Source: Thuidium tamariscinum (lineage: Eukaryota > Streptophyta > Bryopsida > Hypnales > Thuidiaceae). From it: a stretch of DNA of 64,000 nt. This document shows, piece after piece, positions 1-64,000 of this stretch. Both the position numbers and the translations under genes were made by a program. Below the pieces are notes generated by a model that saw nothing but the letters and a program-made list of their open reading frames with translations, searched no databases and was not told where the DNA came from. The stretch covers positions 17,003,501-17,067,500 of the forward strand of contig OX344749.2 in NCBI GenBank assembly GCA_947034885.2. The letters run 5' to 3'. Numbering within the stretch: the first letter of the stretch is position 1; every line of letters begins with the position of its first letter.

Positions 1-237
1 TGAAACTGCGCATGTATGGGTTTTCAAGGCCTACTAATCACAAATAGGGTCCTATAGCAGATTGTGTTTGAAAATTCATAACTAATTCAATAATGCTTCA
101 AAAAATATGAAACGACTTGTGTTACATTCCTCATCTATTTCTCCTAGACTCAAAAATAAACTAAAAATGTTTCCATCTAAAGACATACACGGAAAAGGCT
201 GATCAGCTCTTAAATGAGTGGTTTCTGAGCCTCCTAC
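1..237 (+). mobile_element. GTAGGAGG-terminus MITE, right part, cut by window edge
   Basis: This stretch matches the elements at 3342-3655 and 50351-50670 in order: an 'aaaattcataactaattc' block, an 'aaaaatatgaaac' block, an 'agctctta' block, and the terminus ending CCTCCTAC at 237. The left end lies outside the window. It has no coding capacity. Confidence 0.6.
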
Positions 238-307
238 CATAGAGCACATCATTTCACCCAAGTTTATGAAAATTCGGGGAATAAATTATTACATTTTTGA
301 ATTTTAA

Positions 308-1193
308 CCCTAAAGGACTAGGGTAGTTCACATTTCCAAAATTGTGAAGTTGTATCATAAAATGTAACTTAGAATAATAATTTGATAATGAGATTCAATC
401 AATAGTTATAAAATAGAATCCATAGATGATATCTATACAACTAGATCAACTACACAAAATAGTGAAATAAAATTGCCTTTCATCAAGTTACTTTACAAGC
501 CATCAAAATCAACAAAGGTTTCCACAATACTTTCATTTTAACACATGGAAGTTTATGAGTCTCAACTATGACAACACCTAATTTAAGAATAGTATTAACA
601 TTCTTGTACAATAATTGAGAATATTTATATAGTGTCACTTATAGAGGTTCTATAGGCCCATGAAGCTTTCCAAAAACATTGAAATGGGAGCTTAAGATTT
701 GGGCCATACCAATATGATCTAGAAGTATGTAATCATACTATTTTCACTATAAAATGTAAAGCTACAAACATGTCCCCTATTTTGTGATTGATTGATTTTT
801 TAATTTATTGATCAATATTGTTGTACCTTAAATGCACAAATTATTTAGAGTTGCTTAGTGTTGAAAAATTTGCTATAGAAAGAAAGTATTGATGTTCTCA
901 TTGTTACTAGATCTTTTACATTTTTGACAAATCAATAGAAACCACAATTTTGACCAATCAAAAAATTTCAAATGTTAAAGATAGAAATTGTATTTTTGAT
1001 GAATTTTTGAAGTTATATCTTCAGAATTCATTTGAAGAGAATCTAAAAATAATTTTGCAATTTTGACCATATAGATACTTTCTACTTTTTGTGCTTTATA
1101 TTATATTCTTTGATGCTAACTTCAAAAAAAGTTATAAAACTCATATTTTATGACACATTTGTGTTTTGTCCTAATCCCTTGGGCTTTTAGGGA
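308..1193. mobile_element. TTAA-flanked element, about 0.89 kb
   Basis: The left end reads TTAA then CCCTAAAGGACTAGGG (TTAA at 304-307). The right end reads CCTTGGGCTTTTAGGGA then TTAA (1194-1197). These are inverted termini of the same kind as the intact copies at 47658 and 53634. TTAA duplication with a CCC start is what piggyBac-type elements show, but no transposase is encoded here. The internal sequence was not matched to the other copies. Confidence 0.5.
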
Positions 1194-1197
1194 TTAA

Positions 1198-3341
1198 TCC
1201 AATTCCCGATCCAATTTTGGTCATATGTGATAAATAATAATTTTATGCAATTCTTAAAGGGAAAAAAGTTGGAGTTGTATACAATGGGGCCACAAATTCT
1301 TGTGAACATTGAACAATTTATTCAAAGAACATCTCTACCATTGCTCCCAAAAGGAGACTCTAAAAAATACAAAAAGACTTAAAAGATATAATTTTGTAGC
1401 CAATAATTTGACAAGTACTTGCTTTTCGTACTATTGGTGTTGGTTTTAGAATCTCTAGGCCCTCACTTGTTTGTTCAATGGGCAAACTTATTGTAGGCTT
1501 GTTGAATATACCAAAAATACAATAAGCATATAAGTTGACACAATTTTTTCTAAATGGTAAATTTTGGATGTTGTAGAAGGCAAATTTGATGCAACTAAGA
1601 AGACTTTGCCCATTTGGCACATAATTGTTGGCCAATAAGAAGAGTTTTGCAAGAGCCAATTGAAGGCCTTTCTACAACCAACATAACGTCCAACAATGGA
1701 AATGCTTTCAAATGAACTGTAGGAGTTGGAGGCTTGAAGGCAAAGCTAAGGTCCATAATTTAATCCTATAGGTAGAATCACCTATTCCCATTCATTTAGA
1801 TTGATAGATAGATTGGCTCAAAATCACAATGAGATGTTGTTTTTTCTTATAGAAAAATGGAAATAATTAATATTCAAAAAAAAAAAATAGGACTCTTGCT
1901 ACTTTCATGCTATAAATGACACCCAACTAAAGGTTTGGAGACCATAGTCATGGGCAATTTCAAAAAGATAACGGAGTCTGAAAAGCATTAGATTTTTATT
2001 GGAAATCAATTTTTCATTGATATTTTGTAGCTATTCATTTGTAATTCTACTATTAATATAAAATTATCTTGAAATATTGACTAGGAGTTTTGAAAAATGA
2101 ATTTACAACAATGAAGTGTAATTTTTGAATGAAACAATAAAAAAAATATGCCATGATGTTCAATACAATAATATATTTCAAATGATTTTTCACTCATTCA
2201 TTTGAAAAAGACACTATGGACTTTCAATTTTAGTCTTGAGAGTTGAAAATTCCATTGCATTATGTCTTGGCTTCATTCCACCATTTTTTTCCTTGTACTT
2301 TATAGTCAAAAAGTAGACCCTATATATGTTAATTTAAAAACCTTATAGGTCATTCAAAAATCAACTAACTAGTTCCAATTCCAAGGTTGTCATTAAATTT
2401 AGGGAGTTTTTTATTTCTTGTGAATTTTTGAAGTCAAAACTTTAAAGTGTTCACTAGGTGCATGTTTGAAAGCATCTTGGAAAAGATCCAAAACCATTCA
2501 TAAAAAGTATGTCACTTTACAACCACAAAGCATCCTTTTAAAAATATGTGCCATTCAAAATGAATTGTTTGAGGTCACATTAGTAAAAATATTGGAGTTT
2601 CTTCTATCCCATATTGATGAAACTTCTATAGACACCTATTGACTGAAATGGATGCATATGGAATTAAAAGACTGTATATTTTGAATGAAGTAATCTAAAA
2701 AACATTATTGAGATTCAAAACATCTTTGGTGTGGCTTAGCCTAAGTTTGTAGGATAGGAAAAAACTTTTCTCATCCATTTTTTTTCAAGTTTCTTGAGTA
2801 CAGTTTCAATGCATAGTATTGCAAATTTCTTCACTATAGTATTTTTGACTTTTTTAAAGAAGAAGATGCCCAATCTATGAATCACCATTGTACTATATTT
2901 TGGCTATTTCTTGCTATATATATGGATGTAAATTTTAGCCATAGAAAATGATGATTTTGAATTTGAGACCAAGTAGTGGAATGAATCATATCAAATGTAG
3001 TTTCTACTTTAATTAAAAAATTTGAAACATTCATAAACTTCAATATTTTACAGCAATATGAAAATTTGGTCTAAAATCACGATTTTCTAATTTTCTAATT
3101 TTAGAATGACATGATAACTTTGGTTTATACTATGATGCTATGTGCTATATTATACATTATGATGAAAATTTTAGATTTTTTCAGTGCATTATGTATTTGA
3201 TATGAAATTTCTTCATTTTTTTCCTTAAAAAACTCACAATAATCTCAAATTTCACTGAAGAAATATAAAATTTTATGACATGTAGTGGATAAGGATTTCA
3301 TCTATCAAAAAAAAATATAAATTTTTTTGTTCATGTCTAAC
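1198..3341. other. AT-rich intergenic DNA without a recognised gene
   Basis: About 2.1 kb of AT-rich sequence with homopolymer runs. A minus-strand frame at 1360-1659 (99 codons) has no recognisable motif and starts with a non-ATG codon; it may be decayed transposon coding sequence. I saw nothing else that can be supported. Confidence 0.5.
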
Positions 3342-3655
3342 GTAGGAGGTTCTAAAAGTGAGCCAAGCTCTAAAATGGAGCACCTCCTCAAATGTACACT
3401 ATTTGTACATGCTGCTTTATCATAGCCTTTAGCAATGTACAAAATGTGTAAATTTGAGGAGGTGCTATACTTTAGGGCCCTATGTCACTTCAACTTCAAA
3501 ATTTTATAACTAATTCCACAAAGCTCCAAAAAATATGAAACAACTTGGGATAGATGTCAATTCCATTTGTCTTTTAAAAAAAATTTACTGAAAAATATTT
3601 CAAGATGTTTCACCTCCCAAAAATTCAGTTCCAGCTCTATTTATGGACCTCCTAC
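3342..3655 (+). mobile_element. GTAGGAGG-terminus MITE, complete copy
   Basis: The left end is GTAGGAGGTTCTA and the right end is GGACCTCCTAC, forming inverted termini of about 11 bp. The body shares several 15-20 bp blocks with 1-237 and 50351-50670. At 314 bp it is too short to encode a transposase. It ends about 75 bp outside the start of WRKY palindrome arm A. No clear target duplication was found, so the superfamily is unassigned. Confidence 0.6.
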
Positions 3656-3813
3656 CTTAGCTGCAAAATGGCAGCAAACGGAGAGGCTCGAAATCAGTGG
3701 TCATCGGACTTTCCAGGTTCCAGGTTCCAGATTTAACAAAAGGGCCAAAGGGCCCCAAAGTAGGCAAAGGCCGGTTGGGCGAAGCAACGTGGGGCCGTGT
3801 GGGGCGGCTCTTG

Positions 3814-3819
3814 TTGACT
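3814..3819 (+). promoter_or_regulatory. W-box core TTGACT, arm A
   Basis: TTGACT matches the known WRKY-binding core TTGAC(C/T). It lies in the diverged shoulder upstream of a WRKY gene yet is retained in both arms (AGTCAA at 18056-18061). Another retained pair lies in the inner shoulders, TTGACT at 8378-8383 and AGTCAA at 13471-13476. Auto- or cross-regulation by WRKY proteins is inferred; a 6-bp motif also occurs by chance. Confidence 0.3.
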
Positions 3820-4708
3820 GAATCCGCTTCTGCGAACTCCAGGGCTCTTCTCTCGAACCTGTGCTCTCCCTTTTTGTCTCTCTCATCACTCCTGCTCTTC
3901 CCTCTTTCGTGCGTCCTTGACATGCATTCAAGCCCGGCACTGCTTTCCCCACCAAAACTGAGCCCAACAATAATCTTTCCATTCCCCTGGCGAGAATCCG
4001 TCCTCCTGATTTCTACCTGGTGGTATCAATAAGTTCTATTGCCGCTAACCCGCTCTTGCTTGCGCTTCTCCTCGTGCTCGCTCGCCCAGCTTTGGGGGGC
4101 TTCCGACGACTCGACACCAGCTGCCCCGCAGGCGCACAATTGGAGGCAGGTCGGGAAGAGCATCAGAATCTATCAGCGAAGGGTCGCTTTGGGGATCCAG
4201 GTGGGGTGGGCTTGGGGTGCAGCTCAGGGAGGTGGGCGTGGTAGGCCGGAGGGGGTTCCTTGTGGACTGGAGCTTCATCGTTGGTGGCGGAGGTATTTGT
4301 TGGTCGGGGTGATTGGAACGACAGGCGGGGATCGATTGGCGGCTGCGTGCTGATCAGGTACACCACGATTCGCTCTGTCGGCGTCGTGTCTGTTGTTGTG
4401 ACGTTCGAGGATTGAGCAGCAGCTTGTTCGCACGGCGAACTTGAGATTGAGAGAGGGAGTGAGAGAGCGAGGAGAGCAATTGAGAGGGTGGAGTGTTTTA
4501 CGGGGTGTGGAAAGGGGCGTGGGCAACGGTAGGGATCGCGGAAGCCATCGCTGCAAGGTCGATCATGCACAGGGTGACTTAGATTCCGGTGCCGTTCCGG
4601 CCAGGCCCGTCTTTCTCTCTTTTTCGAATTACAATTTGGGGTTTTCCGTGGGCGCTCCTGTTTTCGTTTTAGGAATCTGTCCGGAGTTGCCGAGGAAGGA
4701 CTCGCGCA

Positions 4709-4822
4709 ATGTCTGTATCAGTGTGCGTCAGCCGCAGTAGTTCCTGCGGATCCATTTCGGTTGCGTGTCCACCAATTGCGTGGTCCGCTCGGTCCGCTCG
4801 GTCCGTGGAGACATTTGTTTAG
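4709..4822 (+). CDS. Upstream ORF 1 in WRKY leader (37 aa)
   Basis: An ATG at 4709 opens 37 codons ending with TAG at 4820-4822, 230 bp before the WRKY start. The peptide is rich in Ser, Arg and Val and resembles nothing I know. It would act only as a translational uORF, and only if the transcript starts upstream of it. The identical sequence in arm B (17034-17147) is no evidence of selection because the arms are homogenised. Confidence 0.25.
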   Translation: MSVSVCVSRSSSCGSISVACPPIAWSARSARSVETFV

Positions 4823-4853
4823 GAGTTTCGAAAAATTAGAATTTCGCGTCGCT

Positions 4854-4952
4854 ATGGAATTCGTGGTGGACGAATTCGTGTCATCCAAGGAGGATCCGAG
4901 GAGGCGTGTTTCCAATTCCTCGTGGTGCTGCTTCGCTTCGCTTGTGTGGTAG
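4854..4952 (+). CDS. Upstream ORF 2 in WRKY leader (32 aa)
   Basis: An ATG at 4854 opens 32 codons, beginning MEFVVDEFVSSKEDPRRR and ending with TAG at 4950-4952, 100 bp before the WRKY ATG. The spacing would allow a uORF to dampen WRKY translation. There is no match to a known conserved uORF peptide. The arm B copy is at 16904-17002. Confidence 0.3.
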   Translation: MEFVVDEFVSSKEDPRRRVSNSSWCCFASLVW

Positions 4953-5052
4953 CGAAAGCGACTGAAGCGCCGGCTTGGTGTCCCGTCTGTGCTGTTTGGT
5001 TGTAGGGTTTTTGCCGTCGAAGATTTGTTGGGCGTCCATTCGCCGTGGTCCG

Positions 5053-7306
5053 ATGAGCACCCCGGTTCCGCACGGTCCCCCGGCGCCGGACAGTCCCATG
5101 AGCCTGGCGTCCAGTTTCCTGAACGACCAGGTGGCCGTGGACTCGGAGCATGAATTGAAGTCGTTCTCGCACCTTCTCGCAGGTGCCATGTCGCCCCCCG
5201 CGCCCCCGCCCGCCGAGGCCGCGAAGCCGAGCAACTCCTCGGAGTCGTCGAAGCTGACCGGAGGAGGCGACGGCGGCGCTGGCGTGCCGGGCAGCAATTC
5301 GTCCGCGCGCAGCTTCGCCGAGCGCTTGGCAGCTCGCGGCGCGGCCGCGAACAAGAGCGACGGCGAGGTGGGCAACGCGCCACGGCCTCCGCCCTCCAGC
5401 AATGGCAATGGCAGCGGCAGTCGCTACAACCATCTGCCGCCCCCGTCGAGCCTCCCCAACCCCCGCACCAGCAGTGGCGCAGCGGGAGGCTACTTGACCA
5501 TCCCCGCCGGCCTCAGTCCCACCACGCTGTTCGACGCTTCGCCGGTCATGTTGAGCAATGCTCAGGTACGCTCCCACCTGTTGAATGGACGTCCCCAACT
5601 GAAGTGTTTAGGGTCCCAGCCTTGGCTCGTTTCCGTTGGCATGAATGTAGAACAGGTGTGGTAGCCAGTGGTCGGGCCAATCTGGTTTTTCCAGAGGCAC
5701 GGTCGTGGCGAAGGGGGTGGAGTGTCCCTGTGCAATCCAGGGGCCAATGCGACCTCTAGGGTATGGGTTTGCGCTTGTTTGTGGATCCCATTGAATGTGT
5801 TGACAAGTTTAGGTCATGGGATGTCGATGGGTGCAGTCGGAGCCGTCGCCAACGACGGGCTCGTACTCGTACTACCACGGCCTGCGCGCAGGCTCTTCGC
5901 ACAAGGACAGTGGCTCCGACCCAGGGTTTGCGTTCAAGCCATTGGGTGTGAAGACGGCGTCGCACAACCGGCTGTCGCCCCTGAGCTTGCAACACTACAG
6001 CGGGATGCAAGCGCAGGCCCTGGCGCACATGCAGCAGCAAGGCAGCCAGTCCTCGTCCCAGCGAGCTGCAGTGGAAGCCGAGAATTCCCAAGATTCGGAG
6101 CCCGAGCAGGCGCCCGCCGCGTCGGCCCCGGCGGCCGCGACGGTGCCCACGTTCATGGACCGTCCGTCCGAGGATGGCTACAACTGGCGCAAATACGGTC
6201 AGAAGCAGGTGAAGGGCAGCGAGTACCCGCGCAGCTACTACAAGTGCACGCAGACGAATTGCCCCATGAAGAAGAAGGTGGAGCGTTCGCACGACGGCCA
6301 GGTGACGGAGATCGTGTACAAGGGGGATCACAACCACCCGAAGCCGCAGCCCACGCGGCGGATGGCCCTGAGTGGCGCGCACCTGCTGAACGACACGCGC
6401 GAGGCGGATGGCAGCGACAGGCCTGATCACGCGTGGCCGGGTTTCGCAGGCGGCGGGGGTCCGGCGCAGTCCGCCGCGGCGGACGCGTCCGGGAGCGACG
6501 ACGAGGACGGGAGCAAGCTGTCGAACGAGGACGGCGACGACGACGAGCACGACTCGAAGCGAAGGAAGCGGGGCCACGAGAGCTCCAGGGACGTGGCGGC
6601 CGCCGCGCCGCGGACGATTCGCGAGCCGCGCGTGGTGGTGCAAACCACCAGCGACGTGGACATTTTGGACGATGGGTACCGGTGGCGCAAGTACGGTCAG
6701 AAGGTGGTGAAAGGCAACCCGCATCCCAGGTGAGCTTCGCGTGTGAATGCCATCCGCGCCCACTCCATCCCGTCTCCCCATTTTTTTTTTCTGACCTTCG
6801 GAATGCGTGTTTTCAGGAGCTACTACAAGTGCACGAACGTGGGTTGCCAAGTGCGCAAGCACGTGGAGCGCGCCTCCAACGACATCAAAGCCGTGATCAC
6901 CACGTACGAGGGCAAGCACAACCACGACGTTCCCGCCGCGCGCAACAGCGGCCACGAGATGGCGGCGCCTGCGAATCCCCCTCCGTCGCCCGCGACCTCT
7001 CTGCAAGACCAAGGCCTGCGCTTCGGTCGCGGGCTGTCCGGTGCGTATGCCCCCACCCCCGGTCTGGGACGCGTGCGGAAAGACGACGACGTGTACATCC
7101 CGGCCCCGATCACCATGGGCTTGGGAAGGGAGAACGGCGAGCAGCGACTGGCCATGGACGGGTACCGTTCGCAGCTGATGTCCCGTCCGAAGCAGGAGCA
7201 GGGCGGCGACTCCAGCAGCAGCGCCACCCGGCCTCCGTCGCATCTCAACCCGAACTCCACTTTGTACCAACCGAACTTGGCCCATGTCGCCATGGGCCGG
7301 CGCTGA
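5053..7306 (+). CDS. Group I WRKY transcription factor, copy A (three exons)
   Basis: Exons are 5053-5565, 5837-6729 and 6817-7306, giving 631 codons. Introns of 271 bp (phase 0) and 87 bp (phase 2) have GT-AG ends. ATG 5053 was chosen because an in-frame TGA lies at 4963 with no ATG between. Residues 37-46 ([10 protein letters not shown]) and the SP cluster ([11 protein letters not shown] at 148-158, S163-P164, S175-P176) are typical group I motifs; SP sites are known MAP-kinase targets. WRKYGQK occurs at 288-294 with zinc ligands C308, C313, H336, H338 (C-X4-C-X22-H-X1-H), and at 454-460 with C474, C479, H503, H505 (C-X4-C-X23-H-X1-H). A basic KRRKR at 412-416 follows an acidic stretch and is a likely nuclear signal. 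Intron 2 splits the Arg codon before SYYKC, the conserved WRKY intron position. The product should be a nuclear factor binding W-boxes; the motif set resembles AtWRKY3/4/20 or 33 types, but exact orthology is unclear. Confidence 0.95.
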
Positions 7307-8400
7307 CGACGGAGCAGCCGGGTTTTCTTCGCATCCCGTGGCCCCCCCTCCCGTCCCCAACAGGCTCACAGCGTCGCCCCATGCGTTTGGGTTCCAGCGC
7401 TTCGTGTGATTCCTTTGTACAGTTTCCGGGGTAGGTAGGCGTGATTGTTCTCCCTGTCATTTCGAGAACTTATATTCATTTTTGATCAGGGTAGCGCCAT
7501 CCCTTCGTGGGGTTTGAGTTAGCACACAGGCGTTTGGATGCAATGTAGACTAATCTTTCATACATGAAGACAGAGACCGACCGACACGGACAGACAGAAT
7601 CGACTTGTAGAGGACTTGTACATGCAGCAGCTTGTAATGGCCACTTTGTATCTGTTGTACGTCAAGTGGGAGACTGAGCCTTGAATTTTGAGTTTGGTCC
7701 CCGCCGCTTGCTGATTTTTTCTTTCACCCGGATGGATTAGTTTTCGAGTGGACTCTTCGACCGACTGTGTTGTTTCGGTGGTGTATGGTTTTGGAGGTTG
7801 AGTCGGGTGAGACGGCTGTCGTGAGTGATTGTGTTTTTGTTTTCGTTTGGATGGAATGTGAACGCATTTCAGTGGTTTGATTTGTTTTTTGGTGAACGCG
7901 TTTTGGAATGTTTGGTTGCACCGTCTGCACTGAATTGGTGAGGCCAGTGTTTTGTTTTTCTGGAGTGAGCCAGGGTTATGTTTTGGTGGCTTGTTTTCGT
8001 CCGGGAAGCTTGAGGTCGCGACTTCCATGCTGCGATGAATTTGTGATGGAGTTCCGGCATCAGGAAAGTAACCTGCAGAAGGTGCTTGATGACGGCGCGG
8101 TCTTGTATGCAGAACGTCCTTGAGGTGTTTGACCGCTTGGGAGTAGGGCAGCGGCTCCTGTTGCTTTAGTGCATCGAAGGATTTTGGACGTCGCGAAGGC
8201 GTTGGCTCAATTTTCCAGTATCTCAGTGGTGCGAATGCGGAGGGCTTTCTCTCGCATTTTTATTTCCTCTTTTTTTGTCCGCAGTTGAGTAGTGCACCTT
8301 GAGTTGGCCCTCCGACTGCTATGCCGATCTGTTCTTGAAGATCTATCATGACATGATTTATGTGGAAATGGTGGCTGTTGACTGCACCTGCTCGTTTTTG
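7307..8400 (+). other. 3' flank / probable 3' UTR of WRKY copy A
   Basis: Non-coding sequence of intermediate GC content that is identical in arm B up to 8193. Several TTGTA/TGTAA motifs at 7610-7665 could belong to a plant polyadenylation region, but no AATAAA was identified and the transcript end is unknown. A 156-codon antisense frame (7558-8028) has no recognised domain and is probably fortuitous. From 8194 inward the arms start to differ. Confidence 0.5.
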
Positions 8401-8756
8401 AGGTAGATTTTAATGCTTCTATTTAATTTGGTGTTTACTTGAGGTTGTTCAACAATGATATAAAAACTGTAACCCAACCGGACTTGGGGTCCAGTGCCCT
8501 CGAATTTGACTGCAGACTTTGAAAACCATGGACGAATATATGCTTTGTGTCCAGGTGTTCTGGCAACAGTCGGTTTCGATGTTTCTTTTCATCCATCATG
8601 ACTAGTCTTGCAGTTGAGGCCACTTGTGATAATTCAAATTAAGAATTTTCTCAAAGGAAGCTTGGTTTGAATTTGTGGCTAATTAAAAATAAAAATAGAA
8701 ATCTCTAAAATCATTCTTTGCATCTAGTAGTGTTATAATAAGAGTTTATATCTTTA
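8401..8756. other. Start of palindrome spacer, no gene seen
   Basis: This sequence immediately inside arm A does not match the equivalent position beside arm B (13382-13450), so the palindrome's inner breakpoint lies near 8400. It is moderately AT-rich with no supportable coding frame. Confidence 0.5.
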
Positions 8757-8970
8757 ACGCATAAACGACATTGGAGCCATTTTATGATCGATGAATAGGA
8801 AAGCCTTTTGAAGTATAGGATAAAATTGCAAGCATTTATTCTCGGAATTAGGGATGGAAAAGGAAGATCTTCTTCAATTTTTTGACTTCAAATGCTTACT
8901 TTTGGATTTTTTAATACCACTGATTCCTATGGTTTCAGAAAAGATGGATTTTTAGGTGACCCCTACGTTG
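8757..8970 (-). mobile_element. Decayed 220-bp TTAA-type mini-element
   Basis: It resembles, in reverse orientation, the short elements at 25939-26152 and 62636-62857. It begins near TTAACGCATAAACGAC and ends GGTGACCCCTACG. The inner 'ggaagatcttc' block is shared by several copies. Both termini are mutated. Confidence 0.4.
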
Positions 8971-9026
8971 TTTAAGGATTAAGATTTATGATAATAGTTT
9001 GGTAATAAGTATTCAATTCACTTTAA

Positions 9027-9690
9027 TCCTAAAGGACCAAGGCATTTTTTGGCTCAATAACCACTCAAGACTACCATGTTTGCTACTTCCCCCCAACATT
9101 CCAAAAAACCCATTTTTTTAGAATCTAACCATTGGATCTTGTAATTCAATTGTCTTAGATGATGTGGTTAAAATTTCATGAAGTTTGATTGTACCAATTG
9201 GAAGATATTAGCATTCAATGTTAGAAAAAAAAGTTTTTTTGAATTCTAGCTTGCAATTTCAAATGAATTTGACATTCATTTGTGGATTTTTTTTTTCACT
9301 ATTGACCATGAACTAATTTTTTTTTAATCTTCAACATTTTGGTTGAGAATCTTGAAAAAAAAATTCAAGAAAAGAGCTCTTGATTTCATTCATTCAAAAA
9401 TTGTGAAGTAGAAGTAGGTTCAAGATCGAACCAAACACTAAATTGTTAATAGCTTCAAGATGGAATTGAAAACCATAATCCCAACAATGAGATTATTTTT
9501 GCAAAAAAACTCAACCCTATTAAAAAAATTTGAAAAATTGCATTCAAAAATGAATTTTATAAGTTGTTTTTTCTAGAAGTTACTTTGACTGCGCAAAATA
9601 CAAGATTGTCCCTAACTTTCTCATTATGAGTCCAAATAGAATGATTCAAATCTTTAAATTTAAACTAAAACAAAATCTTTGAGATAATTA
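9027..9690 (+). mobile_element. Truncated 0.92-kb TTAA element
   Basis: It starts TTAA (9023-9026) then TCCTAAAGGACCAAGGC and follows 47658-48578 for about 650 bp through shared blocks such as 'aatttcatgaagtttga' and 'caagattgtcc'. The right third and right terminus are missing or unrecognisable. It lies in the spacer between the palindrome arms. Confidence 0.6.
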
Positions 9691-10244
9691 TGCTTTTATA
9701 ATCATTTTTATTTACATTAAATATTATACATTGAGAACTAACAACATCAATCATTTGATAATGGAAATTTAATTAAACTATAAAAAATTATAGTTGTCTA
9801 ATTCTTTGAATCCAATTGTTGAGAGTTAAATCCTAAATGACCATACATTCAAGTTTGAAACAATAAAGCAATGCACATATGTTATGGGCATATTAAACAT
9901 TAATTTTTTCATCCACCTATTATTTATGGATGGATGTGCTAATTCTCTTACATTTATATAATGCAATTTAACATGCATAAGTATGTCTCGATATCAAAAA
10001 CTTCTTTTTTTGTATTCAAAAGTGACCCTTCAAAAATGACTTCAATAAATAAATAAAATTAAAACCTTAAAAAGTCAACTTAATTGGACGTCAATATTTT
10101 GAATTTTAAGAGAAAAAATATTTTTGTGAATATTACAAATGTTTAATCTATAATCAACTTTAGAAGGTGTTTTTAATTTTTGGTTTCAAATTTTATTGAA
10201 AAATATTGATTAGTGTAGTAGTTGATCCAACCACATGAATATGC
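9691..10244. other. AT-rich spacer DNA
   Basis: Nothing coding was seen. A possible orphan terminus (TTAAATCCTAAATGACC) is near 9836. Confidence 0.4.
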
Positions 10245-10654
10245 GGGTGATTGCAAGAAATACTCATTTTGTTTTTGTCCCTCAACGTCAATCAAGTGTT
10301 ATTTTGCTCATAATTTTTTCAATTTTTTGTCCATTTGGTATGGAATCTGGAATGAAGGTACACACAATAGTTGCAAATCTTGAGTGATTTTTTCAAATTA
10401 AAAAAATTTATTTTATTGTTAAACTACATCCCCCGATTAAGTATCTTCTTTAGCCATTTAGAGGGATTTCAGTCCTATTTTTGACCCAAAAATGAAAATT
10501 TGAAGCCACAAATTATACATATTGGAAGTCTACTAACAATACAAGGACCAAAAGTGAATTTTCATGAAAATAGCAAAGTGTTGGTTGCACACATGGGGTC
10601 AAAGTGACCTTCCTTTGCACAAAGGCTACAAAGAGATTAAAAAAATTCCTATAT

Positions 10655-10974
10655 CATAAGAGGATTTTTAGCTACTCTGGAAGACCGTGAGTTATCAGGC
10701 CATGGGAACTCTTTGAACGCTGCCACTGAGGCGATCTGATGTGGCCAAGAGGCTGCCACATCAGATAATCATATTTAATTAATTTTTTAATTTTTTTTTT
10801 ATTAATTTTTAAAATTTTTTTTAAAATTTTTAAATAATTTTTTAATATTAAATTATTATTATTATTATTATTTTTTATTTTTTATTTTTTTTAATTTTTA
10901 TTTTATCTGACGCGTTCGCAGACAGGGGAACAGGCCTGAAACGGTCTCCTGAAGCCCAGAAAAATCCTCTTATG
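10655..10974 (-). mobile_element. CATAAGAGG-terminus MITE, copy 1
   Basis: Inverted ends CATAAGAGGATTTTT and AAAAATCCTCTTATG enclose 320 bp. It matches the copy at 52317-52637 in reverse orientation, including an AGACCGT block just inside the end. The middle is almost pure A/T while both ends are GC-rich. It is inserted inside E1. No target duplication was recognised. Confidence 0.8.
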
Positions 10975-11141
10975 GTGCAATGTGAGCGTAATCTTTTCTA
11001 GCAAAATTATCTTTAATTCATTTTTGGAATTTTTTCTTAAAATAATTTAATGAATAGTTATTGGATTACTAAAAATGAAAAGGTCTAGAGACATTGTTTT
11101 TGCTAGTTTTTTCTCCTAGTGGCTTTCATAGTACTTCATAA

Positions 11142-11430
11142 CAATGTTTTTTTTTCATTTCTTATGAAGTGCCAAAGTAGCCATATTTCATTTTATTGTA
11201 GAGCTCCAAATCTCAACATTCATCCATATATTGGATAGAAAATATCATATTAGCACATAATACATATCTATCATTCTATTTTCATCCATTACTTGGCAAT
11301 TTCATTCATTATTTTTTTTAAATCTGAAATTTATTGGCAATTTCATCCAAATTTTTTTTTCCTATAGGCTTGGTGCTAGGCCAAAAAAATTGGTGCAATT
11401 TTGCACTAAATCGCCATGAAAAAAACATTG
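11142..11430 (-). mobile_element. hAT-like MITE with 8-bp target duplication
   Basis: Ends CAATGTTTTTTTTTCAT and ATGAAAAAAACATTG. The flanks cttcataa (11134-11141) and cttgataa (11431-11438) agree at 7 of 8 bases. An 8-bp duplication and CA...TG ends are hAT-superfamily hallmarks. Related copies on the other strand are at 37588-37880 and 57059-57360. It is nested in E1. Confidence 0.75.
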
Positions 11431-11634
11431 CTTGATAATAGTCTATAGTATTGCATAATATTGCACATTATAGAATTAATGATTTAGATTTGTAGGTGCC
11501 TTGAATTGACAATTTAGATCTATAATTGTGTTGTTGACACATAGTACTAGAGTAATATTGTATAGTACTACTAGTCCTATGGCCTAAAACTACATTTTTG
11601 AGACAAAAATGTTAAGTGTTTCTTGCAATCACCC

Positions 11635-12790
11635 ATATGGTCATATTTTACATTTATTCTTGAAAGCCATCATTCAATTATTTTTCTAAGTTGTATTGAA
11701 AAATACATCTACACAATTTTAGAAATGTGGTCTCCTCTTTGGTCCTTAAGTGGTAAGAATATATCTTCTTTTACTAATATGTTTACATGAAAATAGGAAA
11801 ATATTCTTCTTAATATTCTTCAACTATCTCCACATCAAACTTTTACCTGCACCCTTACCCCAAAATGAACTTCTAGTTCCCCTCAATTTTACTACAATAA
11901 GCTCAATACTACACTTTGAAAAAGGTTCCAAAACTATTAGGACCATAGGAGTTCATTTGATACCAAACTGGCCAGTTACAACTTGAAAGGGGTTGACATA
12001 CCATTATTTTTAGAGTTTAGGACCAAACATTTTGTCCAACAAAGAAGATCATACTAGAGTAGAGGGAGTATCATTCACTATTAATATTCAACACACTAAT
12101 AGAATATACTCTTACTATTTCTACACTGTCCTTATGCTCAATCCTTATTTGGAAATGATTAGTAGCACTTTACTATAATTTTATCACAAAATTGATGTTT
12201 TGATTGATTCATAAAATGTGGATGCTTCACTAAATAGTATGTGCAATTTGATTTTAGAACTTTTGTTCTTGACAAGGAAACTTTGTAGTAGTCAACTACA
12301 AAATATACAATAAGGTAGAGCCACCCATAGCAATTCAAGACTCCATCCCCAACTTGTAGACTGCATTTATTTCCAATAAGGTTGAAACATATTTAATTTC
12401 CATCTAGAGCTAAGAATGCAAGTTTTTTTCTTTTTTAATATTGGGACTAATAAATTTATAACACATGCCCCGAATTAATGAGCAAGAAAGTAGGAAGTAA
12501 TGAACAGGAAATGAATTCTTCAATGACCATAATTCAATGATCATAATTGGAAGAGTCTACGGATTGACAATGGGTCTACAACACTTTTTGCTTTTCAAAA
12601 TTCATAGTAATTTCAATTCATGTGATTTGCACTACACCACATCATGTCTAGAATACCTTAACCAGTTGGTTATGGGTGGTTCTACCTTACATAATTCTCA
12701 AAGCTGGGTCTGCACAAGTTCTTAACCGACATTGCATTACATTTCTACGCTTGTCTTAAAAGTCATTAGAGAAGGTGATCAATGGTTTAT
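11635..12790. other. AT-rich spacer DNA, no gene recognised
   Basis: Contains only short frames without motifs (11750-11986, 12537-12725). A lone AGAGGGAGTAT near 12060 could be an old Stowaway terminus but lacks a partner. Confidence 0.4.
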
Positions 12791-12809
12791 TTAGTCTGTT
12801 TCCATACAG

Positions 12810-13381
12810 GTTTGGGCTTCAGTTGAAAGTGACGAACCCTCGTAGAAGCAGATCAGTTGAAATTGTTAGTTCAGAAACTCAACGAACTTTATGCTGTAAA
12901 GTCTTTCAGTAGGCCTGTTTTTCAGGCTTGTTGAATTTGAAGGCTCAAATGGATAGGAGAAGATCCTCATGGTTCATTGTTTGCGGCATGAAAACCATCA
13001 TTCTTACTCAATCGCTAGTACAGATAACGACTAAGAAATAGGACCCATATTCAACGAATTTGTTTGCAACTGAGCCTCGTACTAAAGCATAACGATGCGT
13101 GTGGGAAAGAGCAAAAGGATAGCCCTGGGGACCTGTTTTCAAACTCAATTGCATCCGCAGGGAAGGCAATAAATGGTAATTCTCTACTAAAATTCTCCAC
13201 AAGCCTGGCCAAAGACTCTACAAGAAACCACTTTCCTCAACCCTCTCCAGTTGCACTTGCCTCTGGGGAAAATGGCTCTGGTCGCTTGTGTAAACAATCG
13301 GGCATTTCCAATGAAACCCTCCAAACCGAAACCACGAGGAACAGGCAAATTCAAAGAAAGCTAATGAATCTAATTGAATAA
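12810..13381 (+). pseudogene. Possible gene fragment in palindrome spacer
   Basis: GC content rises here next to arm B. A pyrimidine-rich tract ending CATACAG at 12809 resembles a splice acceptor and is followed by a 33-codon open frame (12811-12912). A second open frame runs 13028-13381 (117 codons, no early ATG, ending TAA) and is rich in Ser, Asn, Gln and Lys, ending NRQIQRKLMNLIE. Codon texture is more protein-like than in the AT-rich DNA, but I recognise no domain and cannot join the frames. It is absent beside arm A. It may be a decayed gene end or chance. Confidence 0.25.
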
Positions 13382-13450
13382 AATCAAAACTCCTCGCTCC
13401 AAAGAGCATACACTACATCACAAGCCAAGGCAAGCAAAAAAGTTCACGCC

Positions 13451-14549
13451 CAAAAACAGCGAGTTTGTGCAGTCAACAGCCGTTTTGGATGTCATGATGC
13501 ATACAGTGGAGCAGCTCTTCAAGAATCGATCGGAATGGCAGTTGGAGGGCCAACTCAAGGTGCACTACTCAACTGCGGACAAATAAAAGGAAATAAAAAA
13601 GCGAGAGAAAGCCCTCCGCATTCGCACCACTGAGATACTGGAAAATTGAGCCAACGCCTTCACGACGTCCAAAATCCTTCGATGCACTAAAGCAACAGGA
13701 GCCGCTGCCCTACTCCCAAGCGGTCAAACACCTCAAGGACGTTCTGCATACAAGACCGCGCCGTCATCAAGCACCTTCTGCAGGTTACTTTCCTGATGCC
13801 GGAACTCCATCACAAATTCATCGCAGCATGGAAGTCGCGACCTCAAGCTTCCCGGACGAAAACAAGCCACCAAAACATAACCCTGGCTCACTCCAGAAAA
13901 ACAAAACACTGGCCTCACCAATTCAGTGCAGACGGTGCAACCAAACATTCCAAAACGCGTTCACCAAAAAACAAATCAAACCACTGAAATGCGTTCACAT
14001 TCCATCCAAACGAAAACAAAAACACAATCACTCACGACAGCCGTCTCACCCGACTCAACCTCCAAAACCATACACCACCGAAACAACACAGTCGGTCGAA
14101 GAGTCCACTCGAAAACTAATCCATCCGGGTGAAAGAAAAAATCAGCAAGCGGCGGGGACCAAACTCAAAATTCAAGGCTCAGTCTCCCACTTGACGTACA
14201 ACAGATACAAAGTGGCCATTACAAGCTGCTGCATGTACAAGTCCTCTACAAGTCGATTCTGTCTGTCCGTGTCGGTCGGTCTCTGTCTTCATGTATGAAA
14301 GATTAGTCTACATTGCATCCAAACGCCTGTGTGCTAACTCAAACCCCACGAAGGGATGGCGCTACCCTGATCAAAAATGAATATAAGTTCTCGAAATGAC
14401 AGGGAGAACAATCACGCCTACCTACCCCGGAAACTGTACAAAGGAATCACACGAAGCGCTGGAACCCAAACGCATGGGGCGACGCTGTGAGCCTGTTGGG
14501 GACGGGAGGGGGGGCCACGGGATGCGAAGAAAACCCGGCTGCTCCGTCG
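13451..14549 (-). other. 3' flank / probable 3' UTR of WRKY copy B
   Basis: Reverse complement of 7307-8400, identical for 13663-14549 and diverged from 13451 to 13662. The reverse-complement W-box AGTCAA at 13471-13476 is kept from the other arm. No separate gene is supported. Confidence 0.5.
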
Positions 14550-16803
14550 TCAGCGCCGGCCCATGGCGACATGGGCCAAGTTCGGTTGGTACAAAGTGGA
14601 GTTCGGGTTGAGATGCGACGGAGGCCGGGTGGCGCTGCTGCTGGAGTCGCCGCCCTGCTCCTGCTTCGGACGGGACATCAGCTGCGAACGGTACCCGTCC
14701 ATGGCCAGTCGCTGCTCGCCGTTCTCCCTTCCCAAGCCCATGGTGATCGGGGCCGGGATGTACACGTCGTCGTCTTTCCGCACGCGTCCCAGACCGGGGG
14801 TGGGGGCATACGCACCGGACAGCCCGCGACCGAAGCGCAGGCCTTGGTCTTGCAGAGAGGTCGCGGGCGACGGAGGGGGATTCGCAGGCGCCGCCATCTC
14901 GTGGCCGCTGTTGCGCGCGGCGGGAACGTCGTGGTTGTGCTTGCCCTCGTACGTGGTGATCACGGCTTTGATGTCGTTGGAGGCGCGCTCCACGTGCTTG
15001 CGCACTTGGCAACCCACGTTCGTGCACTTGTAGTAGCTCCTGAAAACACGCATTCCGAAGGTCAGAAAAAAAAAATGGGGAGACGGGATGGAGTGGGCGC
15101 GGATGGCATTCACACGCGAAGCTCACCTGGGATGCGGGTTGCCTTTCACCACCTTCTGACCGTACTTGCGCCACCGGTACCCATCGTCCAAAATGTCCAC
15201 GTCGCTGGTGGTTTGCACCACCACGCGCGGCTCGCGAATCGTCCGCGGCGCGGCGGCCGCCACGTCCCTGGAGCTCTCGTGGCCCCGCTTCCTTCGCTTC
15301 GAGTCGTGCTCGTCGTCGTCGCCGTCCTCGTTCGACAGCTTGCTCCCGTCCTCGTCGTCGCTCCCGGACGCGTCCGCCGCGGCGGACTGCGCCGGACCCC
15401 CGCCGCCTGCGAAACCCGGCCACGCGTGATCAGGCCTGTCGCTGCCATCCGCCTCGCGCGTGTCGTTCAGCAGGTGCGCGCCACTCAGGGCCATCCGCCG
15501 CGTGGGCTGCGGCTTCGGGTGGTTGTGATCCCCCTTGTACACGATCTCCGTCACCTGGCCGTCGTGCGAACGCTCCACCTTCTTCTTCATGGGGCAATTC
15601 GTCTGCGTGCACTTGTAGTAGCTGCGCGGGTACTCGCTGCCCTTCACCTGCTTCTGACCGTATTTGCGCCAGTTGTAGCCATCCTCGGACGGACGGTCCA
15701 TGAACGTGGGCACCGTCGCGGCCGCCGGGGCCGACGCGGCGGGCGCCTGCTCGGGCTCCGAATCTTGGGAATTCTCGGCTTCCACTGCAGCTCGCTGGGA
15801 CGAGGACTGGCTGCCTTGCTGCTGCATGTGCGCCAGGGCCTGCGCTTGCATCCCGCTGTAGTGTTGCAAGCTCAGGGGCGACAGCCGGTTGTGCGACGCC
15901 GTCTTCACACCCAATGGCTTGAACGCAAACCCTGGGTCGGAGCCACTGTCCTTGTGCGAAGAGCCTGCGCGCAGGCCGTGGTAGTACGAGTACGAGCCCG
16001 TCGTTGGCGACGGCTCCGACTGCACCCATCGACATCCCATGACCTAAACTTGTCAACACATTCAATGGGATCCACAAACAAGCGCAAACCCATACCCTAG
16101 AGGTCGCATTGGCCCCTGGATTGCACAGGGACACTCCACCCCCTTCGCCACGACCGTGCCTCTGGAAAAACCAGATTGGCCCGACCACTGGCTACCACAC
16201 CTGTTCTACATTCATGCCAACGGAAACGAGCCAAGGCTGGGACCCTAAACACTTCAGTTGGGGACGTCCATTCAACAGGTGGGAGCGTACCTGAGCATTG
16301 CTCAACATGACCGGCGAAGCGTCGAACAGCGTGGTGGGACTGAGGCCGGCGGGGATGGTCAAGTAGCCTCCCGCTGCGCCACTGCTGGTGCGGGGGTTGG
16401 GGAGGCTCGACGGGGGCGGCAGATGGTTGTAGCGACTGCCGCTGCCATTGCCATTGCTGGAGGGCGGAGGCCGTGGCGCGTTGCCCACCTCGCCGTCGCT
16501 CTTGTTCGCGGCCGCGCCGCGAGCTGCCAAGCGCTCGGCGAAGCTGCGCGCGGACGAATTGCTGCCCGGCACGCCAGCGCCGCCGTCGCCTCCTCCGGTC
16601 AGCTTCGACGACTCCGAGGAGTTGCTCGGCTTCGCGGCCTCGGCGGGCGGGGGCGCGGGGGGCGACATGGCACCTGCGAGAAGGTGCGAGAACGACTTCA
16701 ATTCATGCTCCGAGTCCACGGCCACCTGGTCGTTCAGGAAACTGGACGCCAGGCTCATGGGACTGTCCGGCGCCGGGGGACCGTGCGGAACCGGGGTGCT
16801 CAT
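14550..16803 (-). CDS. Group I WRKY transcription factor, copy B (three exons)
   Basis: The minus-strand mirror of copy A, with exons 16803-16291, 16019-15127 and 15039-14550 and introns of 271 and 87 bp. The predicted 631-residue protein is identical to copy A: two WRKYGQK motifs (288-294, 454-460), both complete C2H2 zinc sites, the SP cluster around residues 148-176, and the KRRKR basic patch at 412-416. Introns, including the T10 tract before the 3' splice site of intron 2, are also identical. Nothing marks it as a pseudogene. It converges on copy A across a 5 kb spacer. Because the proteins do not differ, any functional difference would have to come from distal promoter or 3' shoulder sequence. 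Confidence 0.95.
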
Positions 16804-16903
16804 CGGACCACGGCGAATGGACGCCCAACAAATCTTCGACGGCAAAAACCCTACAACCAAACAGCACAGACGGGACACCAAGCCGGCGCTTCAGTCGCTT
16901 TCG

Positions 16904-17002
16904 CTACCACACAAGCGAAGCGAAGCAGCACCACGAGGAATTGGAAACACGCCTCCTCGGATCCTCCTTGGATGACACGAATTCGTCCACCACGAATTCC
17001 AT
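16904..17002 (-). CDS. Upstream ORF 2 in leader of WRKY copy B (32 aa)
   Basis: Identical to 4854-4952; it ends 100 bp upstream of the copy B start codon at 16803. It could act in translation control if transcribed. Confidence 0.3.
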   Translation of the reverse strand: MEFVVDEFVSSKEDPRRRVSNSSWCCFASLVW

Positions 17003-17033
17003 AGCGACGCGAAATTCTAATTTTTCGAAACTC

Positions 17034-17147
17034 CTAAACAAATGTCTCCACGGACCGAGCGGACCGAGCGGACCACGCAATTGGTGGACACGCAACCGAA
17101 ATGGATCCGCAGGAACTACTGCGGCTGACGCACACTGATACAGACAT
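17034..17147 (-). CDS. Upstream ORF 1 in leader of WRKY copy B (37 aa)
   Basis: Identical to 4709-4822. No known uORF family is recognised. Confidence 0.25.
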   Translation of the reverse strand: MSVSVCVSRSSSCGSISVACPPIAWSARSARSVETFV

Positions 17148-18055
17148 TGCGCGAGTCCTTCCTCGGCAACTCCGGACAGATTCCTAAAACGAAAACAGGA
17201 GCGCCCACGGAAAACCCCAAATTGTAATTCGAAAAAGAGAGAAAGACGGGCCTGGCCGGAACGGCACCGGAATCTAAGTCACCCTGTGCATGATCGACCT
17301 TGCAGCGATGGCTTCCGCGATCCCTACCGTTGCCCACGCCCCTTTCCACACCCCGTAAAACACTCCACCCTCTCAATTGCTCTCCTCGCTCTCTCACTCC
17401 CTCTCTCAATCTCAAGTTCGCCGTGCGAACAAGCTGCTGCTCAATCCTCGAACGTCACAACAACAGACACGACGCCGACAGAGCGAATCGTGGTGTACCT
17501 GATCAGCACGCAGCCGCCAATCGATCCCCGCCTGTCGTTCCAATCTCCCCGACCAACAAATACCTCCGCCACCAACGATGAAGCTCCAGTCCACAAGGAA
17601 CCCCCTCCGGCCTACCACGCCCACCTCCCTGAGCTGCACCCCAAGCCCACCCCACCTGGATCCCCAAAGCGATCCTTCGCTGATAGATTCTGATGCTCTT
17701 CCCGACCTGCCTCCAATTGTGCGCCTGCGGGGCAGCTGGTGTCGGGTCGTCGGAAGCCCCCCAAAGCTGGGCGAGCGAGAAGCGCAAGCAAGAGCGGGGA
17801 AGCGGCAATATAACTTATTGATACCACCAGGTAGAAATCAGGAGGACGGACTCTCACGACCAGACAGCCAGGGGAAAGGAAACAGTGGTTGGTTTAGTTG
17901 AGGCGAGGAGTGCAGCGAGGAGTGACGGGAAAAGCAAGAGAAGAGCAAGAGAAGAGCAAGAGGAGAGCAAGAGAAAGGGGAGAGAGGCAATGGGAAGAGG
18001 TTTTTGAGGGAAGGCCTTCAGTGCAGGGAACCCTGGAGTTCGCTGAAGCGGATTC

Positions 18056-18061
18056 AGTCAA
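18056..18061 (-). promoter_or_regulatory. W-box core TTGACT, arm B
   Basis: AGTCAA on the plus strand, the counterpart of 3814-3819. It is kept although neighbouring shoulder sequence has diverged. Function is inferred only. Confidence 0.3.
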
Positions 18062-18141
18062 CAAGAGCCGCCGCCCACGTTGCTTCGCCCAACCGGCCTT
18101 CGCTACTTTGTGGGCCTTTCTTAAGCCTTTCGCCCTTAAAA

Positions 18142-19012
18142 GTACATTTCATGTCCCGGCTTGGTCAAACTTCACTAGTTTCCATTTTAAAAAAGATACA
18201 GACATTTCATACTTCCCATATTTTTCTCTCGGAGATTTATTTCTTTTATATTTATCATGAGTTTTGAATGATTAAAAACATTAAGATGAATTTTCTATAA
18301 AGTAAATATTGCAATGCTTTAAAAAATATAGAATGGTGAACATTAACCTAAAACATTGAGGCAAACGTTTTTTGTCCAATGGATGACAAAGAATCTTTCT
18401 TCGTAGGACAAAAGTTCAACTATTCATCCTCAGTATTAGGAGTAGAAAGGGGAGATCTTCTAAAAAACTTGTGACATCCAATGAGTGTATTTGGCTTATT
18501 CAAAGTAGATGATATCACACAGTATCAAAATGCATGATTTCCACAACCACGAGTATGTTCTTCAAAGGTTATTGAGACATAGTAGCAAACATCATTGCAT
18601 AATTGGAGTATTTCCAGAGCTTACACTAGAAGAATTTGGATTGAGAAATTACAAAAGAAGTGTATTTTAAACTTTCAAGATACTACCTTCAAAGTTTCTA
18701 CAAACTCTATAATTTTAAATAATTTTAAAAATTATAAAATAAAATAGATTGTAGATTTTTCTTAATATGTATTTAGTTACATTTGACTACATCCATTACC
18801 AAATGATCTTCTTGAAGGACAAAATGTTCCAAATTAAGGCTAAAAATAACATTTTTAACTCGTTTTGCATTGTAGGTAGAATTTGGTGCACTCTTAACAT
18901 CCTAAAAACTTTTAGTTTGGTAGCCCTTTTTAAAGTGCAATATGGAAGTATTAAAATTTGGAATTTGGGGGGTATTTTTTAATAGCACCAATTGGTATTT
19001 TACCCCTAAAGG
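18142..19012. other. AT-rich DNA with a decayed TTAA mini-element
   Basis: About 18340-18583 resembles the reversed 220-bp TTAA element: it shares 'ggatgacaaagaatc' with 35966-36245 and a 'gaaaggggagatcttc' block. The rest shows no gene. Confidence 0.4.
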
Positions 19013-20471
19013 ACCAAGGAGCTTTCGTTGGGCTTCATGAGAGCTTAGGCAACCTCTATTGACTTCATAAATTGAAGTTTTGTATAAACTTCTTAGGATG
19101 AATGCTACTCATTATAATACATGTATAAAGCTATATTTTATGTCATTTTGATAAATATTGCAAAAGTTATAATGGTTTGTTTTTTATTTCAATGTGAAAC
19201 TAGGGAGAAAAAATGTATATTCTAAAAGAATATCAATTAGTCTTTCAAAATTGTATAGATTGATACCAACTCAAAAAATTTGAACCATTCAATTTAGAAT
19301 AATGAAGTATTCTATAATAGTTATGAAGAGTTTTATTTGTAAGCAATGAAGGTAGAAGTACTATATAAAGATATATCTACTCTCAATTTTGAAAATTATT
19401 AAATAAAAATAATGGATACTAATTTTTTAATGTAACATTCTCATCATTTGGATTATAAATTTTAATTTCTTGTACATATTAAAAAACCTCACTCTCAACA
19501 ATACCTTTTGGGAGGGTTAGAAAAACATACATTTTGAAGGTTAGCCACATTGAACTTGCAATTGGTGGAGATATTCATCCTAAATTTTTGTAAACATTGT
19601 AGGGTCGTTGCAAGAAACACTTACCGGTTTTGGCTCAAAATGGCTCAAAATCAATGAGTCCTGTGAGTCCTATGACCCTTTGAAATAAATTTTTTTTAAA
19701 TTGAAAAAAATATGGATAATTTGAAGAGCAATGAGAATATTATGTCTCTTGAAATTCAGACCTAAGAAATTTTTTCTCTAAATGTTATAGACAATGGAAA
19801 ATACAATGAAAATAGCTCTTTTTTCACTAATTTGGTAAAAATAGTAAAAAAATTCAAAAAAATAAAATGAAAAATCCTTTTTTTCTTCAAGTAAAGGTCT
19901 TTCTTTTCCAACAAATTTCATATTTGGAAAAAATTAATTCTATTCTCTACACGTGCGCAAAGTCAGCCACTTTGACGACATGTGGAAGTTGGACAGTTTA
20001 ATATTTTCAAAAATCCTTTTTAGGGATTGTGTAACTATACTATATATCTAAGCTTGCCAATTTTCAGCTCAAAATTTGCATTTTTGGGTCAAAAATAGGA
20101 CTAAAAAACCCCAAAATGGCCAAGGTAGACAGCCAATCGGGGGCAGTTTAAAAATAGTAAACTAATTTTAAAAAAAGTGAAAAAATTACACAACATATAA
20201 AACTTTTGTGCTCACCTTCATTCCAAATTTCAAGTTGATAGGGAAAACTATGCAAAAGTTATAAGCAAAAAACTACCTGTTGGAGGTCAAGGGGACAAAA
20301 AATAGGACAAGTGTTTCTTGCAATCACCCTGTACTTGATCAAGTTAATTTAGAGATCCTATAATTAGATTTGTTGAAAAATAAACATTGATGAAGACTTC
20401 ACTCTTGCTTTGAAGACAAGTATTTTGAAGTAGTTTTGACCTCTTAACAAATTGGTCCTTTAATTTAGAAG
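19013..20471 (+). mobile_element. Probable TTAA-type element interrupted by E2
   Basis: Left end ACCCCTAAAGGACCAAGGAG matches the termini of the 0.9-kb TTAA class. On the right, TTGGTCCTTTA followed by GTTAA near 20471 is a mutated inverted partner. Removing E2 leaves about 730 bp. The right end is too decayed for certainty. Confidence 0.4.
19602..20329. mobile_element. GGGTGATTGC-family element E2, 4-bp duplication TGTA
   Basis: Termini GGGTCGTTGCAAGAAACACT and (reverse complement) GGGTGATTGCAAGAAACACT. Flanks are TGTA at 19598-19601 and TGTA at 20330-20333. 728 bp, non-coding, related to E1 in the other orientation. Confidence 0.85.
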
Positions 20472-22046
20472 TTAATTGTTGAGAGTGAGGATTTCATTTT
20501 ATGGACATTTAGTATTGCCCAAAGATCATGTGTCACCCTCTATTTCACCTTCCAAGGCTTCATCCTTTTCAATCGGACAATACTCAAAGAGATGCAAAAA
20601 ATAAGAATGAATAGTTTTGATTGACCTATTCAATTATTTCATTTGTATTTTGTCTGATGATTGCATGGATGGAGGGAACTTTTGCCTAAAGTTGTTTTGT
20701 TGGTTCTAGATAGCAATAGAAAGCCAAATCCAACTAATTTGCACCATTACAAGTGCAACAAGAAGGTCATTTTGGAATAAAAAATTAAGGCCAATATAAA
20801 GATCATCATGGAAGGAAGTATAACATTTAGAATCAAACTATGTAAAAATTGAAGTTTGAGTTTCACAATGCCCCTCGGGCTTGCAAGATCCTTTAATGAT
20901 CGTATTTTTGACAACTTGAAAGTAGTTTTCAACATCTCAATTGGTAATCTAGGAGGATATTCGTTTTGAACTTGGTAGTGGAGGTCAAAAAAAAATTTCA
21001 GTGGAGAATCATCTACTAAAGTCAAATCTAGAAAGTATACTTCCTTTTGGATATAAAGACAATGGCATTAATACAAGACCAAACTATCACTATAGAATAC
21101 ATAGAAATAAGTAAAAAAGATGGTAGAGATATACGCAATTATATAGTCTAATGTGCATATAAGTAATTGGTGTTAGGATTTGGTGGTATTTGTAGAGGAA
21201 ATGGAGTACAAATGATGGCCACTACAATTTGTAGTCTTTAAAAAAAAAGAATGTTTCAAAGAAATATTGCATATCAAATTGTATATTGTAGTTTCAAACA
21301 TATAAACACTAATTCTTGTGCACTTCAATTGATGGAAAATCTATACAATCACTACAAACTCCTTTGATTTTGTTTTCAAAAAGAACAGTGGAAATATTCT
21401 TAGAATATATTGTAAAAAATATATGGATGCACACACACAAAATACATGGATATGACCCAAATCTTCAACTCCCATTCTAAAGTTTTTTGAAAGGTAGTTA
21501 AATGATCAATATGCCACATACTTATTATAAACACATTTGTCAAAAAAATGACCAAAATGAAATATTATACCTAATCATCACTTGTCTTCTATCATCAATG
21601 TTACACTTATTAACTCAATTAGTGAGAATAAGATTTCTCTATCTTATATTATTCATTTCCAAATATACCTTATGGAATTTCATAACAACCCTAGTTAGAG
21701 TGTCTTCTAAAAGTTAGATAACCCATCCATAGTCCTTAATAAATAAATAATTCTATAAATTGTATGAACAAATGAAATAAAAATGAAAAAATACACACTT
21801 TTAAAAACAAGAATTTCAAGAATTTTGACTGTTAAAGATAAATTTTGTCCATTTTATGATTTTTTTAACAAATGGACAATCATTTTATGATTGATTACTT
21901 CAACATGGCTATAAACTTAGAGAGTTATTGAAATATGATGTTTAAACAATGCACATTTAATATTGATCAAACAATCGTTTATAGAAATATCCACTTATTG
22001 ATATGTCCATTGCTTCAACTTTAAAATTGAACACAATCAATGTTAT
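20472..22046. other. AT-rich DNA, no gene recognised
   Basis: Longest frame is minus-strand 20747-21025 (92 codons, including a PPRLPIEMLK segment) with an upstream extension. It reads more like protein than its surroundings but has no known motif; it may be old transposon coding sequence. Confidence 0.35.
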
Positions 22047-24080
22047 CCCCTAAATGTTCAAAGGCCTCTTGTATAGTGGGGTACCAATCAAAATGTCGTT
22101 TTCGAATTCGCAGTGAGAAAAATTTCAGTACTGCCAACTTTGAAAGCCTCTCGAGAGCTCAAAAATTGGTATTTTACCACGAAAATTTTACCACAGCATT
22201 ATTTTTAAGTTAATTATATGTATGCCAAATTTCAAGGCCAAAAGATTCACCAAAAAAAAGTTATTCAAAATCTATCAACATGGGTAGTGGAGAGAAACAT
22301 TTCACTACTTTCAACTTTGACACCTTCCTAAGGATTGAGTTTTTTTTCTTTTGCCATGAAATTTTTGTCATGAAATAATCTCTATTTTTTTAATATGTAT
22401 AAAAAATTTCAAGGTAAATTTTTTTAAAGAAGATATTTGAAATCTCCCAACAAGTGTAGTTTTGAGAAAATTTTCACAATTGCCAACTTTGACACCCTCC
22501 CAAGGGCTGAAAAATTGGTTTCTTACCATGAATTTTTTTTTGTGAAGTCATCTCTATGTTGATATGTTCTCCAAATTTCAAGTTCAAATGAATTACCAAA
22601 AAAAAGATATACAAAATCTCCCAACATGTGTAGTTGTGAGGAGGAGTTTTTGAGCCCTTAGTATAGTGTTATTTTGCGGAGCAAAGTTTGACACGAATGT
22701 AAAAACTCAACCTCACAACTACACATGTTGAGAGATTTTGAATATCTTTTTTTGGGTAAGTGTTTTGAACTTGAAATTTGGAATATATATTACCAACATA
22801 AAGTTGATCTTATTCAAAAAAATTCATGTTAATTAGACAAATTTTCAGCCCTTGGGAGGGTATCAAAGTTGGCAATAGCGAAAATTTTCTCACAACTACA
22901 CATGTTGAGAGATTTTGTATATCTTCTTTTTGGTAAGTCATTTGAACTTGAAATTTGGAGAACATATTATAAACATAGAGATAACTTCACACAAAAAAAT
23001 TCATGGTAAGAAACCAATTTTTCAGCCCTTGGGAGGGTGTCAAAGTTGGCAATTGTGAAAATTTTCTCAAAACTACACCTGTTGGGAGATTTCAAATATC
23101 TTCTTTAAAAAAATTTACCTTGAAATTTTTTATACATATTAAAAAAATAGAGATTGTTTCATGAAAAAAATTTCATGGAAAAAGAAAAAAATTCAATCCT
23201 TAGGAAGGTGTCAAAGTTGAAAGTAGTGAAATGTTTCTCACCACTATCCATGTTGATAGATTTTGAAAAACTTTTTTTTGGTAAATCTTTTGGCCTTGAA
23301 ATTTGGCATACATATAATTAACTTAAAGATGATGTTGTGGTAAGAATTTTGTGGTAAAATACCAATTTTTGAGCTCTTGGGAGGCTTTCAAAGTTGGCAG
23401 TACTGAAATTTTTCTCATTGTGAATTTGAAAACGACATTTTGATTGGTCCCCCACTGTACTTTTTGAAATCAAATCAAACAAAACCAAAAATATAATTTT
23501 TGATAAGTTTGATCAATATTCTTAAAGTTGCAATGGTAGAATTCAAACTAGTCAAGATCTATTATTGATCATGTAGGAAAAGAAAACACAATAATATCAC
23601 TTTTGGATTGAAATATACTATTTAATCAAGAGGGTGTTAAAACTACTTTTTAAGATCATTTGAAGCCTTTCAATACTCTTTTTACATGTCAAATCAAAAA
23701 TTGAGGTCATGATCAATAAATGAGATTGGAGGCCCTAACACGCATAATCATAATCAATTTAAGGCTTCTCAAATCCATTCTACAATTTTTTTCAAAATGA
23801 ATTTCTAAAATGTAATTTCTTCCCTAGAATCTATAGTTTTTGAGTCTCATCTCCAAAATCCTCTATCACTAAAAAAAACCAATTACAATGGCATCTATGC
23901 ACAAAAAATTTCAATAGAAACATGATAAATAAATAAAATTCAAAATCATAATTTTGGCATTTAAAGGACACTACAAAGGATATTGTATTTCAAAAAAATA
24001 CCAAAAATAAGACTTTAGTAAGGTTTTATTTAGCTTAAAAGTTTAATTGATGCCAAATATAGTGCCTTGAGCATTTAGGA
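22047..24080 (-). mobile_element. 0.65-kb TTAA-class element split by a TA foldback
   Basis: Left terminus CCCCTAAATGTTCAAAGG (flank TTAT) and right terminus CCTTGAGCATTTAGGA. The sequence 23460-24080 aligns, reversed, with 42885-43530. Taking out the 1384-bp foldback at 22074-23457 and one TA leaves about 648 bp, the length of the intact relative (646 bp), which shows the order of insertion. Confidence 0.75.
22074..23457 (+). mobile_element. TA-flanked modular foldback element, copy 1
   Basis: A 1384-bp hairpin-like element with ends TAGTGGGGTACCAATC and (reverse complement) CAGTGGGGGACCAATC, flanked by TA on both sides. TA duplication and a CAGTGGGG start fit Tc1/mariner-type termini. The left arm has three and the right arm four diverged copies of a module of about 170 bp, recognisable by 'gccaactttgacaccc' and 'caacatgtgtagtt'. 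A unique centre of about 70 bp lies near 22645-22715. No transposase frame. Confidence 0.85.
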
Positions 24081-24426
24081 GTTCTATTTTTATCATTTTG
24101 TTTTATATTCTTTTGGAGTTGGAGTTGATCTCATATAAAATGAGTTTTATTTATTCAAATAATAGACTTTAGAGTAGTGTACACATCAAATGGAATGAAT
24201 AATAATAAAATTTAATCATTTAACTAATTTGGTCTCAAAATTAGTGTAGTCTAAAGATTGTTCTCATATGTGACAATGTAGAGGTTAATTATGCTACATT
24301 TTACAAAATTTGATTGGACATCTTTTTTTTTTAGGAACATTTAACACATAGACAATTTCCATGGAATGGCCTATTTGTTTGACTATAGAATGAATTAGGA
24401 ATGGCTTTCATATTCCAAAAATTAAA

Positions 24427-24902
24427 GTTACTTTCACACTATAGCCAAAGGTCAAGAGTCCATCCATTTTCACCAATTAGATTTCAAGAAACCATAAGTT
24501 TAGCCTTATGACCCTTGACACTCATGTAGTACAATCCAAAGTCCATGAAAATTTGATGTCTCTAAAACTACCTACATAGCATCCAAACGCTTACATAGCA
24601 ACGGACTCTCAGCTAAGTTTGGGTCGAGCAAAAATGGTGATCCAAAATCTAGTCAAGAAGCCATAGAAGTTTTTCCATTAAAAATCAGAATCTAACAAGA
24701 TTTCAATCATTAGATTGGCATAGATTTGGACATTGGGCTTGGCCTTTGGAGGCTTCACACTATAGCCAGCCAAAGGCTTTAAATCCTACTCTGGAGTATT
24801 TTTTATTGCCTTTTAATAGCCTATTTCTTTAAAATCTCAACAAAGTTTGGGTCATTCACTCCCATAGCCTCTCGACTTGGACATCCATAGTGTGAAGTGA
24901 CC
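24427..24902. mobile_element. Candidate TIR element, about 0.48 kb
   Basis: GTTACTTTCACACTATAG on the left and CTATGG-type CCATAGTGTGAAGTGACC on the right form imperfect inverted ends. A further TTCACACTATAGCC lies inside at 24757. No target duplication was confirmed. Confidence 0.35.
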
Positions 24903-25002
24903 CTTAGTAGTTTGGATGCTTTGGCAAAAACAACTACCTCTGTAAATGGAATTACAATATATAATAATTTGACATTTGAAAAATAAAATTTCCTATGTAA
25001 TA

Positions 25003-25571
25003 CTCCCTTTGTCCCACTAAAAGCTTCCAAAACTCTTCCCCTTAAGAAATTAACTATATTTTTGATGAAAGAGCCAAAAATACATGCATTCAAAAATGAA
25101 TAACCTGTCCCTTAGGTCTATGCAAAATTTGGAACTCACACACTATTGTTTAGGCATCCAAAATACAAGTTAAAAGTACAAAATTTGACATATTTTATAA
25201 TTGTTGCCAGCTTTAATATCATTTTAGATGATTTAAAGGGTGGTGGATATAGTAGGATTCTAATAACATGTTCCCCAATCTAAGTATCCAAAAACAAAAA
25301 AAGTAGTCCACTTTATGATCAAATTTTAATAGCACCAAGCTATAAATGCTATTGTTTGAGGAAGCACTTAGTACAAGGTGCTTCATATTGCCATTTCAAG
25401 CCAAGCTTGTAAGGTGAATGACATGCTCTTAGATTGTTTCACTTGCCCCCACAAGGTTGTTTAGCACAACATTCACTAAACAGTCAAAATCACAAAAAAC
25501 CAGCTTTTTAGTGGGATAAAAATTTTGCTTGATTTGAAAGCTTATAACTTAAGTTAGTGGGACAGAGGGAG
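25003..25571. mobile_element. Stowaway-like MITE
   Basis: Termini CTCCCTTTGTCCCACTAA and TTAGTGGGACAGAGGGAG, each flanked by TA (25001-25002, 25572-25573). CTCCCTC(C/T)GTCCCA with TA duplication is the established Stowaway signature (Tc1/mariner). 569 bp, non-coding, relatively long for the class. Confidence 0.85.
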
Positions 25572-25938
25572 TATGTATGAGTGCACTGAGCCAAGTGACT
25601 GATTATTTGTTGTCCCAAATTATTGTTGATTTTAGAAATATTTTACTCCACACCAATACTAAAACTTAGATGCTTTTCAAATAGTGTAATTGACATTATT
25701 TGAATAGAAGGAGTCAAATGAATCATTAATATCTTGCTGTACTGACCGACACACGATATTATTGTCTAAATATATATTTCAATCAAATGCAGGGATTAAA
25801 ATTGCTAAGTTAGGGAACCTACTGTGGGTGGATTCAAAATTTATTTTTGGTAATGAAACATGTCAATTGTTTTTATACATTCAATAATCAGTACCATATT
25901 ATATCCATTATCTGTGGAAAAAGCGGTGGCTAGTTTAA

Positions 25939-26152
25939 CCCTGGAAGATTGCGGGGGCCTATGCAGAAATCATCTTTTCTAAAACTGTGGGAATCATTGG
26001 TACAAAAAGATCCAAAAGAACGCATTTGAAGTCAGCCTAATGTAGAAGATCTCCACTTTCCACATTTAATTCCGAGGATGAATAGTTGTTGTCCTATCCT
26101 ACATAAGAGAATTCCTTGTCATTCATTGGACACTAAGCATCCACCTTTTGGG
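25939..26152 (+). mobile_element. TTAA mini-element (220-bp class)
   Basis: TTAA then CCCTGGAAGATTGCGG at the left (TTAA 25935-25938) and CACCTTTTGGG then TTAA (26153-26156) at the right. The body shares 'gtgggaatcattggt' and 'gaagatct' blocks with 29977-30197. Confidence 0.65.
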
Positions 26153-26184
26153 TTAAAGTTAGTTTGTTAAGGGGGGAACCTTAA

Positions 26185-26783
26185 CTTTTAAAGAATTGAG
26201 GCCATATTTTTTATCAAAACCACTCAAAATTGCCATTTCTGTTGCATTCATCTATGAAAACAAAAAAATACTTTTTTTTGAGATCTAACTATAGAGTCTC
26301 GTGTTTAATTTATTTGAGATCATGTAGTCAAAATTTCATAAAGTTTGACATTGTAGATTGAAATATATGAGCAATCAAAGGTTATTTTTTTCAAAAAGAT
26401 GCTAAAACTACTTGAAAAACAATATTGTCTGTAACTTTTGTATTACTATTCCAAATAGAATGAATCAAAGCTTGAAATTTAGACAAAAATATATGCCTCA
26501 AGGGAAATAAATTTAAGGCACATAAATCCCTCAAGGCATATACTTCTGTTTAAATTTTGTCTTATTGCAAATTTTTTTTGTTGCCCACTAAGTTATGTTT
26601 GGGACTTTTTGTGTTATAACTTTTGCTCTTGGGCACCAATTGAAATCAAAATTATATTACTTTGAAGTTAATTAGTTTTTCTATCTTATAAGAAAGTTTC
26701 AAAAAGTTTCACCAAAAATTGAGGTCATAGGAACCTACCCCAAATCCATTTTGTTGGTTGAAGAGACAACAATCCTTTAGGGA
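26185..26783 (+). mobile_element. Internally deleted 0.92-kb TTAA element
   Basis: Flanked by TTAA at 26181-26184 and 26784-26787. The right half follows 47658-48578 closely ('gtgttataacttttgctc', 'tatcttataagaaagtttc'). About 320 bp of the middle is missing. A small perfect hairpin, atatgcctcaaggga / tccctcaaggcatat, sits at about 26489-26547. Confidence 0.65.
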
Positions 26784-28908
26784 TTAAAATTTTCTTTTGC
26801 AAGGAATCTTGTCCCTTGGTTCTTTGTATTGTTTTGTCTATCAATGCAAATTGTCCATTTGTTTCAAGAAGAAGAAAAAAAAAAAGGGGAAATAAAGATG
26901 GTTGAGCATTTTGAAAACAAACAGTGCAAAAAAATAGAAGGAAAGTGGTGAATCTTGAAATTAGCCAATGCCCCTAAAAAATTGGAAGAGATTTCACTAC
27001 CTTTATTTTAAACCTAGAGTTCACTCCAAGAAAAAATAGGAACATTTAATACATCTTTTCAACATTTGGTGGATTTTAGTTGAAATGAAATGTTATTCAT
27101 TGGCTAGTATGTGGTCAAGGCAAGGGTCATACCCAAGTATTAGCCTTGTGGGACAAGGTATTGAACTAGGAGATTCAACAACTTAGGGGTGGTTTTTAGG
27201 AATTTGGATAATATTGTGAAATGCATATTGAAAATGCAAGTGCAATTCCTTAGCTTTGATATGTGATTATTGTAATGCATTCAATTCATGTTGTTATAGT
27301 CTATTCAAGCTATGGCAAAAATCCTATTTAGAATCTCAACTTGAACCTCTGATCTATTGAAATCCAAACTAAGAGGCCCTAATTGTTGGCAAAAATTAGA
27401 GTAGGAAATATGGCAACTTTGTTTTTTCAATTTTTTTGGTTGGATCTACAAATACATTATGCTTCATTGATTTCAATGATATAAATATGACCATGATTGA
27501 GTTATAGTTTTCAAATTTTGATGTGGTTGTTTTCCATTAATGAATCGTTTTTTTCTTCAAAAATAAGATAATGTCAACTGTATATTATGTTCCAATCTCT
27601 TTAAGCATTTGTCCTATAAGCACTTGATTTATATACCAATCATGAGTAGTACCTTATTGGGGCAACAAAGGAACTATTTGAAGGTGGAAATTTAGATTTC
27701 TAAACTATTTTAGTTTTATACAAACTTTTCACTACTATTATCAATTTTATTGTAGATGAGTTGGAAGGTCTTCAAATGGTAAAGGACTATATTATATTCA
27801 ACAACTATTACCTACAATGCAACATTAATTAGTACTTTTAGTTAGATTTTTTTAATTATTTAAATAGATACTTATTAAATTGTATACCTACTTGAATAAG
27901 AAATTATATTTGTATTTGTAATACATTGTATATGTGTTTGTACCAAGTTTTTTTTTTTTTTGAACAAATGGTTATATGGCCTTCCTTTCAAGAAGGTTTT
28001 AAGTTGTCTAGCTCCTTAATTTGGAGAACTTGAATCGAAAAAGGCCATATTTGAGTATGCAATTTTGAATACATAATTTTTTGTATGTGTTGGATTTGCA
28101 CAATAGATGAAATGAGATTTTTAAAATATTGTGGCAATAGCATGCAAGGGCATTATTGCTCTTTGGCATTTTTTAAGACATTTTCCCTTTTTTTTCTATA
28201 GGCTTGAAGTTGATGATTTTTTTTGAAGAAATCAGGCCTTAAAAAAAAACTTGGTTTGTATTTAGGTTTATATTTTTTTGGAGTGGGATATTTTCATTAT
28301 ACTTTGGACAAAGCCTGTGTCATTGATTCTCACTTCAACTGTGGGTTCTAGACTTAAATTTTCAAATCCTATCCATAACCACAATCACATTGTACAACAC
28401 AATTAGGGATTCATCAAAGGATGAACAACTAGTTGGACACCCATTCTTTGTCTAATTAGTCCAATGGCGAGGGTTAGTTCTTTTATATTAATTTAAAAAA
28501 ATTAACTTGTATTTCATTGATTCTTAATTTTCTTTGTTAAATTTCCCCTCTATCAACTATCAATAAACCAATATCATTGTTTATTTAAGAAAAGGCCTCT
28601 CGTCACACCTTTCTTGTTATTTTTAGCAAAAGAGTGTACATTTTTTAAAGAAGGGATAGAGCTACTAAGGTTGAATTACCTATTTTCCACAACCCAAAAT
28701 AACAGCTTTATAGGGTGAACAATTTTTGATAGTTAAAGATAAGTGCTCAATTTACAAAAAAAATTCATATTTGTACCTTCTTGTCCACTAATCTCTCTTC
28801 CCTCGAGAAGTGCTAAAACCAATTGTAATAGATAGGTTTATAAGACTAAAATGTGTTCAAATGAAAAATCCACATTTCTATCAAACAAAATATTAATTGT
28901 TGGAATAC

Positions 28909-28909
<1 letters not shown>
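26784..28909. other. AT-rich intergenic DNA
   Basis: 2.1 kb with only short motif-less frames and homopolymer runs. No repeat family from elsewhere in the window was recognised here. Confidence 0.4.

Positions 28910-28962
<53 letters not shown>
28910..28962. repeat. (TTA)n microsatellite
   Basis: About 17 uninterrupted TTA/TAT repeats. A frame through it would encode poly-Tyr, which is not credible as a protein. Confidence 0.95.
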
Positions 28963-29649
28963 TTCCATTCTTCCTCATCCTTGTGAAGCTCAATTTCTTA
29001 ACGAATTTCCCATATTCTATCGGCAGAAATGCTAAAGTTTTAGAAATAGGTACCTCTACCTCACTTAGAGGTTGCCTCTGAAGCATCTTGAACATTTTTG
29101 TAACTCACCTAATTTTTACCATGGGACATTAAACCCATCCCACAAAGTGAGACCATCGGGCTAGATTTACCCTAGGGATAAATGCTGAATTTTTTTTTCC
29201 CAAATTCTAAATTCATAATTGCAATCACAAAAACCCACATTAGGTAGGAGGGTATTTTTACTTTTACCCCTGGATAACATGAGTTTTACCCTTCTGCACC
29301 CACTTCGTACGATGGATTTAACGTCCTGCATTTTTACCTGCCCACTCACTGAAGGGGCAGGGAGAACTGACCCCCTCGCTCGGCCACTTGGGTAAAACGC
29401 TATAATTTTTTATATTTCACACAAATTTTTTTTTGCAAATTTTGAATTCATATTTGCAATCAGAGACTGCAAATTAGCTAGGGGGTGATGAAAGTAGGGG
29501 TGATCACGGCCCAAACCAGGGGCTTTTTGTTTTGATTGCAGCTCTGGTAAAACATGGTAAGGCCGACCGAGGGGGCCAATCCACCCAGATCCTCACGGAA
29601 GTCAGTCAGCCCTCACTTCAGTATAAATTTTTCTTTTTCCCCCTCCTTC
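28963..29649. other. Mixed AT-rich / GC-rich DNA with a degenerate duplication
   Basis: Two related stretches, about 29190-29255 and 29425-29490, share a T-rich run followed by 'aaatt-tgaattcat-atttgcaatca' and 'gtagggggg'-like ends, suggesting an old local duplication. No gene is supported. Confidence 0.35.
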
Positions 29650-29960
29650 CAGAAATCGTTGGGATTCCACCGAGGAGGACTTTGGTTTGACTCATTTTGA
29701 CTGGGACCGAGGTCTCCCAAGCAACCTTTCTTCCGAAGTCAATGAACTGCAAGCAAAAGGGGCGTTCGGCGAACTCCGTCGAGGAATTAGGGTTCAGTTG
29801 AGGAAGGGGCCGGAGTGACGGGCCCTGCAATCCAGGCTTTGATTGGCATTCCTGACACCTTCGGATCCCAAACTCGCTCAACAACTCCTCCAGGCCTCTT
29901 GGCACTTCAAGGCAAGCCACCGGCTCTTGCAGTTGGAGCAGCCCCAACGCATCCCGGAAT
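29650..29960 (+). pseudogene. GC-rich island with exon-like frames
   Basis: A T/C-rich tract ending CTTCCAG at about 29650 looks like a 3' splice site. The next frame runs 54 codons (begins NRWDSTEEDFGLTHFDWDRG) to a TGA near 29817. A different frame then stays open for about 60 codons (contains IGIPDTFGSQTR) to a TAG near 29966. This could be one coding region with a frameshift. I recognise no family. A captured gene fragment is possible; a minus-strand frame (29618-29947) is the alternative. Confidence 0.3.
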
Positions 29961-29976
29961 GCGGTAGAAGCACCAA

Positions 29977-30197
29977 CCCTTAAAGCTGCGAGCCGGTGAC
30001 AGTGGAAATCATGAATTTGGATTCCATGGGAATCATTGGTTCCAAAAAAACCAAAAGCACTCGCTCAAAGTCAATGCACTATGGAAGATCTTTCTTTTCG
30101 ATGCCTCATTCCAAAGACAAATAGTTGCATTTTTGTCCTCGACAAAGAGGTTCTTTCTCATGCATTGACCAAAAATGCCCTTTGTGGTAGTTATGGG
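29977..30197 (+). mobile_element. TTAA mini-element (220-bp class)
   Basis: Starts CCCTTAAAGCTGCGAG and ends GTAGTTATGGG. It aligns with 25939-26152 and 62636-62857 through 'aaatcatg', 'gtcaa' and 'gaagatcttt' blocks. Flanks CCAA and TTAC are degenerate TTAA. Frame 30036-30227 is inside it and not a gene. Confidence 0.55.
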
Positions 30198-30765
30198 TTA
30201 CGCAAGTTTGGAGGAGATCTTGTGTAGTATGATGAGGTGGTGGAAATTTTTCTCATATATGAAGGTAGGAAATATGGGGATAGGAGAATTTTGAGAATTT
30301 TATTTCCAAAATTGAAATTATTGTGAATTTTAGGAGTAAAAAGTGTTTATTACTGGTAGCCAATGATTAGAGTCTTCCAATTTTGATCAATGAGTTTTGC
30401 TCACTACTTTGAGACATGTATCATCACCATGCTAATTCCAACCTTGAAAATGACAAAAGAAACATATCTTAAGTTTTATTTTACTTTTAAGGTTGGAAAT
30501 AGCTTAGGACATCCCCACAGCATGGCTCAAAATTTGACTCATAATCGGGTCCTTTGGAGGGCTCTCCAACTCTGGCTCGGTTCGGCATTACTCATCTGTC
30601 CCACTGCTGAACAATGTAAGTAAACATCTAAAGAGAATTTTTTTTTAATCAAGTTTTCCAATTTTTTTGCCTTAAACTTGAAGCCAAAGAACATTTTTTT
30701 TTTCATTCTTTGAGATCTCACTCTCCTTGCTTGAGGAGATCTCTAAGTAATTTGAGAATGCATTA

Positions 30766-30998
30766 GAACAAGGCTCCTTATATTCCCATAGGGTGGAGGG
30801 AGGGGCTCCAATCCATGTGGGATATAAGGATTTGAACTAGTTTGAACTCGGGGTTCAAATTTTCAATTTTCAAAAATTTTAATTTTAATTTTCAAAATTA
30901 AAAATTTTAATTCTTAATTCAAACTAGTTCAAATCCTTATAGCCCACACGGGTTGGAACACCTCCGTCTCCCCTATGGGAATATAAGGAGCCTTGTTC
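30766..30998. mobile_element. Hairpin MITE inside Tourist-like element
   Basis: Near-perfect inverted ends, GAACAAGGCTCCTTATATTC at left and its complement at right, continue inward through AATCC-TGTGGG and AAACTAGTTCAAA. The centre is AT-rich. It is related in sequence to the foldback at 60436-61948. Confidence 0.7.
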
Positions 30999-31063
30999 CA
31001 TTGTAAACTTACTTCTTTCTACAACCACATGAAGTAGAAGTAGGAAGGCATGAGTCTCCATGG

Positions 31064-31163
31064 AAAGTAGAGCTCACTACATCCTTTTGAGGTGTAGGGA
31101 GGTGTCCCACATGGATTGGGATTACTCCCTCCACCTCAAGAGGATATAGTGAGCTCTACTTTT
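31064..31163. repeat. 100-bp hairpin
   Basis: AAAGTAGAGCTCACTA at the left pairs with TAGTGAGCTCTACTTTT at the right. The inner GAGG-GTAGGGAGG also pairs with CCTCCACCTC. It shares the 'cacatggatt' / 'aggata' theme with the neighbouring hairpin. Confidence 0.65.
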
Positions 31164-31585
31164 CGTGAAAAACTCAGGCCAAGATGGATTTTATTTTTCA
31201 TCTTTTTTGGGACAAGAAATGTATCATTTTTTGTACATGAAACTGCTTGTAAGCATTTCATTTAAAAAAATTGAAATTAGATGGTCAGCAAGGGTTTGTA
31301 CCTCAATATTGGGGTCAAAAGTACAGTCAAACTCCCTTCTGGGCCCTGGCTTAAACTCACAATTTTCCTGTGCGCCCAATAAATTTGGCCACACTCGGCT
31401 ATATTTTGAATCCTATTTTGTGTGCATTGGACTACAAATAGTTGGTTGACCTAGCGAAATACCCAATTCGGGTCATATTTTGAGCTGCATTGGGGATGCT
31501 CTTAGCCTACGGGAGTTTAGATATTGGGCATGGTTGAAAATTCATTTGGTGCTTCTACCTTAGGCCCCTCCAAATAAACTTCTCA

Positions 31586-32319
31586 GGGTAGTTGCAAGAA
31601 AGGCCTCCCATTTTTTGTCTCGTTTTGAATAGTACTCATGATTTTTTCAGGAGTACTATTTAATTAGAAAAACAATTTTTAAAAAATGTGAAAAATAATT
31701 TTCATGAATATACCTTCAAGAAGAAGGTACCCTAAGAAGGAAAAGTTCAAGAAAATTCTCTAACTAGGAGAACTAGAAAAGTGCAAAATCTCATGAAAAT
31801 GAGTACTTTCACATTTTAATTTGTAAAAAATAGGAAAAGAAATTTTTAAGAAAACTAAAAATTGGCAATTTGGAAAGGATTGATGATGATGAGATTTCAC
31901 CAAAAGAATTATTTTGAAACCATTTTTGATGTTCAGAATTGTATGCGCAAGGGGCCCCTGTTTGCATCAATGTAGAGGATATAAAATAATGTTTTAAAAA
32001 AAAAAAAATTCGTCAACTCATAAATCTTTATTGTATGAATATATCATACAAATTTCAAGTCTACATCATTAATTTTGGATACTCCACAGTACTAAAAAAC
32101 CCTAAATTGCAAAGTGTGACAAATTAGGTAAATTAAAATTTAATTAGAAAATGAATTTTGGAAATTTATGAAAAATAAGGAATTTCTTTACTATCAAGTT
32201 GGCCATCTTCAATAAAAATTTCAAGTACATTGGATTAATATCCCAAAAGTTATAACCAATGGCACAAATGTCACTTCCATTGTGACGCCAAAAAGGACAG
32301 CCCTTTCTTGCAATCACCC
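31586..32319. mobile_element. GGGTGATTGC-family element E3, 4-bp duplication CTCA
   Basis: Ends GGGTAGTTGCAAGAAAGGCC and (reverse complement) GGGTGATTGCAAGAAAGGGC. Flanks are CTCA at 31582-31585 and 32320-32323. 734 bp. Its right half (from about 31870) is the apparent ancestor of both arms of E4: shared 'tttgcatcaatgtagagg' versus 'tttgctctaatgtagagg' and 'aaagtgtgacaaatta'. Confidence 0.85.
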
Positions 32320-32323
32320 CTCA

Positions 32324-33654
32324 CTCTCTTCTTTTTGAATATACAACCTTTAAAGGCCATAGCAAGGACACAACAAGGATAGACACAACACATCATTTAT
32401 GGCAATCTGGAATAATTTTACTCAAGATATACAACATGGGGGCTTATCTTGAAAATAATTAGAACTTGAAAAGTTTTTTTTAATTGAAAGTGCAAACAAA
32501 CATCTTGTGGATAGGTCCCAAAAAATTCAAATTTAGATACTGGACATTGAAATCAACAACTTCAAAGTTACCTAAAAGACAAAAATTATTGTTGAAATGG
32601 TTACCAATATCATTTCACTCCAAATAGCACACTTTAGAATGAATTGTGTATTAGGTATTATGATTTGCCAATACCACTATAATCTTTGTCTTTTAACTAG
32701 CTTATGAAGTGATTTATTTTCATTATCCAATGTCTAAATTTGAATTTTGTTATAGTATTAATCCAAAGTACTTTTGAATATAATTCTAATAATAGACATT
32801 TCAACTTTTAATTCCAAAACAATAAAAAAAAAATAGATTTCTATTTAGTGGGCTACATTCTTGACTATATTGGTAATATCTTTAGGGAGTAATTTAACTA
32901 TAAATGATTCTCATGAAAATTTTAACTAAGCATTTTACATTTGCAAGTGGGATTTTTGTGAGTACAAAAATTTTATTAGCCTTCAAAGGTTGAATTGGTC
33001 ATTGTGAAATCTTTTTTGGCACCTTGCAAATCTTTTGCTTAAAAAAACAAGAACACTCATTGGAAGTCAAAGTAATGTGCAAAACTTCTCCTTTTCACAC
33101 AAAATTCCAAGGATGAACATATGTATTTACACCTTGTGTATAGGAATTCTCTGTCCTCCATTAGACACTTTTAGAATGTCGCATCACTATTAGGTTCAAG
33201 ACTAGCAAGTCTTAGAATTTTATATCAATCTTTACTACAAACTACATACATTTATACTATCAATGAGGGATTTTCCTCAAAATTAAAATGATTTCCAATT
33301 TCTCAAGCATCTAGGGAAGGTATTTTGTGTCAAACCAACTTCTTGAAGTACAAAGTTTTAACAACAAATGAAAAGGAATGAGTCTTGTGTATACAAAAAA
33401 TGAGTTATTCCATCAACCAAAGGTTTAAATATTTTGTATTCAAATTTTTTTTTTAGATATTGTTCGGTTCAAGAACTATAAGTATTATTTCACTTTCAAA
33501 AGTTTTGTTTTAATTCCAAAACATTTTTTTAATAAAATGATTTTTAAATGAATACTATATGATCAAAGTTTTAGAAAAAAAATTCATATTTAGAATTCAT
33601 CTTCTGAATTGAAATAAAAAATTCTTCTTAAAATCCATTCATACCAATACAAGG
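32324..33654. other. AT-rich DNA with a possible TTAA mini-element remnant
   Basis: About 33000-33200 carries blocks of the 220-bp class ('ggaagtcaaag', 'ccaaggatgaa', 'ctctgtcctccat'). No gene is recognised. Confidence 0.35.
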
Positions 33655-33887
33655 GGTGCTATTAAATGAACTTATAAGTGTGAGCCTATGAGCGTAGAAG
33701 CCTATACACCTATAGTATAAACACCTATAATATAGGTATTTATAATATAAATATACTATAATCATAGAAGGTTCCTTCAATAAAAAACACTTGTATGTTA
33801 TAAAAACCTTCAATAGTGGTAATATATCTACTTATATATATACTCAAGGCTCACATGCTCACATTTTAATACTCACATACTAGCACC
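33655..33887. mobile_element. GGTGCTA-terminus MITE
   Basis: Left GGTGCTATTAAATGAA...GTGAGCCTATGAGC and right (reverse complement) GGTGCTAGTATGTGAG...GTGAGCATGTGAGC form about 40 bp of imperfect inverted ends around a CTATA/TATAG-rich centre. The target duplication is not evident. Confidence 0.6.
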
Positions 33888-34800
33888 GTTGATACCAATA
33901 GTCACCAATACTACTCAGTCCCCCTTTTTCTTTTTAGGAATTACCAAATTCTATGTCAATATTATTTGAGAGTCATTAATAAGTTGTAATTTTTAGTTTC
34001 CTACATCTTTGCATTTATAAAAAAACAATACATGGTTAATTCCCTCAAGGATGAACCATTAGATGTTAGACCTAATGTGAGGGTCTTGCTTATCTAAGAA
34101 TCTTGAGAATAATGTCTTTAATATATAACACTAGTTCAACTTCTCAACATCATTACGTACTTTTGCTTATAAGAGATAATGTATCAAATGAAGTTTGTAA
34201 TCCATGTCACAAAATCCATGTAAAAATATATAATTATGCATTAAAAAGTTTGTTACACCTTCTATTTTAAAAATAAATCTATGGTTTCTAGTAGGAAAAT
34301 TTTCAATGGCAAGTTCTTGCTAGGGTGAAACAAATCTCAATATTTAATAAAGGAGGATCTTGTAGAGTTTGCGTACTTGTTGGATTTTTAGATTTTCAAA
34401 ATTTCAATGTAAGAAAGGAATAGTTAGATGGGGAAAAAATTGGATTTGGAGAATTTTTTTCAAATTTTTATTTTTAGCAATTTTAAATGTACAAAATCCA
34501 ATCTATTGTGATGAAAAATGAAAAATAATTATAATGATTCCAATATTTTTTTAAATGTTCTAAACAACATGCCAAAAACATTGCATTAAAATTTCAAAAT
34601 TGAAGCATATATAAATTCATTTTTTTTTCGTAGGATGAAATTTAGTAAGTTTTAGTTTTCTACTCCTTTTGTTTGAAAATGTGTATGAATTTGAAAGAGT
34701 TTATCTATTTATTTATTATTTCAAATTAAAAAACACTACATTTTTCTTAGATTCTAGTAAAAAATTTTGAGGGGGTAAAAAAGCATTTTTCATCTCCCTA
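33888..34800. other. AT-rich DNA, no gene seen
   Basis: Nothing was recognised beyond homopolymer-rich sequence. Confidence 0.4.
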
Positions 34801-35122
34801 CATTAGAAGGGATTTGAGGGCAAGAGATACACATTTTATGACTGTTCCTCTGTGTTCCCTATGTTGTCCAAAAACTCTGAATTAGCCCTATTGGCTGAAA
34901 TTTTTGAATTTTTGGAAAAAAAATTCTAAAATTCTAAAAAGTGCTAAAAAACCTAAAACCGTTTTTTAATTAAATTTTTTTTAAATGATTATATAATTTT
35001 AAAAATTAATTGTTTTTGACATGCTAGTGTCTCAACTACATTAGATTGTTGATGTGGCACACTTCCACAGTCTCGGAACTCAAAAAAACCGCAAGCATCT
35101 AATGCCCTCAACTCTTCACTAC
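34801..35122 (+). mobile_element. CATTAGAGG-terminus MITE, copy 2
   Basis: Left CATTAGAAGGGATTTGAGGGC and right (reverse complement) AGTGAAGAGTTGAGGGCATT. Internal blocks 'ggctgaaatttttgaattttt' (20 shared bases) and 'ttgatgtggcac' are shared with 39233-39571. 322 bp. Confidence 0.65.
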
Positions 35123-36276
35123 TGTAAGTTTTCTTTCCCAAAAGCTACATTTTTTTGCTTGTAAAGTTAATCATCCAAATAGTCATAATCTAAAAATCCA
35201 ACTATCAATATTCTTCAAATTTATTTCCATGCATACTATACAAAGTAGTCTATTTTGTATGGTAAAAAGAAATTAAAATTTTAAATTTTAAACACATCCA
35301 TATGCAAAGACATGGGACAATTCATTAAAAATATCCATTGGAAAGAAGTTAGGCCTAGAAGGGATAGAGGGAGTTGAATTTATGTACAATTGCTTCTTTT
35401 TGTTGCCTTTAGTAAGGTAGAAGTACATCATTGATTGGTCATTTGTACAAGATTTACGATGTTTATAAAAAATAAAGATTCCCAAATCCAAATTGGAAGT
35501 GCCAAACAAGGCATGGATTTTTTTCATTTGATTATAGCAACCTATAAAGTGATCTTTATTAGAGTGATGAAGTTGTTTACATCTATATAAATGAATGAAA
35601 TGTGCAAAATGTCGATAAAACTTTAAAAACTTTAAAGTGATCTTTATCCAAAAGAATGTGCATTTGTCCTCCAAAATCAAATTTTGTCTTTAGAACATGT
35701 ATCAAATCAACAATTTCACCTACTAAAAATGGAAAATATATTGTCTAATATTTCCTCTTAAGATTTTGTGTTTTTATAAAAAGTATTTCACGTGAATACT
35801 AAATTTGAGTTTTCATGCTCTATTTCACATAATTCCCCTTTTATAGTGGCAAGTTGGATTATGAACAAGAACAATATAATCATTTGGCTTTATCTTAGGT
35901 AGATGACAATATTAGTTTATTCACTTCATTATTATTGATAGGAAATTTTAAATAGAGGGGAAGATAACATTATTTTTTGTTTGATGGATGACAAAGAATC
36001 CTTCTAGTAGGACAACTATTCATCTTCAAAATTTTATTGTAAAAAAGGACGGTCTTGTAGAGTAGTTTGACCTCCAATGAATGCATTTGCAATTTTTTAT
36101 GCTAATGGTTTCTAAAGTCCCTAGCCTACCCTTTAACTTCTAAATATTGACAAGATTGTTCTATGATATTTGGCGTTTGATGTGCTTTTGGATTTTTTTT
36201 TATCTCATTAATTCCATGGGTATCAAAATGAATGATTTTCATGATCACTTGTGCTTTGTGTAGATTTGAATTAATA
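35123..36276. other. AT-rich DNA with a TTAA mini-element remnant
   Basis: 35966-36245 shares 'ggatgacaaagaatcctt' and 'aggacaactattcatctt' with the reversed 220-bp class. A 130-codon minus-strand frame (35288-35680) has no motif and is not called. Confidence 0.35.
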
Positions 36277-36710
36277 GGTTTGACTTACATAGATTAGACT
36301 TATGAAGGTTAGACTTATATAGTTTCAACATCTATCATTATCTATAATAGGTGAGATTTTTCTATAAAATCCTAAAAAGATTGTTTTTCTTCAAGTGCAC
36401 GTACTTTGTTTTGTTGAATTCTAACTCCCACATCCTTAACATGTTGGTGTTGTGTAGTATGAATGCAATTGTAGATAGGATTTGATGAGTACAAGCACCA
36501 CCAAGGTCATGAGTTGTATAGAGTTCAATAGATAGGTTAGACTAACATAAGTTGCATACATATAGGTTAGACAATTAGACTTACAAAGGTTAGAATTGCA
36601 TAGGTTAAATTTACAAAGATTAAAGTTGTTTAGGTTAGAGTTACAAAGGTTAGACTTAGATTTGAGCCTAACCTATAGAAGCCTAATCTAATTAAGCCTA
36701 ACCTATATAC
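36277..36710. repeat. Degenerate AGGTTAGA(CT)TTACA repeat
   Basis: The motif AGGTTAGA, or close forms, followed by CTTACA/ATTGCA recurs many times, densest at 36530-36660. It then inverts to CCTAACCTATA at 36665-36705, so the two ends could pair. Confidence 0.7.
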
Positions 36711-36984
36711 AAAACTCCATTCAACTTTGGTTATACTCGCTAATGCTATGGAACCGTGTGTAAACAAATTAAAAATGAAACAATTAAAACAATAAATTTT
36801 AATTGTTGGAAACACAAAAATTAAACACACAATCATTAACTTCAAACCAAAACATAAAACATTCTCATCAATACATCTAATACATCTAATTAAAAGGAAT
36901 TTAATAGTTTATTTTTTACATAAAATATTTATTTATTTATTATTAGATATTTTTAAAATTTTAAATTTTAAATTAAAAAAAATC

Positions 36985-37139
36985 AAGACATGCCTAGGTG
37001 GCACTCCCAGCTAAGCCAAGGGTCTGCTGAGGCGAGCACCCCCCAGGCCACGCTAGACCTAGTCAAGCGAGGGTCTGCCCAGGTGGCATTATCCCCCCGC
37101 CGAGCCAAGACCCAGGCCTCCCCTCAACCAAGCCAAGAC
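36985..37139. other. Isolated GC-rich patch
   Basis: About 155 bp of high GC stands in AT-rich DNA. It includes two related stretches (GGGTCTGCTGAGG... and GGGTCTGCCCAGG..., about 65 bp apart) and repeated AGCCAAG. No tRNA fold and no long frame. Its origin is unknown. Confidence 0.5.
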
Positions 37140-37587
37140 ATAATGTGAATAGGGTTATAGATAAGATTTTGAAATGGAAACCCATAGTCGATGCCAATGG
37201 TCTCTATCCAAAAGGACAAAGCCAATAAATTAATGAAAAAAAGACAAATTAGAAATGAGTAAGTACAAATTTTCCATATATATATATTCCCCCAAAATTA
37301 TGCAAATCCACAATAATCTTTTAACCTTTTAATCCTATAGAACTTTGTTTGTTTATTTAAATTAGAAAAATTTAAAAATCCATTGGGACTCATTTGTCTC
37401 AAATTTGATATGGATTCAATGAAGTATTAGATCCTATGATTATTTAGTAAACAAGTAAAACAAAGTTAGAGGCATTGGCCATTTTTAGAGCATCGAAAGC
37501 TCTCATTTCAAACAATGAAGTAGCAAGTCTCTCATTGAAGGACCCATGTATCCATTGTATCCATTTATGGATCTACACTTGCATTAG

Positions 37588-37880
37588 TGTTGTGTTTTTC
37601 TAGCAATTTGGTGCAAAATTGCACTAAATTTTTTGGCCTAGTTCCAAGCCTATAGAAAATAAACAATAAAACTTTGGATGAAATTGCCAATAAACTTCAA
37701 ATTTAAAAAAAATAGTGGATGAAATTGCCAAATAATGAATGAAAAGATAATGATAGATATGTATTGTGTCCTAATATGATATTTTTTTATCTAATTTATG
37801 GATGAATGTTGAAATTTGGAGCTCTATAATAAAATGAAGTATCGCCATTGTAGCACTTCATAAGAAATGAAAAAAAACTA
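37588..37880 (+). mobile_element. hAT-like MITE, copy 2
   Basis: Collinear with 57059-57360 and with the reverse of 11142-11430 ('ggatgaaattgcc', 'tgatagatatgtatt', 'ggatgaatgttgaaatttgg'). The right CATTG terminus is mutated. Confidence 0.6.
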
Positions 37881-39232
37881 ACTAACTTGCATATACAATT
37901 TTGTATACTATCATCAATCAGTGAAAATTGCATTTTTTGAAAAAAAACATATGAAAGGAAAACGTTTAAGGAATTATAGGAATTAATGTTTCAATTTATC
38001 CAATTAAATTTTTTTAAATTAAAATAATCCTAACAATGGATGTGTTGATTTAACCCTTTTAGTTCTATAGCCATTTGGGTGAGAACAAGAATATAGAAAA
38101 AATCTTGGTAAATGTAGGATCATTGAGGACAAAAGAGTCCAAATAGAAAAAGTAATTACATCAAATTTGAGAATGACCAATATATAATGGGTGTGCCAAA
38201 AATTAGGACAATTTACTATTGATATTGCAAGAAATTAGCATTTCTTGACAATAGGGGTTGTCACACCTTCTTCACTTTGTTCTCAATCTTTTGAGAATAG
38301 GGATTGACTACACTCTCTTGTTGGCTCTCCTTGGCTTAAGAGAGTTCCTACTTTTTGAAGATTGAGAATGGAAATTCTTATTTTGTAGAGGTGAAGAATT
38401 GGCATGAAGAAGATTTGTTGATCTCATCTTGCTTTTCCTTCATACACATCACTTTCACCATCCTATGCTTCCACTTTTATTTGGATTCAAGCATCAACAC
38501 TTAAAGTCTATATATAACAAGAATTAGCACATATGTTTGAAAAGAGAGAATTGTTGCGTAGAGTCATTTGTGTCGATAACAAATCAATGTCAATCAAAGT
38601 ATTCTCATCCTCATACCTTGAAGGGTTGTCACAACATCACACCTTCATACAAATGAACTTTTGATTGTCTTCATTTTTCTCTCACAATCTTCTCATTCTT
38701 CATAAAAGTTTGATATTTAAAAAACATGTGATAACCTCCAATGTATACAACATATGAAGAATGCACAAATACAAGTCTTGAGCACTAGAAAATTCATATA
38801 TAATTTGCTCAAAGGACCATTAGATTTGATTTGGTAGACATTGCTTCTACAATTCTCACAAAAAATTTACATTGAAAAATATACCTTCAATCAACGAAAA
38901 CACATGGATTATTATTACTCATATTGGAGTTGTTGAAACTTGCCTAGTATCTATGACAAAAGATTGAAAAAATGATAGAATTAAATATATAGTTGACCAT
39001 TATATATGAAAGTCTTGAAAACATTGCTATTTGCAATTTTGTATGCTATATTTCCTTATGGTGACTTATTCTCTTCAAAAGGTCTTTTTACTTGTGCCAT
39101 TTTTGTGTTTTCTCCACCTCCAATGCTATTTTAAGACCAATCACTATAAAAAACTTTCTTTTTGGTATTGATTTCAAAAAATGTATTATATTTTTAAGAC
39201 ATCATGCGTTAAGTGGTGAATGGCTATAAGAA
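37881..39232. other. AT-rich DNA, no gene recognised
   Basis: A lone TTAACCCTTTTAG near 38050 may be an old TTAA-class terminus. No coding frame is supportable. Confidence 0.35.
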
Positions 39233-39571
39233 CATTAGGGGAGATTTGAGAGTAAGGAAGGGTTGTTTCATAGTCATTCCCCTCCTTCTTCGTTGTGTTT
39301 TCTTGAAACTAAAAATCAACCTATAATGGCTGAATTTTTGAATTTTTGAAAAAATTAACTTTTTTTCTTCTTACAATCAAATTAAAGAAGTTTTAAGAGA
39401 CTTAGAACTGATTTTTTTAAATTTCAATAATATAATTTTAAAATTTTAAAATTACTATTTTCTAATGTGGCAATCTCTTGACCATGTCAAACTATTGATG
39501 TAGCACATTCCCATAGTTGGGGAATTGAAGATAACTTGTGGTCTTTTAATGCCCTTAAATCTCCTCTAATG
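39233..39571 (+). mobile_element. CATTAGAGG-terminus MITE, copy 3
   Basis: Left CATTAGGGGAGATTTGAGAG and right (reverse complement) CATTAGAGGAGATTTAAGGG. 339 bp. It shares 'tggctgaatttttgaattttt' (20 bases) with copy 2 and 'atgtggcaatc' with copy 4 ('acatggcaatc'). Confidence 0.8.
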
Positions 39572-40006
39572 AGTAAATTTGATATGATGTTGTAGAAAAT
39601 GTACGTGGTTTAGGTGGAGAATGAATAGATGTCACTTGAGATAGAAACGTTCTTAATGATGTTTTGAAAAACAAGTTTATGTTTGTTTGTCACATCCAAA
39701 AAATATGAATTGTCATGTTGCAAGAAGAAGTCCATTTTGACTATGGATAAATTAGTAAAAATTACTATAATCTATGGTAAAATATTGACCATATATTAAA
39801 AAATTAGGAAAAAGGTAGCCATATGGCATGCTTTACAAAAAAAGGGAAATGGATGGATGTATAGTATGGATGAAAAGAGATGATCTTTATACAAGTGGAG
39901 TGGTAGGAGGAGAAACAATTCAGATGGGATATGTAAAACAACAATAATTGTGTATAGTGTAAAATGTCAAACAACATTTAGACATTAGAAACAATATCAA
40001 TATGTA

Positions 40007-41403
40007 TAGTGGGGTACCAATCAAAATGTCGTTTTTGAATTCGGAGTGAAATTTTTTTTAGTATTGCCAACTTTGAAAGCCTCCCGAGAGCTCAAAAATT
40101 GGTATTTTACCACGAAAATTTTACCATAGCATTATATTTAAGTTAATTATATGTATGCCAAATTTCAAGGCCAAAATATTCACTTAAGAAAATTTATTCA
40201 AAATCTAACAATACGGGTAGTGGTGAGAAACATTTCACTACTTTCAACTTTGACAACTTCCTAAGGATTGAATTTTTTTTCTTTTTACATGAAATTTTTG
40301 TCATGAAACAATATTTATGTTTTTATTGTGTATAAAAAATTTCAAGGTAAAAGAATTTTTCTTAAAGAAGATATTTGAAATCTCCCAACAGGTGTAGTTT
40401 TGAGAATTTTTTCACAATTGCCAACTTTGACACCCTTCCAAGGGCTGAAAATTAGTTTCTTACCATGAATTTTTTTGGTGAAGTCATCTCTATGTTGATA
40501 ATATGTGCTCTAATTTCAAATTCAAATGAATTACCAAAAAAAAGGTATACAAAATCTCCCAACATGTGTAGTTGTGAGAAAATTTTCACTATTGCTGACT
40601 TTGACACCCTCCCAAGGGTTGAAAATTTGTCTATTTAACATGAATTTTTTTGAATAACATCAAATTTATGTTGATAATTTATGTTCCAAATTTCAAGTTC
40701 AAAACACTTACCCAAAAAGAAATATTCAAAATCTCTCAACATGTGTAGTTGTAAGGTTGAGTTTTTACATTCGTGTCAAACTTTGCTACACAAAATAACA
40801 CTATACTAAGGGCTCAAAAACTCCTCCTCACAACTACACATGTTGGAAGATTTTGTATATCTTTGTTTTGGTAATTCATTTGAATTTGAAATTTTGAGCA
40901 CATATTATCAACATAGAGATGACTTCACAAAAAAAGTTCATGGTAAGAAACTAATTTTTCAGCCCTTGGAAGGGTGTCAAAGTTGGCAATTGTGAAAAAA
41001 TTCTCAAAACTACACTTGTTGGGAGATTTCAAATATCTTCTTCAAAAAAACACTTTTTACCTTGAAATTTTTTATACATATTTAAAACATAGATATTGTT
41101 TCATGACAAAAAATTCATGGCAAAAGAAAAAAAACTCAATCCTTAGGAAGGTGTCAAAGTTGAAAGTAGTGAAATGTTTCTCACCACTACCCATGTTGGT
41201 AGATTTTGAATAAATTTTCTTAAGTGAATCTTTTGGCCTTGAAATTTGGCATACATATAATTAACTTAAATATAATTCTATGGTAAACTTTTTGTGGTAA
41301 AGTAACAATTTTTGAGCTCTCCAGAGGCTTTCAAAGTTGGCAGACTTACTGAAATTTTTCTCATTGCGAATTCAAAAACGACATTTTGATTGGTACCCCA
41401 CTG
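40007..41403 (-). mobile_element. TA-flanked modular foldback element, copy 2
   Basis: Ends TAGTGGGGTACCAATC and (reverse complement) CAGTGGGGTACCAATC, with flanking TA at 40005-40006 and 41404-41405. It is collinear with the reverse of 22074-23457: the unique centre is inverted relative to copy 1, and the four-module arm is on the left. 1397 bp. Frames inside it (such as 40974-41213) are not genes. Confidence 0.85.
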
Positions 41404-41835
41404 TACAATAGTCAAGTTGCCAAATAATAGTTATCCCATATCTTTTGTCTCACCATGAAAAAAGGATGGACATAAATGTAACCTTTCTACCCTTCATTCT
41501 CACTAGCTTTCAATGAAGAAATTCCTTCATTTTGTGATAAAAATTTCTCTTAATGGTAGATAGTAAGTTTTCTTCAATTCTTTTTGAATTCGACAATTTT
41601 GATTGTTCATTTTTTTATTAATTAATTAATTTTATTTATTTATTTGTTGATCTTATCTTATGGGTAGGATATGCACCAATTGAAGTTTCAAAAAATGTCT
41701 AATTTGATGTCTCAAACAATACCATTAAATGATCAAATTTTCAAATGATACAAATTTGTGCCATCAAGGCATGCCATGTGAGCATAATCTCAAAGTTCAC
41801 GTTAGCATAATTTGAAGGTCCACATCATATATTAA

Positions 41836-42763
41836 CCCCTTATGGTCCAATGACTTTTTGATAATGAAGGTTTTCAATAAATTGTGTCACTTTGATTTTT
41901 TTTTGCACAAAGATGTGTTTAAAATTTTTTATTTCAACCATACAAAAGTAAAAACTACTTGTTCTAGTATACATGGAATTAATTTTGGAAAATTTTGACT
42001 ATTACATTTTCAAATTATAACAATTTTGGATGATCAACTTCATAGGCAAAAAAAGTACAATTTGGAGAATTACTTTTTTAAAAGATGAATAATGCTTTCT
42101 TATCCCCTACCTGCCCCACAAAAATGTCTTGAAATCTAAGGCAAATGTAGTATTTTTAATTCAAAATTTTGCAAAATTAAAAAATTCTCTAAAATTTGTA
42201 TACATTTTCCAAGAGAAGGGATAGAAAGCCAAAAATGACCAAATTAAATCCTACAAAAATTTTAAAAATTTAGATATTTGCAAATTTTTGAAATCTAACA
42301 ATTAATATTATTATTATATTTTTGGAAAATCTTCAAAAAAAATTCAATCATTCTAATTATTTTGTATTCTTAATTACATTAGATTGAACCTTTATTTTTA
42401 AAATTGATAAAAATAGAATATTGAAAAAGATTCTCCAAATATTGTTTATTTGTATAGAATAAAGACTAGGAATGTCCAATTTTTTTTTAATTTTTAATTT
42501 TTAATTTTTTTTAATCTATAGTCCATTTTTCATTGGAAAAACATTATATTTGCTTTCTTTTTTCTATAAAACTACATTTTATTTATAGATTTTAAAATAG
42601 TTTTCACATTCAAATTTTGAAAATAAAAAAATGTAGCAAGTATTTGAACTTATTACTCCACAAGATCCTAGTTTACAAAATATTGAGATTAATTTCTCCC
42701 CATCAAGAATTTGCCATTGAAAATTTGAAGAGGACACATTATGTCCCCTTGGTCCTTGAAGGG
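41836..42763. mobile_element. TTAA-flanked element, 0.93 kb
   Basis: TTAA (41832-41835) then CCCCTTATGGTCCAA at the left, TTGGTCCTTGAAGGG then TTAA (42764-42767) at the right. The interior was not matched to the 47658 copy, so it may be a separate subfamily with similar ends. Confidence 0.7.
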
Positions 42764-42884
42764 TTAAAGGATCCATGTCAATTTTTCTCCAAGTCTATGT
42801 CATATCCCCAATCAAAATGGTCTTGGATGAAATATTGTCCCATGTGGCATTGTCCAACCCAAAAAGAGTCTATGTGACACTTAA

Positions 42885-43530
42885 CCCCTAAATATCCAAG
42901 GCACCAAAATTTGGTGTCTACAAAACTTTGAAATTAAATAAAACCTAACTAAATCTCTATTTTTAGTAGTTTATATTTTTGGAAATCTTTCTTGAAGTCT
43001 AGTTTAAGCATCAGAAAATCAATCTTGAAAATGATTGATTATGATTTTTTCCTTCAAGATTTTGTACAAAGGTGTCCATTGTAATCTTGACTTTTTGTAG
43101 TGTTGTAGTCTTTGGGAAATGAGTCTCAAACACACAAGATTTGGGTGGAAAAAAAAACATTTGAAATTCATTTAAAAAATTGTGGAGTAGATATTGAGAA
43201 GCCATAAATTAATTGGGGTTATACAACTTAGGCCCTTTAACCTCATATATTATTGGCAACCAACTTCTTAGATTTGACATTTGAAATGTGGATTGAAAGA
43301 CTTCAAGTCATTTTGCAATTTTAACACCCTCATGATCAAACATTATAATCTTTCAATCCATAAGTGATAGTTTCATGTTTTCTTTTCCTAAGTGATCTTT
43401 AGCATGTCTACTTTGAATTTGTACAGTTACATTTTTTCTTAAATTGATGAAGCTAATGAAATTGTTGAATTTTTGTTGAATTCAGAGCAAATTCTTAGAA
43501 GCTTAGAAAAGACCTTGGGTATTTAGGGGA
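42885..43530 (+). mobile_element. TTAA-flanked element, 0.65-kb class
   Basis: TTAA (42881-42884) then CCCCTAAATATCCAAGG, and CCTTGGGTATTTAGGGGA then TTAA (43531-43534). It is the intact relative of the interrupted element at 22047-24080. Confidence 0.8.
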
Positions 43531-43580
43531 TTAAGACCCCTCTATGTGTAGCCCTCTACAAAACTTGCAAGACTCTATTT

Positions 43581-44661
43581 TGGGTCATTGCAAGAAACAC
43601 TGACCATTTTTGTAGCACTTTGCAAAACTTGTTCTTGTGCAATGCTATAACTTTTGATTGATGAATCCAATGCCCAAATCCAAAAATCTATTTCTAGAAT
43701 TTTTGATTGCAATCATATTCTATATTTTTCAGAATTTAAAAAAAATCATTTTATATTTAAAATTTATTTTTGTTAATTTGTCACACTTTGAAGATTAGGG
43801 GTTTTCAATACAATTGACTAGTTTAAATAAATGATTTTTGGTTGAAATTTTTGTCGTATGTTTTTATAGTAGGTAGACATGTCCCTACCAAAGTTCATCT
43901 AAAAAAACATTATTTTGTAACCTCTACATTAGAGCAAACAGGCCTCCCTTGCATGTACACTTCAAAACATTCAAAATGATTTTGAACTCATTTTTTTAGT
44001 CAAACCTCATCACCATATAGTCTTCTCAAATGGCCAATTTTTAGCTTTTTCCAAAATTGTTTTTCTTATTTTCTACAAATTAAAACATCAATGTATGTAT
44101 TTTCTAGGACATCATCTTGGACATTGAATTCTAGTAAAGAAAATACATACATTGACGTTTTAATTTGTAGAAAATAAGAAAAACAATTTTGAAGAAAGCT
44201 AAAAATTGGCCATTTGAGAAGACTATATGGTGATGAGGTTTGACTAAAAAAATGAGTTCAAAATCATTTTGAATGTTTTGAAGTGTACATGCAAGGGAGG
44301 CCTGTTTGCTCTAATGTAGAGGTTACAAAATAATGTTTTTTTAGATGAACTTTGGTAGGGACATGTCTACCTACTATAAAAACATACGACAAAAATTTCA
44401 ACCAAAAATCATTTATTTAAACTAGTCAATTGTATTGAAAACCCCTAATCTTCAAAGTGTGACAAATTAACAAAAATAAATTTTAAATATAAAATGATTT
44501 TTTTTAAATTCTGAAAAATATAGAATATGATTGCAATCAAAAATTCTAGAAATAGATTTTTGGATTTGGGCATTGGATTCATCAATCAAAAGTTATAGCA
44601 TTGCACAAGAACAAGTTTTGCAAAGTGCTACAAAAATGGTCAGTGTTTCTTGCAATGACCC
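43581..44661. mobile_element. Long hairpin element E4 of the GGGTGATTGC family
   Basis: Starts GGGTCATTGCAAGAAACACT and ends with the exact reverse complement; flanks are TTTT on both sides. Positions across the axis add up to 88242. The arms are about 525 bp with only a few differences (for example near 44055 and 44155) and a loop of about 30 bp at 44107-44142. The arm sequence matches the right half of E3, so the element appears to be an inverted duplication of half an element. Confidence 0.9.
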
Positions 44662-46443
44662 TTTTATTGAATGTTAGAAAAAAAACAAGCTAAAATCAGA
44701 TGCATTTGATAAGATTTTGGGTAGTTTTTTGCTTGTCCAAAATAACGGACTTTAGGTGACATCAATGTTGATCAAAAACCTATTAGCACAAACATTTTGA
44801 CATGTTTTTTCAAATGTTTACAAAAGCACAAGTTTTTTTATAATGCATGTAGGAGAGATACATCTTTTGCACAATTTTCTATGTATTATTCAAAGACTAG
44901 CAAACATGTCCTTGTGTGAAAGCACATAACTATTGCATGCAATTGCATTTTCTAAATTTCATTGTTTCCATTCATTTATTAGGAAATGAATCAAGTTACT
45001 AACCTCCATTGCCTAAGTCACTCCCAATTCCTCTTGAAATAAGAATTGTTTATGTTGTTTTTTTCATTTTCTTTTTCAATGAATGGTGACCAATAAATTA
45101 AGAGGAAAAAGGAAGCACACTAGGCCGGCTCCCTTGGACATTATTTATATTTTTCACATGGCAGATTGAAACAGTTTTTTTGGGCTCCCTGGGGACCCAA
45201 AAAAAGGGTGAAGTTATGTTGCTGTGAATTCAATAGGAAGCAGGAGTCAGCCCATTCAATCTAAAAGAGTCCTTACGATATGGATTGAATATCGTTACAA
45301 CCGGATGCTTGCAATGATGGTGACCTCTTTACAAGGCTCATTACCAAGTTGGTTTCACCTCAAATTGAAGTATTGAACCAAACAATAAAGTGACATTTCA
45401 CCAAATATGTACTAGATAACCGACGAGCTGCGGTAGCCGCGAGTTGGTTATCGGACATAACCGGTTGTTGACATTTCAATCTCAACCTTTGATCTTGATG
45501 ATCCGAAGGTGTAGGAAGCAAGTTGAAAGTAAACAAGGTTATGAGTCGCAACATGTGATGGTGATGGTGATGGATAGCCTATGATAGAGAGCCACATTAG
45601 CGTTGAAAACTCAAACAACTGGTTATGAAGTCACTTGGGGCAGGACTATTTTTATTTGTTTTTTCCAAGTGGAAGTAACCATTGCATTGCACAGAAATGG
45701 GGCAGGACAATTTCAATGACCATTCAATCATACTGCAGGGATCATGAAAGAGATGGCTGTACTACCCATTTCAATTTCATTGCTCTTTGTTGGTGCATTA
45801 TCAGTAAATTTGAGTACCTCATTGCTTAGGGCATCTGCAATGCAGCAGCAGCAAATAAGCCCTGTAAAGGCAAAGGGAGGGCCATTCCGTGTGGCTTGCA
45901 TAGTGCCAGTTTTTTCTTTGCACAAAATGACCCAATGCAAAGTTGGCAATCCAAATGTCAAAAGGATCTTTTTGTATTATAAAAAAGAAAGAAAGAAAAG
46001 AACCTCCATTCAAAAAAAGCTTTCCATGAAAACAAGGGAAAATTACATTGATTAGCACACATATCAATGCTTGAAAAGCGTTGACAATAATGATTATCTC
46101 CTAAAGGGCCAACTCATGGGCCCTCCATATATTGCATATTAACCAATCCCCGGTGGTCACATATCAAGGCCGTGGAATTGAAGGCCCCAACAATGATTGC
46201 ATTGGAGCCCAAATTTAAATGAAATTTTGTCTATACCCAGCATAGACTTGATACTAGGCCTATTACTAATAGGATTGCAGATGCTTTTACTTATTGGGTA
46301 CAAAAGCAATGGTAAAATAATTGAAACTTACTGACTATTGTACTCAGAGAACAAATTTGCCTTAAAAAGAGTTCAAATATCTTAATGTGTCAAAAAAATT
46401 TGAAGTCATAGGGGAATATGTTAGAAAATGTTGAAATTCTTAT
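44662..46443. other. Least repetitive intergenic stretch
   Basis: 45.1-46.1 kb has more balanced composition and no repeat family recognised. A short imperfect hairpin with GATAACC/GGTTATC ends lies at 45415-45452. Apart from the small frame at 45744 nothing is called. Confidence 0.4.
45744..46055 (+). CDS. Doubtful small ORF with signal-peptide-like start (103 aa)
   Basis: The ATG at 45744 opens 103 codons. Residues 5-32 (MAVLPISISLLFVGALSV onward) are hydrophobic and end LLRASA, like a secretion signal, then MQQQQ and a lysine-rich tail. No homologue is recognised and no promoter or splice context is clear. It may be chance; a 77-codon antisense frame overlaps it. Confidence 0.15.
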   Translation: MKEMAVLPISISLLFVGALSVNLSTSLLRASAMQQQQISPVKAKGGPFRVACIVPVFSLHKMTQCKVGNPNVKRIFLYYKKERKKRTSIQKKLSMKTRENYID

Positions 46444-47354
46444 CCCCTAAATGGTGTTGACTTTGTTTTTACCAAAAACACTCCAAAATTGCCATTTCTA
46501 ATACAAGTACTAGTGAAATTGAAAACAAAAACAAAAACATTTTTTGACACATGTAACTCAAGGGTCTTGTAGTAAGTTGGTTTGAAAAGATGTGGAAAAA
46601 ATTTCAAACTTTTCCACCTCATAGATTGTAAGATATTAGAGTTTGAAACTTTGAATTCACAAAAAATTGGATAGATGCACTTCACAAGGTCACATTTGTA
46701 TGAAAAAATAAATTGGTGGTTACTCTTTGGATTTATTCTTCAAGACAAGTTGGATACATGCTTTGAAATTTTCAAATCACTTGGAATTGTAGAATATATA
46801 GGAAAAAAATAATAAATAGAAAGCAATAGAAAATGATTCAAAATATTAGATTGTGCACAAATTATTTATAGAATGGAAAAAGTTTCAATCCCAATGGTTA
46901 AAATTTTGTAATAAACAATGTACACCTAGTGATTTTATTTTTTCCAAAAATGTTGAAAATTTAATTAAATAAAGGATTTCAAATTTTTTTATAGAGTCCA
47001 TAGAGATTCTATAGCTACCCACAAACTACTACAAATTAAAACTCCTCGTAACCTTTGACACATAATAATTCAAAGCTTTCTACTTAGATATAAATGTAAA
47101 ATATAATTTCAATTTTTTTTGAAAGATAATAAATTTTAAAGAAGTGGGGCTATCCACTAAGCAATGAAAACTACATATCATCCAATAAATTCTTAACCAT
47201 GTAGTCAAAAGTTATGAAAATTGTTGGATTTTAGAAGTACTCATTGGAAAAATGTTGTGTGAAAATTGCAAAGAAAATATAATAAAATCTCCATTTGTAG
47301 GAAGTTGTCCAAAATTGCTATATTATCCCAAAATGCAGTTTGGGCATTCAAGGG
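46444..47354 (+). mobile_element. TTAA-class element, subtype B
   Basis: Left CCCCTAAATGGTGTTGAC (flank TTAT) and right GCATTCAAGGG then TTAA (47355-47358). It is collinear with 53634-54577 over its length ('ccaaaattgccatttctaatac', 20 bases shared; 'gcacttcacaaggt'). 911 bp. Confidence 0.75.
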
Positions 47355-47657
47355 TTAATCTCCTAAAATTATATATAATACAGTGGAAATTAAAGATTTG
47401 TTATTCTTGAAGTTGTAGGGGTTTAAATCCATTTCTATTTTAGTTCACAACCTCTAACTTTCTACAGTTTTAAAACTCCAAATAAAGTATGCATGCCCAA
47501 GTCTAAATTTCATGGTTCTTTTTTCAATTGCTTCTCCTATTTACATGTGTCTTACATATCTTAGACTATTGTAGATAAAAGAGACAATAGTAAGAAGAAC
47601 AAAATTGCAAGAAGTAGACCAAAATAGATGTATACCATAGCCCATCAAAGTGTTTAA

Positions 47658-48578
47658 CCCCTAAAGGACCAAGGCCTTTTTTCTGTCAAAAACCTCTCAA
47701 AACTGCCATTTTTGTTGCATTCATCCAAGAAAACAAAAAAAATATATTTTTTAAGAATCTAACCGTAGGATCTTGTACTTAACTTGATTGAGATCAAGTG
47801 GTAAAAATTTCATGAAGTTTGACCGTACAAATTGGAAGATATGAGCATTCAAAGTTGGAAATACAAGTTTTTTTGAACTGTGGTTTGCAATTTCAGATGA
47901 CTTTGACTGGAATTTGTATTAAAAATTGCACTATAGACTTTGAATTTATAATTTTTTGTATTAAGAAATTGAGTTGAGAGTCTAGGAAAAAAATTTCACA
48001 CAAAAAACGCTTGATTTTCATTCTTTAAAAAATTGTTAAGTAGATGTAGGTCCAAGATTGAAAGAAAAACTAAATGATTAATAACTCTAAGGTGGAATTG
48101 AAATACAATAATCCCAATGGTGAGATTGTTTTAGAAAGTAAACATAACCTTGTCCAACAATTTTTTTTGAAAAATTGTGAAAATTGCATTCAAAAATGAA
48201 TCCTATAAGTTATTTTTTCAAGAAATTGTTTAGATTGCCCGAAAAACAAGATTGTCCATAACTTTCTCATTATAAGTCCAAATAGAGTGAATCAAAGCTT
48301 CACATGTAGGCAAAAATATATTATTTTAGAAAAAAATTAAAAAATTAAATTTTGACTTTTTGCAAAAAAAAAATTCTGCCCACCGAATGAAAATTTGGGC
48401 TTTTTGTGGTATAACTTTTGCTCCCGGTCACCAATTGAAATAAAAATTACATTCCCATGAAGCTAATCAGTTTTCCTATCTTATGAGAAAGTTTCAAAAA
48501 GATTCATTAAAAATTGAGGTCTACGTAACCTGCCCGAACTCCAAATTGTCCCCCGAGGGGACAATGGTCCTTTAGGGG
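47658..48578 (+). mobile_element. TTAA-class element, subtype A, intact ends
   Basis: TTAA (47654-47657) then CCCCTAAAGGACCAAGG, and ATGGTCCTTTAGGGG then TTAA (48579-48582). 921 bp. It is the reference copy for the truncated relatives at 9027 and 26185. No transposase frame; piggyBac-like termini by TTAA duplication and CCC start, with Kolobok as the alternative. Confidence 0.85.
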
Positions 48579-48582
48579 TTAA

Positions 48583-50350
48583 GTAAGGTTAAGAGATATA
48601 AATCTCTCTCTATATATATATGCCAAAAGCTAAGAAATTTTTCTATACATAAAAAATTGTAATTTTTTTACTTATAAAACAAACTAAAGAATTTGGTATA
48701 AATGTCAAAAAGTTGTTGTCTACTTAGAGTGTATAGCATCAATTAGCTTGGATCAACAAAAAATATTACAAAAAATAGATTTTAGTTTAAAAATATATAT
48801 ACAAATCTTGAAAAATAATTTTATTTTGAATGCTTGCTACATCACTTCTTACATTTTTGATTCAATGATTAACAAAAAAATGCTAGTAGGAACTACCAAT
48901 GTTAGATTAAGGGTTTAATGCAACAAAGTTGTAGAATTAGGTTTAAAATAGCACAATGCCTTTTCTATGCAAATTCTTTGTGTATATTAATCTCTTTGAT
49001 ATATCCTTTATCTTCCTTCTAAATAATTCTAAATTTATTTCCAAGTTTCCATTTTTTCAAAATCCCTGAATCCTATAATTTTCATGATAACATAGAAATT
49101 GTTATAGCTATCACTAATCCAATATAATGATGGACAATCACTCTAAATGTCTTTAAAATTTGCCATGATGTAGATCAACTTATCAAGTATTCATATATTG
49201 ATTTTCATCCCCTTTTAAGATTTTGTCTAATATTAGAAGGGCATTTTTCTACTATTGACTTTTTGTCAAGTCATGGTCCTACCCCCTAGTTGAATTTTGC
49301 GGTATTTTGCAAGTCATATATAACTTGTAGGTTTTATATTCACTATAGCCAAGTTTCGATAGAAGATAGTAGATGAATTCACAAAGTTCCCTTCAAGCTT
49401 GATAGCTATTAATATTGTAAGAAGTCAATAAGATTGAAGCTCCTAAATACACCTTTTTGGGCTCCCTTAAATTTAATATATATAGCTCTATTTTGAAGCC
49501 TTACATCTCAATCTCTATATTATATCTAGGTGATTTGAAAATGAGAATTATAGTATGTAAACTTGATTCAATAACTCAATTCCAAAATTTTGCCTTGATC
49601 TAAAATTTAATCAAAATACAAACCCAAAACTATAGAAGTTCAAAGAAAAATTTAGTTGTGATTTGAAAAAGAATAGTTCCAAAGTTAGCCAAGTCTAAAA
49701 CTTAGTTTTGGTCACTATGATTTGGAATTACTTTATCTTTTGTCAATTCTTTCACAAAACTCAACAAAACTTTCTCCGCCCTAACATGTTGGTAAATATC
49801 ATTTTAAATTGTTGAGCACAAAATTGAAGGAAATTCAGACTTGTAGAATTGAAAATATTAACAATTTGACAACATACAAATGATATTTGTTCTCACAATA
49901 TTTGAATTTTTTTGACATTGAAAGCATGGAATAGCATTAGCCATTGTATAGAGAGTATAGGTTGCAACATGGACTATTATTATAACCTAATGCCATTGCA
50001 TTTGCCAAATATTTGTTGCATCCAACAATGTGTTCAATTTGTATTTTACAACTGTATAATGCATTTTTAGGGTCAAAGACTAAAGTTCATGGTGCAAATA
50101 ATTGATCAAAACAATCCAAAAAATTTAACTGCCATAAAAAATATCATAAAAAAACTCAAAATTATGCAACCAAATCCCAGCACTACAAGAGAAAGGGTGA
50201 GGGAGATTTTTTGTTTCCATGCAATGATAGGCACTTCTCAGCCTATTGGGTTTGCAACTTAATTAGCATGCTCTTGCTCAAAACAATCTTCTCTCTTAGA
50301 AGAAGATCAATGGTTTTAAAATGTTTAGAGTGTTGCTTTACTATGTTGTT
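48583..50350. other. AT-rich DNA, no gene seen
   Basis: A short (CT/TA) microsatellite at about 48605-48621. Nothing else was recognised. Confidence 0.4.
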
Positions 50351-50670
50351 GTGGGGAGGAGGTTCAAAAACCATTCAAGCTCTAACACCACTTATCTTGT
50401 CAAGTGTACATTGTTTGTACATGATGTTTTGCGTCTTTCCAGGAATTGACGCACATTTGAAGGGTCAGTGGTTTTAGAGCCTCATGTCATTTCGACTTCA
50501 AAATTTCATAACCAATTCCACATAGCTCAAAAATATATGAAATGAATTGGGTTAAATGTCAATTCTACTTGCCTTTCAAGAGAAATTCATTGAAAAATAA
50601 TTCAAGGAGTTTCACCACTTCAAAATTCAGTTCCAGCTCTTAGGTGGGTGCTTTATGGACCTCCTCCCAC
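50351..50670 (+). mobile_element. GTAGGAGG-family MITE
   Basis: Ends GTGGGGAGGAGGTTC and GGACCTCCTCCCAC. The body shares 'aaaattcagttccagctct' (19 bases) and 'catttcgacttcaaaattt' with 3342-3655. 320 bp; no clear target duplication. Confidence 0.7.
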
Positions 50671-50719
50671 CAACTTAGTTTTTTTTCATCCAAAACATTC
50701 AGGGACTGACATTTCTATG

Positions 50720-50875
50720 TCAAGATGTGCCTGTCACAGCAGTTGTCCACAGAAATTCCGTCATCCGCAGAGCCCTCTCACTGGAGGCAGGGAAATCTGG
50801 GGAAACCTGGAACAGGCCGGCGACGGCCAAGCAGGGGCACACAGGATTGGGAGCAGCCCTTTTTTTTTTACTTTT
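50720..50875 (-). pseudogene. Possible hAT transposase C-terminal remnant
   Basis: GC-rich patch whose minus-strand frame reads CPCLAVAGLFQVSPDFPASS then ERALRM. A proline, LA..A, a hydrophobic stretch and PASSER resemble the C-terminal dimerisation segment of hAT transposases, which commonly shows PASSxxSER(V/A)FS. The rest of the domain is absent. Chance similarity is quite possible. Confidence 0.25.
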
Positions 50876-51676
50876 TGAGAAAGGGCCAAGATGGCAATCA
50901 CTTGAAATTTGGTGAAGCATTGTGTTTTTGCATTCATCCATCTTTTGGACGTAAAAACACTTTTCCATCATATTCGTACACTTTTTCATCCAAATTTGGC
51001 AACTTCATCTATATTTTAAAGAAAATTGGAATATTTATGGCAAAAAAAGATTGGAACATTTATCTCGTGAAAAAAGACATTTATTTTGAAATGGTGCAAT
51101 CTCACCCAATGGTGCCGAAAAAAGGATTGATTGGGAGTTAACCCGGTTGTGCTATGTGGTAGAAACACCCAAAACCATCCAAATAAGGAATTCAATATAG
51201 TTGTAGGCATTTTTTTCTATAAATAATATTTTTCTAGTATTAGTGAGTGAAAATCATGAATACTTTTTCTTAAAATAGATTTTTTGGATGCCGTATGTAA
51301 TTTCTATGATTTTCCAAAGTGTTGGCTCTCTAGACCACTAAAACCATCACGTAGGTACATCCAAATACAAACGCTGCTAAAATCAGCAATGAGACAATCA
51401 GATTTTAGTATGTGTCCTTAATATGTGTCAACAAATTAAAGTCAAGTATTTGAAAAACACATTCATTGAAGTCTATGGATGCAATTGAATGAGTCTAGGG
51501 TCCAATGCAAGGTACATGTGTGATATTGGGTGTTTCTCTCTTAGTAGTGCAACGAGCTATTTGTAGAGGCTATTCCCCCCCTGTTTTCATCCTTGAAGAA
51601 AATGATTGAATGTTTTAATTATGATGCATGATAAAATTTCCAAATCTTGAGTTCATGTTTGCAATCAAAGGTCTCA
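50876..51676. other. AT-rich DNA, no gene seen
   Basis: Short frames without motifs only. Confidence 0.4.
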
Positions 51677-53172
51677 ACTCCTAAGGACCAACTAAGCTGC
51701 ATTTTTTTGGCATCAAAGCAATTTTGGGCAACTCACTATAGATGGAGTTTATGTTTTGTTTTTTCTTTGAAATTTTTACACAACGTGTGCCCAAGGAATA
51801 GCTTTAAGACCCAACAATTCTCATAACTTTTGACTATATGGATAAAAAGTTATTGTATAATATGTGATTTTGGTTGTTTGGTAGGTAACTTGAGTAGCTC
51901 TAAAAACTTCTTTAAAAACTTCTTTAAAAAAAATTATATTTTAAATTGATTCTTTAGGTTTATATAGATATGTGAAGCTTTGAATCATTTCATTTTGATT
52001 AATGAGATGAAAATTATGAGAGTTTTAGTTTGTGGGTAGTTTGTGGGAAATTATGGAATGTCTATCCTAAAATAAACTTTGAAGTCCTTTATTTTATTCA
52101 ATTTTTAATATTTTCAAAAAATATAGGGTATAAATTGTTTATTACAACATTACAACTCTAGTATATCACTGGCAGTTTCTTGTGAGTGTAGTCCATGGCA
52201 TGGATTGTCAATTCTGTTTCCAAAGATTGGGTGCCACATTGTTTTGTGTGCCACGCTAGGAGAGTTGTGCTTGTTGAATCAACCGTGTGATCATAGCCAA
52301 ACGGCTTTGTTTTACGCATAAGAGGATTTTTGGGCCCCCAGAAGACCGTTTCAGGGGTGTTCCCCGAAATTGTTCCCACTGCTGTAGACCAGCCCCCTGC
52401 TGGTCTGAATTTTTGAATTTTGAAAAAAAAAAATTAAGTTGTTTTTTTCAAAAAACTTCAGAATGTATTAAAGAGAAAAAAAATGATTCAAAAAAATATT
52501 TTAAAATATTTAATATTTAATTAAAATTAATAAATTATTATTATTTTCTGACATGGCAATCGCTCGACCACATCAGCATCGCGTTCCCAGTGTTTGGAAA
52601 CTCGCAGTCTTGTACAACAGCTAAAAATCCTCTTATGTAGTTTCGCCATCTATATAATAGAATATGATAGAAAATAATAAGTTGGTTGTTATTTTGTCAT
52701 ATTCATGTTATACCATTGGGATTGGCATTTTTCAATTCACTAAATAAATTATTAACAATTTAGTATTTTGGATCATTCTCTACTTCTTTCTACTTATCAT
52801 TTTTTTTACATGTTGTACAATTCCAAATGATTTGAAAATTTTCAAGCATATTGCCAACTTGAATTGAAGAACAAATCCAAAAAGTTATAACCATTTTGAA
52901 CATTTTTTCATACAAATGGGGTCTCTAAAGTGTTGCTGCTTGGATTTTCGCGGTGGACAAAAAGTTTTTTTTTGTAACTTAAAAGTCTGATATCTTGCAA
53001 TCTACACAGCAAAAAAAATTGAAATTTTTTCTACATCTTCTCAAACTAGTGTACTAAAAGATCCTATAGTTATATTATTCCAAAAATGTTTTAAGAAAAA
53101 AATTGATAGTTGTTCTATAAATGACAATTTTGGAGTGGTTTTGATGAAAACATAGTAAAAAACCTTTCAGGG
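51677..53172 (-). mobile_element. Reversed subtype-B TTAA element with insertion
   Basis: 51677-52150 (starting CTCCTAAGGACCAAC) and 52690-53172 (ending CTTTCAGGG) are the two parts of a subtype-B element in reverse: 'ttgtttattacaacatt' at 52140 and 'tacaattccaaatg' at 52818 match 53634-54577. About 540 bp, including the MITE at 52317-52637, interrupts it. The remaining length is about 950 bp, equal to the intact copy. Confidence 0.65.
52317..52637 (+). mobile_element. CATAAGAGG-terminus MITE, copy 4
   Basis: CATAAGAGGATTTTTGGG at the left and AAAAATCCTCTTATG at the right, 321 bp. An internal hairpin GACCAGC/GCTGGTC lies at about 52388-52404. The best-preserved relative of copy 1. Confidence 0.85.
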
Positions 53173-53311
53173 TTATATTAGCAATGAGAGGTGTTAACAA
53201 CATAATTAACATAGTACAAAATAAGGGATCTTTTTTTTTTTTTACTTTCACCGTTCGCTTGGCCTTTGCAATTGGCTTGTAAGTTGCACTATTTTAGACT
53301 TGATCAGTTAA

Positions 53312-53535
53312 CCTTCCAAGGACAAGTTGGTCCCTTGGTGAAAATCACGCTTTTTGAAACCATGAAAATCATCTAATTCTAAGGAATTCAAAAATATTTA
53401 TTAGGCACCAAATCATTGTTTATGACTTTACCTTTTTGTACAAAATTTCAAAGATGAATAATTGTAGTCCTGTCTGACCAACAAGTAATTCCCATCATCC
53501 ATCCTACACTCAATGTTTGCAATGATGTTCTAGGG
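53312..53535 (+). mobile_element. TTAA mini-element (220-bp class)
   Basis: TTAA (53308-53311) then CCTTCCAAGGAC, and GTTCTAGGG then TTAA (53536-53539). The body matches 62636-62857 ('gtgaaaatca', 'aagatgaa'). Confidence 0.6.
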
Positions 53536-53633
53536 TTAAAATGATGGAGGTGGAGACTTCTCCCTACTCTGTTGGGCAGGGCCTATAAGTTAGTTACAAT
53601 ATGATAGGTGGCTTGGAAAGAGACCTTCTTTAA

Positions 53634-54577
53634 CCCCTAAAGGTTTTTGACTATGTTTGCACCAAAAATGCTCCAAAATTGCCATTTCTAATACAAGTGC
53701 AATCTTTTTTTTTAAAACACATTTTTGACTCATGTAACCATAGGATCTTGTATTAAGGTGGTTTGTAAACATGTGGAAAAAATTTCAGAAATTTCCACAA
53801 TGTAGATTGCAAGATATAAGCATTTGAACTGACAAAAATTGTTTTTTTATCCCTGCGAAAATCCGGGCAGCTGCACTTCACAAGGTCTCATTTGTGTGAA
53901 AAAAAATTCAAAATGGTGGTTACTCTTTGAATTCATACTTCAATGCAAGTTGGCTACATTCTCAAAAAATTTCAAACCATTTGGAATTGTACAACATATA
54001 GGAAAAAATAAGTAAATAGAAAGAAGTAAAAAATGAGCCAAAATACTAAATTGTGAACATTTTATTCATGGAATTGAAAATTTTCAATCTCAATGGTCAA
54101 AATGTTGTAATAAACAATCTACACCTTTTGTTTTAATTTTTTTCCAAAAATATGAAAAATTGAATTAAATGAAGAATTTCAAACTTTTTTTGTACTGTAG
54201 AGATTCTGTAATTGGCCGCAAACTACCCCAAACTCAAAATCTTCATAACTTTTGACTCATTGATCGGAATGGATTGATTCAAAGCTTCACATGTCTGTAT
54301 AAACCTAAAGAACCAATTTGAAATTTCATTTTTTTTTAAAAGTTTTTTTGAGGAAGTTTTTTCAGCTGCCCGGGATGCCCGCCGAGTAAAGAAAACAACA
54401 TATCCTCCCATAACTTTTTAACCGTGAAGTCAAAAGTTATGAAAATTGTCGGGCCTTAAAGCTACTCCTCGGGCACACATTGTATCAAAATTTCAAAGAA
54501 AAAAATAAGAACTCCATCCGTAGTGAGCTGCCCAAAAAATTTATAATCTCAAAAAACAATGTTCAGGGCTTTAGGGG
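53634..54577 (+). mobile_element. TTAA-class element, subtype B, intact ends
   Basis: TTAA (53630-53633) then CCCCTAAAGGTTTTTGAC, and GGGCTTTAGGGG then TTAA (54578-54581). 944 bp. Its right half, reversed, matches 63492-63857 at the window end and 51677-52090. Confidence 0.85.
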
Positions 54578-54884
54578 TTAAATGGTCCTATAGGGAGGCA
54601 TGTAATGGACAATCAATGGTTCCAAAATGGATTGCCAATAATTATGAGTGCATAAATAAAACTTGTCGTATGTTGCTTCATACTTTGTCAATAGATGGAA
54701 TTAGAACCAAGGAGGTTCATTTCAAAGACAGGGTGTGTTTACTTAATTTTTTTGGATGAGAATTGATTGCCCAATTATCTTCTTCTACATTTTAAAATAC
54801 TGTAAGATTTGTTTAAGTTTTAGTAAGATTGCATTTAGGAGCTTCATGTATTACTTTTTTGATGCAGCACTGCAGATTTGAGGT

Positions 54885-55130
54885 CAAGCCATATCGTTTT
54901 TCAGAGCACATGTGCATGATTTTTGTAAGGCCTACAGGTTAGGAATAGGTACCTATCCAATAATTCTTTGAAAATTCATAAGTAATTCATAAATGCTCTG
55001 AAAAATATAAAACCACTTGGATTAGACTCCTCATCAATTCCTCTTCAAGAAAAATAAGTGAAAAAAATTTGAACATTTGAAATCCATCTAAAAGGCCAAC
55101 AACCCTTAAAGGATTGCTTTTCAAGCCAGC
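54885..55130 (+). mobile_element. Decayed GTAGGAGG-family MITE
   Basis: Matches 1-237 ('aaggcctac', 'gaaaattcataa-taattca', 'aaaaatat-aaac-acttg'). Ends are not preserved. Confidence 0.5.
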
Positions 55131-55132
55131 TA

Positions 55133-55324
55133 CCTTAGAACCTCTCTATCTCAATTGGTTTGGGCCCAGTTTGACATATTGAGCTACAGAGATTTATTCA
55201 TTCATTTAGAGAGGGTTAGATTTACTCACATCCTTTGTAATTTGGCTCACTTTGGGCCCAGTCAGACACATTGAGCTACCAAGGTTTACCAGCTAGAGAG
55301 GGTTTAATAAGAGAGGTTCTACTG
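55133..55324. mobile_element. Emigrant/pogo-like MITE
   Basis: Left CCTTAGAACCTCTCTATCTC and right (reverse complement) CAGTAGAACCTCTCTTATTA, with flanking TA at 55131-55132 and 55325-55326. CAGTA(G/A)AACCTCT with TA duplication is the known terminus of Emigrant/Lemi pogo-type elements. Two internal TTTGGGCCCAGT repeats. 192 bp. Confidence 0.7.
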
Positions 55325-55429
55325 TACCAGGCCCCTATCATTGAATGCACAGGAATGTGGCATTAAAAATAGGCAAAAGGGCAAACTTCAGTCATTGGGA
55401 CCACAGTTCGGGAAGAAAGTTTAACTTAA

Positions 55430-56156
55430 CCCTTAAAGGACGGGCCTATGACCACTGGTTGGAAGCCCCTTTCCTGGTCACTCAATTTGATACTGTTTGT
55501 GAACCAATCAAGTATGAAATTTTTATTTTTTATTTTTCAGAGATGGAAGTACATGTCTTCTGCACTTCACAGAAATTTGAGATTTTTTGGAGGAAACTTG
55601 ATTTTTATGAGATTTTTTGAAGAGAAAATGAAGAAAAAATCATAGAAAATAAAAAATTATCTCAAAAAATCTGGAAATTTCACGATATGTGTGAATTGTT
55701 GTGATAAACATCATGGTGTAAACTCAACTTCTGTGTACACCTATTTATAGGTTTCAGTGGACATTAAAGATGCAGCCAAAATTCAAATTGCAATAAAAGA
55801 TTCAATATTACAAATTTTTCCTAAATTTCAATTGGAGTAGAAACTAGAAGAAAAGACCTTCATTTCATTAGTTGGGTTCAAACTCAAAAAATGTCATTTT
55901 CAAGGAGAATTTTCAGATTCATTCAATTTCTCAAAATACACTAAAATGGCAAATTTTACCATCCGTTTTCTCTAATTACTTCTCAACTACATGAAAACAA
56001 ATAGTAGTTAGACTAAAAACTCAATTGGAGACTCTTTACAACTCAACGGGAAAGGTCATTAAAAAAAAAGTGGATGAAAAAACTATTGTTCACGTCCTCT
56101 GCTGCCCCTGCAAAGTCATCCGAACGCCAAAAAATGGCGCCGGCGTCGCTTAGGGG
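55430..56156. mobile_element. TTAA-flanked element, 0.73 kb
   Basis: TTAA (55426-55429) then CCCTTAAAGGACGGGCC, and GGCGTCGCTTAGGGG then TTAA (56157-56160). The interior is unlike subtypes A and B. Frames at 55345-55645 lie in it and are not genes. Confidence 0.7.
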
Positions 56157-56384
56157 TTAACCAGCTAAAATCCTACATTTTCTTGCACCAACCGGTTGCT
56201 TGGAGAATACTCTCGGCTAGGCCTTAAGAAAATAAAGAATATTCTTTTTTTTCCTCTAAAATGATCAGTTTCTTTCCTAAAATTTTGAACTTCATTCGGA
56301 AATTTTGGATTTCAACCGGCTGACTTGTAACTAAATGCCAGTACTCCCTGTTCATTGATTGGGATTGTTAAGTCTCTGTTTTCC

Positions 56385-57003
56385 ACAACTGAAGGGGAAT
56401 TTCATCATCATTCACCAACATGGAAGCTTTATGGTCACCACGCTGAGAGGGAGGACGGACAGACAGACGGGGGAGTGACGCCCGGCCGTTGTTAATGTGC
56501 AAATGAATGTAAGTTATGGTGTGGTTGGTACTGGGGATGACGGAGTACAAATTGCCGGAGGAGTCAGTAATGAAATATGTACAGTGTCGGGCAAGGCTCA
56601 ACAATGAGAAGCTTTGCCCAACGTAAACTGCAAGAAGGAAATTTGGATGAAACATAAGTTATGACAAATACAACAATTGGGATGACAAATACATAATGCC
56701 TGATTACACATTTTTGCCTGCATAAGCAGGCATTATGCCCTGATTGTGGCATAGAAACTGTCCTGAAAATGAACAGGACATTTTTCCCCCATGGTTTATG
56801 GCATTGAAATACAGAAATATTCATTTTTTTTCAAAATTAAAAAGAAAAGAACAGAAATAGGAACCTGTTTGGGGCTGGCCCTGCTTCCTTTCCTGGCTGC
56901 AAAGTTTCATGATTTTCATCCAGTGAAATTTGGGCAGTCCGTGCCACCTTTATGGAAGGACGCCATTCAGTTGGACATCCACAATGATCACAGGGAAGGT
57001 TAA
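56385..57003 (-). pseudogene. Possible gene fragment on minus strand
   Basis: Two exon-like blocks. About 57003-56869 reads LPCDHCGCPTEWRPS onward and ends AAACAG|GTTCC, a donor-like junction. About 56625-56370 follows CTTCTTGCAG, an acceptor-like junction, and reads YVGQSFSLLSLARHCTYFIT with a continuing 80-codon frame to a stop. The two frames do not join in phase with the simplest junctions. I recognise no family. The block has higher GC than its surroundings. Confidence 0.3.
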
Positions 57004-57058
57004 CTTAACAAGCCTATGACACACATAAGTCAATCATGAGTTCATGACTGGTTTGGGT

Positions 57059-57360
57059 CAGTGTTTTTTATCCTGGCGATTTGGAGCAAAATTGCATCAA
57101 ATTATTTTTTTGCCTAGCACCACACATAAACAAAATAAACAGTAAAATTTTGGATGAAATTGTCAATAAACCTCAAAAAATTTAAAACTATTAGATGAAA
57201 TTGTCAAATAATGGATGAAAATAGGATGATAGATATGTATTATGTGCTAATATTATATTTTCTATCTAATATATGGATGAATGTTGAAATTTGGAGCACC
57301 ACAATAAAATGAAGTATCACCACTTTGAAAGTTCACAAGAAATGAAAAAAAAAAACATTG
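57059..57360 (+). mobile_element. hAT-like MITE with 8-bp duplication GTTTGGGT
   Basis: Ends CAGTGTTTTTTATC and AAAAAAAACATTG. GTTTGGGT occurs immediately on both sides (57051-57058 and 57361-57368). An 8-bp duplication and CA..TG ends fit hAT. 302 bp. Confidence 0.85.
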
Positions 57361-59068
57361 GTTTGGGTTTGCCCTGTTGCCATTGTTGAATTTTTAAACT
57401 AAAAATCCATGAAAAGATGGTTGTGAAAAATAGGTAAAGCAATTGAAACCTTTTTTTTGGTGGACAAAGCATGAATTTGCTGTGAATTTTTGAAACATGT
57501 TATCTAATTGGCCCCCAAGAGTCTCCAAATAGATAACCCCCAAAGCAACAAAAAGCGTATCCATAATGACCATCTCACCCTCATAAATTAGTCTCAATAT
57601 TTTCTAAGATGGACACTACAAGAAGGCCTTAAATAGCCACTTCCTAAGATGAATTTATACTCAAAAGGTGGAAGTTCCTATTGTGTTCACTAATCACTAC
57701 ATCACCCTCATCCAAGACATTAATTGTGGCCACCAATACAAGTCAATGTAGTCCAAATCTCATTTATTGAAAAAAATTCATAGTAGGTTTGTGCAAGACT
57801 TTAATGAGTCATTCCCTTGGTGCTTGTGATGGCTCTTTTGCTTGTCGTAGGATGGTTTCCTTTAGTGCCTCTAAATGAGTTTGACCATGCAAACTTATTG
57901 TAAATTGAAGAGTCCATTAGAAAAGAATTGAATCCAAAAAGAGGCCTCGAGTTTTCTTACCAATTTTAGCACTAATTGGATGTAATTGCATGTAATTGCA
58001 TGAGTATGGAAGCAATCATATGTGGCATTACACCCACCACTTGGCATGTGCTCCATCATGCATGAAGAAACCATCATGAGACAACCACCACTTGGCATGT
58101 ACTCCATCCTTCATGATAAAATCATCATGAGATTTATGATATCTTGAAGTTATATTGGGTAATGATGGTGAATTTTTGAATTCATAGTGCAATTCTTGGC
58201 CAATTAGTGAATTTAGAAGGCTCTTCCCATCCACTAATTCATGAGATCATGGAGATGGATTGAGTAATGATGACTAATTTTTGAATTCATCATAGAATTC
58301 TTGGCCTAATTAGTAAATTGTGAAGGCTTTTTTCATCCAAATTTTTGCATTACAAAGCGGCCTCTTTTGGGGTTCAAGTATTTTCTAATGGCCTTCACCC
58401 TAAAAGCTATCAAAAGCTCAATTGTAAAACACATCATGGTCTTTTTGTGTCTTTTCCATGATGTTTGTAGAAAAGACAAACATTTGTATTCATAATGAGC
58501 CAAATCCAATGACACAAAGCACTCATGAAAATTTCTTCATTGAAGTATTGGATTATTCTATAGATAAATAGCTTAATCCATGAATCTCAAATTAAAGTTG
58601 TCTTTGCTTGAGTGTGAGCTTCAGTATTTTGGCCCCTCGCTTCCAACTCTTTGATCTATGTATGAATTTTCAACTAAGAAAATGTTCCTTTCAAAATCAA
58701 GCCCAAGTAGTTAAATGATGTTTGTCAACTCTATTTTCTACTCCACTAAGAAATTTCTCACAAATAATCTGAATTTTTCATGACTTATTGAAGGTAAGTG
58801 ACTACATTTCTAAACTTCAGAGGTCACTAAAGCAAAATCTTGCCAATTGCACTCCAATTGGTATTATTTTCTTTTTGTAAGTTTGATTTGTCAAGACATC
58901 TATTTTGTTTGGCTTGCTTTTGAAGTAGTTTATTTTCATTGTCAAATATCTAGATTTGAATTCTCTTGTACCTATTCAAAGTACTTTTTGATGTGCTTCA
59001 ACTGATAAAAATTTCAAGTTATAATTAGAATCCAGTGAATAGTCAGAAGTTTATTTGGAGGTCTAGTA
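57361..59068. other. AT-rich DNA with local tandem duplications
   Basis: CACCACTTGGCATGT(G/A)CTCC occurs at about 58031 and 58085 (period 54 bp). A unit of about 107 bp beginning 'aatgatg-tgaatttttgaattcat' repeats at 58160 and 58266. No gene is recognised. Confidence 0.6.
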
Positions 59069-59289
59069 AGGGAGAGGTATCCAATGGCGTCCCTGTACCC
59101 AATGCCATCTGTTTCTACAACACACAATCATTTCAGGCTATAAATGTAGGTAGGTAGTACATGGCTTATTTCTTTTGACCTAAAACAATAAGCAATCTAC
59201 AGTCCCGCTACATTTTTGTTCTAGAATGAATGATTGACTTAGAAACAGACGGCATTGGGTACAGGGATGCCATTGGGTGCCTCTCCCTT
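59069..59289. mobile_element. AGGGAGAGG-terminus MITE
   Basis: About 50-bp inverted ends: AGGGAGAGGTATCCAATGGC at the left and (reverse complement) AGGGAGAGGCACCCAATGGC at the right, both continuing to GTTTCTA. GTA flanks both sides (59066-59068, 59290-59292). 221 bp, superfamily unassigned. Confidence 0.75.
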
Positions 59290-59754
59290 GTACCAATACC
59301 AAACAACATCTTCTTTGTCTTTTTTCTTTGGGAGGAAGAGGGGGCTCACAAAGAAGCATTTAATTTCAAACACTCGCTTAGGAAGTGTACATCCAAATTC
59401 ACACCCTACCTAAAACTGCCATCATCACTTTGTATACATCTCTGTCCACAATCAATGTGTATACATGTCAAAACAACAATTTCAGAATATATCAACTAAG
59501 AAACAACTTTGACCCTACCTAACTTTTGCAAACAATATCCAAATCTTTTGTTCTTTGGTGTGTTGAAACCTCCTTTCTTTTTCCAACAAAAAGAGATGGA
59601 AATTTATCCAAGCACACAGAAGCAAAAAGCAGCCATCTGGGGGGTACCCACTTTCTATCTTTTCACACCCACACTCCAATTTCTTTTTCTTTTTCCTTTT
59701 TTTTGACACAAATGAAACAGAACACTCCGCCCAATTGTTGACCAGATAACTTAC

Positions 59755-59970
59755 TTGAATTCTGATGTTGTGAAATGTGAAGTGCTGCGAACAGAGTCAA
59801 CAGGCATATTTTTCATGTGCCTAGTACTGCCTACGGCAATGCCAGGGTCTCCAGATTCCAGACCACTGTCTGCATTTGCAGGTTGGAAATCATTGGGAAC
59901 ACCAGGGATTGGGCTGGCATTTCTTTCCAGCAAGGGGAAAGAGGTCAAAGACTCATCAATATTCCACTTT
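59755..59970 (-). pseudogene. Exon-like fragment on minus strand
   Basis: A frame of about 65-72 codons includes RNASPIPGVPNDFQPANADS and GLESGDPGIAVGSTRHMKNM. It runs into a perfect donor (AA|GTAAGT, intron side at 59754). A possible acceptor TTAAAG lies near 59970, and an in-frame TGA is just upstream. Composition is protein-like, but no domain is recognised and no partner exon was found. Confidence 0.35.
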
Positions 59971-60088
59971 AATTGGGGGATTCAGAATTTCAGTCATATT
60001 TCTACTGGAACTCTGGAAGTGATGTGGTGCAGAACATGGCCAATTGGGTGCAACAGAAAAATGGGTGCTGCAGCGCCTGTAAGAGCAG

Positions 60089-60193
60089 CCCCACGCCTGA
60101 CGCGCCAAAGAGGGGCGCCAAGTGGGTTTTGAAGGAAGTATTTGGAGAGTGGAGACTCGCTGTTTTTCCCCTTCCCCACGGCTGACGCGCCAA
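60089..60193. repeat. Direct repeat CCCCACG(C/G)CTGACGCGCCAA
   Basis: Two 20-bp copies at 60089-60108 and 60174-60193, differing at one base, 85 bp apart in a GC-rich patch. The first is followed by AG, so its reverse complement reads CTTTGGCGCGTC, which contains an E2F-like TTTGGCGCG; binding is speculative. Confidence 0.6.
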
Positions 60194-60435
60194 GTACAAA
60201 CGCCAAGTAAATGTCTTTAAGGTTCAGTTACCAAGCAGAGTAAATGAACTTGGTAACTTAACCACAAACAATTCCAATTTCAGTTTTTCAAATTCGCTTT
60301 GCTTCCATACATGAGCCAGGAAAAAAAATCCCTTCCCTTGTATTAGAAACATTGAAAACTTAGAAGTGTTAATTCACCAATTTCTATTAGTAAGTCAAGT
60401 AAACTTTACTAAAATTGATAGAAAAGCACATCCAA

Positions 60436-61948
60436 TTTTTCTAGGTGTCAGTGGAGGAATGAGAAGCTCTTTATATCCACAAGGAGTGGTAGGAACTACA
60501 AACAACCCATGTGGAATATCAAAATCACAAAGAAAAAAGAGGAGCTCCCCACTCATAGTGTAGGGGAATGTAGAAATTATGTTAAAAACTGAAATTTCAG
60601 ACCCCATTTATGCATAGTAAAACATGTTATTTAAAAAAACTCTGAACTAACAAAAGTTGGAAAATAGACATATATTTCATCTCCAAAAATCCATTTGTTA
60701 TTTCAATACTCCAATGAAAAGTTATGAACAAAATTGAAAGGGGGATTGAAAAGAAAACTTTTTTGACATTTCCAAGTATCTTTCAAATATTTTATCTTCT
60801 AACATTTAGAATCACATGTTAGCAACACAATTCTCTATAAAAATAAATTTCAACTAATTCATAAAATTGTAGATCTATAAAGAGGTTAATATATATTGAG
60901 CACTTATTTGAGTGAAGACTAGAATAAATTATTTGAATGCTACATGGGACTATTTTGCTAAAAAGGGATGGTTGGAATATGTACGGGAATTCAAAGTGCA
61001 ATCATATGTTGAACCTAAACTAATTAGAAACCAAAATGTCACTTTTTGGTGTTTTGATATTTTTATAACTTTGAGAATTTTGAATAGAAAGTTTCTTGAT
61101 TTCAAAAACTAGATTTCTAAAGCTATATATGCAATGCAAGTTATTGGCTAAATATGAGTGATATGAAACTTTGTTCCTACTTCAATCATGCTTTGTACAA
61201 GGAGAATGTTTAAAAAAAAATTCATATCTCTTGGCCTATTCATGCTACACTCTTTGTATGTCCTAAGGATCCTAATGCAATAAATCAAAATGGTTGTGAA
61301 TTCAAGTATTTAAACATATGAACTATTTGTTGTCTTCAAAGCATTGAATCAACACTTTAAATCATTTCCAATAAAAAAAAGTACAATTCTTAATTACATA
61401 AGTTTAGATTTTTACATTTCAAACTAATTTCTAGTTGTTTGCATCATTGTTGAAATATATTTGCCAAAATCAAAAAGTTTCATTGATTGATTCAATTTGA
61501 ATTCATTACAAAATATTTTTTGTGAATTAGTTGAAATTTATTTTTATAGAGAATTGTGTTGCTAACATGTGATTCTAAATGTTAGAAGATAAAATATTTG
61601 AAAGATACTTGGAAATGTCAAAAAAGTTTTCTTTTCAATCCCCCTTTCAATTTTGTTCATAACTTTTCATTGGAGTATTGAAATAACAAATGGATTTTTG
61701 GAGATGAAATATGTGTCTATTTTCCAACTTTTGTTAGTTCAAAGTTTTTTTAAATAACATGTTTTACTATGCATAAATGGGGTCTGAAATTTCAGTTTTT
61801 AACACAATTTTCTACATTCCTCACACTATGAGTGGGGAGCTCCTCTTCCTTCTTTGTGATTTTGATATCCCATGTGGGTTGTCTCTAGTTCCTGCCACTC
61901 CTTGTGCATATAAGGAGCTTCTCATTCCTCCTCTAACACAAAGAAATT
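60436..61948. mobile_element. Large foldback element, 425-bp arms
   Basis: 60436-60860 and 61524-61948 are inverted copies (positions add up to 122384) around a 663-bp spacer. They are nearly identical at the inner ends and more diverged outside. The outer parts ('gaatgagaagctc-ttatat', 'ggagctcc') are related to the hairpins at 30766-30998. No protein is encoded. Confidence 0.85.
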
Positions 61949-62039
61949 TGAATATGCTTGTTCATTACTTATTGTTGATACAAGTAAAGTAAGTTTTGTT
62001 ACAATAGTAATGGAATATACTTCATTTGTGTCAATTGAA

Positions 62040-62356
62040 TTGAAAAACCAACATTTTTAGGTTTTCATACAAGTGAAATTGCTTGTGAGCAGTTCATTAT
62101 TAAAAAAAAATTCAAATAGGAGGGACATTTGGGGTGTCAACCTCGATTTCGGGGTGCAAAGTACAGTCAAGCCCCCTTCGCGGGCGCGGCCAACCACCCT
62201 CCATTTGGCCATCTTCTTCCTAAATTTGGCCGTCTTCTTCCTAATTTGGTCGTGGCCGCTCACATTTTGAGCGGAATTATGCGTGCCGTGGGGCAAACAT
62301 CCCACCCAAATAGCCAGTGTGAGCCCTTTGGCGAGCAGCGGTAGGGATGCTCTAAA
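62040..62356 (+). mobile_element. Tourist-like right end, related to 31165-31501
   Basis: Shares 'gcttgtgagca-ttcat' and 'aagtacagtcaa-c-cccttc' with 31165-31501 and ends GGGATGCTC. The left terminus was not found. The GC-rich interior contains a 20-bp tandem (AATTTGGCCGTCTTCTTCCT-like, near 62205 and 62222). Confidence 0.6.
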
Positions 62357-62537
62357 CCACTCCCAGCGACTTCCCTGTTCATTCCTCGGGAAGCTTTTGC
62401 AGCGTAATGCTTGATTGCGTGGATTTTCCTACAATATTGGGGATTACGGATTCCTCATCCGACTTGAATTTCTCATCCTCCATTTGTCATCCTCTGCTCG
62501 TGATTTACATCAGGCAATAACTCCTCGTCGTTGGGCA

Positions 62538-62602
62538 TTATGGGAAATAACAGGCCTCCTCCTTGGGCTCCGCCCTCCTCATCGGCCCGTTATTTCCCAT
62601 AA
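62538..62602. repeat. 65-bp perfect hairpin
   Basis: TTATGGGAAATAACAGGCC at 62538-62556 pairs with GGCCCGTTATTTCCCATAA at 62584-62602 with one mismatch. Each side is followed by CCTCCTCCTTGGGC. Confidence 0.8.
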
Positions 62603-62635
62603 CACCCTCCTCCTTGGGCATTGCCCTATACTTAA

Positions 62636-62857
62636 CCCTTGAAGGATGGACTGGTAGCCGTGAAAATCATGTATTGTAATTCCATGTGACATCATCTACT
62701 TTGAAAAAGCCTAATATATTCATTAGAAGTCAAAGAACTATTGAAGATCTTTCCTTTCCACTCCTAATACCAAGGATGAAAAATTGCACTTATGTCCTGT
62801 AGGGAAAGATTTTTTGTCATTCAGAGGCTGCAGAACGTCCTCAGTGGCGTTTAAGGG
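62636..62857 (+). mobile_element. TTAA mini-element (220-bp class)
   Basis: TTAA (62632-62635) then CCCTTGAAGGATGGAC, ending GTGGCGTTTAAGGG with flank TTAC. It shares 'gtgaaaatcatg' and 'gaagatctttcctttcc'-like blocks with 30060-30120. Confidence 0.65.
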
Positions 62858-63487
62858 TTACAGTGCCCACTTTGTGCTTCTGTGTGTGTAAGGTAGAAGC
62901 ACCTAAGTAAATGCGATAGTTACCCTGGATCTCTTGATCTTGAGGGTATCATACATAGAGAGAAAAATGATGTGTTGTTGTTAGGAAATGGTTTAGGAAA
63001 CCAACAAAATTCATTTAATATATTTTTGAGCTTGTATGAATATAATGTACATTTGTGAAAATGATTGTGTAGATGCACCTACTGTGCACACTAGACTAAC
63101 ACCAAAGTGGGCACATAATCACCCAAAAGTGACACACTCTAAGCTTGGATCTCAAGTTGGTGATTGGCCACTTCTTGAAAGAATGACAACTTCTTAGAAC
63201 CCCACTTGTCTACTTTGGGTCCACTTGCAATTGGATTTAGGGTTTTTTTTAGGTGTTAGAGAATGACTCTTGTTATATTTGGATGCTTCTAACTTAGTTA
63301 CTAGATTGTTCAATTTTATTTTTATTTTTCTTGTTGGCACTAGAAAGGAGGATCCAATGCATCAGAGAATGTGACACTTGTATCCTATTTGTAGAAGTTG
63401 TGAAGGAACAAAGTTTGGTTCTAAAACAGTGTTTTTAACACAATGGTATACTAGCACAATCCTATTGCAATATAAAATTAATAGAAC
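62858..63487. other. Intergenic DNA, no gene seen
   Basis: No recognised repeat or coding frame. Confidence 0.4.
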
Positions 63488-63491
63488 TTAA

Positions 63492-64000
63492 CCCCTAAAG
63501 GACCAAACTATGTTTTTTGGCAACATAGCGATTTCAAGCAGCTCACTACAAATGGATTTTTTAATTTTTTTAATTTTAAATTTTGACACAACATGTGTCC
63601 AAGGAGTAGCTTCAAGGCCCAACAATTTTCATAACTTTTGATTACAAGATTAAGAAGTTATGGCATGATATGTTGTTTTGTTTGAACTTGGGGCAACCCA
63701 AGCAACTGAAAAAACTTCTTCAAAAAAACTTTTTTTTCAAAAGTGAAATTTCAAATTGATTCTTTAGGTTTTTAAAGACATGGAAAGCTTTGATTCATTC
63801 CATTTGGATTAAGGAGTCAAAAGTTATGAGGAATTTTAGGTTGCAGGTAGGTATGGAGTTCAAAAATTCCATACCTACCTGCAACCTAAAATTCCTCATA
63901 ACTTTTGACTCCTTAATCCAAATGGAATGAATCAAAGCTTTCCATGTCTGTAAAAACCTAAAGAATCAATTTGAAATTTCACTTTTGAAAAAAAAGTTTT
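63492..64000. mobile_element. Foldback TTAA element, cut by window end
   Basis: TTAA (63488-63491) then CCCCTAAAGGACCAAAC. From 63725 to 64000 the sequence is a near-perfect palindrome around 63862 (10-bp loop; positions add up to 127725). The left arm matches the reversed right half of 53634-54577. By symmetry the right end should lie about 233 bp beyond the window. Confidence 0.8.

Follow-up and report, generated by a model that had tools for sequence, protein, structure and literature searches.

An inverted WRKY gene pair in the moss Thuidium tamariscinum has an identical 3.9-kb core between diverged arm ends, a pattern best explained by arm-to-arm gene conversion

Two copies of a WRKY gene lie tail to tail in an inverted repeat of the moss Thuidium tamariscinum. 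The central 3.9 kb of the two arms is free of differences, arm-specific homologous sequence on both sides of it has diverged, and a like pattern is present at some other inverted pairs of the same genome. We consider it highly probable that the duplication is an older one whose core was recently overwritten by gene conversion between the arms. The stretch analyzed, 64,000 nucleotides in all and referred to below as the window, is located at 17.0 Mb within the 54.2-Mb contig C1.

Layout of the Inverted Repeat

Comparison of the window with itself by BLAST matched 3992-8344 to 17855-13513 on opposite strands at 99.40% identity (4,353 columns, 16 mismatches, and two gap openings), with a second match of 86% between 3747-3847 and 18119-18028. 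Together these matches delimit two arms separated by a spacer of about 5.2 kb (Table 1). By palindrome we mean inverted arms that are more than 99% identical around an unduplicated spacer; the longer match exceeds that identity, and the spacer stretch 8500-13400 occurred once as a whole in a genome search. The spacer does hold old repeats: 9028-9688 comes from a high-copy family with 14,739 candidate places, of which 40 were scored, the best other copy among these being 82% alike.

Genome searches with the outer shoulder (query 3700-4320) and the inner shoulder returned the two arms only. A query of the opening 1,001 bp of the core likewise gave no third copy, and a WRKY domain scan of the genome revealed no third gene of equal score. 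Across these queries, neither a further copy nor a dispersed repeat turned up from which the homology could derive. Rfam had zero matches within the window, ten open frames searched against Pfam, eight of them outside the arms, gave two weak matches, both under the family cut-off, and no microinversion was seen at 8345-8372.

Table 1. Features of the inverted repeat, in window coordinates.
Feature	Positions	Strand	Remarks
Left arm	3747..8344	+	Detectable homology; weak collinear match onward to about 8418
Right arm	13513..18119	-	Reverse complement of left arm
Spacer	8345..13512	no strand	5,168 bp; 31.6% G+C
Identical core	4311..8193	+	3,883 sites, 0 differences, no gaps
Core partner	13663..17545	-	Mirror of 4311..8193
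WRKY exon 1, left copy	5053..5565	+	Start codon 5053; frame and splice sites by inspection
WRKY exon 2, left copy	5837..6729	+	Acceptor picked to fit PSPTTGSY stretch conserved in paralogue
WRKY exon 3, left copy	6817..7306	+	Stop codon 7304-7306 included
Second WRKY copy, start to stop codon	14550..16803	-	Identical; exons 16803-16291, 16019-15127, 15039-14550; mirror coordinates of core
Outer shoulder, upstream of gene	3747..4310	+	46 mismatches/532 sites, 13 gap events (four bins summed)
Shoulder bin	4111-4310		3 mismatches/200 sites
Shoulder bin	3992-4110		4 mismatches/110 sites, 1 gap event
Shoulder bin	3848-3991		33 mismatches/130 sites, 9 gap events
Shoulder bin	3747-3847		6 mismatches/92 sites, 3 gap events
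Inner shoulder, downstream of gene	8194..8344	+	9 mismatches/150 sites, 2 gap events (two bins summed)
Shoulder bin	8194-8273		3 mismatches/79 sites, 1 gap event
Shoulder bin	8274-8344		6 mismatches/71 sites, 1 gap event
Edge bin	8345-8418		8 mismatches/61 sites, 7 gap events

The WRKY Gene Pair

Each arm carries one complete WRKY gene of 631 aa. For exon 2, in-frame alternative acceptors would start the exon at 5813 or 5843. The spliced product matches PF03106 twice (E 2.3e-52), and its solved relatives include WRKY33 and WRKY4. Two WRKY domains and an intron in the C-terminal domain after the residues PR are presumably the marks of a Group I WRKY transcription factor, and both are present here, intron 6730-6816 sitting between PR and SYYKC. 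For the 190-aa exon 2 piece, no relatives were confirmed in viral and genome contig collections. The nearest paralogue, on C3, has six exons against three here, as read from translations, the gene described here being without three adjacent internal introns of that paralogue. As an outgroup for the shoulders the C3 gene yielded, besides coding blocks, one 33-bp match that was not collinear.

The gene is rich in G+C, with a GC3 of 0.85 and introns at 53-55%, compared with 30-32% in the DNA around it, and the N-terminal WRKY domain has a GC3 of 0.89, versus 0.53 in the C3 paralogue. We dropped G+C-biased conversion as an additional proof, given that on C8 a WRKY gene lacking an inverted copy within the surrounding 30 kb is nearly as G+C-rich (domain GC3 0.87) and that the shoulder differences from 3992 to 8344 split 6:6 between the arms for G/C versus A/T.

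An Identical Core Between Diverged Shoulders

The core limits of 4311 and 8193 claimed in the earlier note proved exact in a global alignment of the arms, which has its first differences at 4310 and 8194. The zero-difference core takes in both introns, with a T10 tract in the second of them, the leader, the 742 bp that precede the start codon, and 887 bp of sequence following the stop codon, as had been claimed for the introns, leader, T10 tract, and 0.9 kb of 3′ flank. Substitutions number 0 at the 3,883 core sites versus 16 at the 460 sites that adjoin the core (Fisher p = 2e-16), and when 16 substitutions were shuffled 20,000 times over 4,343 sites the longest clean run was at most 2,608, against the 3,883 observed. 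For the 1,987 non-coding core sites the shoulder rate predicts 69 differences, and none was seen. Coding and non-coding sequence are therefore equally free of differences between homologous edges (3747-4310 and 8194-8344) that are diverged and specific to the two arms, the combination that we call a plateau.

Substitutions and indels were found in both shoulders, again as claimed (Table 1); over the edges as a whole, mismatches range from 1.5 to 25% per bin, with 22 gap events. Divergence per bin is hence far from uniform along the arms; uniform divergence was the outcome that the earlier note had set beforehand as contradicting its reading. That note had described a plateau with decaying edges; the plateau and the diverged edges stand, but the decay of the left edge is not monotonic, with 3848-3991 worse than 3747-3847 further out. 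The stretch 3848-3991 is CT-rich, and the partner arm has an 11-bp tandem repeat at 17929-17975. Outward crowding of shoulder events gave p = 0.11 on the left, p = 0.08 on the right, and p = 0.014 pooled, a post hoc figure for arms whose ends were defined by BLAST.

Past 8344, the inner homology consists of a 15-base collinear match (8373-8387) only, and the stretch beyond that position scores 44, no better than the control median of 42. On the outer side, local alignment of 3200-3991 with the partner scored 190, and two of 100 control stretches scored higher (269 and 283), probably owing to a dispersed repeat at 3471-3638 inside the query. Among these sequence comparisons, the genome search with 3700-4320 is better evidence than the local alignment that the outer shoulder is arm-specific.

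Other Gene Pairs in the Same Genome

Seven inverted neighbor pairs, the WRKY pair described above included, were read as DNA, of which four have identical cores (3,883, 2,502, 1,640, and 617 bp) and three have no long one. In an inverted light-harvesting pair on C6, with copies 69 kb apart, a 1,640-bp plateau without differences is followed by 3/156, then 80/568 with 16 gaps, and 39/396 with 19 gaps, so that a 1-kb shoulder with 10-14% divergence and 35 gap events adjoins it. An inverted pair on C9 has 0/617 adjoining 11/146 with two gaps, and one at 0.11 Mb on C1 has 0/2,502, its homology stopping almost at once on both sides. The three inverted pairs with no long identical core are on C10 (longest run 186), at 50.53/50.56 Mb on C1 (not consecutive; longest run 214), and at 50.55/50.56 Mb on C1 (85% by BLAST). 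None of three direct tandem pairs read as DNA shows a plateau: in a direct WRKY pair on C2, the blocks that surround the WRKY exons differ by 0-8% and the stretches separating these blocks by 16-58% per 100 bp, 172 being the longest identical run; a direct light-harvesting pair on C4 has a longest identical run of 143, and another at 50.53/50.55 Mb on C1 is 87.9% alike by BLAST.

We also surveyed same-family neighbors no more than 100 kb apart, hand-read from domain scans with one row per gene and consecutive pairs only, in the WRKY, light-harvesting, AP2, and P450 families. Equal domain scores were found in 4 of 22 inverted pairs (WRKY 1/1, light-harvesting 3/7, AP2 0/9, P450 0/5) versus 2 of 44 direct pairs (WRKY 0/2, light-harvesting 2/6, AP2 0/3, P450 0/33; p = 0.09), the P450 pairs coming from the 92 of 547 candidates that were scored. 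With the same P450 sample, identical DNA cores of at least 600 bp are present in 4/22 inverted versus 0/44 direct pairs (p = 0.010), or versus 1/44 (p = 0.039) if one equal-score direct pair on C4, known by score alone, is counted; survey pairs beyond the seven inverted and three direct ones read as DNA were judged from unequal scores. For WRKY and light-harvesting genes alone the difference is not significant (p = 0.08 or 0.28). The survey thus gives a hint of an excess of identical inverted pairs over direct ones. Two RuBisCO small-subunit genes, outside the survey counts, were also found as an inverted pair, with equal scores for one exon and unequal scores for the other.

Gene Conversion as the Probable Cause, and Its Alternatives

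Under the explanation that we favor, the WRKY gene, together with flanking DNA upstream and on the 3′ side, would have been duplicated in inverted orientation some time ago, after which both edges diverged by substitution and indel. More recently, non-allelic homologous recombination would have used one arm as the template for repairing a break in the other, leaving the central 3.9 kb identical. Because conversion requires flanking homology, it would rarely extend over the terminal few hundred bases of an arm, which would consequently erode. The likely result is two interchangeable WRKY copies that double the dosage of a single protein. From this pattern we infer conversion as the mechanism, its direction, and the choice between one event and many; one event followed by drift and repeated conversion fit equally well, the sharp-step and graded models of the edges being equal in fit (AIC 415 vs. 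417). The earlier note had proposed an old palindrome under arm-to-arm conversion. An older duplication with conversion of its core is supported by the plateau, the arm-specific edges, and the C6 and C9 pairs, though three of the seven inverted pairs show no such shape. The term palindrome is loose for inverted arms that lie 5,168 bp apart.

A single recent inverted duplication, by break-induced replication or template switching, could have left mismatches at the edges through error-prone synthesis at its junctions. The core alone does resemble a very young duplication, and the pair at 0.11 Mb on C1, with its abrupt homology ends, is as compatible with a young duplication as with conversion. 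However, the shoulders here carry up to 25% mismatches and nine gap events within 144 bp, with homology reaching out to 3747; transversions slightly exceed transitions (9:7), and the gap-ridden kilobase beside the C6 plateau would be hard to obtain from one event. We know of no mutation clusters from error-prone repair that reach the divergence of these shoulders, and we regard this explanation as unlikely. A collapse of the cores, or their polishing to one consensus, is another concern, identical repeats being a typical failure point of assemblies. Here the arms are joined to different flanks and different shoulders, tandem copies stay distinct in the assembly, and its inverted pairs span the range from diverged to identical over varied lengths; consensus error alone, moreover, would not leave diverged homologous edges. 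An artifact of assembly is accordingly very unlikely.

The plateau contains a complete transcription-factor gene, which purifying selection might hold identical while the edges drift freely. The introns, leader, and 3′ flank are nevertheless as identical as the coding part, as are the T10 tract and the stretch upstream of the start codon, and selection on the protein therefore cannot explain the plateau; it was ruled out by the non-coding core sites. The tandem WRKY pair on C2 offers the contrasting case, conserved around the WRKY exons and not between them. Selection as a cause has next to no probability in our view, and hardly more credence can be given to the overwriting of both arms from elsewhere, by a shared cDNA or a third copy, rather than from each other. 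The three introns missing relative to the C3 paralogue are what replacement by cDNA would leave, and a cDNA could have hit one arm and then been copied to the other. But identity extends to the two introns still present and to 1.6 kb beyond the coding part, introns cannot be supplied by a cDNA, and searches with the WRKY domain and with the opening 1,001 bp of the core yielded no third copy.

Implications

Homologous recombination is strong in mosses. It is conceivable, if somewhat doubtful, that arm-to-arm conversion acts on inverted gene pairs in general in this moss genome while direct tandem pairs diverge. In that case, the WRKY and light-harvesting families (the latter including an LHCSR-like member) would keep identical cores across spacers of a few kb to about 69 kb, and moss genomes would hold a set of small palindromes by which particular genes are kept uniform, in the manner of the sex-chromosome palindromes of mammals and willow. 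The process itself is already known; what makes the case interesting is that it recurs at ordinary gene pairs within a single moss genome. The WRKY pair is a compact case in which conversion boundaries can be read base by base, and at least two further cases with diverged shoulders (C6 and C9) have other arm lengths and spacers. Were mosses generally to homogenize inverted pairs, the dating of duplicate genes and orthology calls would be biased in mosses, and one could measure how short the arms may be, and how far apart, for conversion still to take place in a plant. Since the homogenized WRKY gene is without three adjacent introns of its nearest paralogue, the process may also bear on intron loss.

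Comparison With Known Systems

A literature search on WRKY genes with gene conversion and inverted copies, in a collection that subscription papers largely fall outside, found no relevant report; among the matches listed there for conversion in mosses and Physcomitrella, titles and the opening portions of abstracts did not contain this pattern. In Physcomitrella patens, concerted evolution of tandemly arrayed genes has been described and gene conversion suggested (PMC3045890). Those arrays resemble the present case in that neighboring moss duplicates are unusually similar. Inverted arms, plateaus, and eroded edges are not described in the available portion of that report, and here the homogenized pairs are inverted while three direct pairs are not homogenized.

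Arm-to-arm gene conversion of inverted copies is known from the human Y and the willow W (PMC7023750). The ampliconic palindromes of the human Y likewise hold inverted gene copies kept similar by conversion between arms, but differ in their far longer arms, non-recombining chromosome, and testis genes (PMC7023750). The W palindromes of Salix purpurea are sex-linked, with a 20-kb sequence in four arms and palindromes of 43 and >165 kb, whereas the moss repeat has two 4.6-kb arms; the willow case is backed by comparison with S. suchowensis, while ours is read from one genome alone (PMC7023750). As far as the available part of that report goes, the likeness is otherwise considerable: both systems are inverted plant gene copies for which gene conversion is invoked, identity is confined to part of the arms, and the difference-free region is 3 kb in the willow and 3.9 kb in the moss (PMC7023750).

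The inverted repeat and its WRKY genes

The window corresponds to C1:17,003,501-17,067,500 (C-numbers denote contigs of this assembly) in a 363-Mb genome of 19 contigs. Two inverted copies, or arms (3747-8344 and 13513-18119), are separated by a 5,168-bp spacer, and each carries one complete WRKY gene of three exons, 631 codons and two WRKY domains, with exon borders predicted from the genomic sequence rather than from transcripts. The two genes face each other and are among 19 WRKY loci in the genome (hand count from 37 domain matches, both arms included). Measured over 3600-8600 and 12900-18100, both arms are high-G+C islands with CpG close to expectation within CpG-depleted DNA (observed/expected 0.16-0.39), which suggests that they may be unmethylated gene islands within methylated repeats. 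A 233-codon open frame on the minus strand (7561-8259), antisense to the WRKY 3′ flank and spanning the core edge, gave no match in a Pfam scan and probably arose by chance.

The window holds other inverted structures. Positions 43582-44661 are self-complementary when the window is compared with itself (97.6% over 1,084 columns, hardly any spacer), possibly representing a foldback element. Related elements with inverted ends, 91% alike, lie at 22069-23470, which contains internal tandem repeats of about 177 bp, and at 39994-41408. Further inverted repeats occur at 60421-60866/61518-61963 and at 63725-64000, the latter running to the window end (94% and 97% alike, respectively).

An identical core between diverged shoulders

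The earlier note had claimed that about 3.9 kb, including introns, leader and 0.9 kb of 3′ flank, was free of differences between the arms. This was borne out: 4311-8193 showed no differences and no gaps over 3,883 sites, of which 1,987 are non-coding (742 bp upstream of the coding region, 887 bp downstream of it, and two introns measuring 271 and 87 bp); at the shoulder rate, 69 differences would be expected in these non-coding sites. Differences start immediately outside the core on both sides, and both shoulders carry the substitutions and indels described previously. Divergence is present at both edges; the outer side is non-monotonic, and step and graded models fit equally well (AIC 415 and 417, respectively). 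In the third outer bin the sequence is CT-rich, with tandem repeats in one of the arms, and the non-monotonic step there may therefore be a local property.

Start codons, shoulder divergence (mismatches/sites, outward from the core) and inverted gene pairs
Feature	Location	Strand or distance	Reading
WRKY start codon, left copy	window 5053	+	read from sequence
WRKY start codon, right copy	window 16803	-	read from sequence
Outer shoulder bins			3/200; 4/110 + 1 gap; 33/130 + 9 gaps; 6/92 + 3 gaps
Inner shoulder bins			3/79 + 1 gap; 6/71 + 1 gap; 8/61 + 7 gaps (alignment of last doubtful)
Light-harvesting inverted pair	C1:0.11 Mb	23 kb apart	2,502 identical bases; flanks 1/142 and 2/60
Light-harvesting inverted pair	C6	69 kb apart	0/1,640, then 3/156, 80/568 + 16 gaps, 39/396 + 19 gaps
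Light-harvesting inverted pair	C9	2.5 kb apart	0/617 adjoining 11/146 + 2 gaps
Inverted pair	C10	9 kb apart	longest identical run 186
Inverted pair	C1:50.53/50.56		longest identical run 214
Inverted pair	C1:50.55/50.56		85% by BLAST

When 16 substitutions were scattered randomly over 4,343 ungapped sites, the longest clean run was at most 2,608 in 20,000 trials, compared with the observed 3,883. Divergence binned along the arms, a check proposed in the earlier note, was not uniform, ranging from 0/3,883 in the core to 33/130 with nine gaps. Genome searches for the shoulders as dispersed repeats (3700-4320 and 8100-8700), by a method that passes over very common words, returned only their own place and the partner. 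With a clean core set against diverged shoulders, arm-to-arm gene conversion within an older inverted duplication, as originally proposed, is the best explanation and a very probable one. If the mutation rate in this species is assumed to lie between 5e-9 and 1e-8 per site and year, the core would be younger than about 39,000-77,000 years (95% bound 0.077%), and a shoulder with 3.5% divergence would date to 1.8-3.5 million years.

We infer each step of the mechanism by applying established recombination theory to this pair. A break or gap in one arm would be repaired from the other, on the same or sister chromatid. A crossover between inverted arms would merely flip the spacer, and the pair, unlike direct repeats, would therefore not be readily deleted and would remain available for conversion. 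Arm ends would be poorly covered because strand invasion requires homology on both sides, leaving eroded margins.

Neighboring gene pairs elsewhere in the genome

Several inverted neighbors of the chlorophyll a/b-binding family share equal domain scores. Six inverted pairs besides the WRKY pair, and three direct pairs, were read at the DNA level. An identical core exceeding 600 bp was found in four of the seven inverted pairs (WRKY pair counted), which is not a genome-wide rate because score steered the choice of pairs. Homologous diverged shoulders accompany three of these four plateaus (WRKY, C6 and C9); after WRKY, C6 offers the cleanest example. A plateau was absent from all three direct pairs: WRKY on C2, and light-harvesting genes on C4 and at C1:50.53/50.55. 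By scores alone, inverted neighbors yielded no candidates among AP2 (0/9) or P450 genes (0/5; 92 of 547 P450 candidates scored), and by this measure the phenomenon is therefore selective. Scored P450 neighbors were direct in 33 of 38 consecutive pairs (hand count, from the same 92 of 547).

The two RuBisCO small-subunit genes found form an inverted pair 27 kb apart (C1:37,895,537 and 37,922,131), with one exon score equal and the other slightly unequal. One light-harvesting protein matched chains 7xqp_4, 7ksq_4 and 8htu_4, which we take to be from the moss Physcomitrium patens, at 348-350 bits (next chain 310). Another is presumably LHCSR-like, judging by its sequence features, a type not known from seed plants. 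These proteins would fit a moss other than P. patens, which differs in genome size and chromosome number; the genome was perhaps sequenced from haploid tissue.

Intron content and relation to known systems

The nearest paralogue (C3:16,264,001-16,284,000) has six exons vs. three in the homogenized WRKY gene (window 5053-7306), as read from translations; the latter is without three adjacent internal introns of the former, while the first and last are kept. Recombination with cDNA is expected to leave exact loss of adjacent introns, a pattern that the missing WRKY introns would match. Intron gain in the C3 paralogue, instead of loss in the homogenized gene, is a possible alternative. With respect to loss, PMC3729371 suggests that strong homologous recombination may favor such events in P. 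patens, but its section 10 puts the share of genes with fewer introns at 14% in that moss, no higher than the 14% of rice or the 19% of Arabidopsis. Gene conversion itself is already known, and what is worth following here is its compact, recurrent occurrence at ordinary moss gene pairs. PMC3045890 describes the tandem genes of moss as closely alike and possibly subject to conversion.
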